From positions 1 through 21,100 of the IMG/VR virus record IMGVR_UViG_3300043410_000577: a stretch of 21,100 bases of DNA; one strand, 5' to 3'. The notes under the pieces were generated by a model. The model did not search any database. It had not been told where the DNA came from and was given only the letters and a program-made list of their open reading frames with translations. Origin of the DNA: a virus. Each line of letters begins with the position of its first letter. Positions within the stretch are counted from its first letter, which is position 1. The position numbers were made by a program, and so were the translations under genes. Below are positions 1 to 21,100 of this stretch, piece by piece.

Positions 1-343
1 TTAACACGTTGCTCATTATAGGACCTTTTTCAGCAGCAGTTAAACTCATCTTAATAACTTCTACACCAGGGTGTTCATGAATTGGAACTTTTGGTGTTGG
101 ATGAATTAAGTACAACTCAATTTGAAATTGTCCATGTCTAAACAAAGACACAGCAGTAGCATCGTCTGATAAAAACACTTCTGGGTTTGCTGGAAATAAA
201 ATTGGCATACCAGCAGCTATCCACCAGTCGGCAAATGCTCGTACATTATCCCATGTATCAGGAATTTTTAAATCTGCGTGTGGATGTTTAAAAAACGAAA
301 ACATCATGTTTAAGTGCGGTGCGTGGATAACTTCGTCAGTCAT
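1..343 (-). CDS. cupin-like protein, 3' truncated by window edge
   Basis: The frame starts at an ATG at 343 and runs off the left edge (about 114 codons visible). I translated it by hand as MTDEVIHAPHLNMMFSFFKH and onward. A His-x-His motif (HEHPGVEVIKM, about residues 90-100) follows a beta-rich stretch (FQIELYLIHPTPKVPI), which resembles a metal-binding half-motif of cupin folds. Its start overlaps the end of the upstream methyltransferase gene by 8 nt, so the two are probably translationally coupled. The cupin assignment is inferred from one short motif, and the C-terminal part is not visible. Confidence 0.7.
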   Translation of the reverse strand, partial: MTDEVIHAPHLNMMFSFFKHPHADLKIPDTWDNVRAFADWWIAAGMPILFPANPEVFLSDDATAVSLFRHGQFQIELYLIHPTPKVPIHEHPGVEVIKMSLTAAEKGPIMSNVL

Positions 344-980
344 TTATTTCCCCCGAGATAACAACCAACTCAAAATTATTTGTTGTATCTTTTGTAATTC
401 TTGTAACAGATAGATTTAAATTACAGTCTATAAGCTGTTGTTCTATCTCTTCATATGTAAATGCTGCTCTAAGACTATTTTCAAAATCTTCTTTGAATAC
501 TACATTATCATATGGTTCGTTCTTAACAATAAATTCCTCTAACTCTTTTTCGTTGCTAGGTCTTACTAAATCAAATACAAATACATCTGTTGGATTAACA
601 CTTTTAACGGCAGTCCAGAATATTTTAGGATCATGAAAGTGATGTAATGCCATTGTTGACACTACTCGAGAATAGTTACCAAACAATGTTTGACCAACAA
701 TGCCTTGTTGAAATTTAACATTGTTATCTTCGTGTGCTAGTGATAGCATTTCATTAGATGCATCTATACCTACTACAGGTGTATTAGGTGTTAGTGCTGC
801 TAATGTTAGTGTTATGTCACCAGGCCCACACCCAAAGTCTATAATAGACTCAGTAGTAGTGGGTAGCAACTGCGTGTACATGTGTTTAATTAAAGATTGG
901 AGTTTTGACCTATCGTACTGAGAATATGCTAACGCTTGATTAGCATCGTGCATTATTTCAGGTTCAGGAATTCGTTGCAT
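336..980 (-). CDS. class I SAM-dependent methyltransferase
   Basis: About 214 aa from the ATG at 980; an alternative start is the ATG at 953. The open frame extends upstream through tRNA-Cys, but that extension is tRNA sequence read as protein, so an internal start is preferred. Motif I (DFGCGPGD, residues 48-55) and the acidic motif II (VVGIDASNEML) define a Rossmann-fold SAM-binding domain. MALHHFHDP fits the post-II and motif IV region of small-molecule methyltransferases of the UbiE or trans-aconitate type. The substrate cannot be told. The gene lies 21 nt downstream of tRNA-Cys and overlaps the cupin-like gene, so it is probably cotranscribed with the tRNA array. No strong ribosome binding site is visible at either start. 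Confidence 0.8.
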   Translation of the reverse strand: MQRIPEPEIMHDANQALAYSQYDRSKLQSLIKHMYTQLLPTTTESIIDFGCGPGDITLTLAALTPNTPVVGIDASNEMLSLAHEDNNVKFQQGIVGQTLFGNYSRVVSTMALHHFHDPKIFWTAVKSVNPTDVFVFDLVRPSNEKELEEFIVKNEPYDNVVFKEDFENSLRAAFTYEEIEQQLIDCNLNLSVTRITKDTTNNFELVVISGEIND

Positions 981-1001
981 CTGATATTTATGATGCAAAA
1001 A

Positions 1002-1079
1002 TGGAGCTACGGGAGGGATTTGAACCCCCGGTTTTACGGATTTGCAATCCGGTGCATTGGGCCGCTCTGCCACCGTAGC
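1002..1079 (-). tRNA. tRNA-Cys(GCA)
   Basis: Acceptor GCTACGG/CCGTAGC, anticodon loop TTGCAAA on a 4-bp GC-rich stem, T arm with TTCAAAT, encoded CCA at 1002-1004. U73, a cysteine identity base, is present. The permuted element at 6565-6679 would be a second Cys tRNA. Confidence 0.9.
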
Positions 1080-1080
1080 A

Positions 1081-1665
1081 TTAATATAGTTTGTTTTTTA
1101 ATTTTAACAAATCTTCTTCGTTAAAATTGTTTGGTTCGTAATTGTAATCGTATTCTGGAATAACTTGTAAAATGCCATTAGCAAGTGTGCGTGTCATTAT
1201 ATTGCCTATGTACACATCTGCATTTGTATAGACATTAATTGTTTTGTCAGTGCTTACTATTAAACGTGATGGACCATTTAACATTAAATGATCGTACGTG
1301 AACGTTGTACTAGGGTCTACAACTTTGTTATTTTCTACAGTAGTAATATTACCGTTATCTACAACAACCATTGGATTTGCAATTGGTTGTATAAATGTAG
1401 CAAATGCATCTACTCCGTTTATGATTGCAGGATAAGTTGCCGTAATCTTGTTAAATGTTACTTGGCCAGTTACTACTTCTAAACTGATTGTAGCCTTGCC
1501 GTGTAACGTGTTAGGAGTAACAAATGAAAACAGCAAGTTACCAAACTCTGAATTAATATCATCTACAACACCGTCTTTACAAACAGTGCCATCGACTGTA
1601 ACTTTAATTATTGTGTTAGGTGTAGTAAACCCGTAAACCCTAAGTGTTCTAAATGATATATTCAT
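1081..1665 (-). CDS. hypothetical phage protein, beta-rich
   Basis: 194 aa, not recognised. It starts with MNISFRTLRVYGFTTPNT and is rich in Val, Thr, Asn and Ile with alternating hydrophobic residues, suggesting a beta-sandwich or Ig-like virion or decoration protein. There are no Cys motifs, signal peptide or membrane segments. It sits between tRNA-Met (ends 1670) and tRNA-Cys (begins 1079) with almost no spacer. The ATG at 1665 lies 5 nt downstream of the tRNA 3' end and has no Shine-Dalgarno sequence, so tRNA 3' processing would leave an essentially leaderless message. An internal start cannot be excluded. Confidence 0.65.
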   Translation of the reverse strand: MNISFRTLRVYGFTTPNTIIKVTVDGTVCKDGVVDDINSEFGNLLFSFVTPNTLHGKATISLEVVTGQVTFNKITATYPAIINGVDAFATFIQPIANPMVVVDNGNITTVENNKVVDPSTTFTYDHLMLNGPSRLIVSTDKTINVYTNADVYIGNIMTRTLANGILQVIPEYDYNYEPNNFNEEDLLKLKNKLY

Positions 1666-1669
1666 ATAT

Positions 1670-1743
1670 TGGTTGCGGGACCAGGAATCGAACCTGGACC
1701 TCGAGCTTATGAGACTCGTGAGTTACCGTTTCTCCATCCCGCG
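1670..1743 (-). tRNA. tRNA-Met(CAT), initiator-like
   Basis: Anticodon loop CTCATAA. The acceptor 5' CGCGGGA faces TCCCGCA, leaving a C1-A72 mismatch, which is the hallmark of initiator tRNA. The three consecutive G-C pairs of the bacterial initiator anticodon stem are absent (stem CGAGT/GCTCG), so fMet is likely but not certain. CCA encoded. Confidence 0.85.
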
Positions 1744-1748
1744 ATAAA

Positions 1749-1824
1749 TGGTGCGTCGTGACAGGCTCGAACTGCCGACAGCCTGCGTGTAAGGCAGGAA
1801 CTCTACCAACTGAGTTAACGACGC
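1749..1824 (-). tRNA. tRNA-Val(TAC)
   Basis: Acceptor GCGTCGT/ACGACGC, anticodon arm CCTGC-CTTACAC-GCAGG, canonical D and T arms, encoded CCA. It lies 5 nt from each neighbouring tRNA. Confidence 0.93.
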
Positions 1825-1829
1825 GATAT

Positions 1830-1906
<77 letters not shown>

Positions 1907-1912
1907 ATTAAC

Positions 1913-1986
1913 TGGAGCGGGATAGGAGAATCGAACCCCTAACATCAGTTTGGAAGACTGGAGTTTTACCATTAAACTAATCCCGC
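1913..1986 (-). tRNA. tRNA-Gly(TCC)
   Basis: Acceptor GCGGGAT/ATCCCGC, anticodon loop CTTCCAA, T arm with TTCGATT, encoded CCA. Confidence 0.93.
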
Positions 1987-2211
1987 ATTGAATAGGTGTT
2001 TAGCTACTCCCACCACAGGAGCCCTAAACTGAGCTGTAACTACTCTGTCTACGTATTTTATTTCTATGGAAGCAGTTAGCGTTCTGCTCCCAAGGTTTTT
2101 TGAGTATCCCCTATCTGGGGACTCTAGGTCAAGTCCTTGCGTACCTAGCAGTTTCTATGGTGATTGCCTCCACCCTAATCAATAACGGTTGATTAGACCC
2201 GGGTGTTAAAC
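1987..2211 (-). ncRNA. candidate structured RNA between tRNA-Gly and element E1
   Basis: No convincing ORF or tRNA in 225 nt. Several stable hairpins are visible: CTAGGT/ACCTAG (2124-2148), CCCC/GGGG (2108-2120), AATCAA/TTGATT (2177-2194), and a GTTTAG-GCTCC stem pairing with GGAG-TA-GCTAAAC at about 1996-2030. A sequence at about 2034-2050 (AGAGTAG-TTA-CAGC) resembles the left half of the E elements but has no complementary partner. Function unknown; inferred to be an RNA from the density of stems and its position in a tRNA transcript. Confidence 0.4.
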
Positions 2212-2378
2212 AGGATAGCTTTCTACTTTTTGTTTTTATCGAGGAGACTTATCGAAACTCCTCTATCTGGGTCTGCCTTCAAGTATGACCTTCAATGTCC
2301 TCGGGCGAACCTCTGAACTCCAATCATACCCAACATTGCCAGCGTTCCATAGTAATATATGGTTGCTGTAACTATCCT
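2212..2378 (-). repeat. E element 1, carrying a pseudoknot-capable insert
   Basis: Outer stem AGGATAG (minus strand, 2378-2372) pairs with CTATCCT (2218-2212). The left arm is followed by TTA and the invariant CAGCA. TTTT precedes it, and the right arm is followed by GTTT. The roughly 140-nt interior contains interleaved complementary pairs: 2283-2288 with 2324-2329, and 2293-2298 with 2333-2338, which is an H-type pseudoknot topology. It also has an 6-bp GAGGAG/CTCCTC hairpin at 2240-2262. No tRNA halves were recognised in this copy. It starts 7 nt after the CCA of tRNA-Thr. Confidence 0.6.
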
Positions 2379-2384
2379 AAAACT

Positions 2385-2460
2385 TGGTGCCCCTTGTCCG
2401 ACTCGAACAGACCACCTACTGATTACAAATCAGTTGCTCTACCAGATGAGCTAAAGGGGC
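2385..2460 (-). tRNA. tRNA-Thr(TGT)
   Basis: Acceptor GCCCCTT/AAGGGGC, anticodon arm ACTGA-TTTGTAA-TCAGT, encoded CCA. Confidence 0.93.
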
Positions 2461-2487
2461 ATTAATTGTTAATGAACAAATTGTATT

Positions 2488-2748
2488 TTACAACTCTTTG
2501 CCTGAAAGGTCAACCTTTCCGGTTTCATATTTCTCTTTACGATCCTGAAATTCTGCTTCAGTTAGTCCATGCCAACCGCAGCAATCGCCTGTAGGGCTAC
2601 GACCGCAACCACATGTACCTTTTTTCATTTCTTCAACCGATGGTGTCATTTTCTTCTTTCCCCATATTAAATCGTAGTTATCACGATATGAGTTGGATAC
2701 ACCTTTCGTTTGAATTGCATCTCCAGTAATATCATTTCTTGCTACCAT
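2488..2748 (-). CDS. small phage protein with Cys-rich CDGSH-like motif
   Basis: 86 aa from the ATG at 2748, preceded by AGAGGAAGAA. The upstream extension of the frame runs into tRNA-Ala and was rejected. The N-terminus (MVARNDITGDAIQTKGVSN, then YRDNYDLIWG) resembles a short motif I recall from many large phages. The C-terminal half has C-x-C-x2-S-P-x3-C-C-x2-H (CGCGRSPTGDCCGWH), close to the CxCxxSxxxPxCDGxH signature of CDGSH [2Fe-2S] proteins but with shifted spacing. A Zn or Fe-S site is possible; the role is unknown. It lies between tRNA-Ala and tRNA-Thr. Confidence 0.8.
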   Translation of the reverse strand: MVARNDITGDAIQTKGVSNSYRDNYDLIWGKKKMTPSVEEMKKGTCGCGRSPTGDCCGWHGLTEAEFQDRKEKYETGKVDLSGKEL

Positions 2749-2764
2749 TACTTCTTCCTCTGTT

Positions 2765-2840
2765 TGGTGGAGGTAAGGAGGATCGAACTCCTGACCTACG
2801 GCTTGCAAAGCCGCCGCTCTCCCAGCTGAGCTATACCCCC
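2765..2840 (-). tRNA. tRNA-Ala(TGC), copy 1
   Basis: Acceptor GGGGGTA/TACCTCC includes the G3-U70 pair, the alanine identity determinant. Anticodon loop TTGCAAG, encoded CCA. Confidence 0.93.
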
Positions 2841-2849
2841 ATTATACTG

Positions 2850-2926
2850 TGGCTCCCCGAGCTGGGCTCGAACCAGCGACACCTTGATTAACAGTCAAGT
2901 GCTTCTACCAACTGAGCTATCAGGGA
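2850..2926 (-). tRNA. tRNA-Asn(GTT), copy 1
   Basis: Anticodon arm CTTGA-CTGTTAA-TCAAG, acceptor TCCCTGA/TCGGGGA, discriminator G73, encoded CCA. Confidence 0.93.
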
Positions 2927-2940
2927 ACAATATATTTTAC

Positions 2941-3135
2941 TTATTCAGTTGCTGTCGGTGCAGCAAAATTATTTCCACGTTCTTTCTTTGTAGACTTTGG
3001 AACAATACTAGCAGCGTATTCTGCATCAATCATCATACGCTTAAACTGATTACGACCTTCTGCTGGACCGCCCATTAACGCGATCATACGTTTTGTAGTC
3101 TTACTCAATTTAAAGTTTGCGTTAGTTTTAGCCAT
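2941..3135 (-). CDS. small basic phage protein, unknown function
   Basis: 64 aa, beginning MAKTNANFKLSKTTKRMIAL, with good start context (AAAAGGAAAAAC-ATG). It is rich in Lys and Arg (pI clearly basic) with a predicted central helix. No cysteines, signal peptide or membrane segment. It fits exactly between tRNA-Asn and tRNA-Ser. I recognise the general type (short conserved phage ORF in tRNA or structural regions) but no function. Confidence 0.8.
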   Translation of the reverse strand: MAKTNANFKLSKTTKRMIALMGGPAEGRNQFKRMMIDAEYAASIVPKSTKKERGNNFAAPTATE

Positions 3136-3155
3136 GTTTTTCCTTTTGTTATAGT

Positions 3156-3249
3156 TGGCGGTGAGCGAGAGATTCGAACTCTCGATACAGGTTTAAGCCC
3201 GTATGCCTCCTTAGCAGGGAGGTACCTTCGGCCACTCGGTCAGCTCACC
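3156..3249 (-). tRNA. tRNA-Ser(GCT)
   Basis: Type II tRNA with a long variable arm. Acceptor GGTGAGC/GCTCACC, anticodon arm CCTCC-CTGCTAA-GGAGG, encoded CCA. Its 5' end overlaps the stop codon of the small gene at 3245-3388. Confidence 0.93.
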
Positions 3250-3388
3250 GTGTTACTTTGCGTACCAGCTTATGCCAGTAATATTTTAAACCTCTCCATG
3301 TTGGCATCCAATCAAACATATCACTTCCAATGCCAACTTCTTTAGGCATATTGCCGTATGCCTTGTTCAGCGTTTCTTTTCCTGACAT
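3245..3388 (-). CDS. 47-aa hypothetical protein overlapping tRNA-Ser
   Basis: Found by reading the tRNA-Leu to tRNA-Ser interval. ATG at 3388 with a strong Shine-Dalgarno (TAGGAG, 8 nt upstream), protein MSGKETLNKAYGNMPKEVGI and onward, ending in a Trp/Tyr-rich basic tail (GLKYYWHKLVRKVTR). The TGA stop lies inside the first nucleotides of tRNA-Ser (overlap 5 nt), so translation to the end and tRNA maturation from one transcript would be mutually exclusive. Function unknown. Confidence 0.75.
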   Translation of the reverse strand: MSGKETLNKAYGNMPKEVGIGSDMFDWMPTWRGLKYYWHKLVRKVTR

Positions 3389-3406
3389 ACAGCTTTCTCC
3401 TATAAT

Positions 3407-3491
3407 TGGTGCGACTGACCAGAATCGAACTGGTATGGCTTGCGCCGAGGGATTTTAAGTCCCTTGTGTCTACCTATTTCACCACAGTCGC
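3407..3491 (-). tRNA. tRNA-Leu(TAA)
   Basis: Type II tRNA, acceptor GCGACTG/CAGTCGC, anticodon loop CTTAAAA on a GGGA/TCCC stem, variable-arm stem, encoded CCA. Confidence 0.93.
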
Positions 3492-3496
3492 ATATC

Positions 3497-3700
3497 TTAC
3501 TGACTTCTGCGCTTCATCCAAGTGTAATCTACACCGTCTGGGCACTTTCCGTCTTTGATGCTATCAGCACCAAACATTCCTACAATTTCCATATCATCGC
3601 TGCTAATTGTTACGAACTCATTCATAATCTTAGCAGTATGCATAGCTTCATCTAATGTCATTACATCAAATGTTACTTTTGAACCTGTTACTTTATACAT
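3497..3700 (-). CDS. hypothetical phage protein
   Basis: 67 aa, MYKVTGSKVTFDVMTLDEAM and onward, acidic, with a beta-strand then an amphipathic helix (DEAMHTAKIMNEF), and a C-terminal basic tail (YTWMKRRSQ). The AAGG about 13 nt upstream of the ATG is a weak, distant ribosome binding site. It ends 5 nt before the 5' end of tRNA-Leu(TAA). No recognised domain. Confidence 0.7.
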   Translation of the reverse strand: MYKVTGSKVTFDVMTLDEAMHTAKIMNEFVTISSDDMEIVGMFGADSIKDGKCPDGVDYTWMKRRSQ

Positions 3701-3751
3701 TGTTAATTATACCTTCTTTTTCCACTCATCGCAACAATGATTTACATTATT

Positions 3752-3827
3752 TGGCGCCTCGTAGGGGTTTCGATCCCCTTGCCTCCGCAGTGACAGTGCG
3801 GTGCTCTCCCGATTGAGCTAACGAAGC
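3752..3827 (-). tRNA. tRNA-Asp(GTC), canonical copy
   Basis: Acceptor GCTTCGT/ACGAGGC, anticodon arm CCGCA-CTGTCAC-TGCGG, discriminator G73, encoded CCA. A second Asp(GTC), interrupted by a 48-nt insert, is at 7812-7934. Confidence 0.93.
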
Positions 3828-4030
3828 ATGAATTAGTTGTAGGCTACGCAATCCAAATCGCCCCTACTTGAGTTGACATCACTGTCACTACGTTGTTAAC
3901 TTCTTAGCTGTTGTAGTTCAGCACAGCAGTTCGGACTTCCTTAATTGGACACTCTTCTTAACGGTTAGCTGCCCCCGACTCGATGAAACTGAGTAAGCTA
4001 TAGTAATCACGTTTACTACCGACGGGATCT
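3828..4030 (-). ncRNA. candidate structured RNA between tRNA-Ser(TGA) and tRNA-Asp
   Basis: About 200 nt without a tRNA or a credible ORF. Several local hairpins are visible on the transcribed strand: GTAGTAA/TTACTAT, ACTC/GAGT, GCTGT/ACAGC, TGACA-GTGA-TGTCA (a GNRA-type loop) and GTAGG/CCTAC next to the tRNA-Asp side. I do not recognise it as RNase P RNA, 6S or any other named RNA. Function is unknown; it may be spacer with processing hairpins. Confidence 0.35.
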
Positions 4031-4120
4031 TGGCGGAAGCGGTGAGATTCGAACTCACGGAGCATTTCTACTCGACAGTTTTCAAGACTGTTGCAATAAA
4101 CCGGACTCTGCCACACTTCC
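4031..4120 (-). tRNA. tRNA-Ser(TGA)
   Basis: Type II tRNA with long variable arm, anticodon arm ACAGT-CTTGAAA-ACTGT, acceptor GGAAGTG/CGCTTCC, encoded CCA. Confidence 0.92.
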
Positions 4121-4128
4121 ATATAAAT

Positions 4129-4213
4129 TGGTGGATGAGGTTGGCTTCGAACCAACAATGCCAGGGGCGGCAGATTTACAGTCTGCTGGGGTTACCAATT
4201 TTCCTACTCATCC
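4129..4213 (-). tRNA. tRNA-Tyr(GTA)
   Basis: Type II tRNA, acceptor GGATGAG/CTCATCC, anticodon arm GCAGA-CTGTAAA-TCTGC, encoded CCA. Confidence 0.93.
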
Positions 4214-4217
4214 ATAT

Positions 4218-4283
4218 ACATTAATGTCCTACAGCTTTAGTAGGCCTCTCACTCTTGCGAATGACGCAGTCACACGTTAATGT
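4218..4283 (-). repeat. stem-closed spacer between tRNA-Leu(TAG) and tRNA-Tyr
   Basis: ACATTAA (4218-4224) and TTAATGT (4277-4283) close a three-way junction with two internal hairpins on the transcribed strand: CATTC-GCAA-GAGTG (GNRA tetraloop) and CCTAC/GTAGG. It is probably a processing structure or small RNA. Confidence 0.45.
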
Positions 4284-4290
4284 AATAACT

Positions 4291-4373
4291 TGGTGCCCCA
4301 GGACGGACTCGAACCGTCACGCTTGCGCACTGGCTTCTAAGACCAGCGTGTCTACCAATTTCACCACCAGGGC
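4291..4373 (-). tRNA. tRNA-Leu(TAG)
   Basis: Type II tRNA, anticodon arm CTGGT-CTTAGAA-GCCAG, acceptor GCCCTGG/CTGGGGC, encoded CCA. Confidence 0.92.
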
Positions 4374-4377
4374 ATAT

Positions 4378-4473
4378 CATATTAAAACACACTCATCACT
4401 TTCGGACTAACAAGTCCCGGTGTGAAGTCCTTACAACCTAGAACTATGTCTAAGTAAAGTGTGTTTTAATATG
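4378..4473 (-). repeat. 16-bp stem-closed spacer RNA between tRNA-Glu and tRNA-Leu
   Basis: A perfect 16-bp inverted repeat (4378-4393 with 4458-4473) encloses 64 nt. The interior has a TCAC/GTGA stem topped by GGACT-TGTT-AGTCC with a GAAA bulge, plus a TAGA/TCTA hairpin. The right arm overlaps the CCA of tRNA-Glu, so folding of this stem would compete with the tRNA 3' end. A long stem like this is a likely RNase III-type processing site. Confidence 0.5.
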
Positions 4474-4547
4474 GTACTCGGTAGGGGAATCGAACCCCTC
4501 TTCCCGCCGTGAAAGGGCGGTGTCCTAGACCGATAGACGAACCGAGC
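4472..4547 (-). tRNA. tRNA-Glu(TTC), copy 1
   Basis: Anticodon arm CCGCC-CTTTCAC-GGCGG, acceptor GCTCGGT/ACCGAGT with a G1-U72 wobble, encoded CCA. It is the first tRNA downstream of the promoter at 4611-4639. Confidence 0.92.
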
Positions 4548-4610
4548 AAAATATCTTTTGAATTTTTAACGAACAATTTTTAGTTAGCTCTATTAACTAA
4601 CTAAGTCTCT

Positions 4611-4639
4611 ATTATATATCCGCTATACAAGTCTGTCAA
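4611..4639 (-). promoter_or_regulatory. sigma70-type promoter inside the tRNA array
   Basis: TTGACA at 4634-4639 and TATAAT at 4611-4616 (minus strand) with exactly 17 bp between: a perfect consensus. It lies in a 120-bp AT-rich gap between tRNA-Arg(TCG) and tRNA-Glu and points into the left half of the array. A TTAGTTA/TAACTAA hairpin lies just downstream of the predicted start. Confidence 0.85.
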
Positions 4640-4667
4640 CTCTTTTTTGGATATTTTTAAATTATTT

Positions 4668-4742
4668 TGGCCGGGCTTGAGAGGATCGAACTCCCACCCT
4701 CTGTTTCGAAGACAGAGATGATATCCATTTCACCAAAGCCCG
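4668..4742 (-). tRNA. tRNA-Arg(TCG)
   Basis: Acceptor CGGGCTT/AAGCCCG, anticodon arm TCTGT-CTTCGAA-ACAGA, discriminator G73, encoded CCA. Confidence 0.92.
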
Positions 4743-4744
4743 GT

Positions 4745-4819
4745 TGGCGCGGCCGATTGGACTCGAACCAACATAGGACACTTTAGAAGAGTGTTGCCTT
4801 TCCATTAGACTACAGCCGC
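4745..4819 (-). tRNA. tRNA-Arg(TCT)
   Basis: Acceptor GCGGCTG/CGGCCGC, anticodon arm ACACT-CTTCTAA-AGTGT, discriminator G73, encoded CCA. Two nucleotides from its neighbour. Confidence 0.92.
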
Positions 4820-4820
4820 A

Positions 4821-4899
4821 TGGTACCCCTGCTCCGATTCGAACGGAGAACAACTTCTCCTTTTGAGAGAGACGACTTTACCAATTTGTCCACAGGGGC
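4821..4899 (-). tRNA. tRNA with CAA anticodon (Leu?), short variable arm
   Basis: Acceptor GCCCCTG/CAGGGGT, anticodon arm TCTCT-CTCAAAA-GGAGA. With U33 fixed, the anticodon reads CAA (Leu UUG codon). The D arm resembles the Leu tRNAs nearby, but the variable region is only about 7 nt, unlike normal type II leucine tRNAs. Amino acid identity is therefore less certain than the gene call. CCA encoded. Confidence 0.8.
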
Positions 4900-4906
4900 A
4901 TCTATC

Positions 4907-4980
4907 TGGTGCTCCTAACAAGAATCGAACTTGTATTGCTACTTTACCAAAGTAGTGTTCTGCCATTTAACTATAGGAGC
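4907..4980 (-). tRNA. tRNA-Thr(GGT)
   Basis: Acceptor GCTCCTA/TAGGAGC, anticodon arm CTACT-TTGGTAA-AGTAG, encoded CCA. It begins 1 nt after the phosphoesterase stop codon. Confidence 0.93.
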
Positions 4981-4981
4981 A

Positions 4982-5587
4982 TTACATTGAAGGACCGTTA
5001 CCGTTCTTAAACCCTACTTCACCGCCTTCTTCTTGAATACGTTTAATAACATCTTCAAACAGTATAGGAGCAAAATCTGGAGTTTGTTCTACGCATACAC
5101 AGTGGTAACGAGTGTCGTTTTCTTCGCTGTAAGTAAATTCACCAGTCCTCACATTAACACCGACAATTTTCTTTACACGATTTGCATGTAAGTGTCCGTG
5201 AATGTTAACACCAAAACGACCTAAACTTTCTGGGTGTACAGGAATGTGACTTAAGATCATTCCGTTCATAACGTGGTACGCACGAAGTTCTCTAAAGTAT
5301 GTGCGATATTCGTCATCTCTAAAGATATCGTGGTTGCCACGAATAAGAACCTTGTCACCGTTTAATCGATGTAATATTTTTAACGATTTACGATTAATAA
5401 CTACATCACCTAAATGGTAAACTTTGTCTGTAGGCTTAACACGTTCGTTCCAAGCCTTGACCATTGCTTCGTCCATTTCATCTGGATCTGTCCAGGGACG
5501 CAATTTTGTAAATCCATCACTTCGGGTAAAGCGGCAAACGCCAGCGTGTCCGAAGTGTGTATCACTTACTAAAAACACACTAGGCAT
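4982..5587 (-). CDS. calcineurin-like metallophosphoesterase
   Basis: 201 aa from the ATG at 5587, which has AAAGGAG 6 nt upstream; the longer frame has no such site. The metallophosphoesterase motifs are in order: D-x-H (SDTHFGH, residues 8-14), GD (YHLGDVV), GNHD (RGNHD), a later H (ILSHIP) and GHLH (IHGHLHANR). All ligands for a two-metal centre are present. Likely substrates are phosphomono- or diesters; phage relatives include nucleotide and RNA-end phosphatases, so a role in RNA or nucleotide repair is possible but unproven. It is the last gene of a three-gene run (6464 to 4982) beginning with a dual-specificity phosphatase. Confidence 0.88.
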   Translation of the reverse strand: MPSVFLVSDTHFGHAGVCRFTRSDGFTKLRPWTDPDEMDEAMVKAWNERVKPTDKVYHLGDVVINRKSLKILHRLNGDKVLIRGNHDIFRDDEYRTYFRELRAYHVMNGMILSHIPVHPESLGRFGVNIHGHLHANRVKKIVGVNVRTGEFTYSEENDTRYHCVCVEQTPDFAPILFEDVIKRIQEEGGEVGFKNGNGPSM

Positions 5588-5598
5588 AATGCACTCCT

Positions 5599-5967
5599 TT
5601 ATTTTTTCAATGCTTCCATAGTAGCAAGGATTTCTGCCCATTGCTCTTGTGGAGGCTTACCTTCATTTAAGTTACGGATAGCCATAAAGTCTTTGTGGTT
5701 CTCGGGAATCTTAAAATAGATGTTTGCATACGTGCAATCAAAGCTATCATCTTCATCGTGGCTATACCATGGGTGCTCTGACATTTCATCAAAGACATCT
5801 TCATAGTCTTCACGATTACCACCACCGTTGCGTGTATGCACAACAATGTAACCTTCGTCTAGGTAGACATTACGAAAGCGACCAAAGTCTGCTGTAGTCT
5901 TGCCTAGAATCTCTAGCAACTTATCTGTGTCGGGATTCATACCAAACAACATATTATACAAACTCAT
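5599..5967 (-). CDS. hypothetical phage protein
   Basis: 122 aa, acidic, not recognised. The ATG at 5967 overlaps the TGA of the upstream phosphatase gene (ATGA), with GAAGG just upstream, indicating translational coupling. It contains RNGGGNREDYEDVFDEM, then FKIPENHKDF and a C-terminal helix (EQWAEILATMEALKK). No catalytic signature. It ends 11 nt before the phosphoesterase start, so the three genes form an operon. Confidence 0.8.
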   Translation of the reverse strand: MSLYNMLFGMNPDTDKLLEILGKTTADFGRFRNVYLDEGYIVVHTRNGGGNREDYEDVFDEMSEHPWYSHDEDDSFDCTYANIYFKIPENHKDFMAIRNLNEGKPPQEQWAEILATMEALKK

Positions 5968-6464
5968 ACATCACCTTCTCTTTCTTTAGGAACCACAAAC
6001 CCCCAATCAGTTTCAACACCGTTAATAGTGTGTGGCTCTTGTTCATCGTAAGTCCAACCTAAAACTTTCATCATTTTATGTTTGACTAGTAAATTAGGAC
6101 TGCGGAAAGCTTCTGCATCTCTAAAGCCTAGCATTACGCCAACTTCAGCAACTGCTCCACTTCTGCAAACTCCTGCATGGCAGTGTACTACAACATTCAT
6201 GTGACTGTCAAGTGCGTGTTGTAATAGAGCCACAAGTTTTACTGCATCCTCGTCTTGAATCTTCCACTTATCGTTAATAGTTTCATCAGACTGTTCTAAA
6301 TCTAAAAATTTAAATTGATGCGTTTCTCTAAATTGATTTGCCGGTTGTGGAAATTCCATATCGGGATCAACTATTTGGATCAACATACTGTTAATACCTG
6401 CTTCAATATGATGTCCTTTTCTAATGTCAGCAAGTGACACATTTTGAATCCAGGGTGTTAACAT
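5964..6464 (-). CDS. dual-specificity / tyrosine phosphatase-like protein
   Basis: 166 aa from the ATG at 6464 (TTAAGGAG, 6 nt upstream). The longer frame would run into tRNA-His. The Cys-phosphatase P-loop HCHAGVCRSG (residues 94-103; nucleophile C95, phosphate-binding R101) matches HCX5R(S/T). An Asp in KFLDLEQSDE may be the general acid. The fold is that of small DSP or PTP-like enzymes; targets could be phosphoproteins, RNA 5' ends or nucleotides. It is first in the operon with the 122-aa protein and the metallophosphoesterase, so two different phosphatases are cotranscribed. Confidence 0.87.
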   Translation of the reverse strand: MLTPWIQNVSLADIRKGHHIEAGINSMLIQIVDPDMEFPQPANQFRETHQFKFLDLEQSDETINDKWKIQDEDAVKLVALLQHALDSHMNVVVHCHAGVCRSGAVAEVGVMLGFRDAEAFRSPNLLVKHKMMKVLGWTYDEQEPHTINGVETDWGFVVPKEREGDV

Positions 6465-6479
6465 TACATTCTCCTTAAT

Positions 6480-6555
6480 TGGGGTGTTAGATGGGGAACG
6501 ATCCCATACTATCGCTTTCACAGAGCAATGTGCAGACCACTACACTACTAACACC
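6480..6555 (-). tRNA. tRNA-His(GTG)
   Basis: Anticodon arm TTGCT-CTGTGAA-AGCGA. The encoded G at position -1 faces C73, the histidine identity element. CCA encoded. Confidence 0.93.
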
Positions 6556-6564
6556 ATAGAAAAC

Positions 6565-6679
6565 AGGTTCTCTTTTTTCGTGCTCCCATTACACCACAGT
6601 GGCGACCAACCCACTGCCGGGATTCGAACCCGGACCCTCTTTTTTGCAGAAAGATTATTTTGATTGCTGAAAAGAACCT
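6565..6679 (-). tRNA. circularly permuted tRNA-Cys-like gene within E element 7
   Basis: On the transcribed strand the order is: AGGTTCT, TTT, CAGCA, then anticodon arm TCTTT-CTGCAAA-AAAGA (6654-6638; anticodon GCA), 4-nt variable region, T arm CCGGG-TTCGAAT-CCCGG (6633-6617), acceptor 3' strand CAGTGG, an 8-nt linker, acceptor 5' strand CCACTG (6602-6597), D arm, then AGAACCT and TTTT. Rejoined at position 26/27 it makes a full tRNA with Cys anticodon and U73. Oddities: no encoded CCA (other tRNAs here have it), a 1-72 mismatch, and the string AAAAAAGAG occurring in both halves, possibly a trace of tandem duplication. The outer 7-bp stem AGGTTCT/AGAACCT belongs to the E family. Confidence 0.7.
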
Positions 6680-6695
6680 TAACGGTCAATAAAAC

Positions 6696-6805
6696 AGGAT
6701 ACATTCTTGACGAATGCTCTACCGAGTGAGCTAATCACGCATGAAGCGTAATGTTGGAATCGAACCAACTACCTATCGTTTGATAGAATTTGCTGTATGT
6801 ATCCT
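6696..6805 (-). tRNA. circularly permuted tRNA-like gene within E element 2
   Basis: Transcribed order: TTTT, AGGATAC, ATA, CAGCA, anticodon 3' region, T arm GTTGG-TTCGATT-CCAAC (6769-6753), acceptor 3' strand ATTACGC (6752-6746), 5-nt linker, acceptor 5' strand GCGTGAT (6740-6734), D arm with GCTC/GAGC, anticodon 5' region, GTATCCT, G, TTTT. The acceptor halves pair over 7 bp (one G-U). The anticodon arm must be assembled from both ends (TTCGT with ACGAT, 4 of 5 pairs); the best loop reads CTATCAA, giving an unusual ATC, so identity is unresolved. No CCA encoded. It lies 5 nt after the CCA of tRNA-Gly(GCC). Confidence 0.65.
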
Positions 6806-6810
6806 AAAAA

Positions 6811-6886
6811 TGGAGCGGATGACGGGGTTCGAACCCGTGACCTCGTGCTTGGCAAGCATGTATTCTACCAACTGAACTACATCCGC
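6811..6886 (-). tRNA. tRNA-Gly(GCC)
   Basis: Acceptor GCGGATG/CATCCGC, anticodon loop TTGCCAA, T arm CGGGTTCGAACCCCG, encoded CCA. Confidence 0.93.
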
Positions 6887-6892
6887 ATAAAC

Positions 6893-7146
6893 TGTCTAAA
6901 GAAAAAGAGCTCACAGAGTTCTGGTTTGAGATCGATGTCTCCGTGGCAACCAGCGGTTACAGCCGCTCTCTATTTGTCTTGCCTAACGTGGAGCAATTCG
7001 AACAGTCAACGGCATTGATCTGTAATACTATCCGTACATATTCTGTTCAAGTGTGAGTTTTATAAACCCTTCAAGTCAGCCCTTCCGAAGCTAGCTATCG
7101 TCCATACGGAACACTTATATCGCCTTGAGCACTTTTACTTTAGACA
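6893..7146 (-). ncRNA. 254-nt stem-closed structured RNA candidate
   Basis: The ends form an imperfect roughly 20-bp stem: TGTCTAAAG plus AAAAGAGCTC (6893 on) with GAGCACTTTT plus CTTTAGACA (to 7146). The interior has no ORF with a start site and no complete tRNA. One segment (about 6990-7040) contains a T-loop-like TTCGAAT without a good stem, so decayed tRNA sequence is possible. Another interior hairpin is GAGCGGCTGTAACCGCT. It fills the gap between tRNA-Met and tRNA-Gly(GCC). Function unknown. Confidence 0.45.
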
Positions 7147-7209
7147 ACATATTTATAGAATGCCAAGTTGTTCACCGCACAACTATGGCAAAAGCGGGGG
7201 TCTGTAAGT

Positions 7210-7284
7210 TGGTGGTGATGAGTAGAGTCGAACTACCACCGGGCTCCGTATGAAGGAGGTGCACTACCGTTATGCTACATCACC
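7210..7284 (-). tRNA. tRNA with CAT anticodon (elongator Met or Ile2)
   Basis: Acceptor GGTGATG/CATCACC fully paired (unlike the initiator-like copy at 1670), anticodon loop TTCATAC, encoded CCA. Elongator Met or lysidine-modified Ile cannot be separated by eye. Confidence 0.88.
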
Positions 7285-7360
7285 ATATGGAAACACTCTA
7301 AATGGCAGCACCAACATAATTATATTAGTTGAATACCACCAAACAGAATGTTTTCATATG
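7284..7360 (-). repeat. 16-bp stem-closed spacer between tRNA-Lys(TTT) and tRNA-Met
   Basis: 7284-7299 pairs with 7345-7360 over 15 of 16 positions, including CATATG on both sides. A CAAC/GTTG hairpin and TGG/CCA pairing lie inside. It touches both neighbouring tRNAs, like the element at 4378-4473, so it is likely a processing stem. Confidence 0.5.
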
Positions 7361-7433
7361 GTAGGGGCACAGAGAATCGAACTCTGATTAACTGGTTAAA
7401 AGCCAGCTACTTTAGCCGTTAAGTTATACCCCC
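7359..7433 (-). tRNA. tRNA-Lys(TTT)
   Basis: Anticodon arm GCTGG-CTTTTAA-CCAGT, acceptor GGGGGTA/TGCCCCT with wobble ends, encoded CCA. Confidence 0.92.
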
Positions 7434-7436
7434 ATA

Positions 7437-7512
7437 TGGTCCACTCAGTCGGATTCGAACCGACACCTCATTGATTAAGAGTCAAGTGCGCTACCATTAA
7501 CGCTACGAGTGG
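7437..7512 (-). tRNA. tRNA-Lys(CTT)
   Basis: Acceptor CCACTCG/TGAGTGG, anticodon arm CTTGA-CTCTTAA-TCAAT, encoded CCA. Its 5' end overlaps a pseudoknot-capable spacer. Confidence 0.92.
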
Positions 7513-7555
7513 TTGGTCGTATGTAATTGTTTTACGTGCCAACCAGGACCATACG
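7511..7555 (-). ncRNA. pseudoknot-capable spacer upstream of tRNA-Lys(CTT)
   Basis: GGTTGG (7511-7516) can pair with CCAACC (7539-7544), and CGTATG (7518-7523) with CATACG (7550-7555). The two helices interleave, giving a pseudoknot. Helix 1 uses the first two nucleotides of tRNA-Lys. Confidence 0.35.
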
Positions 7556-7571
7556 GGGTACAAGGTTGACA

Positions 7572-7592
7572 CTAACGTTTAGCACGTTTCAT
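7572..7592 (-). CDS. candidate 6-codon leader-type mini-ORF
   Basis: ATG at 7592 encodes MKRAKR then TAG, preceded by a strong Shine-Dalgarno (AAAAGGAG, 7 nt spacing). The SD lies inside an even shorter ORF (MFKRRTT, 7590-7613) whose TGA overlaps this ATG. Both are rich in Lys and Arg codons and lie just upstream of the two tRNA-Lys genes. It could be a leader peptide, or the remnant of a lost gene. Confidence 0.3.
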   Translation of the reverse strand: MKRAKR

Positions 7593-7624
7593 GTCGTTCT
7601 CCTTTTGAACATTAAAAAAAATAC

Positions 7625-7679
7625 AGGATGCTTATTTTTAGATTAAAAGTCTAATTATAAAATTTGCTGGACGCATCCT
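7625..7679 (-). repeat. E element 3 (no insert)
   Basis: 55 bp: AGGATGC/GCATCCT outer stem, GTC, CAGCA, then an AT-rich loop containing TTAGA/TCTAA, TTTT before the left arm. It begins 5 nt after the CCA of the two-T-arm tRNA at 7685. Confidence 0.65.
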
Positions 7680-7684
7680 AAAAC

Positions 7685-7806
7685 TGGTGTGTAAGGAAGG
7701 AGTTGAACCTTCAACTGGACCATCCTAAGCGACTGCCGCCACCCAAGGGAGTCGAACCCTTAGCCACGGACTGCCGCCCGGGTGTATACCGTTTCACTAC
7801 TTACAC
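7685..7806 (-). tRNA. aberrant tRNA-like gene with two T-arm motifs
   Basis: Outer features are tRNA-like: acceptor GTGTAAG/CTTACAC fully paired, a Leu-type D arm, T arm GAAGG-TTCAACT-CCTTC, encoded CCA. The middle is 71 nt instead of about 23, with a second T-arm-like hairpin AAGGG-TTCGACT-CCCTT flanked by direct repeats of GGCGGCAGTC. The extra length (about 48 nt) equals the insert in the adjacent tRNA-Asp, but the E-type motif is absent. No anticodon arm with U33 can be assigned with confidence (CTTAGGA, anticodon TAG, is one possibility). It may be a recombined or nested tRNA, or a pseudogene. Confidence 0.5.
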
Positions 7807-7811
7807 ATATT

Positions 7812-7934
7812 TGGTGTCGCTGCTGGGATTCGAACCCAGATTCCTTCCTTGACATGGATTAAAGAAATATGCTGAACGTAACCTAAAACAGGCTCACCCT
7901 TTTATAAGTGTCCTAACCATTAGACGACAGCGAC
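7812..7934 (-). tRNA. tRNA-Asp(GTC) interrupted by a 48-nt insert
   Basis: Acceptor GTCGCTG/CAGCGAC, D arm, T arm CTGGG-TTCGAAT-CCCAG and CCA are canonical, but the gene is 123 nt long. Removing 7858-7905 (or 7859-7906; one shared T makes the junction ambiguous) restores the anticodon arm CTTCC-ATGTCAA-GGAAG, a 75-nt tRNA-Asp. The insert lies in the 5' strand of the anticodon stem (about position 29/30), not in the loop. Confidence 0.8.
7858..7905 (-). repeat. E element 6: permuted copy as an intron-like insert
   Basis: The insert carries the same motif as the other E elements in permuted order: right arm GTGAGCCTG, TTTT, left arm AGGTTAC, GTT, CAGCA. The arms pair over 7 bp with one bulged G, closed by the TTTT loop. 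Exon CACTT can also pair with insert AGGGTG around the 5' junction. At 48 nt it is too short for a known group I or II intron. Confidence 0.6.
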
Positions 7935-7946
7935 AAAAAACTAAAT

Positions 7947-8038
7947 TGGTACCCCCGGCGGGAGTCGAACCCACATTGGCCAATTATCTGTTGCACACGG
8001 GATATAAATCCGCTGTTTTACCATTAAACTACAGGGGT
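7947..8038 (-). tRNA. tRNA-Ile(TAT)-like, irregular
   Basis: Acceptor ACCCCTG/CGGGGGT, T arm GTGGG-TTCGACT-CCCGC and CCA are good. The anticodon loop reads TTTATAT (TAT) but the top stem pair is mismatched, and the variable region is 22 nt with the palindrome ATTGGCCAAT. Amino acid identity is tentative. Confidence 0.65.
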
Positions 8039-8048
8039 ATAAAATTGT

Positions 8049-8126
8049 TGGCACCCCTGGAAGGACTCGAACCTCCGACTCCCACGTTCGTAGCGTGGTA
8101 CTCTAATTCCGCTGAGTTACAGGGGC
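8049..8126 (-). tRNA. tRNA-Arg(ACG)
   Basis: Anticodon arm CCACG-CTACGAA-CGTGG, acceptor GCCCCTG/CAGGGGT, discriminator G73, encoded CCA. A34 is expected to become inosine by host TadA. The gene at 8103-8291 runs into its 5' half. Confidence 0.92.
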
Positions 8127-8291
8127 ATCTTTTATTCGTTCTAAAGCGTCTTTACGCATTTTAAACAAACGATGCTCATTTGGTTTATGAACAACTATGT
8201 ATTCTATACCATCTATAGTTTCAGTCAAGCGGGTATCGTCACAAACAAACTTGTCATTATTCATTCTGTTTTTAAACATAGTTGGTTTCAT
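8103..8291 (-). CDS. small hypothetical protein overlapping tRNA-Arg
   Basis: 62 aa, MKPTMFKNRMNNDKFVCDDT and onward, Shine-Dalgarno AAGGGGAAGG before the ATG at 8291. It is charged, with a short beta segment (GIEYIVVHKP) and basic helices. The last 8 codons and the TAG stop lie inside the 5' half of tRNA-Arg(ACG), a 24-nt overlap. The main body lies in a tRNA-free gap between tRNA-Phe and tRNA-Arg, which supports it being real. Function unknown. Confidence 0.65.
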   Translation of the reverse strand: MKPTMFKNRMNNDKFVCDDTRLTETIDGIEYIVVHKPNEHRLFKMRKDALERIKDAPVTQRN

Positions 8292-8308
8292 AACCTTCCC
8301 CTTATACT

Positions 8309-8384
8309 TGGTGCCGCCTCGTGGGATCGAACCACGTTCCTCGGTGCTTCAAACCGGTGCTATGACCACATCAGCTAAAGCGGC
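8309..8384 (-). tRNA. tRNA-Phe(GAA)
   Basis: Acceptor GCCGCTT/AGGCGGC, anticodon loop TTGAAGC on CGGT/ACCG, encoded CCA. Confidence 0.9.
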
Positions 8385-8389
8385 AAAAT

Positions 8390-8466
8390 TGGTCTCCGTA
8401 GAAGGATTCGAACCTTCACCTCACCGCCCCAAACGGAGAGTGCAACCTGATAACACTTTACAGAGA
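8390..8466 (-). tRNA. tRNA-Pro(TGG), copy 2, degenerate
   Basis: Acceptor TCTCTGT/ACGGAGA, anticodon loop TTTGGGG (TGG), encoded CCA. Position 8 is A instead of U, and the anticodon stem has a T-T mismatch, so it is less canonical than copy 1. Confidence 0.8.
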
Positions 8467-8471
8467 TAAAT

Positions 8472-8545
8472 TGGCGTACCCCCAGGGACTCGAACCCCGA
8501 CCAACAGTTTTGGAGACTGGTATGCTGCCATTACACTAGGGATAC
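8472..8545 (-). tRNA. tRNA-Trp(CCA)
   Basis: Acceptor GTATCCC with GGGGTAC, anticodon arm CCAGT-CTCCAAA-ACTGT, discriminator G73, encoded CCA. Confidence 0.92.
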
Positions 8546-8550
8546 ATATT

Positions 8551-8625
8551 TGGTGGAGGACCAGGGTATCGAACCCTTGTAGTCACGATGCTTGCAAAGC
8601 AACGCCGCCGCCCTCGGCTCCCCCC
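8551..8625 (-). tRNA. tRNA-Ala(TGC), copy 2
   Basis: G3-U70 present, anticodon loop TTGCAAG, encoded CCA. The acceptor (7-66) and T stem are weaker than in copy 1, and the D arm is unusually GC-rich. Confidence 0.8.
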
Positions 8626-8631
8626 ATTATT

Positions 8632-8710
8632 TGGCTCCGCGTGTGAGGATCGAACTCACCTAACCACTGATTAACAGTCAGGTCCCTGCACCTTGCTTGG
8701 ATTTCGCGGA
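8632..8710 (-). tRNA. tRNA-Asn(GTT), copy 2, degenerate
   Basis: Anticodon arm CCTGA-CTGTTAA-TCAGT, T arm GTGAG-TTCGATC-CTCAC, encoded CCA. The D arm is irregular, and position 7-66 is mismatched. Confidence 0.8.
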
Positions 8711-8718
8711 ATAGAACT

Positions 8719-8793
8719 TGGTACTCCGAAAGGGTATCGATCCCTCTTCTCCGCCTTGAAAGGGCAGCGTTCTAGCCAGTAAACTACCGGAGT
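8719..8793 (-). tRNA. tRNA-Glu(TTC), copy 2
   Basis: Acceptor ACTCCGG/TCGGAGT, anticodon loop CTTTCAA on CTGCC/GGCGG, encoded CCA. Confidence 0.85.
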
Positions 8794-8802
8794 ATAAAAA
8801 AC

Positions 8803-8859
8803 AGGATTCGCTTTTTGCTTTTTTTCAATAAAAGTTTTTTAATTTGCTGAATGAATCCT
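8803..8859 (-). repeat. E element 4 (no insert)
   Basis: 57 bp: AGGATTC/GAATCCT outer stem, ATT, CAGCA, AT-rich loop; TTTT on both sides. It starts 5 nt after the CCA of tRNA-Gln and ends 9 nt before tRNA-Glu. Confidence 0.65.
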
Positions 8860-8864
8860 AAAAC

Positions 8865-8938
8865 TGGCAGGCGCATTAGGGATCGAACCTAAACTAACAG
8901 AGTCAAAGTCTGTTGTGCTACCATTACACAATGCGCCA
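8865..8938 (-). tRNA. tRNA-Gln(TTG)
   Basis: Anticodon arm ACAGA-CTTTGAC-TCTGT, acceptor TGGCGCA/TGCGCCT with an unpaired U1-U72 (GlnRS favours a weak first pair), discriminator G73, encoded CCA. Confidence 0.9.
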
Positions 8939-8947
8939 ACAAAAAAC

Positions 8948-9008
8948 AGGATAGCTTTTGTCGCTAGACAACCATAAGTTTAGCTTAAAAGTTTGCTGTA
9001 ACTATCCT
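8948..9008 (-). repeat. E element 5 (no insert)
   Basis: 61 bp: AGGATAG/CTATCCT outer stem, TTA, CAGCA, loop without tRNA sequence; TTTT on both sides. It starts 5 nt after the CCA of tRNA-Ile and ends 9 nt before tRNA-Gln. Confidence 0.65.
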
Positions 9009-9013
9009 AAAAT

Positions 9014-9088
9014 TGGTAGCCATGGACAGTTTCGAAATGTCGACCTATCGCTTATCAAGCGATTGCTCTTCCTCTGAGCTACACGGCT
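9014..9088 (-). tRNA. tRNA-Ile(GAT)
   Basis: Acceptor AGCCGTG/CATGGCT, anticodon arm ATCGC-TTGATAA-GCGAT, encoded CCA. One T-stem pair is mismatched. It is the promoter-proximal tRNA of the main array. Confidence 0.9.
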
Positions 9089-9098
9089 ATGTCAATAA

Positions 9099-9300
9099 AC
9101 ACTCTCTTACGAAAGTGTGTAGTAAAACAAGCTGGTTGGATCCATTCAAAGTGGAAACGCTATACGATTTCCCAACTTGCTTTACTACGCTCGGTTTTTT
9201 CACACACTACAAGAAGTGCTTCTCATCCCCGAGGCCGCCCTCATTAAAGCCCATGTTTTAAGTGCAGGCAGGGTCGCGTTCCCTATAACACTTTTTGCGA
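9099..9300 (-). ncRNA. structured leader upstream of tRNA-Ile
   Basis: No ORF or tRNA. Stems on the transcribed strand include CTCGG/CCGAG, AGAAG/CTTCT, GTAGTAAA/TTTACTAC with CAAG/CTTG (9119-9188), and ACACTTTC-GTAA-GAGAGTGT (9099-9118) ending 10 nt upstream of tRNA-Ile. It may be a small RNA or the processing leader of the array. Confidence 0.4.
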
Positions 9301-9468
9301 TTAGTCTTGCTCTACGAGCTCGTCTTCACGCAGTTGAAATGCTTTGTAATAAGCACGAGCACGATTTATCTTTTCTTCGATGAGCCTTTCGAGCGCATCG
9401 TCATCAAGTTCGTGTTCCTGCAAATTTAGCTTGGCACTTCTCTGTTTTCTAAAATCTTCAAAATTCAT
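9301..9468 (-). CDS. 55-aa hypothetical protein, helical and acidic
   Basis: Translated by hand: ATG at 9468 with AGGA 9 nt upstream, MNFEDFRKQRSAKLNLQEHE and onward to TAA at 9301. Strongly charged, probably a helical hairpin or coiled coil (DALERLIEEKINRARAYY). No recognised domain. It lies between a terminator-like hairpin (9491-9516) and the structured leader of the array. Confidence 0.7.
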   Translation of the reverse strand: MNFEDFRKQRSAKLNLQEHELDDDALERLIEEKINRARAYYKAFQLREDELVEQD

Positions 9469-9490
9469 TTTTAAATCCTACAAAACAAAA

Positions 9491-9516
9491 AACCCTAAGT
9501 CTTTCGATCTTAGGGT
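9491..9516 (-). terminator. intrinsic terminator
   Basis: An 8-bp stem ACCCTAAG/CTTAGGGT followed by TTTTTT on the minus strand, 30 nt downstream of the 54-aa gene's stop. Readthrough would be needed to reach the 55-aa gene and the tRNAs from the promoters at 9771-9882. Confidence 0.75.
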
Positions 9517-9545
9517 CCTTTTAGATATTTGGGTAGTTATTTTAG

Positions 9546-9710
9546 TTAACCATCCCAGCCCTCTAAGGACCCTACGTTAATCTCAGGTGTACGATCATTA
9601 TTACCTAGACCTAACCCGATCGTACTAAACTGTGACCAATAGGCTGACATACATGCCGGCGCTTTGGCTACTTGTTTAGATATCGATTGTCTATGTAACA
9701 TCGTTTGCAT
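9546..9710 (-). CDS. 54-aa hypothetical protein
   Basis: Hand translation from the ATG at 9710: MQTMLHRQSISKQVAKAPAC and onward, with a Gly/Asn-rich centre (IGLGLGNNDRTPEINVG) and EGWDG at the end, stop TAA. The ribosome binding site is only AGAG about 10 nt upstream. It is the first gene after the tandem promoters at 9771-9882. Unknown function; the composition suggests a structured small protein rather than random sequence. Confidence 0.55.
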   Translation of the reverse strand: MQTMLHRQSISKQVAKAPACMSAYWSQFSTIGLGLGNNDRTPEINVGSLEGWDG

Positions 9711-9770
9711 TTTGTTTCTCTTCTTTTATTACCTTTGAAATAATGCTAGCGGAATTGCTAACATGTCTCT

Positions 9771-9799
9771 ATTGTATTGTCTTTCGACTCTACTGTCAA
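9771..9799 (-). promoter_or_regulatory. sigma70-type promoter, proximal of a tandem pair
   Basis: TTGACA (9794-9799), 17 bp, TACAAT (9771-9776). It reads toward the 54-aa gene and the tRNA array. Confidence 0.75.
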
Positions 9800-9853
9800 C
9801 CACTTTTGGCTAACTACAAAAAAATATTTATCTCTTGCAGTTAATAAGCCTCT

Positions 9854-9882
9854 ATTATAAGAGTATTTATATCTCTTGTCAA
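9854..9882 (-). promoter_or_regulatory. sigma70-type promoter, distal of a tandem pair
   Basis: TTGACA (9877-9882), 17 bp, TATAAT (9854-9859): perfect consensus. It lies 83 bp upstream of the proximal promoter, both followed by AGAG. Confidence 0.82.
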
Positions 9883-9895
9883 GACCTATATGGAA

Positions 9896-9936
9896 ATGTG
9901 GCAAAAATGACTCATTTTGCATCCTTGCCACATTTT
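9896..9936 (-). terminator. hairpin downstream of ahpD
   Basis: ATGTGGCAA and TTGCCACAT form a 9-bp stem around an inner A/T-rich hairpin, directly after the AhpD stop. The U-tract is weak, so this may be a terminator or an RNA-stabilising hairpin. Confidence 0.45.
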
Positions 9937-9940
9937 TGTA

Positions 9941-10447
9941 TTAACTATTTAATACTTTAGCAACACTATTCATTACACTAGAAATACGACCAATGTCACG
10001 AAGTTGTTCTACTGTGTAGCCTTCCTTCTTCAATGTGTCATAATGTGCCTTAACACAGAAGTGACACTTACCAACAATACTTGCAGCCAAGCTGAACGCT
10101 TCGAAGTTTGCTTTTGTTGTTCCGCCATGCGATGCGATAGCGTTCATGCGTAACTGTGCTGGCAATCCTTTTAGCTGTTCATCGTCTGCCATTTCAACAT
10201 ATGGATACCATACATTGTTCTGTGCCATAATACTTGCAGCAGTCATTGCTGACTCTGCATGTACTGGACTATCTGCTAACAAGATACTCAATACTTTGCC
10301 GTTACCAGTTGCAGCCAATGCTGCTACAGCACATCCTATAGCAACATCGGCATCTAATGTACTACGCAAAAGGACAGCGTCTAAGTTTAACTTAGTGTCC
10401 TTTGCGTATTCTGGCAACGCACTTTTAATAGTGTCGTTGAATGCCAT
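9941..10447 (-). CDS. ahpD: AhpD-like alkyl hydroperoxidase (reductase partner of AhpC)
   Basis: 168 aa, close to the size of Mycobacterium AhpD (177). The catalytic set E116, C128-x-x-C131, H135 (KCHFCVKAH) matches the E/CxxC/H proton-relay site of AhpD, which recycles AhpC through a dihydrolipoyl-linked system. The helical CMD-type body includes a MxxMNAIASHGG-like segment. ATG overlaps the TAA of ahpC by one base (TAATG), with GGGGAG 9 nt upstream, so expression is coupled at stoichiometric levels. Carriage of AhpD by a phage is unusual; it looks like a recruited bacterial operon, although base composition matches the neighbours. Confidence 0.92.
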   Translation of the reverse strand: MAFNDTIKSALPEYAKDTKLNLDAVLLRSTLDADVAIGCAVAALAATGNGKVLSILLADSPVHAESAMTAASIMAQNNVWYPYVEMADDEQLKGLPAQLRMNAIASHGGTTKANFEAFSLAASIVGKCHFCVKAHYDTLKKEGYTVEQLRDIGRISSVMNSVAKVLNS

Positions 10448-10986
10448 TATAGTGTCTCCCCGCCTACTGTACGGTTACATGCACATAGTTCGCCAGTTTG
10501 CAATGCGTCAAGAATACGCAATGTTTCTTCTGGGCTACGGCCAACGTTCAAGTTATTAACAGTAACGTGTTGGATAACGTTTTCTGGGTCAACAATGAAT
10601 GTTGCGCGAAGTGCTGCACCTGCTGGAGCATAGAATACACCAAGTTGTTCAATCAATGACAACTCACCACGCTGTGTGTCTGCAAACTGTGTATGTGTGA
10701 TTTTCTGTAAGTCTGGGTGTGCTTTTTGCCAAGCAATTTTACAGAATTCGTTATCTGTAGAACCTGTTAGCAATACTGCGTCACGATCTGCAAAGTCACC
10801 TGCTAGTTTATCGTACGCTACAATTTCTGTAGGGCAAACGAATGTGAAGTCCTTTGGGTAGTAAACGATTACTTTCCACTTACCAGCAAAACTTTCATCT
10901 GTAATATCAAAGAAAGCATCTTCTGGTTGTCCTGGCTTAACACCAGTGATTGCGAATTTTTCTAATTTATGTCCAACTGTTTTCAT
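10447..10986 (-). CDS. ahpC: AhpC-type 2-Cys peroxiredoxin
   Basis: 179 aa. Peroxidatic Cys51 in FTFVCPTE, with the conserved Thr48 and Pro52. The C-terminus has the Cys168-Ala-Cys170 pair (GELCACNR), as in AhpC proteins that work with AhpD (Mycobacterium-type CxC) rather than the single resolving Cys of AhpF-linked enzymes. It reduces H2O2, organic peroxides and peroxynitrite in the cytoplasm. Strong Shine-Dalgarno AAAGGAG before the ATG, and a promoter at 11045-11073. The downstream ahpD completes the system. It probably protects the infected cell or phage enzymes from oxidative stress. Confidence 0.95.
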   Translation of the reverse strand: MKTVGHKLEKFAITGVKPGQPEDAFFDITDESFAGKWKVIVYYPKDFTFVCPTEIVAYDKLAGDFADRDAVLLTGSTDNEFCKIAWQKAHPDLQKITHTQFADTQRGELSLIEQLGVFYAPAGAALRATFIVDPENVIQHVTVNNLNVGRSPEETLRILDALQTGELCACNRTVGGETL

Positions 10987-11044
10987 ATCATTTCTCCTTT
11001 AGTGTGTGTTGAAAACTACAAGAACTGTTTTGTTCCATGTTCTT

Positions 11045-11073
11045 ATTGTAATAGTATTTACTAATTAGATCAA
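11045..11073 (-). promoter_or_regulatory. promoter of ahpC-ahpD
   Basis: TTGATC (11068-11073), 17 bp, TACAAT (11045-11050), about 60 nt before the ahpC start. Confidence 0.65.
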
Positions 11074-11076
11074 GCG

Positions 11077-11118
11077 TTTTTATTGATTTTTTCAATAATT
11101 ATTTTAATAACGCTTATA
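11077..11118 (-). promoter_or_regulatory. A/T-rich nested hairpin upstream of the ahpC promoter
   Basis: AAGCGTT/AACGCTT encloses TTATTGA-AAAAA-TCAATAA on the minus strand. It may terminate transcription from the 11136-11672 gene or act as an operator; the motif TTATTGAAAAAA occurs twice. Confidence 0.4.
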
Positions 11119-11135
11119 GGTTTTTTCAATAACGA

Positions 11136-11672
11136 TCAACTGTATTCATATGGTGTACTTGGGTGTCCATAGTCAACTGGAATATCTCCTTTGAAGTTAT
11201 CGTAGTCTTGATAGTAACTTTCATTTGGTTTGAGCTCTCGCCAATCATCGTATTTGAGTTTTGCTAATAATGTTTCTTTCTTGCTCAAAAGATCACAGAC
11301 AATAAACGAACTAGAGCAACGACCACGGATAGTTTTAATTGGTGCGTGTTTGTATTCGTTAGCCAATAGAGCTTTGTGCATAGCACAGCCATACGGTGCC
11401 ATGATACGAGTAATGCCTAACTTTTGATTGCGTAAACGGAACTTGTCGTAGATATTAAGTTCTGTGAGTGTAGCTTCGTTGTCATCATTAATACGCAACA
11501 ATGCGTTCTTAACTTTGATGCTACCTTTTGTGTGACTATTATCAGGCGTTTCTTTTGTTGACCAATGAAGCTGACAGTCCACATGATTGACATATAATGT
11601 CTCCCCATGAAATTTTAAGACCCACATAGGAATGGTCTGATCTTCTAAGTGTTTTTTGTTAAAATGGAACAC
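11136..11672 (-). CDS. hypothetical phage protein (GTG start)
   Basis: 178 aa, beginning at a GTG (11672) with TAAGGA about 5 nt upstream; the frame has no suitable ATG nearby. Sequence starts MFHFNKKHLEDQTIPMWVLK. It has several His and Tyr residues and a C-terminal tail (DYGHPSTPYEYS). The N-terminal half (MWVLKFHGETLYVNHVDCQL) reads like a small beta domain. I do not recognise a catalytic motif. It follows the AAA+ ATPase gene after a terminator-like hairpin at 11725-11746. Confidence 0.8.
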   Translation of the reverse strand: MFHFNKKHLEDQTIPMWVLKFHGETLYVNHVDCQLHWSTKETPDNSHTKGSIKVKNALLRINDDNEATLTELNIYDKFRLRNQKLGITRIMAPYGCAMHKALLANEYKHAPIKTIRGRCSSSFIVCDLLSKKETLLAKLKYDDWRELKPNESYYQDYDNFKGDIPVDYGHPSTPYEYS

Positions 11673-11724
11673 TACATCCTTACAAGCATATTCAATCTAT
11701 TTCATTTTAGTTTCCTTTAAAAGT

Positions 11725-11746
11725 AGGGGGCCTTTCACCCCCTGTG
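11725..11746 (-). terminator. hairpin after the AAA+ ATPase gene
   Basis: AGGGGG/CCCCCT stem with a 7-nt loop on the minus strand, followed by ACTTTT. It starts about 10 nt after the ATPase stop codon. Confidence 0.6.
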
Positions 11747-11756
11747 GTTTTATTTA

Positions 11757-12833
11757 TTAAAAGGCATCCCAGTAGCGGTAACCTTGTTCTTTAACCTTAG
11801 TCAACACAAGTGTTGAACCATCGGCAGCAACAAACACATATTTCTGTCCGTTGTCGTCAATTTTCTTAAGTTGATTAGGTTCAAAAATCTTTGAATCCCA
11901 ATCCCAGATTTCTTCACCATCGTCGTCTTTCTCAAAAGACTTGTAGTTGATGTGAACACGCTTGTTCAAAGGATTACCGTGCCATTCCTTTTCATCAAAG
12001 TTAGTCTCTGCCATTTCTTCACCGTTGATCATCAATTTGATCTTGTAGCGTGATTCTTCAGAGTACTCAGGTTTAGCATTAAGCATGAGCATGGCTTCTT
12101 GTGGAGTTTCACCAAAGCGGTTCATTTCTTCAACTAGAGCTTTGAGCATATCAAAGTTGAATTGACCAAATGTGCCAGCAATGCCAATAATCTTTTCAAT
12201 GTGTTCTTTATCCTTGAGATTGTCTTCGCAGTACTCGCGGATAAAGTCTGCTTCAAGCCCTTTGTATTCCATTGAGTAGAATACACGACCTGGACGATTA
12301 CGCATATGTTGATTTACACGCCACTTGTCGTTACAAGTAAGGACAAACAGTTTCTTTGATGGGTACACGCCATCAAGAAGTGTAAGCATAGCTTCTTGCT
12401 CGTGTTCGTCATACACTTTTTCAAATTCATCAAACACAACAATAACAGGTTGTTCGATAGATTGAATAAATGAATTAAACGCATCACCACACCAAGGTGC
12501 ATTGATTACAATTGTAGGAATGTCCTTTTCGTAACCCTTGATAGAAAGCATTTTGGCTAGCAATGTTTTGCCAGAACCCTTTTCGCCAGTAAGCATTACG
12601 CCAGTAGCAGCAGGACGATCTTCGAATGAATGCAGAATACGATCCGCACGTTTCATAGTGTCGCCGTATACTTTGCCTGTGAATTCAAACTTGTCAATTG
12701 CTTCAAGGAACATCTGACCAGTCATTTCATTCTTTTTAATAACATAGTTGCCAGCTGGAAGATGATCGTGAAGATCTAGTGCTTCCTTTTTAGAAACTGT
12801 GTAAGAATTGCCTTGTTTGAGAAAATATGTCAT
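11757..12833 (-). CDS. AAA+ family ATPase
   Basis: 358 aa. Walker A GEKGSGKT (residues 83-90), Walker B IVVFDEFEK (about residue 135), sensor-1-like FVLTCND and an Arg-rich RNRPGRVFYSM that could supply the arginine finger. The segment resembles central AAA+ domains of BCS1/FtsH-like or clamp-loader-like proteins and matches ATPases seen in T4-like marine and freshwater phages. A C-terminal beta-rich domain of about 100 residues follows (WDWDSKIFEPNQLKKIDDNG). The phage role is unknown; remodelling of host or virion complexes is plausible. Transcribed from the unusual promoter at 12874-12902; the ribosome binding site is weak (AAAGAAG). Confidence 0.87.
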   Translation of the reverse strand: MTYFLKQGNSYTVSKKEALDLHDHLPAGNYVIKKNEMTGQMFLEAIDKFEFTGKVYGDTMKRADRILHSFEDRPAATGVMLTGEKGSGKTLLAKMLSIKGYEKDIPTIVINAPWCGDAFNSFIQSIEQPVIVVFDEFEKVYDEHEQEAMLTLLDGVYPSKKLFVLTCNDKWRVNQHMRNRPGRVFYSMEYKGLEADFIREYCEDNLKDKEHIEKIIGIAGTFGQFNFDMLKALVEEMNRFGETPQEAMLMLNAKPEYSEESRYKIKLMINGEEMAETNFDEKEWHGNPLNKRVHINYKSFEKDDDGEEIWDWDSKIFEPNQLKKIDDNGQKYVFVAADGSTLVLTKVKEQGYRYWDAF

Positions 12834-12873
12834 TGTGCTTCTTTCAATGAGTTAAAAATGTGTGTAAGCCTGT

Positions 12874-12902
12874 ATTATAACAGGGACCGAAGTCCCTGTC
12901 AA
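12874..12902 (-). promoter_or_regulatory. consensus promoter whose spacer is a perfect hairpin
   Basis: TTGACA (12897-12902), 17-bp spacer, TATAAT (12874-12879). The spacer plus flanking bases form ACAGGGAC-TTCG-GTCCCTGT, an 8-bp stem with a UUCG loop. It lies 5 bp after the NAMPT stop codon, so the hairpin may also end the upstream transcript. Confidence 0.8.
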
Positions 12903-12906
12903 TGCC

Positions 12907-14304
12907 TTATTTGCGAGCATTTGCCCGAACTTGCTCAAAAGTAATTTCTTTTACAAGTTTACCATCTCGGTACACTTCTTCCAGCATGTTAACAAATGGT
13001 TCAACTGCTTTATCGTGCCAACCAGTAGGTTGATTAACAGCAGTTATCCATTCGCCACCTGATTTCCAAAGTTGGATACGGCCTGCTTTAGATTTCTTAC
13101 CAGGATCAGTAATTGGATCTTTAACAACATCACGTTCTTCACCGTTTACAATAATGCTAGAGCATTTCATTGCAAACTTTTGAGTATCGCGATCTAGTTG
13201 TTGTAGCAACGCACCGCCCATACCAAACGCAATGTTATCTGCACTCCACCCATATGCTTGGAATCCACCAAGGATCATACGGATTGAATGTTCGTTAACA
13301 CCATCACCTTGGATCAAACGTACATTGTTAAGTACTTTAAAACCCTTGGCGTTTGTAGTATATCCAAACTTTTGTCCAAGAATCTCAACTAGTTTGCGGC
13401 AAACAACATCTGGTTCGCCGGAATCAGGACGGATGACAACAGTAGCGCCAGAATCAATAACCTCTTGTCGGAGCTCTTCTCCCCAAAGTTTCGATGCGGC
13501 ATTAAAAACATCATAGCTATCAGAAACCACAGCAACAATGCTGCCAGGTTTAGCAAAGTTATTAAGCATATTACGATAAGCATCTACTTCACCATCACGG
13601 CCCCAGCTAGTAATTGTTGAGTGCTCGGCGGCAGGGATAGAAAAGCCGCTAATCCCAGCATCATAGTATTCGCGAGCATACAGAACACCAGAAATAGTAT
13701 CACTGCCCATGAAGTTAATAAGGTGTGATGCACCTCCGATACCCGCTGATTCCATGCTAGAAACACCACGAGCACCGAAATCGTGCAACTTAAAGTCAAT
13801 AAGGGAAGGGTCACCTGTAGTCTCCAAATAGTTAAGGATCACTTCGCGGATCTTGTGCGACTGTGTTGCCACAGTAGTAGGATACCAAATTGCACGAAGC
13901 AATGCAGTTTCCAACCAAGTTGTTAGCCAGAAACATTCTGGATCTGTGTTTTCAATTGTTGCAAGCACCTGCTTGACAGGTACAACTGTTCCTTCGGGGA
14001 CGGCACGGATGACAACTGGGAGGTATCCATTGTGCTTGTCAAGAATGTACTGCCATCCTGCTCTGTTGAAAGGCTCACCGTGTGCGGTAAGGATTTCATC
14101 AGCCACATCAATGTCTTGTTGTGTGATGGGCTCGAGTAAGTACTCTTTAATGAATGCCTGGAGTCCAAAGAATACTGTCTGATCGTAACGTCCGCCTCGG
14201 GATTCAATGTAAGAATATACACCTGTAGTACCTGCTGGGTATTGTTTGAACATGCTAACTTTGTAGCTGTCAGTGTTAAGAATGATGTTTTTTGCTAATT
14301 TCAT
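12907..14304 (-). CDS. nadV: nicotinamide phosphoribosyltransferase (NAMPT)
   Basis: 465 aa, in the family range (460-490). Converts nicotinamide plus PRPP to NMN, the first step of the two-step salvage to NAD+. Diagnostic blocks: YKVSMFKQYP near the N-terminus (human-type DSYK), KLHDFGARGVSS, EHSTITSWGRDGE with the catalytic His, VVIRPDSGEP (PRPP/ribose-binding), IQGDGVN and a final PF-VNMLEEVYRDG segment. Good ribosome binding site (AAGGAG, 7 nt). Located 44 nt downstream of nadM-nudix, in one operon from the promoter at 15450. Large phages such as KVP40 carry the same pair, and NAD+ resynthesis from nicotinamide can counter NADase-based defence. Confidence 0.96.
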   Translation of the reverse strand: MKLAKNIILNTDSYKVSMFKQYPAGTTGVYSYIESRGGRYDQTVFFGLQAFIKEYLLEPITQQDIDVADEILTAHGEPFNRAGWQYILDKHNGYLPVVIRAVPEGTVVPVKQVLATIENTDPECFWLTTWLETALLRAIWYPTTVATQSHKIREVILNYLETTGDPSLIDFKLHDFGARGVSSMESAGIGGASHLINFMGSDTISGVLYAREYYDAGISGFSIPAAEHSTITSWGRDGEVDAYRNMLNNFAKPGSIVAVVSDSYDVFNAASKLWGEELRQEVIDSGATVVIRPDSGEPDVVCRKLVEILGQKFGYTTNAKGFKVLNNVRLIQGDGVNEHSIRMILGGFQAYGWSADNIAFGMGGALLQQLDRDTQKFAMKCSSIIVNGEERDVVKDPITDPGKKSKAGRIQLWKSGGEWITAVNQPTGWHDKAVEPFVNMLEEVYRDGKLVKEITFEQVRANARK

Positions 14305-14348
14305 GATAAACTCCTTATCGTTTGTATTACAGCCTTTGCGTCTATCGC

Positions 14349-15383
14349 TTAGGCACCCACGAAGTGTTGTAGGATTTCGTAGTGGTCTTCAAAGCAGTCT
14401 TCCGACCGGACTTCTGCAATAGGCACCCACTTAGCCTTTTCTGCATCATCACTACCTTTGACTTTTGGAAGTTCGCCGTCAGGCAGGACAATGTGGAAAG
14501 CGTGTGTAATTATACGTCCACGAGGACTTCTGTCAATAGCGTCAAACACTTTACTACGAACAATATTGCCACGTAGTACAGGTTCTGGTACTTTGATTTT
14601 AGTTTCTTCGCGGAGTTCGCGCAACATTGCGGCTTCTACTGATTTGTCAGTATTAGCGTTGACGTAGCCGCCGGGCAAAGCCCACAAACCTTTACCAGGT
14701 TCGGCACGGCGACGGATCATTAGTACGTGACCAGATTGGATAACCACTGCGTCAGCAGTACTAAAGATAGGAGGATAAGGTAACGAAGCATATTGTTTCT
14801 TGTAAGTTTCTACAAATTCACGTTCACGAATAATTTGTTCGTATTCTGGGCAAGTAGAAAAACTTGCCAAGAACTCGTATGTAGTAGAAGGAACAACTGC
14901 TTTAATAAAGTTCATGTTAACATCACGCTTGAAAAACAAGTCACGAATGTTAACAGCACTAAGCGGCTCAATTTGTTCTACGTTGACAAAGTCCCACTGC
15001 GGAAACATATCAAGGTAAAAACTAGATTCATCTTTCTTGTGGCCAATAATACCAATTTTAAATTCGCCAGGTCCTTTGGCATCATAGATTGCGTCATTAA
15101 CAATCTTTTGAACACGAACAGCCCATGCTTGGTCGTTGTAAATAGTGTCTGGGTTGCCGTTTACTGACACAGAGATGGCCATGCCGCGGGTAGCATACTT
15201 AATCATCTGCTCGCGTTCTGCGACAGTAAATGGGTTTTTATAAGTGCGTGGTTGATTTGCGGAGCCAGCAACAACAATTAGTTTGTCAGTAAGTGCAGTA
15301 GCACGGCGTACAATCTCTAAGTGAGCATTGTGAAATGGTTGAAACCGTCCGATGAGGACAAGGGCATCATATTGCTTTGACAT
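14349..15383 (-). CDS. nadM: bifunctional NMN adenylyltransferase / Nudix hydrolase
   Basis: 344 aa, two domains. The N-terminal NMNAT domain has GRFQPFHNAH (residues 12-21; HxxH nucleotide-transfer motif) and SAVNIRDLFF (ISTxxxR-like). It makes NAD+ from NMN and ATP. The C-terminal Nudix domain (about residues 205-340) has a full Nudix box GX5EX7REUXEE (GGYVNANTDKSVEAAMLREL, then REETKI), expected to cleave ADP-ribose or related compounds. This matches the bifunctional NadM-Nudix type of Synechocystis and phage KVP40. Ribosome binding site AAAGGA. Together with NAMPT it forms a complete nicotinamide-to-NAD+ route (NARP2-type). Confidence 0.95.
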   Translation of the reverse strand: MSKQYDALVLIGRFQPFHNAHLEIVRRATALTDKLIVVAGSANQPRTYKNPFTVAEREQMIKYATRGMAISVSVNGNPDTIYNDQAWAVRVQKIVNDAIYDAKGPGEFKIGIIGHKKDESSFYLDMFPQWDFVNVEQIEPLSAVNIRDLFFKRDVNMNFIKAVVPSTTYEFLASFSTCPEYEQIIREREFVETYKKQYASLPYPPIFSTADAVVIQSGHVLMIRRRAEPGKGLWALPGGYVNANTDKSVEAAMLRELREETKIKVPEPVLRGNIVRSKVFDAIDRSPRGRIITHAFHIVLPDGELPKVKGSDDAEKAKWVPIAEVRSEDCFEDHYEILQHFVGA

Positions 15384-15449
15384 AGAAAAATCCTTTCTAT
15401 AATTGTAGCGCAGAGTCTATCTCTTTGCTTTGTAATTCTATTTAGTCTA

Positions 15450-15477
15450 ATTATAACACCTTATTTGAAAATTGCAA
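15450..15477 (-). promoter_or_regulatory. promoter of the NAD-salvage operon
   Basis: TTGCAA (15472-15477), 16 bp, TATAAT (15450-15455), about 60 nt before the nadM start. It overlaps the last codons of the 59-aa membrane protein gene. Confidence 0.7.
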
Positions 15478-15640
15478 GAACTGATTTAACCAAAAGAAGA
15501 GCTAGCCCGATACACAGCCAAATTACAGCCCAAAGAAATAACCAAAATTTAAAAAATGGCATGTCTGATAATTGGTAAAGCCATCTTTGATGTGGTGGTT
15601 TATCATAATGATAATTCTTTCGTTTTACCTTCCTGTCCAT
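15461..15640 (-). CDS. 59-aa single-pass membrane protein
   Basis: Hand translation from the ATG at 15640 (GGAG 10 nt upstream), MDRKVKRKNYHYDKPPHQRW and onward, stop TAA at 15461. A very basic N-terminus is followed by an aromatic/hydrophobic segment (about residues 30-52: FWLFLWAVIWLCIGLALLLV), a clear transmembrane helix in an N-in orientation by the positive-inside rule. It overlaps the 3' end of the upstream gene by 16 nt, indicating coupling. Possible roles include membrane or lysis accessory functions, but nothing specific is visible. Confidence 0.75.
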   Translation of the reverse strand: MDRKVKRKNYHYDKPPHQRWLYQLSDMPFFKFWLFLWAVIWLCIGLALLLVKSVLAIFK

Positions 15641-16407
15641 ATTTTAGGCTCCGCTTCTCTACGTCTTTGTTCTTCTGTTTTAGGAATAATGCCTGTTCCT
15701 AAATGCGGATACTTTGCAATACGATCTTGAATGACAAGTGCAAACGATATGCCAACCGATGCAGCAAGAAATAATGCGCCAACTCCTAACGCAATATCAA
15801 TATGGATTCTATCCATACGTCTTTTACGTCTAAGTCTTACAACATCCTCTGCTTGCATTTGTTTAGCAATTAACACACGTTGAGTCTCACCCATGTGTTT
15901 CATCATTAACTCAACTTCTGTGTAGAGTGCGCCCAGTTCTGGCGGACTTTGATATACCATCAATTCACGCAAGTCTACACTCATTTGCTCTAATTGCTTA
16001 CGCATTAGAACACGTTGTAGCGCACGTTTACCTAAACTGGCATCACCTGAGTATATTTCTGTTTCTGCACGGCGTTCTTCCTCTTCCATGATAGCTAGAC
16101 ACTTATAAAAGTTATCATAGTACTCACCTAGCTTTTCTCCGATTTCTTGATAGATTCCAAGATCTGCGCCGTCGTTAGCTTTCTTGTTAAGTTCTTTAAC
16201 TTTTTCTTTTTCTTCTATGAACTGGCGCTTTTGCTCAGGGGTAGCAGGTTTGTCAGGCGGGTGTAGTTTATGAAATTGGTCGTCAAGATCTTTGAGGACT
16301 TCTTTCACTTCCCCAGCTGCACCTTTTATATCTTTGTAAAGTTTGCACCCCGCCTTGACTGCTGAAACCGCTCCGTTGGCTAGGGCAAATAGTGTCATTG
16401 GATCCAT
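15625..16407 (-). CDS. coiled-coil protein with C-terminal transmembrane helix
   Basis: 260 aa from the ATG at 16407 (CAGGAG 7 nt upstream); the longer open frame crosses the neighbour's terminator and was rejected. The N-terminus has a hydrophobic patch (MDPMTLFALANGAVSAVKAG). Residues about 40-190 are highly charged and helical (Glu/Lys-rich, probable coiled coil). A transmembrane segment follows near residues 205-230 (IALGVGALFLAASVGISFAL), then a basic tail with a stretch RRREAEPKIWTGR. It resembles hypothetical proteins in large T4-like phages. Function unknown. Confidence 0.82.
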   Translation of the reverse strand: MDPMTLFALANGAVSAVKAGCKLYKDIKGAAGEVKEVLKDLDDQFHKLHPPDKPATPEQKRQFIEEKEKVKELNKKANDGADLGIYQEIGEKLGEYYDNFYKCLAIMEEEERRAETEIYSGDASLGKRALQRVLMRKQLEQMSVDLRELMVYQSPPELGALYTEVELMMKHMGETQRVLIAKQMQAEDVVRLRRKRRMDRIHIDIALGVGALFLAASVGISFALVIQDRIAKYPHLGTGIIPKTEEQRRREAEPKIWTGR

Positions 16408-16451
16408 GTACCGCTCCTGATCCGTTGTACTACTATTTAGTAGGTCAACAA

Positions 16452-16473
16452 AAAAGGGCCCTAAGGCCCTCTT
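16452..16473 (-). terminator. intrinsic terminator
   Basis: AGGGCC/GGCCCT stem with short loop followed by TTTTTT on the minus strand, 15 nt after the zinc-ribbon protein stop. Confidence 0.85.
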
Positions 16474-16487
16474 ATTAAGTGCGTACT

Positions 16488-17273
16488 TTATGCAAATATT
16501 TCTAGTGCAGTTCCGCATTCTGTACAAAACTTAGCGTGTGCTTTGTTTTGTTTGCCGCACGTTACACACTTTGGTTTGTGTTTCACTGTAACTGGCTTTT
16601 CTACAGGTTTATTATCACCTAAGTCGCCTACTAGTTTTAGGACAATGTTATGTTTTTCAATTTCCAATGTACCAATAGTAGTTTCTGCAAATGTTTGTGT
16701 ACTCTTGCTACCCGGAACAGTAATACCAGTTTCATTTTTAAAACTTGCAGCACTTGCGGATACACTAAACGAATCCATTGATACGTTGTTTAGTGCAGCA
16801 GAACAAGTTACACTACCTGCCGGCCAAGCAACATCACTTGCACTACCACTAATGCCTCTTGTAAATGTGGAGCCGTATATAGCACTTGAGTTCCATTGAG
16901 GTATATTAATAACAGGACGTGGAATTTCAAATTGGTATTCGATACGCAATAGGCCATCTTCCAATTTAATGCCACGTGGACCGTCTTCAATAGCTTGTGT
17001 ACGTTCAATAAACTTGAACTTGTTGCCTTCTGTAAGGTTGCCGTTCTTAATCCAACGCTCAAGGTCAATACTCTGACCCGGGTTTATAACCAAACCGCCA
17101 GGAACGGCATTCTCGCCATCAATGAATACATTGACAAGGGCGCGAACTGTATTAAGATTTTTGATTAGAATGCTATATTCGCTTGCAAATGGAATATAGA
17201 CCGTGTCCTTGAATTCACGTAGGACTTTGCCTTTTGATTTAATAGAGGCGACTAATTTTTGATTAAACATCAT
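16488..17273 (-). CDS. beta-rich protein with C-terminal zinc ribbon
   Basis: 261 aa, start at tandem ATGs (17273/17270) with AAAGGA upstream. The N-terminal part looks beta-rich (VYIPFASEYSILIKNLNTVR; VNVFIDGENAVPGG), suggesting a structural or adhesin-like fold, then a Ser/Ala-rich segment (SVSASAASFKNETG). The last 35 residues hold a four-Cys zinc ribbon (CVTCG, 13-aa loop, CTECG). A similar architecture, a beta domain with a terminal zinc ribbon, occurs in T4-like phage structural accessories, but this is inference. Confidence 0.8.
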   Translation of the reverse strand: MMFNQKLVASIKSKGKVLREFKDTVYIPFASEYSILIKNLNTVRALVNVFIDGENAVPGGLVINPGQSIDLERWIKNGNLTEGNKFKFIERTQAIEDGPRGIKLEDGLLRIEYQFEIPRPVINIPQWNSSAIYGSTFTRGISGSASDVAWPAGSVTCSAALNNVSMDSFSVSASAASFKNETGITVPGSKSTQTFAETTIGTLEIEKHNIVLKLVGDLGDNKPVEKPVTVKHKPKCVTCGKQNKAHAKFCTECGTALEIFA

Positions 17274-17301
17274 GGTTTTTCCTTTTTACGGCACACACTC
17301 T

Positions 17302-17350
17302 AGGTACCTAGTAATTTAAAGAGTGTTAGTTGAGGGGACCATCCCCTCAA
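17302..17350. promoter_or_regulatory. palindromes upstream of the zinc-ribbon gene
   Basis: CTAGGTACCTAG (17302-17313) is a perfect 12-bp palindrome inside an ACACTC/GAGTGT stem. The neighbouring TTGAGGGGA/TCCCCTCAA hairpin (17330-17350) has a U-rich tail only if read on the plus strand (TTTTATTT). It could be an operator or a terminator acting on antisense transcription; the minus-strand U tract is poor. Confidence 0.45.
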
Positions 17351-17359
17351 TTTTATTTA

Positions 17360-17719
17360 TCAGAGCGTTTTATACATGGCGCTAGTTGCGACAAATGAAT
17401 TCTTCCAAGTCCACTCGTCTAGAACTAGCTGATTAAAAACATCTTCTTCAAGTTCGATTGTATCCTCTACACTTAGTTCAAGCATACGGATAGCACGATC
17501 GTAATCTTTTTCGTAACTTGAAGGACGCTGTGGCATTGCTTTAATTTTTGAAATTTTATCTAAGTCACCTGTCTTAGCTAATTCAACATGTTCTTTAGCA
17601 ACTTTAATAGCGGCCTTTTTATAGTCTTTTACAGCTTCATCGAATTCTTTAACGTGCTTCTTTTTGTTGTCGCGGACAATGCCCAACAACTCGTTCTTTT
17701 CTACTTTTACTGATCTCAT
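17360..17719 (-). CDS. hypothetical helical phage protein
   Basis: About 119 aa from the ATG at 17719, which has AAGGA 7 nt upstream; an in-frame ATG at 17743 overlaps the upstream stop but lacks a site. Lys/Glu-rich and helical (DFDEAVKDYKKAAIKVAKEHV-like region), with an acidic C-terminal half (LELSVEDTIELEEDVFNQLV) ending in WTWKNSFVATSAMYKTL. Resembles a conserved small protein of T4-like phages; function unknown. Confidence 0.8.
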   Translation of the reverse strand: MRSVKVEKNELLGIVRDNKKKHVKEFDEAVKDYKKAAIKVAKEHVELAKTGDLDKISKIKAMPQRPSSYEKDYDRAIRMLELSVEDTIELEEDVFNQLVLDEWTWKNSFVATSAMYKTL

Positions 17720-17739
17720 AGCGTTCCTTAATGGGTTTC

Positions 17740-18591
17740 TCATAAAAAATATTCTTTATAAATTTGTTCTGCAAAATTCTGATGATGTGTTACACTTGGG
17801 TGCATGTCATTTGGAGCAGGTGGTATGTCTGGATTATGAAGTTCATAACAACTGTCATAGTCTACATCTAATTTATACCAATCGGCCGGATTAGGTATGT
17901 TGTAAGGTTCTTTTAAAGAATCATCAAGCTCACGTCTTGCGTTTTCAAGTTGTCGTAAAACAGGTTCTGTTTCTACACTCAAATGTATAACTCTAGCACC
18001 TGTTGCACGTAAAAATCCATCTGTCATAGTTTGCAACACTAGACTGTTGTAGTATCTATTAAAAACACCTAATGGGTCCAAATACGTGTTTTTCGTAGAA
18101 TCTTCTATGTACTTTTGAATACGTTCATCTGTTTCAGCAGTAGCTTTAACTGAACGCTCAAGTCCAAATAACTTATTAAATCCTAGAATAACAGTTTGCC
18201 ATCCGTTGTCCGGATTAGCTATATTAGCAAATGGGACAGAAGTCCTAGCTGGCCACTGTAATGATAGTCTACTCAAGTAGGTCCACATTACAATTACAGT
18301 GTCACCTGGTTTAATATCTTTTACACCAACAGCACATTGTCTAGCAATTTGCTGAAAGCAAGCACCACGCCGGGCATAGTTATTAACAGGAACGTTTAGC
18401 TTATTAGCTAATAGTTGGGGCCAAGCATAATTAGATGGTTGATATAAGTGTATATCCGACCAGTGAATTTTACGCTCTATGACTTCTTTATCAGTGAGAA
18501 CTCTTCCAGTCTCATCTACTGCCGGTTTAACTACATCTGGTAGGGCAAAGCCCTGTGTTATAGAACAACCAAATGTGTGTAGTATAGTCAT
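17740..18591 (-). CDS. SGNH/GDSL-type hydrolase-like protein
   Basis: 283 aa. FGCSITQG (residues 7-14) fits block I of the SGNH family with Ser10 as nucleophile, NNYARRGA fits block II, TVIVMWTYLSR lies where the block III Asn/Asp region is expected, and DMHPS (D262, H264) is the C-terminal D-x-H triad. Possible esterase or acetyl/acyl-hydrolase acting on carbohydrate. Several large phages carry related proteins, sometimes in tail or capsid-associated roles. The stop overlaps the next gene's alternative ATG. The Ala/Gly/Asn oxyanion residues of classical SGNH enzymes are only partly matched. Confidence 0.72.
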   Translation of the reverse strand: MTILHTFGCSITQGFALPDVVKPAVDETGRVLTDKEVIERKIHWSDIHLYQPSNYAWPQLLANKLNVPVNNYARRGACFQQIARQCAVGVKDIKPGDTVIVMWTYLSRLSLQWPARTSVPFANIANPDNGWQTVILGFNKLFGLERSVKATAETDERIQKYIEDSTKNTYLDPLGVFNRYYNSLVLQTMTDGFLRATGARVIHLSVETEPVLRQLENARRELDDSLKEPYNIPNPADWYKLDVDYDSCYELHNPDIPPAPNDMHPSVTHHQNFAEQIYKEYFL

Positions 18592-18597
18592 CTTATA

Positions 18598-18822
18598 TTA
18601 TTTTTTCTCGTCTTCAAGGTGCGGCGCTACTCGTGCTGCTTCTTCAGGAGTTGCAAAACGCTGAGGCTCGTGTGCCCACATAGGCATCCAAGACCACCCC
18701 CAAGACTTCCAATACTTTGCTACAAGATTGTTAGCAACGAGAATGCCTGCAAGGATAATTAAAAATCCCATTACTGTCAAAATTGAACCGGCCAAAAATA
18801 CTGCCGCCTGATCCATATCCAT
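18598..18822 (-). CDS. small single-pass membrane protein
   Basis: 74 aa. A transmembrane segment at about residues 8-32 (VFLAGSILTVMGFLIILAGI) precedes an aromatic-rich stretch (YWKSWGWSWMPMWAHEP) and a charged tail. The start could be M1 or M3; the ribosome binding site (AGAAG) is weak. It lies between the tRNA-containing small gene and the SGNH gene. Function not recognised. Confidence 0.72.
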   Translation of the reverse strand: MDMDQAAVFLAGSILTVMGFLIILAGILVANNLVAKYWKSWGWSWMPMWAHEPQRFATPEEAARVAPHLEDEKK

Positions 18823-18825
18823 AAT

Positions 18826-19140
18826 TTACTTCTTTCTTTGTTTGGTGCGTTTGACAGGAATCGAACCTGCTTCCTGGAGTTTTAGAGGCTCCGTGTCATC
18901 CATTGACATCAAACGCTTTAAATCTTTATGTTTGACAATTATAACAATTTTGTATGCATTGTCAACTTTAATTGGCAAATCTAAATGCACTGTTACTTCC
19001 GGGCCTGCCATGCTGACAACACGATCATTGCCAACAGTACCAGCAAACGGAATTCCATTGAATTTTCCAAAGACACGATCTCCTATTTCGTATTTAGGTT
19101 TGTATGCGTTCTTCTCAAAATAATCTGCTAAATTTCCCAT
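18826..19140 (-). CDS. small hypothetical protein whose 3' end contains a tRNA
   Basis: 104 aa from the ATG at 19140, where the -10 element ends 6 nt upstream, so the transcript is probably leaderless or nearly so. The N-terminal 70 residues (MGNLADYFEKNAYKPKYEIG, then DRVFGKFNGIPFAGTVGNDR) look like a small beta-barrel/SH3-type domain. The last 25 or so residues are the reading of the tRNA-like gene at 18843-18916. The normal C-terminus may therefore have been extended or replaced when the tRNA arose or inserted. Confidence 0.75.
   Translation of the reverse strand: MGNLADYFEKNAYKPKYEIGDRVFGKFNGIPFAGTVGNDRVVSMAGPEVTVHLDLPIKVDNAYKIVIIVKHKDLKRLMSMDDTEPLKLQEAGSIPVKRTKQRKK
18843..18916 (-). tRNA. 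amber-suppressor-like tRNA(CTA)
   Basis: Acceptor GCGTTTG/CAAACGC, T arm with GCAGG-TTCGATT-CCTGT, encoded CCA. Anticodon arm GGAGC-CTCTAAA-ACTCC with U33 gives anticodon CUA, which reads the amber codon UAG. The 31-39 pair is C-A, and position 8 is A. It lies away from the main array, inside a coding sequence, with its own promoter. Amino acid identity is unknown. Confidence 0.8.
18938..18965 (-). promoter_or_regulatory. promoter of the tRNA(CTA), inside a CDS
   Basis: TTGACA (18960-18965), 16 bp, TATAAT (18938-18943), about 22 nt upstream of the tRNA 5' end. It allows expression of the tRNA independently of its host gene. Confidence 0.75.
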
Positions 19141-19146
19141 ACCTGA

Positions 19147-19175
19147 ATTATAACATAAAAGAAAAGGGCCGTCAA
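19147..19175 (-). promoter_or_regulatory. promoter overlapping the OMP terminator, leaderless start
   Basis: TTGACG (19170-19175), 17 bp, TATAAT (19147-19152). The predicted start is at or next to the ATG at 19140. The -35 lies in the loop of the terminator at 19162-19184. Confidence 0.7.
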
Positions 19176-19184
19176 GGCCCTTTT
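19162..19184 (-). terminator. intrinsic terminator of the outer-membrane protein gene
   Basis: AAAAGGGCC/GGCCCTTTT stem with a 5-nt loop followed by a pyrimidine tract (CTTTTAT). Confidence 0.8.
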
Positions 19185-19201
19185 GAATGAATCTAATTAA
19201 A

Positions 19202-19759
19202 TTAGAAACGGTGGATGTAGCCAACCTTAGTAATGTTTTGGTTGCTGTCACCGCGTTGACGGTCATATCCAACATAAACGTTATCGTTCTTAGTTAGATC
19301 GTAACCAACCTTTGCTCTCCATGTACGTGTCAAATCGTCTTGTGTGTTGCTAAAAGCATCACGGAAACGATAACCTAGGCTTGCTGTTACACCATAACCT
19401 AGGCCTGCTGCAACGCCTGGTTCAACTGAGTAATAACCAAAGCTACCTGCGTTGTTAACAAACTTTTGACCTAATGCTACACGAGTGTAACCTGTAACTG
19501 GACCATACAACGCTGTTGTACCTGTAACACCTGCTTCAAAGCGATTTGCTAAAGCGTTTGTGTTATCTGTACGATATTGTGTTGCTGTGATGTCGCCTGC
19601 AAAGCTGTTGTTAATTGCTTGCTTAACGCTTAGTTCGTAGTTTGTAGAACCTGCTGTTCCATTCTTACCATCTGCGTCTTGACCTTCTAGACGTACTTCA
19701 ACGGCTGATGCCAAAGTTGCGGCCAAAGCCAATACTGTTGCTAATGCAATTTTTTTCAT
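19202..19759 (-). CDS. outer-membrane beta-barrel protein with signal peptide
   Basis: 185 aa, start AAGGAAAATTTAA-ATG. Signal peptide at residues 1-19 (MKKIALATVLALAATLASA, cleavage before VEVRL), then alternating hydrophobic strands with Gly/Tyr/Asn-rich turns and a terminal Phe (KVGYIHRF), the Omp85-recognition signature of beta-barrel outer-membrane proteins. About 8 strands fit a small barrel. It is a strikingly bacterial-type protein for a phage; it might alter the host surface (superinfection or receptor change) or have been acquired by transfer. Own promoter (19888) and terminator. Confidence 0.88.
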   Translation of the reverse strand: MKKIALATVLALAATLASAVEVRLEGQDADGKNGTAGSTNYELSVKQAINNSFAGDITATQYRTDNTNALANRFEAGVTGTTALYGPVTGYTRVALGQKFVNNAGSFGYYSVEPGVAAGLGYGVTASLGYRFRDAFSNTQDDLTRTWRAKVGYDLTKNDNVYVGYDRQRGDSNQNITKVGYIHRF

Positions 19760-19887
19760 TTAAATTTTCCTTATGTGTTGAACTACACACGAACACTTTC
19801 TGTATTACAAATAGAGTGTGTAGTAATCTTATAACTCTTTTGATATTCTATCTTTGGTAAAACTGAATATACAAAATTGCTATATCT

Positions 19888-19916
19888 AGTATATATGTGT
19901 GTTATCTGTGTGTCAA
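19888..19916 (-). promoter_or_regulatory. promoter of the outer-membrane protein gene
   Basis: TTGACA (19911-19916), 17 bp, TATACT (19888-19893); leader of about 120 nt to the ATG at 19759. Confidence 0.75.
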
Positions 19917-19924
19917 GATATTAT

Positions 19925-20311
19925 TTAACCAAACGTTTGTCTGAATTTTATTAGTGCTAATTGACGAGCTAAAAATAAACGCCATCTAATATTTTCACTT
20001 AAACCATCAGGATTTTCTATTTTAGTTAAGTCACGTCTACGATAAGGCGTCATTATGCCTTCATCGTCTACAAAGTCATCCTCGCTGTCGTCGATTAAAA
20101 AATGAGTTAGTCTGTAAGGATTTCCACGAAGTAATTTAAACTTTGGTATTCGGGGAACACTTACATGGACCCGAGCGTTTTGTATCACAATCGGGCGTCG
20201 GATTGCGGTAACTGTAGGTTTCCCATAAGTTGCGTTCCCACTCTGACTCATACTTGCCTGGCTTATCGTTGTCATCATAATGGCAATTAGGATGCCTAGC
20301 AATCTTTTCAT
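19925..20311 (-). CDS. secreted hypothetical protein
   Basis: 128 aa, with a signal peptide (MKRLLGILIAIMMTTISQAS, cleavage around residue 20-22). The mature part is basic at first (IRRPIVIQNARVHVSVPRIP), then acidic (DDSEDDFVDDEG), and basic again near the end. GAGG lies upstream of the ATG. No recognised domain; no Cys. It is in a run of exported proteins, suggesting a periplasmic or surface role. Confidence 0.78.
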   Translation of the reverse strand: MKRLLGILIAIMMTTISQASMSQSGNATYGKPTVTAIRRPIVIQNARVHVSVPRIPKFKLLRGNPYRLTHFLIDDSEDDFVDDEGIMTPYRRRDLTKIENPDGLSENIRWRLFLARQLALIKFRQTFG

Positions 20312-20329
20312 TTTTAACCCTCATTAACA

Positions 20330-20599
20330 TTATTGACAAGTCCTTGTAGTTGTAATAGAACCGTCTGGATTTTGTATTTGTGTCCAAGGGCTACAATTTT
20401 GTCCTTGAACTACCACTGGCGGCTGCTGTACATATACTGGAGGGCGTGTTGCTTCGTAAACAATAACCCCACCAACAACTGCTGGTGCTACCCAACCCCA
20501 ACCGCTATTATGTGGTCTCCAATATCCATGGGGACCATGTGCATATGCACTACTAACAGTACCTAGTCCAATTAAACTAGCAATTAAAAGCTTCTTCAT
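20330..20599 (-). CDS. small secreted protein, His/Pro/Gly-rich
   Basis: 89 aa, strong ribosome binding site AAGGAGG. Signal peptide MKKLLIASLIGLGTVSSAYA (cleavage after residue 20), then a HGPHGYWRPHNSGWGW segment that may bind metal, a hydrophobic stretch (VAPAVVGGVIVYEATRPP) and a C-terminus with two Cys (QNCSPWTQI, TRTCQ) that could form a disulfide. Looks like bacterial periplasmic proteins of unknown function. It follows the tmRNA terminator. Confidence 0.8.
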   Translation of the reverse strand: MKKLLIASLIGLGTVSSAYAHGPHGYWRPHNSGWGWVAPAVVGGVIVYEATRPPVYVQQPPVVVQGQNCSPWTQIQNPDGSITTTRTCQ

Positions 20600-20649
20600 A
20601 TAAAGCCTCCTTGTATATTATTAACGCCGCAGGCCTAGAAAAAGTTTAC

Positions 20650-20675
20650 AAAAAAATAGGACCCGAAGGTCCTAT
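20650..20675 (-). terminator. intrinsic terminator of the tmRNA transcript
   Basis: ATAGGACC-TTCG-GGTCCTAT, an 8-bp stem with UUCG loop, followed by TTTTTT on the minus strand. Confidence 0.92.
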
Positions 20676-20719
20676 TACTATTTTGGATGACAAGGCATAG
20701 CTGCCTCGGTTCCCGCAGG

Positions 20720-20758
20720 TTATTAAGCTGCTAAAGCAAACTCGCTGTCGTTAACAGC
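20720..20758 (-). other. tmRNA tag reading frame
   Basis: Resume codon GCT at 20758, then AVNDSEFALAA and tandem TAA TAA stops. The ALAA end is the ClpXP/ClpAP degron; the body resembles betaproteobacterial tags (type ANDxxFALAA) with an extra Val. Confidence 0.9.
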
Positions 20759-20880
20759 TACGTCTACTTGGAAGAACTGAAATGCTGATTTTGCATTTAT
20801 AGGTTTTGCTTGATTTACGGTCATCGCCTACCGTGTTGCCGTCTCTACTATCTACCCCTGTCGAAACCATGGCAGGCCCA

Positions 20881-21018
20881 TCATAAGGAATCTACGATTG
20901 AAGCTGATAACATATACATTAACAGACTGACTAAAAGTATTCCTAATATCACAGGAGCAAATACAAATAATCCTGTTAAGAATATAGTAGCCAGTATTTT
21001 AATATGTTTCTTATTCAT
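20881..21018 (-). CDS. 45-aa membrane protein nested in the tmRNA intervening segment
   Basis: ATG at 21018 with AAGGA 6 nt upstream; protein starts MNKKHIKILATIFLTGLFVF, then a very hydrophobic run (about residues 8-38), a transmembrane helix or pair, and a short end (ASIVDSL). The TGA stop ends 2 nt before the 5' nucleotide of the tmRNA coding piece. It fills the whole region that normally is a discarded intervening sequence. Function unknown; a small toxin, holin-like or regulatory peptide is possible. Confidence 0.65.
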   Translation of the reverse strand: MNKKHIKILATIFLTGLFVFAPVILGILLVSLLMYMLSASIVDSL

Positions 21019-21100
21019 CAAACTTCCTTATGGTGGACCTGGCGGGAGTCGAACCCGCGTCCAGAAGTCCTTCGCTTTGAAGGGATTACAACAATTCTTT

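What the first reader, a model, noticed from the sequence alone, without database searches (positions are those of the whole stretch)
2212..9008. Recurrent E element (AGG-N4, N3, CAGCA ... N4-CCT) spread through the tRNA array
Seven copies (2212-2378, 6565-6679, 6696-6805, 7625-7679, 7858-7905, 8803-8859, 8948-9008) share a 7-bp outer stem with compensating sequence differences, a 3-nt spacer and an invariant CAGCA; most have TTTT on both sides. Stem bases vary in complementary pairs (GC, TC, AG, AC, TTCT), which indicates selection on RNA structure. Loops hold nothing, a permuted tRNA, or a structured 140-nt RNA.
Basis: partly seen in the sequence, partly recalled or inferred. Interest (0 to 1): 0.92.

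Follow-up and report, generated by a model that had tools for sequence, protein, structure and literature searches.

The report
Phage RNAs pairing with Ro60-like proteins
The seven repeats are small RNA genes made of one shared 'handle' holding exchangeable tRNA look-alikes; the same RNAs sit next to the gene for a Ro60-like ring protein in very different phages, so phages appear to make their own modular Y-RNA-type particles.

Summary
The E elements are real, lie on the minus strand (the tRNA strand), and belong to a large unnamed phage RNA family: a covarying terminal stem (AG-N5 ... N5-CUGU) and a C(A/U/C)GCAA motif. Of 207 sites found by the 5' motif alone, 155 have the exact partner arm; 2.75 were expected. 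'Empty' loops mostly hold an anticodon arm. Other cargoes are truncated tRNA bodies, permuted capped tRNAs and larger RNAs. E5 is the handle closed as a hairpin inside an in-order tRNA, and about 26 relatives share that form.

The likely partner is DUF2828 (PF11443, phrog_850). A model of it matches Ro60/Rsr structures. It is present in 13 of 14 metagenomic E-bearing records and all 10 cultured phages picked by E similarity. In phages picked only for DUF2828, all 11 strict E RNAs lie within 21-898 nt of its gene. Of 50 DUF2828 genes, 37 have an E RNA within 450 nt upstream, usually ending near the start codon.

Best reading: Y-RNA-like ligands of a phage Ro60, with tRNA-mimic heads. A decoy role against tRNA-cleaving defences is inferred only. 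The handle also resembles dictyostelid Class I RNA (RF01414) below threshold. Splicing or circularisation is not supported. Nothing has been tested at the bench.

The parts
2212..2378 (-). E1: open handle (AGGATAG-TTA-CAGCA ... CTATCCT-GTTT) around a 145-nt structured RNA (class D). In relatives this type lies directly upstream of the DUF2828 gene.
   Evidence: class D upstream of DUF2828
6565..6679 (-). E2: open handle (AGGTTCT-TTT-CAGCA ... AGAACCT-G) around a permuted Cys-like tRNA (anticodon arm TCTTT-CTGCAAA-AAAGA, T arm, acceptor closed by a loop without CCA, D arm).
6696..6805 (-). E3: open handle (AGGATAC-ATA-CAGCA ... GTATCCT-G) around a permuted tRNA-like RNA with acceptor capped by TTCAT; sub-threshold match to Rfam YrlA.
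   Evidence: RF02553 31.9 bits, full length 1-114
7625..7679 (-). E4: open handle holding an isolated anticodon arm, anticodon UUU.
7638..7654 (-). Anticodon arm of E4: TTAGA-CTTTTAA-TCTAA.
7858..7905 (-). E5: closed handle (ATAAAAGG-GTGAGCCT-GTTTT-AGGTTAC-GTT-CAGCA-linker) inserted after tRNA nt 29 in the anticodon 5' stem.
7815..7934 (-). tRNA-like gene (anticodon GTC, acceptor and CCA encoded) interrupted by E5.
   Evidence: tRNA model 44.8 bits over 7815-7934; not called by ARAGORN
8803..8859 (-). E6: open handle holding an isolated anticodon arm, anticodon UGA; best match in the window to Dictyostelium Class I RNA.
   Evidence: RF01414 35.4 bits, gathering 41.5
8818..8834 (-). Anticodon arm of E6: CTTTT-ATTGAAA-AAAAG.
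8948..9008 (-). E7: open handle with a 39-nt insert of the recurrent '..AGCTAAACTTATGGTTGTCTAGCGAC..' type.

Best explanation
Each E element is a small structured RNA gene. A constant handle (terminal stem AG-N5/N5-CU-G-U plus a single-stranded NUW-C(A/U/C)GCAA opposite an A-rich strand) carries exchangeable, mostly tRNA-derived cargo: an anticodon arm, an acceptor-truncated tRNA body, a permuted tRNA with capped acceptor, or a larger RNA. In E5 the handle is a closed hairpin inside a tRNA. The handle is most likely the docking site of the phage's DUF2828 protein, a Ro60/Rsr-like helical ring plus vWA domain, so the pair is a phage version of the Ro60-Y RNA particle. RNAs in the tRNA array are cut out of the tRNA transcript at U-rich flanks. 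One E hairpin at the DUF2828 ribosome-binding site probably lets the protein repress its own translation. The tRNA-mimic heads would offer host tRNA-recognising factors, most plausibly anticodon nucleases, a false target or bring them to the Ro60 ring. Shown by sequence: the RNA family, covariation, cargo types, linkage to DUF2828, and its Ro60-like predicted fold. Inferred: binding, processing, autoregulation and the decoy role (the decoy role alone about 0.35).
For: RNA structure: 155 of 207 against 2.75 expected; 10 of 12 pairs with double changes, 0/500 shuffles. Cargo: 66 of 103 small inserts form an anticodon-like hairpin (7-nt loop, U33, purine 37), shuffles mean 3.7, maximum 9 of 200. 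Context: 184 of 185 elements within 1 kb of a tRNA are on the same strand as the nearest tRNA, and RNWUU sites occur in 92% of tRNA-to-E spacers against 48% of others. Partner: DUF2828 in 13 of 14 metagenomic E-bearing records and all 10 cultured phages picked by E similarity alone, absent from T4, LucasX and 14 control genomes. Ten phages picked by DUF2828 alone hold 11 strict E RNAs, all on the same strand within 21-898 nt of the gene; shuffles give 0.1. Sixteen relatives picked by another gene: at least 5 motif matches in all 8 with DUF2828, and 0-1 in 7 of 8 without. 37 of 50 DUF2828 genes have E within 450 nt upstream. Of 44 E RNAs ending within 35 nt of a possible start of an ORF of 60 aa or more, 35 precede DUF2828. 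Fold: the top 7 PDB matches are Ro60/Rsr/TROVE structures, E 8e-8 to 1.5e-5. The MIDAS residues D-x-S-x-S are invariant. In a Listeria phage the DUF2828 protein was found in virions and matched Rsr by HHpred, with strongly transcribed unexplained RNAs within 2 kb upstream (PMC12282133).
Against: No binding or knockout data. The window, a 21-kb fragment, encodes no DUF2828 that I saw among its ORFs; it is known only from relatives such as G002. Some DUF2828 phages show no E RNA by these patterns near the gene (FADO, EfsSzw-1, ME3, B23). Co-occurrence in metagenomic fragments is inflated because the genes lie close together, and G024 has E motifs without DUF2828. Fold similarity is moderate (TM about 0.5-0.58, 12-15% identity). 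The sequence profile finds no Ro60 and the TROVE HMM does not match. In Listeria phage CKA15 the strongest RNA (26,236-26,727) is not an E RNA. No host nuclease was tied to any cargo.
Confidence: 0.75

Rival explanations
1. E is a small intron or splicing core: in-order copies (E5) are tRNA introns and open copies are permuted intron-exon genes whose splicing yields circular RNAs, including tRNAs.
For: About 26 closed handles interrupt tRNA anticodon stems after nt 28-29, and excision would restore a perfect stem (CTT+CC/GGAAG; CGT+CC/GGACG covary). Open forms place the same core at the ends of permuted tRNAs. RNA_ligase occurs in 9 of 15 records.
Against: Most open copies would give circles of about 20-30 nt holding only an anticodon arm, or tRNA-like RNAs with capped acceptor and no CCA. 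DLP6 has E RNAs but neither PF09414 nor RtcB. No intron or ribozyme family matches. The constant linkage to a Ro60-like gene is unexplained.
Confidence: 0.1
2. E RNAs are free-standing decoys of tRNAs that sponge host anticodon nucleases; the handle only protects the ends from exonucleases, and DUF2828 is a neighbour, not a partner.
For: Isolated anticodon arms with U33 and mostly U36 or A36, many like tRNA-Lys(UUU); acceptor-truncated tRNA bodies with varied anticodons.
Against: End protection would not need an invariant single-stranded C(A/U/C)GCAA and CUGU, nor explain E hairpins at the DUF2828 start codon in over 30 genes, nor non-tRNA cargo.
Confidence: 0.1
3. The hairpins are terminators or RNase processing signals of the tRNA array without function of their own.
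For: U-rich flanks and tRNA-adjacent positions.
Against: The internal C(A/U/C)GCAA motif, covarying anticodon arms, permuted tRNA cargo and copies outside tRNA arrays (LAh_6, HY02, Whirlwind) are not terminator features. The stems are AU-rich and can enclose more than 100 nt.
Confidence: 0.03

Closest known systems
Bacterial Y RNAs / YrlA (RF02553) with Ro60 orthologue Rsr
   Same: Terminal stem joining both ends, tRNA-mimic module (D arm, T arm, capped acceptor), gene next to a Ro60-fold protein, presence in phages. Window E3 and L101 match the YrlA model end to end at 31.9 and 33.9 bits.
   Different: Scores are under half the gathering score (69). The Ro-binding helix of the model does not pair and is replaced by another handle. 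Most cargoes are anticodon arms, not YrlA modules. The partner is DUF2828, not Pfam TROVE. Many copies per genome.
Dictyostelid Class I RNAs (RF01414; Kjellin et al. 2021, PMC7919456)
   Same: About 60 nt, short covarying stem joining the ends, invariant 5' G preceded by A, near-invariant 3' CUGU, motif ..UUACAGCAA next to the 5' stem, variable interior. The Dictyostelium model hits E6 at 35.4 and L126 at 39.6 bits and found E elements my exact pattern missed.
   Different: Below the gathering score (41.5). Spacing from stem to motif is 3 rather than 4 nt. Phage and bacterial hosts, no DUSE promoter shown, tRNA-mimic cargo. The paper reports Class I RNAs as unique to Dictyostelia.
Phage Ro-like proteins (phrog_850, PF11443/DUF2828; annotated 'Ro-like RNA binding protein' in mycobacteriophages; PDB 9l5y Ro60 of Thermus phage phiLo as a structural match)
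   Same: The E-linked protein is this family.
   Different: I found no description, in the open library I could search, of an RNA family for these proteins with this handle and cargo set.
Permuted tRNA genes and archaeal/algal tRNA introns
   Same: 3' half precedes 5' half in E2 and E3; E5 interrupts an anticodon stem.
   Different: Capped acceptor without CCA; a conserved handle stem with motif in place of an intron end; same core on non-tRNA RNAs.

Membership tests
YrlA / bacterial Y RNA (RF02553) | Model score above the family threshold | tested here: not met
   31.9 and 33.9 bits against 69
YrlA / bacterial Y RNA (RF02553) | Conserved Ro-binding helix and motif | tested here: not met
   Helix positions of the model are marked unpaired in the L101 alignment; E uses AG-N5/N5-CUGU and CAGCAA
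YrlA / bacterial Y RNA (RF02553) | tRNA-like module | tested here: met
   Permuted tRNA cargo with T arm, D arm and capped acceptor in E2 and E3; not true of most small copies
YrlA / bacterial Y RNA (RF02553) | Gene linked to a Ro60-fold protein | tested here: met
YrlA / bacterial Y RNA (RF02553) | Physical binding to the Ro60-like protein | not testable with these tools
   Needs binding assay or CLIP
Dictyostelid Class I RNA (RF01414) | Score above gathering (41.5) | tested here: not met
   Best 39.6 bits; window E6 35.4
Dictyostelid Class I RNA (RF01414) | Terminal covarying stem, invariant 5' G, 3' CUGU | tested here: met
   consensus from PMC7919456
Dictyostelid Class I RNA (RF01414) | 11-nt motif CCUUACAGCAA at fixed spacing | tested here: inconclusive
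   CAGCAA and U kept, spacing one nt shorter
Dictyostelid Class I RNA (RF01414) | Dictyostelid genome with DUSE promoter about 60 nt upstream | not tested
   E RNAs are phage genes, mostly inside tRNA arrays; I did not search for DUSE, and no dictyostelid genome was available
Ro60 / TROVE protein (for DUF2828) | Helical-repeat ring plus vWA with MIDAS D-x-S-x-S | tested here: met
   AF2 model pLDDT 79, pTM 0.79; top PDB matches Ro60/Rsr; invariant D-x-S-x-S
Ro60 / TROVE protein (for DUF2828) | Pfam TROVE HMM match | tested here: not met
   PF05731 0 of 18 records
Self-splicing intron or ribozyme | Match to a known intron or ribozyme family | tested here: not met
   No such Rfam match at gathering or permissive thresholds
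Permuted tRNA gene | Processing to a mature tRNA with CCA | tested here: inconclusive
   Acceptors capped by short loops without CCA; RNA ends not measurable here

The most novel reading that the evidence does not exclude
Phage E RNAs and dictyostelid Class I RNAs are one ancient RNA family, both ligands of Ro60-like proteins, carried between phages and amoebae; phages use them as a modular library of tRNA-mimic heads on a viral Ro60 to blunt tRNA-cleaving defences. [quoted passage not shown]
Probability: 0.3. Interest if true: 0.95.

Novelty: new variant of a known kind. Interest (0 to 1): 0.86.

Why it matters
Ro60-like genes occur in 682 of 50,697 phage records with no assigned RNA partner that I could find. 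E RNAs supply one, with a clear binding-site hypothesis and model phages (Listeria P100/CKA15, E. coli Felixounavirus HY02, Mycobacterium Whirlwind, Aeromonas LAh_6). The cargo library of anticodon arms and broken tRNAs makes a long-standing question testable: what phages do with tRNA mimics, and whether they shield against anticodon nucleases. The resemblance to Class I RNAs gives an abundant amoebal RNA class of unknown mechanism a candidate system to compare with. Practically, these RNAs lie inside phage tRNA arrays and are missed or miscalled as pseudo-tRNAs.

Tried and rejected
T4 rnaC and rnaD as relatives: no handle. TROVE (PF05731), RRM_1 (the Dictyostelium Class I binder is an RRM protein), RtcB and RNA_ligase as the E partner: absent or patchy, whereas DUF2828 tracks E. 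Search for more closed forms with CCTGTTTTAGG-N7-CAGCA gave mostly chance hits plus near-copies of the window; the ATAAAAGG and CCTGTNAAGG patterns found true ones. Group I/II introns, ribozymes, terminators and mobile-element inverted repeats were considered and rejected: arms covary instead of being constant, no family match, motif inside. My first scan of the cultured phages used a wrong arm length and was redone. A profile search of DUF2828 against PDB sequences gave nothing; the Ro60 link rests on fold comparison and on HHpred reported in PMC12282133. E RNAs do not coincide with the most abundant CKA15 RNA (26,236-26,727).
Full report
WHAT IS THERE. The window is a complete IMG/VR record of 21,100 bases, a phage fragment with 33 tRNA calls and a tmRNA, all on the minus strand. 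The seven E copies also read on the minus strand and are the only AGG-N7-CAGCA sites on either strand. Six are 'open': UUUU-AGG-N4-N3-CAGCA-[insert]-N4-CCU-G-UUUU. E5 is 'closed': the same arms form a hairpin with loop GUUUU followed by N3-CAGCA, and the 48 nt lie between nucleotides 29 and 30 of an otherwise complete tRNA. Small inserts are not empty: E4 holds TTAGA-CTTTTAA-TCTAA (anticodon UUU) and E6 holds CTTTT-ATTGAAA-AAAAG (UGA). E2 and E3 hold permuted tRNA-like RNAs whose acceptor stems are closed by short loops without CCA. E1 holds a 145-nt structured RNA.

MORE THAN CHANCE. Pattern scans of 2.9 million viral contigs gave many loci with 2-7 copies. In an unbiased test, 207 sites were taken by the 5' motif alone; 155 had the exact partner arm plus CC[AT]G within about 260 nt, against 2.75 expected when arms were swapped between elements, and scrambled motifs gave none. 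In an alignment of 35 small elements the terminal stem is paired in every cell, with double changes in 6 of 7 pairs; the anticodon-arm stem is paired in 92.6% of cells with double changes in 4 of 5. No shuffle of 500 reached the covariation. Variants TGG/CCA and AGA/TCT show that outer pairs covary too, leaving A-G, C-U-G-U and C(A/U/C)GCAA as the constant letters.

CARGO AND CONTEXT. Of 103 inserts of 30-41 nt, 66 form a hairpin with a 7-nt loop, U33 and purine 37, against 3.7 on average in shuffles (maximum 9 of 200). Position 36 is U or A in 49 of 54 five-base-pair arms. Larger inserts are acceptor-truncated in-order tRNAs, permuted capped tRNAs or other RNAs up to about 240 nt. Of 195 elements in 81 loci, 185 lie within 1 kb of a tRNA and 184 of these are on the same strand as the nearest tRNA. 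The RNWUU signal resembling RNase E sites lies in 92% of tRNA-to-E spacers against 48% of other tRNA spacers; release by RNase E is inferred. About 26 closed handles occur in tRNA genes at the same place, carrying anticodons such as GTC, TCT, GCT and CAT on similar bodies; the flanking stem letters covary (CTT/AAG, CGT/ACG).

WHAT IT RESEMBLES. Permissive Rfam scans gave two sub-threshold but full-length matches that coincide with E elements: YrlA (Y RNA-like) for permuted-tRNA copies and Dictyostelium Class I RNA for small copies, E6 scoring 35.4 bits and an element of L126 39.6 against a gathering score of 41.5. The Dictyostelium model also found phage elements with changed stem letters that my exact pattern had missed. 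Class I RNAs have a covarying terminal stem, an invariant 5' G preceded by A, a CUGU 3' end and an 11-nt motif beside the stem, and were reported as unique to dictyostelids (PMC7919456). E has the same parts in the same order with one nucleotide less between stem and CAGCAA. Common descent and convergence are both open; I did not test any dictyostelid genome.

FINDING THE PARTNER. Cultured relatives found by E similarity include Synechococcus BUCT-ZZ01, Stenotrophomonas DLP6, Xanthomonas XaC1 and Cronobacter S13, and Pseudomonas Milchi, Vibrio EniLVp02, PhiImVa-1, BUCT194 and D479, and Aeromonas LAh_6. In LAh_6 a run of eight E RNAs with no tRNAs stands directly upstream of a gene annotated DUF2828. 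PF11443 was then found in 13 of 14 metagenomic E-bearing records and in all ten of these cultured phages; T4, LucasX and the 14 control genomes lack it. TROVE and RRM_1 were absent; ligases were patchy.

REVERSE TESTS. (a) 682 phage records hold DUF2828. Ten taken across that ranking, without regard to E, contained 11 strict E RNAs within 4 kb, all on the gene's strand and 21-898 nt away: three in Listeria P100, three in Mycobacterium Whirlwind, four in Escherichia HY02, one in Campylobacter F336. Shuffled sequence gave 0.1 per set. Fusobacterium FNU3 has one more with a shorter spacer, and Vibrio V07 has E RNAs farther away. FADO, EfsSzw-1, ME3 and B23 showed none near the gene. (b) Sixteen relatives of the window phage were taken by their NadM gene: all eight with DUF2828 carry five or more E motifs; of eight without, six carry none, one carries one at a contig end and one carries four near a contig end. 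The closest large relative, G002 (81% identical NadM), has both. These are fragments, so closeness on the genome inflates this test. (c) Of 50 DUF2828 genes, 37 have an E RNA within 450 nt upstream on the same strand, usually with the last one ending 1-30 nt before the start codon; most of these loci had been fetched by E patterns, so this shows placement, not frequency. Of 44 E RNAs that end within 35 nt of a possible start of an ORF of at least 60 aa, 35 precede DUF2828. In DLP6 the 3' arm overlaps the GGAG of the gene. This placement suggests that the protein binds the handle in its own leader.

THE PROTEIN. Eleven homologues from very different phages align along their length with invariant D-x-S-x-S. 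The AlphaFold2 model (pLDDT 79, pTM 0.79) has a helical N-terminal part and a vWA-like C-terminal part. The seven best PDB matches are Ro60, Rsr or TROVE structures, E 8e-8 to 1.5e-5, TM up to 0.58. PHROGs calls the family RNA-binding protein and mycobacteriophage records call it Ro-like. In Listeria phage CKA15 the same gene (CKA15_055) matched Rsr by HHpred, its product was found in purified virions (20 peptides), and three unexplained, strongly transcribed regions lie within 2 kb upstream; the authors suggested Y RNAs (PMC12282133). Three E RNAs lie 74-283 nt upstream of the gene in P100, and the stretch is 97.7% identical in CKA15. The strongest CKA15 RNA is a different, larger one.

MECHANISM. 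Best supported: E RNAs are Y-RNA-like RNAs of a phage Ro60; handle equals docking site, cargo equals tRNA-mimic head. Weaker and inferred: the heads are decoys or bait for host tRNA-cleaving or tRNA-recognising factors, since they keep anticodon loops and lose acceptors. The intron or circularisation reading is disfavoured because most open copies would yield no working RNA and because it leaves the DUF2828 linkage unexplained, but it is not excluded for the closed copies in tRNAs.

NOVELTY. The phage Ro-like protein and the idea of phage Y RNAs are known. The RNA family, its handle, its modular tRNA cargo, its leader copies and its likeness to Class I RNA were not found in Rfam at threshold or in the open papers searched. 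Subscription papers and preprints were not searchable, and a recent structure of a phage Ro60 (PDB 9l5y) may have an accompanying paper that I could not read.

Noticed in passing
window 7686-7810 (-): An odd tRNA (tRNA model 35.7 bits over 7688-7806) with a second T-arm-like hairpin nested in it and a direct repeat (GGCGGCAGTC); not called by ARAGORN.
   Followed up: no
window 20632-21100 (-): Phage-encoded permuted (two-piece) tmRNA, RF04321 136.9 bits, cut by the record end.
   Followed up: no
window 18843-18916 (-): tRNA with anticodon CTA, called tRNA-Pyl by ARAGORN; probably an amber suppressor.
   Followed up: no
window 4378-4471, 6893-7145, 7285-7352, 9089-9190: Other stretches between tRNAs closed by long inverted repeats (for example TATTAAAACACAC...GTGTGTTTTAATA); possible further structured RNAs without the E handle.
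   Followed up: no
window 6565-6700 (E2) and relatives (L021, L032, L035, L041, L049): Cys-like permuted copies share an acceptor-capping loop GUUGGUC complementary to a GACC just upstream of the handle, a possible long-range pairing special to this subclass.
   Followed up: no
L132 3542-4006: A GOLLD RNA (226 bits) in the same tRNA array as E RNAs.
   Followed up: no
L364 (Listeria phage CKA15) record positions 26,236-26,727: Most abundant phage RNA in the published RNA-seq; about 490 nt, no E handle, three short annotated ORFs without homologues. An unidentified large RNA near DUF2828.
   Followed up: partly
Listeria phage CKA15 gene CKA15_055 (L364 296-1816): The DUF2828 protein was detected in purified virions (20 peptides, PMC12282133), raising the possibility that the RNP is packaged and injected.
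   Followed up: no
L031 4629, L049 7438, L096 960, L025 3023, window 8948-9008 and others: Recurrent small cargoes that are not simple 7-nt anticodon arms: 'GCTAACTTTGGATGTCTAGCGACAAAA' and 'GGCTGTCTGCTAGGACTTTAAACTAG', conserved across phages.
   Followed up: no

What the first reader, a model, noticed from the sequence alone, without database searches (positions are those of the whole stretch)
6565..6805. Two circularly permuted tRNA genes in a phage
At 6565-6679 and 6696-6805 the tRNA halves are swapped: T arm and acceptor 3' strand come before acceptor 5' strand and D arm, joined by a 5- to 8-nt linker. The first recovers a full Cys tRNA (anticodon GCA, U73). Permuted tRNA genes are established only in a few algae and archaea as far as I know. 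Both copies sit inside the same flanking stem, so they share a mechanism. Neither encodes CCA, whereas the other tRNAs here do.
Basis: partly seen in the sequence, partly recalled or inferred. Interest (0 to 1): 0.95.

Follow-up and report, generated by a model that had tools for sequence, protein, structure and literature searches.

The report
Phage Y RNAs displaying anticodon arms
The two "scrambled tRNA genes" are two of at least seven small RNAs in this phage that hang pieces of tRNA, often a complete anticodon arm, on one conserved RNA handle; in related phages such RNAs sit next to a gene for a Ro60-like RNA-binding protein, and across phages the anticodon on one scaffold is freely exchanged, which suggests decoys or tethers for enzymes that grip tRNAs.

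Summary
The swapped order (T arm before D arm) at 6565-6805 is real and conserved: on 44 relatives of the first copy 93% of predicted pairs form (about 45-50% when slid) and all six acceptor pairs show two-sided changes. But these are probably not genes for mature tRNAs. They belong to a modular RNA family (7 copies in the window, ~300 elements in fetched loci): terminal stem AGG..CCUG plus a CAGCA(A) bulge, closing very different bodies: bare anticodon arms, permuted and unpermuted tRNA bodies, larger RNAs. The window even holds an inside-out copy, a CCA-ending tRNA-Asp with the handle at position 26/27. In relatives and isolates (Felix O1, Listeria P100, Cronobacter S13, Synechococcus BUCT-ZZ01, Aeromonas LAh_9) the elements lie beside a DUF2828 gene whose predicted fold matches Ro60: Y-RNA-like tRNA mimics. 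Among 58 relatives of copy 1 the loop keeps U33 and A37 but carries 14 anticodons, 38 of them Tyr/Ser/Leu on a body with a 4-nt variable region; the acceptor tip is closed and complementary to a conserved leader. Both argue against decoding. Most likely use, inferred: Ro60-bound bait for enzymes that read anticodon loops, such as anticodon nucleases.

The parts
6566..6690 (-).
   Evidence: 44 distinct relatives, 93% of predicted pairs form
6697..6804 (-). E3, copy 2: handle closing a YrlA-like body (T arm, 7-bp acceptor with UUCAU loop, D arm) with a 4-nt-loop hairpin in place of the anticodon arm
   Evidence: Rfam YrlA 31.9 bits, below the cut-off of 69
7626..7678 (-). E4: handle closing a bare anticodon arm UUAGA-CUUUUAA-UCUAA (UUU, Lys type)
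7812..7934 (-). E5: tRNA-Asp (GUC) in normal order with CCA; the handle is inside out (..GAGCC-UGUUUUA-GGUUAC..CAGCA) inserted at position 26/27
   Evidence: tRNA model 44.8 bits; similar insertions in about ten other loci
8804..8858 (-). E6: handle closing an anticodon arm CUUUU-AUUGAAA-AAAAG (UGA, Ser type)
   Evidence: weak Dicty_Class_I_RNA match (35.4 bits, cut-off 41.5). The unconstrained fold prefers another hairpin
8949..9007 (-). E7: handle closing a small pseudoknot-like body GCUA..UAGCGACAA, not an anticodon arm
   Evidence: 13 unique relatives; pseudoknot is read by eye
2213..2377 (-). E1: 165-nt member, the type that in related phages often lies just upstream of the Ro60-like gene

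Best explanation
The two features are Y-RNA-like small RNAs of a phage Ro60-type ribonucleoprotein, not genes for mature tRNAs. Each has a conserved handle (7-bp terminal stem AGGNUNN/NNANCCU followed by G, with CAGCAA in the bulge) that most likely binds the phage's Ro60-like protein (DUF2828 + vWA-like). The handle carries a display module: a bare anticodon arm, a permuted or normal-order tRNA body, or a larger RNA. Shown here by computation: family, structure, covariation, exchange of anticodons on a fixed scaffold, linkage to the Ro60-like gene, Ro60-like fold of a predicted model. Inferred: that the protein binds the handle, and that the displayed arms act as bait or competitors which protein-bound, stable RNA offers to host enzymes that read anticodon loops, most likely anti-phage anticodon nucleases. 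Changing targets would then drive anticodon exchange. Identity as Ro60-linked closed tRNA mimics about 0.85; the decoy step about 0.4.
For: Seven copies with one handle in the window and 299 matches, 284 unique, in fetched loci. Covariation in handle, anticodon, T, acceptor and D helices. Short class: 95 of 126 unique members hold a 7-nt hairpin with at least 4 Watson-Crick pairs; 74 have U33 and purine 37, against 3.2 expected (maximum 11 of 200 shuffles). E2 relatives: U33 57/58, A37 58/58, A38 56/58, but 14 anticodons; all 58 have a 4-nt variable region, 38 with Tyr/Ser/Leu anticodons. Protein: in 65 loci; PHROG 850 'RNA-binding protein' 2e-137; Pfam DUF2828 and DUF7788 over cut-off; found in 19 of 24 element-bearing records of at least 90 kb; in 51 of 65 loci with the gene an element lies on the same strand, median distance 79 bases, 0 of 134 elements opposite. 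Model (mean pLDDT 74) matches the Trove domain and Thermus phage phiLo, Deinococcus and animal Ro60: Foldseek 5.8e-8, Z 11.4-16.1 over about 360-377 residues, best non-Ro row 10.4. Isolates carrying the gene: 21 handle hits where 0.65 are expected. Literature: the Listeria phage homologue CKA15_055 resembles Deinococcus Rsr by HHpred and was detected in purified particles (PMC12282133).
Against: No binding, expression or phenotype data for any of these RNAs. The window is a 21-kb fragment and holds no Ro60-like gene itself; it only shares a neighbouring phosphatase gene with 57 other loci. Rfam YrlA is not met, and TROVE Pfam does not detect the protein. The AlphaFold model is of medium quality. 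About a quarter of short members show no canonical 7-nt Watson-Crick anticodon arm, and E1- and E7-type bodies show none, so anticodon display cannot be the whole story. Anticodons within one phage are not significantly more distinct than chance (2 duplicates versus 3.6 expected, p 0.28). Some relatives, and E5, keep an encoded CCA, which a pure decoy does not need. Loci were chosen by the handle motif, so distances to the gene are conditional on that choice, and related sequences are not independent.
Confidence: 0.6

Rival explanations
1. Classical Y RNA role: the tRNA-like and anticodon-arm modules tether or gate a tRNA-binding enzyme (PNPase as for Deinococcus Y RNA, or an RNA repair or tRNA modification enzyme) on the phage Ro60 ring, so they recruit a partner rather than distract an attacker.
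For: Fits known bacterial Y RNAs as described in papers (PMC12282133 and PMC7824862). RNA_ligase family in 8 of 16 element-bearing records; RtcB close by in Listeria P100plus. A bias to U36 or A36 (80 of 95 short members and 50 of 58 E2 relatives, against 18 of 32 phage tRNAs) would also fit enzymes that modify A37.
Against: Exchange among 14 anticodons on one scaffold is hard to explain by one constant partner. RtcB in only 1 of 16 records.
Confidence: 0.3
2. Genuine circularly permuted tRNA genes: the precursor is circularised at the handle and reopened at the acceptor loop to give mature tRNA-Cys and its cousins.
For: Correct permuted order with T and D loop consensus; acceptor covariation. 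E5 and cousins are the inside-out, CCA-ending form that such a circle would give. Some permuted relatives encode N73-CCA in a linker.
Against: Closed conserved tip loop complementary to the leader; Tyr/Ser/Leu anticodons with a 4-nt variable region; normal tRNAs with the same anticodons in the same phage; bare anticodon arms as the commonest members.
Confidence: 0.07
3. Degraded tRNA remnants or insertion debris in the tRNA array.
For: Dense, fast-changing array with homing endonucleases in 92 loci.
Against: Compensatory changes in nearly every helix, near-invariant U33 and A37, and the same RNA type in unrelated phage lineages.
Confidence: 0.02
4. Cis-acting processing or regulatory hairpins, for example an autoregulatory leader of the Ro60-like gene or spacers that guide cutting of the tRNA transcript.
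For: Many elements lie 3-130 bases upstream of the gene.
Against: Many elements lie in tRNA arrays away from the gene, in several copies, and the body (anticodon arm, tRNA fold) is what is conserved.
Confidence: 0.06

Closest known systems
Bacterial Y RNAs, YrlA (Rfam RF02553)
   Same: Terminal stem closing a T-arm/acceptor/D-arm body in permuted order with a closed acceptor tip; linked to a Ro60-type protein; reported near Ro60 genes in bacteria and phages (Chen et al. 2014, known here only as cited by PMC12282133 and from general knowledge)
   Different: Different handle sequence, below the Rfam cut-off (31.9 versus 69 bits); many copies per phage; most short members show a real anticodon arm; anticodon exchanged on a fixed scaffold; normal-order tRNAs with the handle inserted
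Ro60 / Rsr / TROVE proteins
   Same: Predicted fold of the linked phage protein: helical repeats plus vWA domain; best PDB matches are all Ro60, including Thermus phage phiLo Ro60 (9L5Y)
   Different: Detected by Pfam DUF2828 and DUF7788, not by the TROVE model; 12-20% identity to solved Ro60 structures
Circularly permuted tRNA genes of red algae and archaea
   Same: 3' half encoded before 5' half
   Different: No sign of an excisable linker in E2/E3; in relatives body and anticodon do not agree; handle stem at 26/27
T4 stable RNAs rnaC and rnaD
   Same: Stable RNAs of unknown role at the end of a phage tRNA cluster; rnaC has a T-arm-like sequence
   Different: No handle match
Dictyostelium class I RNA (RF01414)
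   Same: Terminal stem with CAGCAA motif; E6 scores 35.4 bits
   Different: Below cut-off (41.5), different organism and partner; probably convergent

Membership tests
YrlA / bacterial Y RNA | Rfam RF02553 score at or above the gathering cut-off | tested here: not met
   E3 31.9 bits versus 69; E2 not listed
YrlA / bacterial Y RNA | tRNA-like module with T and D loops in permuted order and closed acceptor tip | tested here: met
   E2 and E3; covariation on 44 E2 relatives
YrlA / bacterial Y RNA | Encoded beside a Ro60-type protein | tested here: met
   In relatives and isolates; not visible in the 21-kb window, which is a fragment
YrlA / bacterial Y RNA | Binds Ro60 | not testable with these tools
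   needs biochemistry
Ro60 / TROVE protein | Ro60 fold (helical-repeat ring plus vWA) | tested here: met
   Foldseek E 5.8e-8; Z 16.1 over 377 residues, best unrelated row 10.4; model mean pLDDT 74
Ro60 / TROVE protein | Pfam TROVE PF05731 | tested here: not met
   0 of 13 element-bearing records, DUF2828 instead
Circularly permuted tRNA gene | 3' half precedes 5' half | tested here: met
Circularly permuted tRNA gene | Body consistent with a tRNA for the encoded anticodon (variable arm class) | tested here: not met
   38 of 58 E2 relatives carry Tyr/Ser/Leu anticodons with a 4-nt variable region; the window's own GCA copy is not in conflict
Circularly permuted tRNA gene | Circular or cut intermediate and mature joined tRNA | not testable with these tools
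   needs RNA sequencing
T4 rnaC/rnaD | Shared handle | tested here: not met
   0 descriptor hits in T4 69.5-73.8 kb
Dictyostelium class I RNA | Rfam RF01414 gathering score | tested here: not met
   best 35.4 versus 41.5

The most novel reading that the evidence does not exclude
Large phages carry a swappable set of anticodon arms on a common RNA handle, held by a phage Ro60 protein (in a Listeria phage also found in purified virions), as decoys against host anticodon nucleases; handle-bearing permuted tRNAs, handle-inserted tRNAs and bare arms are stages of one evolutionary series from tRNA to bait.
Probability: 0.35. Interest if true: 0.92.

Novelty: new variant of a known kind. Interest (0 to 1): 0.78.

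Why it matters
It links the little-understood phage Ro60 proteins (669 phage records match by protein) to a concrete set of RNAs, including in the much studied phage Felix O1, and shows that those RNAs display tRNA anticodon arms whose anticodon is exchanged on a fixed scaffold. That makes the open question of what phage Ro60 RNPs do directly testable. It also warns that permuted or intron-bearing tRNA calls in phage arrays may be tRNA mimics.

Tried and rejected
Rfam gathering search: no family fits. BLASTN of E1 and E3 against phage isolates: no match, because the family diverges fast; the protein and a structural descriptor found it instead. TROVE Pfam in 13 large records: none, which at first argued against Y RNAs until ORF clustering revealed DUF2828. 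Cellular genomes: three pattern hits, all without tRNAs and reading as chance matches; this covers only the short TTTTAGGAT subtype. RNA ligase idea for circularisation: RtcB 1/16; T4 Rnl1 0/16 but its controls did not ring; RNA_ligase 8/16; inconclusive. Anticodon non-redundancy within a phage: not significant. First hairpin search on E2 relatives allowed G-U pairs and chose a shifted register; repeated with Watson-Crick pairs only. The most abundant Listeria phage CKA15 transcript (26,236-26,727) is not the handle cluster (25,211-25,619), so it is not claimed as expression evidence. Leader-tip pairing: the alignment was out of register in a number of rows and the two sides hardly vary (72% of cells, one two-sided change, L097), so the pairing rests on conserved complementarity, not covariation.

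Full report
Observation. The tRNA genes of the window lie on the minus strand. At 6566-6678 and 6697-6804 the order is T arm, acceptor 3' strand, short loop, acceptor 5' strand, D arm, inside one flanking stem; the minimum-energy folds give this layout. Copy 1 has a canonical anticodon arm (UCUUU-CUGCAAA-AAAGA, GCA). Copy 2 has only a 4-nt-loop hairpin there and weakly matches Rfam YrlA (31.9 bits, cut-off 69).

The family. The flanking stem is a conserved handle: (UUUU)A-GGNUNN-NN-NCAGCA(A) ... NNANCC-UG. Seven copies lie in the window. The short ones are mostly bare anticodon arms: 95 of 126 have a 7-nt hairpin with Watson-Crick stem, 74 with U33 and purine 37, against 3.2 expected in shuffles. 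The handle sits at different places of the tRNA: at 26/27 (copy 1), after the anticodon arm, in place of the acceptor stem, or inside out within a normal-order, CCA-ending tRNA (E5 at 7812-7934 and about ten similar loci). The placements other than E5-type were read by eye from the sequences.

Copy 1 relatives. A second scan gave 66 stretches. On 44 distinct sequences 93.3% of pair cells form, against 44-50% with partners slid by 1-3 columns; 17 of 31 pairs change on both sides, among them all six acceptor pairs. The acceptor tip loop GUUGGUC and an upstream leader UUGACC are conserved and complementary; L097 has GACU with AGUC, a compensating change. U33 is kept in 57 of 58, A37 in 58 of 58, the stem UCUUU/AAAGA in 48, while the anticodon takes 14 values (GUA 23, GGA 8, GAA 7, GCA 5, UAG 3, UGA 3, others). 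All have a 4-nt variable region although 38 of 58 carry Tyr, Ser or Leu anticodons, which in bacteria go with long variable arms (established knowledge). The window also has normal tRNA genes for Cys GCA, Lys UUU, Ser UGA and Asp GUC. So these bodies are unlikely to be decoding tRNAs.

The protein partner. Clustering of open frames in the fetched loci showed a 463-480 aa protein in 65 loci. It matches PHROG 850 'RNA-binding protein' and Pfam DUF2828 plus DUF7788, not TROVE. Its AlphaFold model (mean pLDDT 74.4) has Ro60 structures as best matches, among them Thermus phage phiLo Ro60 (Foldseek 5.8e-8 to 2.2e-6; Z 11.4-16.1, best other row 10.4). In 51 of 65 loci with the gene an element lies on the same strand, median distance 79 bases, mostly upstream, and none of 134 elements is on the other strand. 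DUF2828 is found in 19 of 24 element-bearing records of at least 90 kb; for comparison 669 of 50,697 phage isolate records match the protein, a base rate that is probably higher in large phages.

Isolates. Around the gene in nine isolates plus the T4 tRNA region, a strict descriptor finds 21 handle elements where 0.65 are expected: Aeromonas LAh_9 seven, mostly just upstream of the gene; Felix O1 four between its tRNAs, one with a permuted body; Listeria P100plus three upstream of the gene; Synechococcus BUCT-ZZ01 three; Cronobacter S13 two, one of them a permuted body with encoded ACCA, plus handle-inserted tRNAs seen by eye; Vibrio nt-1 and Stenotrophomonas DLP_6 one each, the last weak; none in T4 or mycobacteriophage Gabriela. 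In Listeria phage CKA15 the homologous protein was detected in purified particles and resembles Deinococcus Rsr by HHpred; its authors suggested Y RNAs for abundant unannotated transcripts upstream of the gene (PMC12282133). The handle cluster lies in that stretch, but the one transcript given with coordinates is a different RNA.

Mechanism. Shown by computation: a handle RNA family, tied to a Ro60-like protein, displaying tRNA parts, with anticodons exchanged on a fixed scaffold. Inferred: the protein binds the handle; the RNP offers anticodon arms and tRNA-like bodies to enzymes that recognise tRNAs. Exchange of the anticodon with everything else kept suggests partners or attackers that read the anticodon; anticodon nucleases are a widespread anti-phage weapon (review in PMC7824862), so bait is the preferred reading, with recruitment of a tRNA-binding enzyme as the main rival. 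The bias to U36/A36 (80 of 95 and 50 of 58) is noted without explanation; relatedness makes its p values too small.

Novelty. Y RNAs with tRNA-like modules, also in phages, are known (Chen et al. 2014, not held here; cited through PMC12282133 and PMC7765460). The searches in the open-access library found no description of anticodon-arm display, anticodon exchange, handle-inserted tRNAs or the multi-copy arrays; subscription papers and preprints could not be searched.

Noticed in passing
window 20653-21093, minus: A two-piece (permuted) tmRNA, Rfam tmRNA_permuted 136.9 bits, in a phage fragment.
   Followed up: no
window 18843-18916, minus: tRNA with CUA anticodon (called Pyl by ARAGORN), a possible amber suppressor.
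   Followed up: no
window 7688-7806, minus: A 119-nt tRNA-like gene with a second T arm nested inside (35.7 bits).
   Followed up: no
window 4380-4470, 6890-7150, 7284-7359: Spacers of the tRNA array closed by long inverted repeats look like further non-coding RNAs without the handle.
   Followed up: no
window 12907-15383, minus: Frames resembling nicotinamide phosphoribosyltransferase and a NadM-Nudix protein (NAD salvage), as annotated near the Ro60-like gene in Stenotrophomonas DLP_6.
   Followed up: no
window 8804-8858, minus: E6 resembles Dictyostelium class I RNA (35.4 bits): same terminal stem and CAGCAA motif.
   Followed up: partly
L189 (Listeria phage cka15), record positions 26236-26727: The most abundant phage transcript in PMC12282133 is a ~490-nt non-coding RNA near the tRNA genes, not the handle cluster.
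   Followed up: partly

Follow-up and report, generated by a model that had tools for sequence, protein, structure and literature searches.

The window analysed here is a 21.1-kb virus record, which carries a dense array of tRNA genes on its minus strand between 1.0 and 9.1 kb. Within this array lies a tRNA of 123 nt including its CCA (7934-7812), the anticodon stem of which is split by 48 nt. As a preliminary description of the locus had it, the interruption is found at these coordinates. Indeed, once the flanks are joined ARAGORN draws a complete tRNA-Asp(GTC) cloverleaf with 0 mispairs; in the unjoined sequence it finds no tRNA unless introns are allowed, and the Rfam tRNA model bridges the insert with 44.8 bits. 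The same description called the joined product an exact tRNA-Asp(GTC). This holds for the shape and the anticodon but not for the identity elements, as the loop, ATGTCAA, has A at positions 32 and 38 and the discriminator base is A73, compared with CTGTCAC and G73 in the ordinary tRNA-Asp(GTC) of the same phage (Table 1). With that ordinary gene at hand, the phage does not depend on the tagged tRNA to decode Asp codons. As drawn, the window copy folds weakly (single-sequence fold z of -1.4).

The insert reads AAAAGGGTGAG-CCT-GTTTT-AGG-TTAC-GTT-CAGCA. The E motif that had been noticed there in permuted order is real: the same parts occur in open form elsewhere in the window, as AGG-NNNN-NNN-CAGCA, a cargo and then NNNN-CCT-GT, and the insert does correspond to the element flanking the permuted tRNAs, its two strands being connected in the opposite order. 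This arrangement is above chance, as it recurs in 31 distinct insert tRNAs with covarying tRNA stems. Because the flanking nucleotide is repeated, the window copy by itself fits an insert at 28/29 as well as one at 29/30 (7905-7858, minus strand). The site is set at 28/29 by the relatives L177, L191 and L162, in which the repeat is absent or different, and which fit 28/29 only or both readings, never 29/30 alone.

Table 1. Tagged, ordinary and E-bracketed RNAs of the window
Feature	Position	Strand	Sequence, score or basis
E-tagged tRNA	7812..7934	-	acceptor GTCGCTG/CAGCGAC, D arm, split anticodon arm (CT, insert, TCC-ATGTCAA-GGAAG), T arm, ACCA
48-nt insert (capped E tag and linkers)	7859..7906	-	28/29 reading
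E helix CCT/AGG with GTTTT closing loop	7882..7892	-	sequence
Conserved CAGCA of the E tag	7870..7874	-	letters required by the search patterns used
Ordinary tRNA-Asp(GTC), same phage	3752..3827	-	loop CTGTCAC, G73
RNA A, E-bracketed, permuted and tRNA-like: T arm, acceptor closed by TTCAT, D arm; topology like that of YrlA	6694..6805	-	RF02553 31.9 bits, below gathering score
Permuted tRNA-like RNA B	6563..6679	-	E-bracketed; anticodon arm TCTTT-CTGCAAA-AAAGA (Cys GCA)
Larger E-bracketed structured RNA	2210..2378	-	145-nt cargo; similar cargos in L135, L138, L153, L164, L189, L196
Short E RNA, tRNA-Lys(UUU) arm	7623..7679	-	TTAGA-CTTTTAA-TCTAA; covariance model 74.2 bits, in training set
Short E RNA, Ser UGA-like arm	8801..8859	-	CTTTT-ATTGAAA-AAAAG; 59.1 bits, E 2.5e-13, outside training set
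Short E RNA, GGTTGTCTAGCGACAA class	8946..9008	-	no anticodon hairpin recognised; 39 bits

Several other features of the window were recorded in passing, all of them on the minus strand apart from one gene region given without strand. At 7688-7806 lies a chimeric tRNA, to which a single tRNA contributes the acceptor and the D and T arms, and inside which a long stretch holds a second T-arm-like hairpin and the repeated GGCGGCAGTC; the Rfam tRNA model bridges it with 35.7 bits. Two tRNA-like genes with odd D arms (8632-8710, Asn GTT, and 8551-8625, Ala TGC) are missed by ARAGORN and by Rfam at its gathering score. The inter-tRNA spacers at 4380-4450, 4221-4290 and 1990-2210 look structured and have no Rfam match; in two of them the ends pair in a long closing stem (AAAACACAC...GTGTGTTTT is one instance). 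An isolated tRNA with a CTA anticodon lies far from the array (18843-18916; an amber suppressor, called Pyl by ARAGORN). At 12907-15383 there is an NAD salvage pair, an NAMPT-like NAPRTase and a nucleotidyltransferase-NUDIX fusion, and AhpC and CMD-family proteins are encoded at 9941-10986. A permuted two-piece tmRNA of betaproteobacterial type (20632-21100; RF04321, RF01850) runs off the window end. There is a hint of a betaproteobacterial host in this type and in one pattern match (L206) recovered from a Neisseriaceae MAG; L206 is itself a tRNA-array contig and probably a phage.

The E element in open and closed form

A scan of IMG/VR for open E elements around a tRNA-sized cargo returned 57 stretches, on contigs of up to 364 kb, and 206 distinct open elements were counted among the collected loci. 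The third stem position is AT in 96 cases, CG in 52, GC in 46 and TA in 10, and the fourth is CG in 95, GC in 69, TA in 20 and AT in 20. CAGCA stands 3 nt past AGGNNNN in all 206, where the pattern allowed 2-5. The covarying stem and this fixed spacing thus identify E as a real, selected RNA stem. It is usually encoded directly behind a tRNA, 126 of the 206 open elements starting no more than 7 nt past a tRNA CCA. The evidence throughout is comparative sequence analysis of metagenomic contigs. The loci were gathered by E patterns, and conservation of the pattern letters is therefore partly by construction, whereas the cargo results are not; P-values and counts take all sequences as independent and are uncorrected for relatedness. 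No Rfam family reaches its gathering score on E, no description of E was found in searches of an open-access library, and neither a permuted nor a 140-nt E RNA was found among the isolate phages of INPHARED. Likenesses to the kink-turn, to group II domain 5 and to CRISPR repeats were weighed by eye and dropped.

The closed form was collected with a pattern scan that gave 36 stretches, from which 31 distinct insert tRNAs were parsed on 31 phage contigs. In all 31 the insert lies at 28/29 and the acceptor stem covaries, and CCA is nearly universal. The tags are capped by GTCA, GACA, GTTA, GTAA, GTTTT and similar loops, and it is because of the first three of these that a strict pattern, with an AT step and a TTTT loop, had 0 matches. 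A loose pattern returned 120 loci, mostly chance; the relevant ones are the window itself, L086 as its near-twin, and L087, where an open E stands behind a tRNA-Trp. Two Bacteroidetes pattern matches (L207 and L208) have tRNA-free surroundings, look like chance and were set aside.

In an alignment of 21 of the insert tRNAs (A3), 96.9% of the drawn-structure cells are paired and both sides have changed in 13 of 26 pairs. Six of the seven acceptor pairs covary, with 98.6% of the acceptor cells paired; the five E pairs form in every one of the 21 sequences, and four of these five are invariant. This covariation indicates that the tRNA body is under selection. The outer anticodon pairs are CT/AG, CG/CG or AC/GT, complementary every time, and pairs 27-28/42-43 and 29-31/39-41 sum to a normal 5-bp anticodon stem. 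The joined exons form a perfect cloverleaf in the window, but the relatives show A32 (27 of 31 insert tRNAs versus 7 of 1726 ordinary tRNAs of the same contigs, counts uncorrected for relatedness), 8-nt anticodon loops (7 of 31), degenerate T loops (L183; TGCAAAT in L195, L201 and L203) and shifting anticodons (GTC, TCT, TCG, TAC, CAC, TCC and GTT). Near-identical bodies can display GTC in one copy and TCT in another (L121 and L194), or GTC and an 8-nt loop (L196 and L178). The displayed loop of this tRNA-embedded form varies quickly inside a nearly constant frame, CCA-U-NNN-AA-GGA.

The preliminary description had considered the insert a sequence to be spliced out, and had judged its size insufficient for a group I or group II intron. 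The latter point is borne out: the insert is 48 nt long, these introns have a catalytic core and measure roughly 200 nt or more, and no such Rfam match exists in the window at gathering or relaxed thresholds. There could nevertheless be a miniature intron whose excision leaves a functional tRNA, whether the RNA splices itself or an unknown nuclease and ligase, of the phage or of its host, do so. The same reaction would circularise the tRNA of the permuted genes, as a natural permuted intron-exon arrangement. Such a process would account for the exact cloverleaf obtained from the joined flanks, for the constant 28/29 junction, shared by the capped tRNAs and the permuted L129 and L173 (CT, then CTC), for the covarying acceptor stem and the kept CCA, and for the use of one element in both topologies. 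However, the proposed search for a splicing endonuclease or RNA ligase gene yielded PF01974 in 0 and RtcB in 0 of 20 large E-bearing phage contigs, with positive controls in known genomes, and a T4-type RNA ligase in 1 of the 20. Moreover, anticodons change freely, 8-nt loops and A32 occur, permuted bodies are closed by TTCAT or TTTT or have no acceptor stem, and no insert-free version of the two main bodies was found in 2.9 million IMG/VR contigs, at exact-pattern sensitivity. Splicing would also be meaningless for the short E RNAs, which hold just an anticodon hairpin, and the phage already has its ordinary tRNA-Asp. Excision of the insert is thus not supported; the insert is probably not an intron, and we regard the miniature-intron explanation as unlikely.

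Cargos of the open E elements

Short cargos (45 nt or less, n=87) have a recurrent architecture. A 5-bp/7-nt hairpin with U33 and R37 is present in 49 of the 87, compared with a mean of 3.1 and a maximum of 8 in 200 dinucleotide shuffles, and 7 nt is by far the commonest loop size. When any 5-bp/7-nt hairpin is taken, 39 of 61 loops match, letter for letter, the anticodon loop of a real tRNA from these contigs (3.6% with permuted letters). The mimicked anticodons are those of Lys UUU (20), Ser UGA (7), Thr UGU (6), Arg UCU (5) and Tyr GUA (4), as well as Asn GUU and others. In a second alignment (A2), tag and anticodon stem both covary with 98.2% of the cells paired, and the covariation score of 0.448 is reached in 0 of 500 shuffles (0.093), slid controls giving at most 0.082. 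The covariance model of the short RNAs finds further copies in every large contig tried. By its 7-nt loop, U33, R37 and covarying 5-bp stem, the cargo of the short E RNAs is at the sequence level an anticodon arm, although some short cargos have no anticodon hairpin.

The mimics can be compared with the targets of a known nuclease. AriB of the PARIS system cuts tRNA-Lys(UUU), tRNA-Thr(UGU) and, less so, tRNA-Asn(GUU) between positions 40 and 41; its targets share U36-A-A-U39, and a U39 to A change abolishes cutting (PMC12409363). UAAU stands at 36-39 in 20 of 20 Lys(UUU), 6 of 6 Thr(UGU) and 5 of 5 Arg(UCU) E mimics, compared with 11 of 29, 20 of 49 and 0 of 34 ordinary phage tRNAs, respectively. 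Taken together, 31 of 31 mimics and 31 of 112 ordinary tRNAs carry it (Fisher p of about 2e-14, and about 2e-6 for Arg(UCU), relatedness uncorrected). The E. coli cut site, C40-A41, is altered in most Lys and Thr mimics. The ATGTCAA loop of the tRNA-embedded form lacks UAAU, and the match to AriB therefore rests on the short RNAs.

An action on translation or modification, with mimics that titrate synthetases or anticodon-loop modifying enzymes (the t6A37 and i6A37 machinery), has also to be considered. The short mimics mostly have U36 (34 of 58) or A36 (17 of 58), followed by A37 (45 of 58), and thus fall into the t6A and i6A classes; the short E RNAs of L121-L205 hardly ever have C36. This A/U bias may, however, be compositional, and modification leaves unexplained why even the Arg(UCU) mimics keep U39, a base that ordinary phage tRNAs with this anticodon almost always lack. 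We find this explanation quite improbable.

The longer, permuted cargos often show an anticodon arm too (Arg UCU, Ser UGA, Cys GCA and others), but the common class of RNA A, which folds with a z of -4.9, has none. In most permuted bodies the acceptor ends in a closed TTCAT, TTTT or similar loop, not in CCA, and it is missing altogether in L132 and L168; judged by their sequences, the permuted forms are mostly not maturable tRNAs. By eye, a C-A or A-C mismatch was seen at the middle pair 29/41 of the permuted L132, L147, L161 and L168. Cargos of 130-230 nt are other structured RNAs. Those of about 140 and 210 nt (2210-2378 in the window; L135, L138, L153, L164, L123, L189 and L196) often stand in tandem and share the internal motifs GGAG...TTGAAGG and AAAAGCAGTCAACAA; they could mimic another cellular RNA.

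The common topology of the permuted class, a stem followed by a permuted tRNA-like module with a closed acceptor, is that of a Y RNA. E could then be the stem to which Ro60/Rsr binds, and the permuted forms, as YrlA RNAs, could link a Ro-like protein with a nuclease. Indeed, the YrlA model RF02553 spans RNA A over its full length (31.9 bits) and scores 31.5 in L140 and 31.4 in L135. All these scores are nevertheless below the gathering score of 69, nearly all matching letters belong to the tRNA-like module, the stem is conserved in other letters than that of YrlA, and a gene for the partner protein (TROVE, PF05731; Rsr/Ro60) was found in 0 of the 20 E-bearing phage contigs searched. That E RNAs are phage Y RNAs seems to us improbable.

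It could finally be argued that all these loci are decaying or chimeric tRNA genes with local hairpins, terminators or processing sites, devoid of a function of their own. In favour of this are the dynamic nature of phage tRNA arrays, the presence of further odd tRNAs in the window and the GTTTT at the end of many E elements. Against this, the tag, the anticodon arms and the acceptor stems covary strongly, and the family recurs in dozens of contigs. Decay is thus refuted for the family at the sequence level and, as a general account, very improbable; the single window copy could still be inactive.

A proposed decoy function

We favour, with some caution, the reading that E tags a family of phage anticodon decoys, of which the interrupted tRNA-Asp would be the tRNA-embedded form. 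The sequences themselves show the tag, its open and closed topologies, the anticodon mimicry and the kept UAAU of the short Lys, Thr and Arg mimics, whereas the decoy action is inferred. E is the hairpin tag of a noncoding RNA family encoded inside large tRNA arrays. When closed, it projects between 28 and 29 from an otherwise complete, CCA-bearing tRNA body, which would be expressed and left unspliced. The tag would keep the RNA out of translation, as the ribosome is not expected to accommodate a hairpin at this place; it may also offer a shared handle through which the RNAs are stabilised or bound by a partner. The displayed anticodon loop would bind host tRNA-cutting enzymes as a decoy, the candidates being AriB of PARIS, PrrC/RloC, retron effectors, and VapC or colicin-like nucleases.

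For the short E RNAs, a decoy role is the best-supported function, because UAAU is kept and because there are precedents. A phage tRNA-Tyr counters retron-Eco7 (PMC11555353), and the short E RNAs include mimics of Tyr(GUA). Competition has been proposed twice by others: the tRNA-like domain of YrlA may competitively inhibit an anticodon nuclease (PMC7790460), and viral tRNAs may inhibit AriB by competition (PMC12409363). For the tRNA-embedded form the indications are indirect, namely the same tag, the same arrays and the fast-changing loop displayed in a nearly constant frame. Several observations weigh against the decoy reading. Acceptor covariation and the near-universal CCA also fit a tRNA that becomes functional after insert removal, the two parts of the anticodon stem make the normal 5 bp that splicing would need, the embedded loop is without UAAU, the window copy folds weakly, and some short cargos are not anticodon hairpins.

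A broader proposal, on which we are evenly divided, is that of a modular RNA counter-defence kit of large phages. One tag, opened, closed or moved by circular permutation, would be combined with interchangeable anticodon arms or tRNA bodies to give uncut competitive inhibitors of several host anticodon nucleases. If the decoy reading is true, phages counter tRNA-cutting immunity with dedicated RNA decoys, beyond replacing the cut tRNAs, and one could then read from the mimicked anticodons which tRNAs are cut by bacterial defences. It would also explain 'permuted' and 'split' phage tRNAs without any splicing, and provide a natural, modular scaffold for RNA inhibitors.

Comparison with known systems

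With YrlA (RF02553), E RNAs share a stem bracketing a tRNA-like module that is circularly permuted, keeps both its D and its T arm and is closed at the acceptor, as is found in RNAs A and B and their relatives. They differ from it by their stem letters, by the low model scores given above and by a cargo that is often just an anticodon arm. We know of no closed form of YrlA inside a tRNA.

A second likeness is to the Class I RNAs of Dictyostelium (RF01414), in which a short stem joins the ends and the Rfam consensus has ACAGCAA beside the 5' strand. These RNAs have the ends AAG...CUGU and a conserved 11-nt motif adjoining the 5' stem (PMC7919456). All six RF01414 matches seen (22-37 bits; in the window, L140 and L151) fall on E elements, among them the short RNA at 8801-8859 with 35.4 bits; the best, at 36.9 bits, is below the gathering score of 41.5. 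Unlike E RNAs, the Class I RNAs belong to eukaryotic amoebae, have their own promoter element and have no described anticodon cargo. The likeness could be convergence, and together with that to YrlA it raises a testable evolutionary question.

The tRNA introns and permuted tRNA genes of archaea and algae likewise involve small anticodon-arm inserts and permuted genes. E differs from them by its constant motif and by having no bulge-helix-bulge; no splicing endonuclease gene was found in the phage contigs searched, and the permuted bodies mostly appear unmaturable.

We place E in no known family and rate its kind as new, while the use of RNA mimics by phages as a counter-defence is an already known idea. 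A functional parallel in that respect is with the anti-nuclease tRNAs of phages (T5 tRNA-Lys/Thr/Asn against PARIS, tRNA-Tyr against retron-Eco7, and those of mycobacteriophage), which are likewise phage-encoded anticodon arms of the targeted tRNAs. These are, however, complete tRNAs that replace the cut ones and are mutated to avoid recognition, whereas E RNAs keep the recognition motif in molecules that look unable to translate.

What the first reader, a model, noticed from the sequence alone, without database searches (positions are those of the whole stretch)
7858..7905. Intron and permuted tRNAs are circular permutations of one architecture
In the Asp insert the two E arms are joined head to tail through TTTT; in the two permuted tRNAs the same arms are the outer ends and the tRNA termini are joined instead. 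A circular RNA intermediate opened at different points would explain both, resembling permuted intron-exon constructs. This is an inference from arrangement only.
Basis: inference. Interest (0 to 1): 0.88.

Follow-up and report, generated by a model that had tools for sequence, protein, structure and literature searches.

The report
Phage Y RNAs built on tRNAs
A phage tRNA cluster carries small RNAs that look like rearranged tRNAs wearing one shared stem, and in related phages that stem travels with a gene for a Ro60-like RNA-binding protein, so these are most likely a large, little-described family of viral Y RNAs rather than tRNAs made through RNA circles.

Summary
The arrangement is real. 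The window holds seven copies of a motif (E2 = AGGWTN5CAGCAW) on one strand. In six, E2 lies upstream of a 7-nt complement (E1), with RNA between them. Only the Asp insert (7858-7905) has E1-GTTTT-E2 as a closed hairpin. A model built only from opened copies recovers the closed ones, so they are circular permutations of one RNA domain.

The proposed circular RNA intermediate is not needed and is weakly supported. In most permuted tRNA-likes the acceptor stem is capped by a short loop; only 4 of 49 encode CCA there, against 1720 of 1783 ordinary tRNAs.

The domain is linked to a DUF2828/DUF7788 protein (phrog_850) whose predicted fold matches Ro60/Rsr. It occurs in 36 of 50 E-element contigs. 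Of 71 loci of that gene with enough upstream DNA, 71 have an E ring there on the same strand. The same stem-NNN-CAGCAA rings flank the gene in isolated phages (Felix O1, LeBron, Listeria LP-124).

Best reading: phage Y RNAs. The E stem is the probable Ro-binding stem, the permuted tRNAs are YrlA-type mimics, and the Asp gene carries the same stem on an open-acceptor tRNA. Binding is inferred, not shown.

The parts
7812..7934 (-). tRNA-Asp(GUC)-like gene with encoded CCA (7814-7812) and A73, anticodon stem interrupted after position 29
   Evidence: sequence; intronless stem CTTCC/GGAAG in L199 and L200; ARAGORN does not find it unspliced
7858..7905 (-). closed E domain (insert): A-rich flank, E1 7897-7890 with bulged G 7895, loop GTTTT 7889-7885, E2 7884-7878, CAGCAT 7874-7869
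   Evidence: homologous closed copies
6565..6679 (-). opened E domain around a permuted Cys(GCA)-type tRNA-like: E2 6679-6673, CAGCAA 6669-6664, acceptor-closing loop with GGTC 6607-6604, E1 6571-6565
   Evidence: loop TTGGTC and upstream GACC seen in 11 of 11 bodies of this type
6684..6687 (-). GACC, complementary to GGTC 6607-6604 in the acceptor-closing loop (possible long-range pairing)
   Evidence: invariant, so no covariation test possible
6696..6805 (-). opened E domain around a second permuted tRNA-like, acceptor closed by TTCAT (6745-6741): E2 6805-6799, E1 6702-6696
7625..7679 (-). small ring: E2 7679-7673, anticodon-arm-like hairpin TTAGA-CTTTTAA-TCTAA 7654-7638, E1 7631-7625
8803..8859 (-). 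small ring: E2 8859-8853, hairpin CTTTT-ATTGAAA-AAAAG, E1 8809-8803
8948..9008 (-). small ring: E2 9008-9002, interior GCTA...TAGC hairpin, E1 8954-8948
2212..2378 (-). large ring (leader-type structured RNA, no tRNA arms): E2 2378-2372, E1 2218-2212

Best explanation
The E arms are the two strands of a conserved Ro-binding stem (inferred). The 'permuted tRNAs', small rings and larger rings are phage Y RNAs: noncoding RNAs closed by that stem, whose interior is a tRNA-like module with a capped acceptor stem, an anticodon-arm mimic, or another structured RNA. A Ro60-like protein (DUF2828/DUF7788, phrog_850), encoded next to them on the same strand in related phages, probably binds the stem and holds the RNA as a stable RNP. 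In the Asp gene the same stem is closed by a G-initial loop and sits in the anticodon stem of a tRNA whose ends are at the acceptor, so it is the same RNP architecture with its ends moved. Shown: motif, pairing, permutation, linkage to the gene, Ro60-like fold. Inferred: binding, stability, function as decoy or RNA-quality-control adaptor, absence of splicing.
For: Same domain in both topologies. phrog_850 in 36 of 50 E-element contigs, against 1 of 17 control contigs, and that one may itself hold a ring. Of 71 gene loci with at least 400 nt upstream held, 71 have an E ring ending 25-305 nt before the gene; 206 rings lie on its strand, 3 on the other, 1 in a scrambled control. In 23 of 23 contigs with both, rings and gene share a strand. 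Protein: PHROG 'RNA-binding protein' E 1e-141. Fold: best PDB matches are TROVE/Ro60/Rsr, including Ro60 of Thermus phage phiLo (Z 15.7 to 11.4, next unrelated 10.8). 675 of 50,697 phage records encode it, some mycobacteriophage copies annotated 'Ro-like RNA binding protein'. Stem-NNN-CAGCAA rings, some with permuted tRNA interiors, lie near it in 8 of 13 isolates examined; pooled 36 hits on the gene strand, 1 on the other, 0-5 per scrambled anchor. Capped acceptors. The vertebrate Ro60 site is described as a 7-bp helix with bulges (PMC4726728, passages).
Against: No binding or RNA data for these rings. The window record (21.1 kb fragment) holds no such gene, and 14 of 50 contigs lack it. Five of 13 isolates with the gene show no convincing ring. 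Rfam's YrlA model matches only below its gathering score (32.4 and 39.8 against 69), and it also matches across adjacent ordinary tRNAs at 26-28 bits. The protein model is of modest confidence (pLDDT 67). The Asp-type genes mostly keep CCA (9 of 11), a good joined anticodon loop, and G73 in 5 of 7 GUC cases, which fits a spliced, working tRNA.
Confidence: 0.8

Rival explanations
1. The E domain is a very small (about 48 nt) splicing element, ribozyme or protein-recognised. Closed copies are introns of tRNA genes; opened copies are permuted introns whose exon leaves as a circle, later cut into tRNA.
For: Removing the Asp-type insert gives a perfect 5-bp anticodon stem, found uninterrupted elsewhere; most joined loops are 7 nt with U33 and A37-A38; CCA encoded in 9 of 11; split at 29|30 recurs in permuted copies such as L093 and L013.
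Against: Acceptors capped by short conserved loops, CCA in 4 of 49; a conserved upstream GACC matching the acceptor loop in one type; rings with only an anticodon-arm mimic or no tRNA part; three closed copies would give 8-nt loops (L021, L112, L181); RNA ligases not linked while a Ro60-like gene is.
Confidence: 0.1
2. Mixed case: rings are Y RNAs and stay as they are, but the Asp-type closed copies are real introns, removed by an unknown activity, that arose from a Y stem.
For: Closed copies look like complete tRNA genes, with Asp identity base G73 in 5 of 7 GUC cases.
Against: An ordinary tRNA with the same anticodon is present at 10 of 11 such loci; same domain as the Ro-linked rings.
Confidence: 0.15
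3. The E elements are transcription or RNA-processing signals (5' protecting stems, terminators) of the tRNA operon, unrelated to Ro.
For: They sit right after CCA ends or at promoters and have U-rich flanks.
Against: Does not explain tRNA-like interiors, the closed copies inside tRNAs, or 71 of 71 adjacency to the Ro-like gene.
Confidence: 0.05

Closest known systems
Bacterial YrlA Y RNAs (Rfam RF02553)
   Same: RNA closed by a stem of its two ends; tRNA-like interior with T arm, capped acceptor stem and D arm in permuted order (alignment); Ro60 orthologue as partner
   Different: stem and internal loop differ (7 bp, NNN, CAGCAA against YrlA's own consensus); scores below gathering; many copies per phage, new interior types, one closed topology inside a tRNA gene
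Y RNAs reported in mycobacteriophages (Chen et al. 2014, seen only as cited in PMC12282133)
   Same: phage-encoded, with a Ro-like gene; rings found here in LeBron and Winky
   Different: the paper itself was not held, so whether it describes this motif is unknown to me
Listeria phage CKA15 Rsr-like CKA15_055 and putative Y RNAs (PMC12282133)
   Same: three E rings lie at 25,290-25,552, just upstream of the gene
   Different: in the passages I read the paper proposes Y RNAs without naming a motif; its most abundant noncoding region (26,236-26,727) holds no E ring
Circularly permuted tRNA genes of algae and archaea (PMC3978253, passages)
   Same: 3' half before 5' half, termini joined
   Different: those use a BHB motif and splicing endonuclease and give tRNAs; here acceptors are mostly capped and a Ro60-like gene is linked
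Permuted group I intron constructs (recalled)
   Same: permuted order with paired outer arms
   Different: about 48 nt in all; no Rfam intron match in the window

Membership tests
Ro60/Y RNA ribonucleoprotein (phage Y RNA) | Ro60-like (TROVE plus vWA) protein encoded by the same genomes | tested here: met
   phrog_850 in 36 of 50 related contigs; fold matches Ro60/Rsr. For the window's own fragment: no hit; Pfam TROVE profile itself gave 0 of 50
Ro60/Y RNA ribonucleoprotein (phage Y RNA) | RNA genes adjacent to the Ro gene | tested here: met
   71 of 71 loci; 23 of 23 same strand
Ro60/Y RNA ribonucleoprotein (phage Y RNA) | terminal stem with conserved helix and internal loop or bulge | tested here: met
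   7 bp, covariation score reached by 0 of 500 shuffles, mismatch after the stem, CAGCAA
Ro60/Y RNA ribonucleoprotein (phage Y RNA) | direct binding of Ro to the stem | not testable with these tools
   needs binding or CLIP data
Rfam YrlA RF02553 | score above the curated gathering cut-off | tested here: not met
   32.4 bits (L013) and 39.8 bits (LeBron) against 69
Circularly permuted tRNA genes | acceptor termini that can be freed (CCA or removable spacer) | tested here: not met
   CCA in 4 of 49; linker 8 nt or less in 37 of 49. Neither permuted gene of the window encodes CCA
Circularly permuted tRNA genes | BHB motif and splicing endonuclease | not tested
   endonuclease family not searched
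Group I or other self-splicing intron | match to a known intron family | tested here: not met
   no Rfam intron family at gathering threshold in the window
Permuted intron-exon circular RNA | circular product | not testable with these tools
   needs RNA sequencing

The most novel reading that the evidence does not exclude
Many large phages display on their own Ro60 protein a set of tRNA-derived Y RNAs, many carrying anticodon-arm mimics of different anticodons, and so field a decoy or repair platform against host anticodon nucleases; the same stem grafted into an open-acceptor tRNA-Asp ties a chargeable tRNA to that platform.
Probability: 0.25. Interest if true: 0.88.

Novelty: new variant of a known kind. 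Interest (0 to 1): 0.72.

Why it matters
It turns puzzling 'permuted' and 'interrupted' tRNA genes in phage tRNA clusters into one RNA family with a simple signature (7-bp stem, three bases, CAGCAA) and a named protein partner. The signature reaches laboratory phages such as Felix O1, so Ro60-Y RNA function during infection becomes testable in ordinary strains. It also warns that tRNA finders and Rfam miss these RNAs.

Tried and rejected
Rejected or led nowhere: group I or other known RNA family. RNA ligase partners RtcB, Rnl1, PF09414. Pfam TROVE profile: 0 of 50, although the protein found later has a Ro60-like fold. ARAGORN over 256 deletions per closed copy was too permissive to place the junction. 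Single-sequence folding: the Asp gene folds no better than shuffles (z -0.16); the two permuted stretches I gave lacked all or most of E1, so that test was unfair to them; small rings z -2.11, -1.48, -1.34. Phage collection by DNA similarity: no useful match to the window's elements. Bacterial genomes: 14 pattern hits, 1 with a partner, so the element looks phage-bound. The abundant CKA15 RNA is not an E ring. Nine paper searches showed no description of this motif in their listings, but key papers were not held, so I do not claim it is absent from print. Rows dropped before counts: near-identical contexts; and 80 rows over 93% alike.

Full report
What is there. The window is a 21.1-kb virus fragment with 34 ARAGORN genes, the last a tmRNA running past the window's end, all on the minus strand. 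Its tRNA cluster holds seven copies of AGGWTN5CAGCAW, all on the minus strand, with 0.05 expected by shuffling. In six copies the first arm (E2) is followed 48-160 nt later by its 7-nt complement (E1) and then G. In the seventh, the Asp insert at 7858-7905, the order is E1-GTTTT-E2. A near-identical contig (L144, 99.97%) holds the same insert.

It is a family. In the loci held then, 306 of 341 distinct motif copies had a partner downstream; among the 35 without are chance matches, partners one base short, and closed copies. Choosing partners by ATCCTG alone, 207 of 221 also paired at both variable positions; 0 of 22 upstream controls did, and 23 of 90 for AGGAT not followed by CAGCA. In the 169 distinct joined copies, 156 paired, shuffled mean 22 and maximum 38. 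On 40 aligned copies the covariation score exceeded all 500 shuffles and all slid versions. The G after E1 is at frequency 1.00 in the 306 rings (one ring reads A there in the list of three-letter starts); U-rich flanks and an A-rich strand before E1 are common. The position after the stem avoids Watson-Crick pairs (43 seen, 63 expected).

Closed copies. A flexible search gave 11 distinct closed hairpins outside the window pair, 10 of them inside tRNA genes. With the window's gene that makes 11 tRNA cases. By my reading of those sequences the split lies after position 29 in nine and after 28 in two (L034, L183). After joining, the anticodons are GUC (seven), GAU, UCG and two CAU-like; three joined loops would have 8 nt. 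CCA is encoded in 9 of 11 (not L034, L183). The GUC cases have G73 in 5 of 7; the window's has A73. The joined stem CTTCC/GGAAG occurs uninterrupted in two other phage tRNA-Asp genes. A model built from opened copies alone finds the window's insert (E 0.02) with 7 pairs and one bulged G, and 9 of 10 others at E<1.

What is inside the rings. Distances cluster at 40-59 nt (154 of 306), about 80-120, and 150-250. Of 154 distinct small interiors, 54 hold a perfect 5-bp hairpin with a 7-nt loop NUNNNAA, against 0.5 in shuffles (maximum 3): anticodon-arm mimics, most often UUU, UGU, GGA, UGA and UCU. Larger ones hold T arm, acceptor stem, D arm in permuted order; some keep the normal order without an acceptor; some contain no tRNA arms. 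One type, that of window 6565-6679, has a TGGTC acceptor loop and an upstream GACC complementary to it in 11 of 11 bodies found without using the motif; CAGCAA is present in 11 of 11 of these too (the loci themselves had been fetched by the motif).

Why tRNAs are unlikely products. By automatic parse, 37 of 49 permuted tRNA-likes have a linker of 8 nt or fewer and 4 of 49 encode CCA, against 1720 of 1783 ordinary tRNAs in the same loci. About seven rows of that parse are visibly wrong, which does not change the contrast. At 10 of 11 loci with the closed insert an ordinary tRNA of the same anticodon is present.

The partner. The gene just downstream of paired rings in several contigs encodes a 477-residue protein: DUF7788 (vWA-like) and DUF2828 in Pfam, PHROG 850 'RNA-binding protein'. 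A predicted model (pLDDT 67) best matches a TROVE-domain crystal structure, Ro60 of Thermus phage phiLo, Rsr and Ro60. The family is in 36 of 50 E-element contigs and 1 of 17 contigs chosen mainly because the scan's motif there lacked a full partner; that one, L074, has a six-of-seven partner. Of 78 loci fetched by the protein alone, 75 hold a ring; of 71 with enough upstream DNA, 71 have one ending 25-305 nt before the gene, 206 rings being on its strand and 3 on the other. These are the 80 nearest of 316 relatives, less the two loci fetched earlier, so the sample leans to close kin. In 23 of 23 contigs with both placed, strands agree.

Isolated phages. 675 of 50,697 records encode the protein. 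I examined 13. Eight show rings of the form 7-bp stem, NNN, CAGCAA near it: Felix O1, Shigella Sf14, Listeria LP-124, Enterococcus A2, Mycobacterium LeBron and Winky, Bacillus BcoS-136, Synechococcus BUCT-ZZ01. Stem letters differ between groups (AGACC.., TGG.., AAGNNAC), CAGCAA stays. Five (GAP32, nt-1, phiAS5, phiM7, Ahp1) show none that convinces. The gene is named 'Ro-like RNA binding protein' in LeBron and Winky.

How it most likely works. Shown: shared domain, both topologies, genetic linkage, Ro60-like fold. Inferred: the protein binds the stem, protecting the RNA; the tRNA-like or anticodon-like part then acts as a handle, decoy or quality-control adaptor. For bacterial Y RNAs, tethering of Ro to PNPase and tRNA mimicry are described (as cited in PMC12282133, passages). 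Jumbo phages are known to encode ROT/TROVE proteins (PMC7824862, passages). The Asp gene is then a tRNA bearing the Ro stem, with its ends at the acceptor. No circular RNA is needed; duplication of a tRNA gene and loss of the outer halves could move the ends (inference).

Literature. A Listeria phage study proposed Rsr and Y RNAs for CKA15 (PMC12282133; passages and section 8). The three E rings of CKA15 lie at 25,290-25,552 beside that gene, but its most abundant noncoding region, 26,236-26,727, contains none. Whether the rings are its other two active regions was not stated in what I read. Mycobacteriophage Y RNAs were reported by Chen et al. 2014, which was not held.

Verdict. Observation confirmed; architecture claim upheld and widened; circular-intermediate claim not supported. 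I file it as a new variant of a known kind, not as a member of Rfam's YrlA, whose cut-off it does not reach.

Noticed in passing
window 1990-2211, - strand: A second structured-looking intergenic RNA follows the large ring 2212-2378 and has no E motif; unexplained.
   Followed up: no
window 6890-7209, 3828-4030, 9090-9300: Long gaps inside the tRNA cluster with no tRNA call; possible further noncoding RNAs.
   Followed up: no
window 7690-7806, - strand: tRNA-like stretch with two T-arm-like segments that ARAGORN does not report.
   Followed up: no
window 18843-18916 and 20632-21100, - strand: A tRNA call with anticodon CUA named Pyl by ARAGORN, and a tmRNA that also matches Rfam's permuted tmRNA.
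   Followed up: no
window 12907-15383, - strand: Two adjacent ORFs that look like nicotinamide phosphoribosyltransferase and NadM-Nudix (NAD salvage; my reading of the sequences); the same pair is annotated in Synechococcus phage BUCT-ZZ01.
   Followed up: partly
L021 10253-10285, L112 near 597, L181 344-377: Closed-insert tRNAs that would have 8-nt anticodon loops if the insert were removed.
   Followed up: partly
L084, L077 5472, L034 10239: Rings whose acceptor stem is extended into a long helix with 70-90 nt of further structure; a distinct subtype.
   Followed up: no
L292 (Listeria phage CKA15) record 26236-26727: The most abundant noncoding RNA region of CKA15 has no E ring; its nature is open.
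   Followed up: partly

Follow-up and report, generated by a model that had tools for sequence, protein, structure and literature searches.

A tRNA(CUA) gene within a small phage coding sequence

The stretch of DNA analyzed here, which we call the window, is a virus record of 21,100 bases and represents a fragment. According to ARAGORN, its minus strand encodes an array of 32 tRNAs, a further tRNA with a CTA anticodon and a permuted tmRNA (Table 1). The first-pass annotation had described the CTA gene as an amber-suppressor-like tRNA embedded in a coding sequence, apart from the array and with its own near-consensus promoter, and our analysis bears out each of these points. The gene lies 9.8 kb from the array. 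It passes both ARAGORN and the Rfam tRNA model (41.2 bits; gathering threshold 29), and the tRNA fold is present, with a folding z of -2.35 and 2 of 200 shuffles folding equally well. The anticodon loop reads CUCUAAA, position 73 is an A, the CCA is encoded, and the base of the anticodon stem has a C31.A39 mismatch. ARAGORN labels the gene "Pyl", as it does every CTA anticodon in the present data.

Table 1. Features of the window discussed in the text, with window positions.
Feature	Position	Strand	Support or remark
tRNA, CUA anticodon (amber-suppressor type)	18843..18916	(-)	ARAGORN, Rfam, folding, clan alignment
Sigma-70-type promoter, TTGACA-N16-TATAAT	18938..18965	(-)	12/12 match; inside the overlapping ORF
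104-aa ORF, MGNLADYF family	18826..19140	(-)	Last codons traverse the tRNA; conserved part stops about 77 aa in
74-aa ORF 3' of the tRNA	18598..18822	(-)	No Pfam match; weak PHROG match, function unassigned
Main array, 32 other tRNA genes	1002..9088	(-)	ARAGORN; separate from the CUA tRNA
tRNA-Leu(CAA)	4821..4899		Just 79 nt
tRNA-Ile(UAU)	7947..8038	(-)	92 nt, long variable arm
AhpC/TSA peroxiredoxin	10447..10986	(-)	Followed by an ORF that is AhpD-like by eye; the pair spans 9941-10986
NAD salvage pair	12907..15383	(-)	NAMPT-type phosphoribosyltransferase and CTP_transf_like/NUDIX protein
Permuted (two-piece) tmRNA	20653..21100	(-)	Rfam 136.9 bits; betaproteobacterial tmRNA family matches too; tag ...AVNDSEFALAA

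The overlapping frame begins MGNLADYF within a longer ORF (18826-19275) and reads across the entire tRNA, so the earlier statement that the tRNA supplies the last 25 or so codons of the 104-aa protein is correct as to the frame; the tail, however, comes from the overlap and holds no conserved domain. The first 77 residues have 63 distinct relatives, and for 45 of these we could measure how far the stop codon lies from a KHKDI-type motif; in 33 of the 45 it comes 4 to 8 residues after the motif. Since most relatives stop so soon after the motif, the last 25 to 30 residues are a by-product of the overlap with the tRNA. The ORF traverses the CUA tRNA in six loci where the tRNA lies directly downstream (window/L001, L134, L354, L092, L323 and L332). 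When the protein alone was used as the query, L010/L030, L043 and L044 also proved to have a similar tRNA close to a member of this gene family, and the stretches examined at the other 76 of 80 loci found by protein contained no such tRNA.

The tRNA belongs to a conserved clan of CUA tRNAs

Scanning viral contigs with a tRNA pattern returned at least 120 stretches, and among the matches listed 103 of 120 contain an ARAGORN CTA tRNA. We refer to the relatives of the window tRNA as the clan. Alignment A1 comprises 27 sequences chosen by eye from the 40 distinct clan sequences; in it, 91.2% of cells pair and 81 cells have changed on both sides, a number reached in 0 of 500 shuffles. With a pattern left open (blind) at the anticodon, CTA was found in 63 of 67 loci and CAT in the remaining four. 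All 55 loci with a CGCACCA end have CUA, and the four CAT loci differ in their acceptor end. The relatives thus keep the anticodon; a different anticodon in relatives was what the first-pass annotation had named as a point that would refute its reading.

As to origin or charging, the best matches among other phage tRNAs are spread across Leu, Met, Thr, Arg, Gly, His and Lys. We rejected a bacterial origin: the scan of the whole genome_contigs set gave a single match, in a tRNA-rich MAG contig of Flavobacteriaceae with seven tRNAs. Stenotrophomonas phage RAS14 also came up in this search but carries Lys tRNAs at the site instead of a CUA tRNA, and was set aside. The CTCTAAA pattern is present in six of 12 large related records and absent from the other six, which indicates gain or loss of the tRNA, in a non-random sample where several records were chosen for having the pattern. 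The permuted tmRNA of the window recurs in G007, G012, G013, G016, G019, G020, G022 and XacN1; as these include non-carriers of the CUA tRNA, the link between the two is not specific.

Some features of the tRNA core are atypical. The D loop of the window tRNA is very short in the alignment, and 27 of the 67 clan members have a base other than U at position 8, counting rows that include loci of the anticodon-blind pattern, which fixes bases 31 and 39. Because of these features activity as a tRNA is not assured, and together with the unpinned stem described below they would suit a non-adaptor role, such as a decoy for an anticodon nuclease or a tRNA-shaped structural RNA. The acceptor and T stems, CCA, A73 and CUA anticodon are strongly constrained, however, and a decoy would be expected to have a sense anticodon, so we regard a non-adaptor role as improbable. 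The gene is a real and conserved suppressor tRNA, probably functional, of the kind known from jumbo phages.

The clan often has its own promoter and a broken anticodon stem

Upstream of the window tRNA is a perfect sigma-70-type promoter, whose -10 hexamer sits 21 nt from the tRNA within the 104-aa ORF. We compared the 66 clan members with 902 other phage tRNAs in the sequences examined and with 4000 random stretches: matches of at least 10/12 number 34, 88 and 225, and perfect matches 9, 14 and 14, respectively. In half of the 34 clan sites with at least 10/12 (17 sites), just 8 or 9 nt separate the end of the -10 hexamer from the tRNA, and transcripts would therefore start nearly at the tRNA itself. 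Within the overlapping gene family, all four scorable members that adjoin a tRNA have a 12/12 promoter, whereas the 46 members lacking an adjacent tRNA have a mean match of 8.9 and include a single 12/12 case. The protein sequence thus supplies part of the match, and the perfect match accompanies the tRNA. The 74-aa ORF is possibly co-transcribed with the tRNA.

The mismatch in the anticodon stem is also a recurrent feature. At least one pair of this stem is broken in 65 of 100 distinct CUA tRNAs among the matches listed, as opposed to 20% of 886 other phage tRNAs; the Fisher tests of the present analysis overstate significance, as related phages are not independent and the entry of 177 for other tRNAs is 20% of 886, rounded. 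Loci of the anticodon-open pattern were left out of the stem counts because that pattern fixes bases 31 and 39, and among tRNAs unselected for those bases the break affects 29 of the 40 clan members and 36 of the 60 CUA tRNAs outside the clan, again among the matches listed. A non-standard 31:39 pair, at the bottom of the stem, occurs in 25 of 40 clan members compared with 5% of the 886 other phage tRNAs, and the top pair is broken in 13 of the 40. The window tRNA has the bottom break (C31.A39), with its top pair 27:43 intact as G-C. For non-clan viral CUA tRNAs, the top pair is the more common break (27 of 60 distinct tRNAs among the matches listed). According to one report, unpinning the top pair makes a CUA tRNA-Thr a better reader of UAG and allows a CUA tRNA-Trp to read UAA (PMC13092985).

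UAG remains a stop codon in relatives that carry the tRNA

Suppressor tRNAs in large phages have been linked to stop codon recoding, and the first-pass annotation raised this possibility here. Because the window is only a 21.1-kb fragment, TAG use was examined in relatives. Among ORFs of 100 aa or longer, TAG makes up 1.4-7.8% of the stops in the carriers (12 records), and 4.1 and 7.7% in two non-carriers. Reading UAG as sense gave no clear rise in coding density: in nine carriers other than the window, the change in ORF coverage ranged from -0.013 to +0.039, and with TGA as sense from -0.001 to +0.042. For the tRNA-rich window itself the corresponding changes are +0.081 and +0.115. Carriers contain 139 TAG-ended ORFs, 75 of which have homologues, and in 68 of these 75 (counted by hand) a homologue ends no more than 10 residues away.

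We then consider TAG codons inside conserved genes. Twelve records contain 11,959 open-flanked TAG triplets, of which 910 are unshadowed by other frames and 18 have a standard protein aligned across them. Ten of the 18 belong to the two non-carriers. None of the eight in carriers was convincing, in a search that covered five large carriers in full and that rapidly evolving targets would escape. By comparing coordinates with tRNA-model matches, six of the eight were placed in or beside tRNA genes; of the other two, G012 11139 lies upstream of an ATG start, and G019 354756 has merely 28% identity across the 18 residues preceding the TAG. An earlier search for TAG-spanning matches had returned 1352 sites, mostly in frames that shadow conserved genes; the frame-filtered search superseded it. 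Two cases of a seemingly conserved TAG were also set aside. The first, in G013/G016, is a pair of neighboring genes with the TAG immediately before an ATG, and the second, in G016/G028, was read as an overlapping-frame match. G028 and G029 were part of the comparison of TAG-ended ORFs and of the later check for in-frame TAG, and lie outside the 12-record triplet screen.

A phage-encoded release factor 2, which some table-15 phages have, was also sought, and PF00472 was found in two of 18 records, both times as a short ORF with the RF-1 GGQ domain; these ORFs, in carriers G007 (221203-221526, L311) and G019 (231273-231590, L312), perhaps encode a ribosome-rescue hydrolase.

Together these results speak against the proposed recoding, since TAG in the carriers ends genes normally and mostly where homologues end; amber stops of this normal kind were among the points that the first-pass annotation had named as refuting its reading. 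Genome-wide or late-gene reassignment of UAG to an amino acid, as in code 15, would agree with the large tRNA sets of many carriers and with the suppressor tRNA(CTA) of 375 of 715 phages predicted as table 15, a count taken from the available part of PMC11210395. The small changes in coverage, the TAG stops at the ends of homologues and the unconvincing in-frame TAG codons of conserved genes in carriers, however, make it very unlikely, and both global and partial recoding in the relatives were rejected. With UAG as a normal gene end, the tRNA probably gives occasional read-through as opposed to an altered code.

Read-through could instead be programmed, with the suppressor adding a C-terminal extension to one phage protein, or to a few, as a regulatory switch. 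The conserved CUA, the dedicated promoter and the long open extensions past some TAG-ended ORFs would fit such a role. Conserved sequence past the stop, however, is rarer for TAG (3 of 78 in carriers) than for TAA (93 of 705) and TGA (33 of 345) taken together (126 of 1050). The strongest TAG-spanning case, that of G013/G016, is in records without the CUA tRNA, no standard protein runs convincingly across an in-frame TAG in carriers, and the XacN1 authors found no target either, as far as the available part of their report goes (PMC5852040). We therefore consider programmed read-through unlikely, with the reservation that a rapidly evolving target would slip past each of these comparisons.

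A model for the phage suppressor

The tRNA itself, its conserved CUA, the promoter, the overlap with the coding sequence, the often unpinned stem and the normal TAG stops of carrier relatives, all of them features of sequence, make it likely that the gene is a functional and independently transcribed amber-suppressor tRNA in a phage that, if it resembles its relatives, uses the standard code. We propose that host sigma-70 RNA polymerase would transcribe the tRNA from the promoter within the small overlapping gene, probably early, and that host enzymes would process it and a host synthetase charge it. Once charged, the tRNA(CUA) would rival host RF1 at UAG and cause partial read-through. Counting against this model, depletion of TAG, which one might expect under strong suppression, is not seen in the carriers, and the tRNA is distributed patchily among large relatives.

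A phage-encoded class II synthetase of PF00152, a family other than that of PylRS, was found in 0 of 12 records. The A73, G1-C72 and U35 of the tRNA would presumably suit Lys identity, and its GCG/CGC-A acceptor resembles that of the Leu(UAA) tRNA of the same phage.

With respect to purpose, we place host-directed or incidental read-through ahead of a programmed kind acting on some unconserved phage target, and recoding last. We tentatively suggest that the tRNA acts at UAG stops of the host, or at incidental ones, and not on a conserved phage gene. A sharper form of this suggestion, to which we give somewhat less credence, is that early read-through of host UAG disturbs host proteins, including those of defence, while the UAG-poor phage is spared. 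The host-type consensus of the promoter, the lack of a phage target in our searches and the low TAG share of phage stops are in line with this, and host-directed read-through has been suggested for crAss-like phages in an opinion paper, seen here in part (PMC11025619). The two non-carriers have an equally low TAG share, however, which indicates no special adaptation of the phage. More broadly, we speculate, with considerable doubt, that standard-code jumbo phages carry a suppressor cassette in which an often near-leaderless host-type promoter drives an unpinned-stem CUA tRNA that would compete better with RF1, early and directed at the host instead of serving recoding; perhaps such a tRNA also reads UAA.

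Suppressor tRNAs of phages are usually taken to mean that the genetic code has changed, and the clan shows that this inference can fail: many large phages have kept a tRNA for UAG that is strongly constrained and often driven by a promoter of its own, and yet they use UAG as a stop.

Comparison with known suppressor tRNAs

tRNA-Pyl combines a CUCUAAA loop with a 6-bp anticodon stem, a single base between the acceptor and D stems and a 3-nt variable loop. The window tRNA is alike in its CUA anticodon and CUCUAAA loop, but lacks the 6-bp anticodon stem; two bases separate its acceptor and D stems, its D loop contains GG and its variable loop has 5 nt. The suppressor tRNA(CTA) of crAss-like and other table-15 phages is similarly phage-encoded with a CUA anticodon. 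Phages of that kind, however, have in-frame UAG in conserved genes, and none was found in carriers of the present clan. The tRNAs with a 4-bp anticodon stem, in the portion of PMC13092985 available, also tie a broken stem pair to the reading of stop codons; those are mainly tRNA-Trp(CCA) reading UGA with the top pair affected, whereas the present clan consists of tRNA(CUA) and mostly has the bottom 31:39 pair affected.

The closest parallels are in jumbo phages. XacN1 (AP018399) is an isolated phage with the standard code, and the available text of its report describes in silico read-through of 18 amber stops that revealed no suppressor target (PMC5852040). Its CUA tRNAs share the anticodon, the CUCUAAA loop, C31.A39 and a nearby permuted tmRNA with the window tRNA. 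They differ in being two adjoining genes, with acceptor ends GCTTTCG.. and GGCCCGT.., sited among other tRNAs in long terminal repeats. Ralstonia phage RsoM2USA, likewise a jumbo phage, has one CUA tRNA plus 43 other tRNAs, and the accessible part of its report gives no specific target for the suppressor (PMC8504454). The target was left open by the XacN1 authors, and the common promoter and stem features provide handles on timing, potency and target; our searches of open-licence PMC papers gave no description of these features for the clan. Amber-suppressor tRNAs in standard-code jumbo phages have thus been described before, in XacN1 and RsoM2USA, and what the present analysis adds is the dedicated promoter, the overlap with a coding sequence and the often unpinned anticodon stem.
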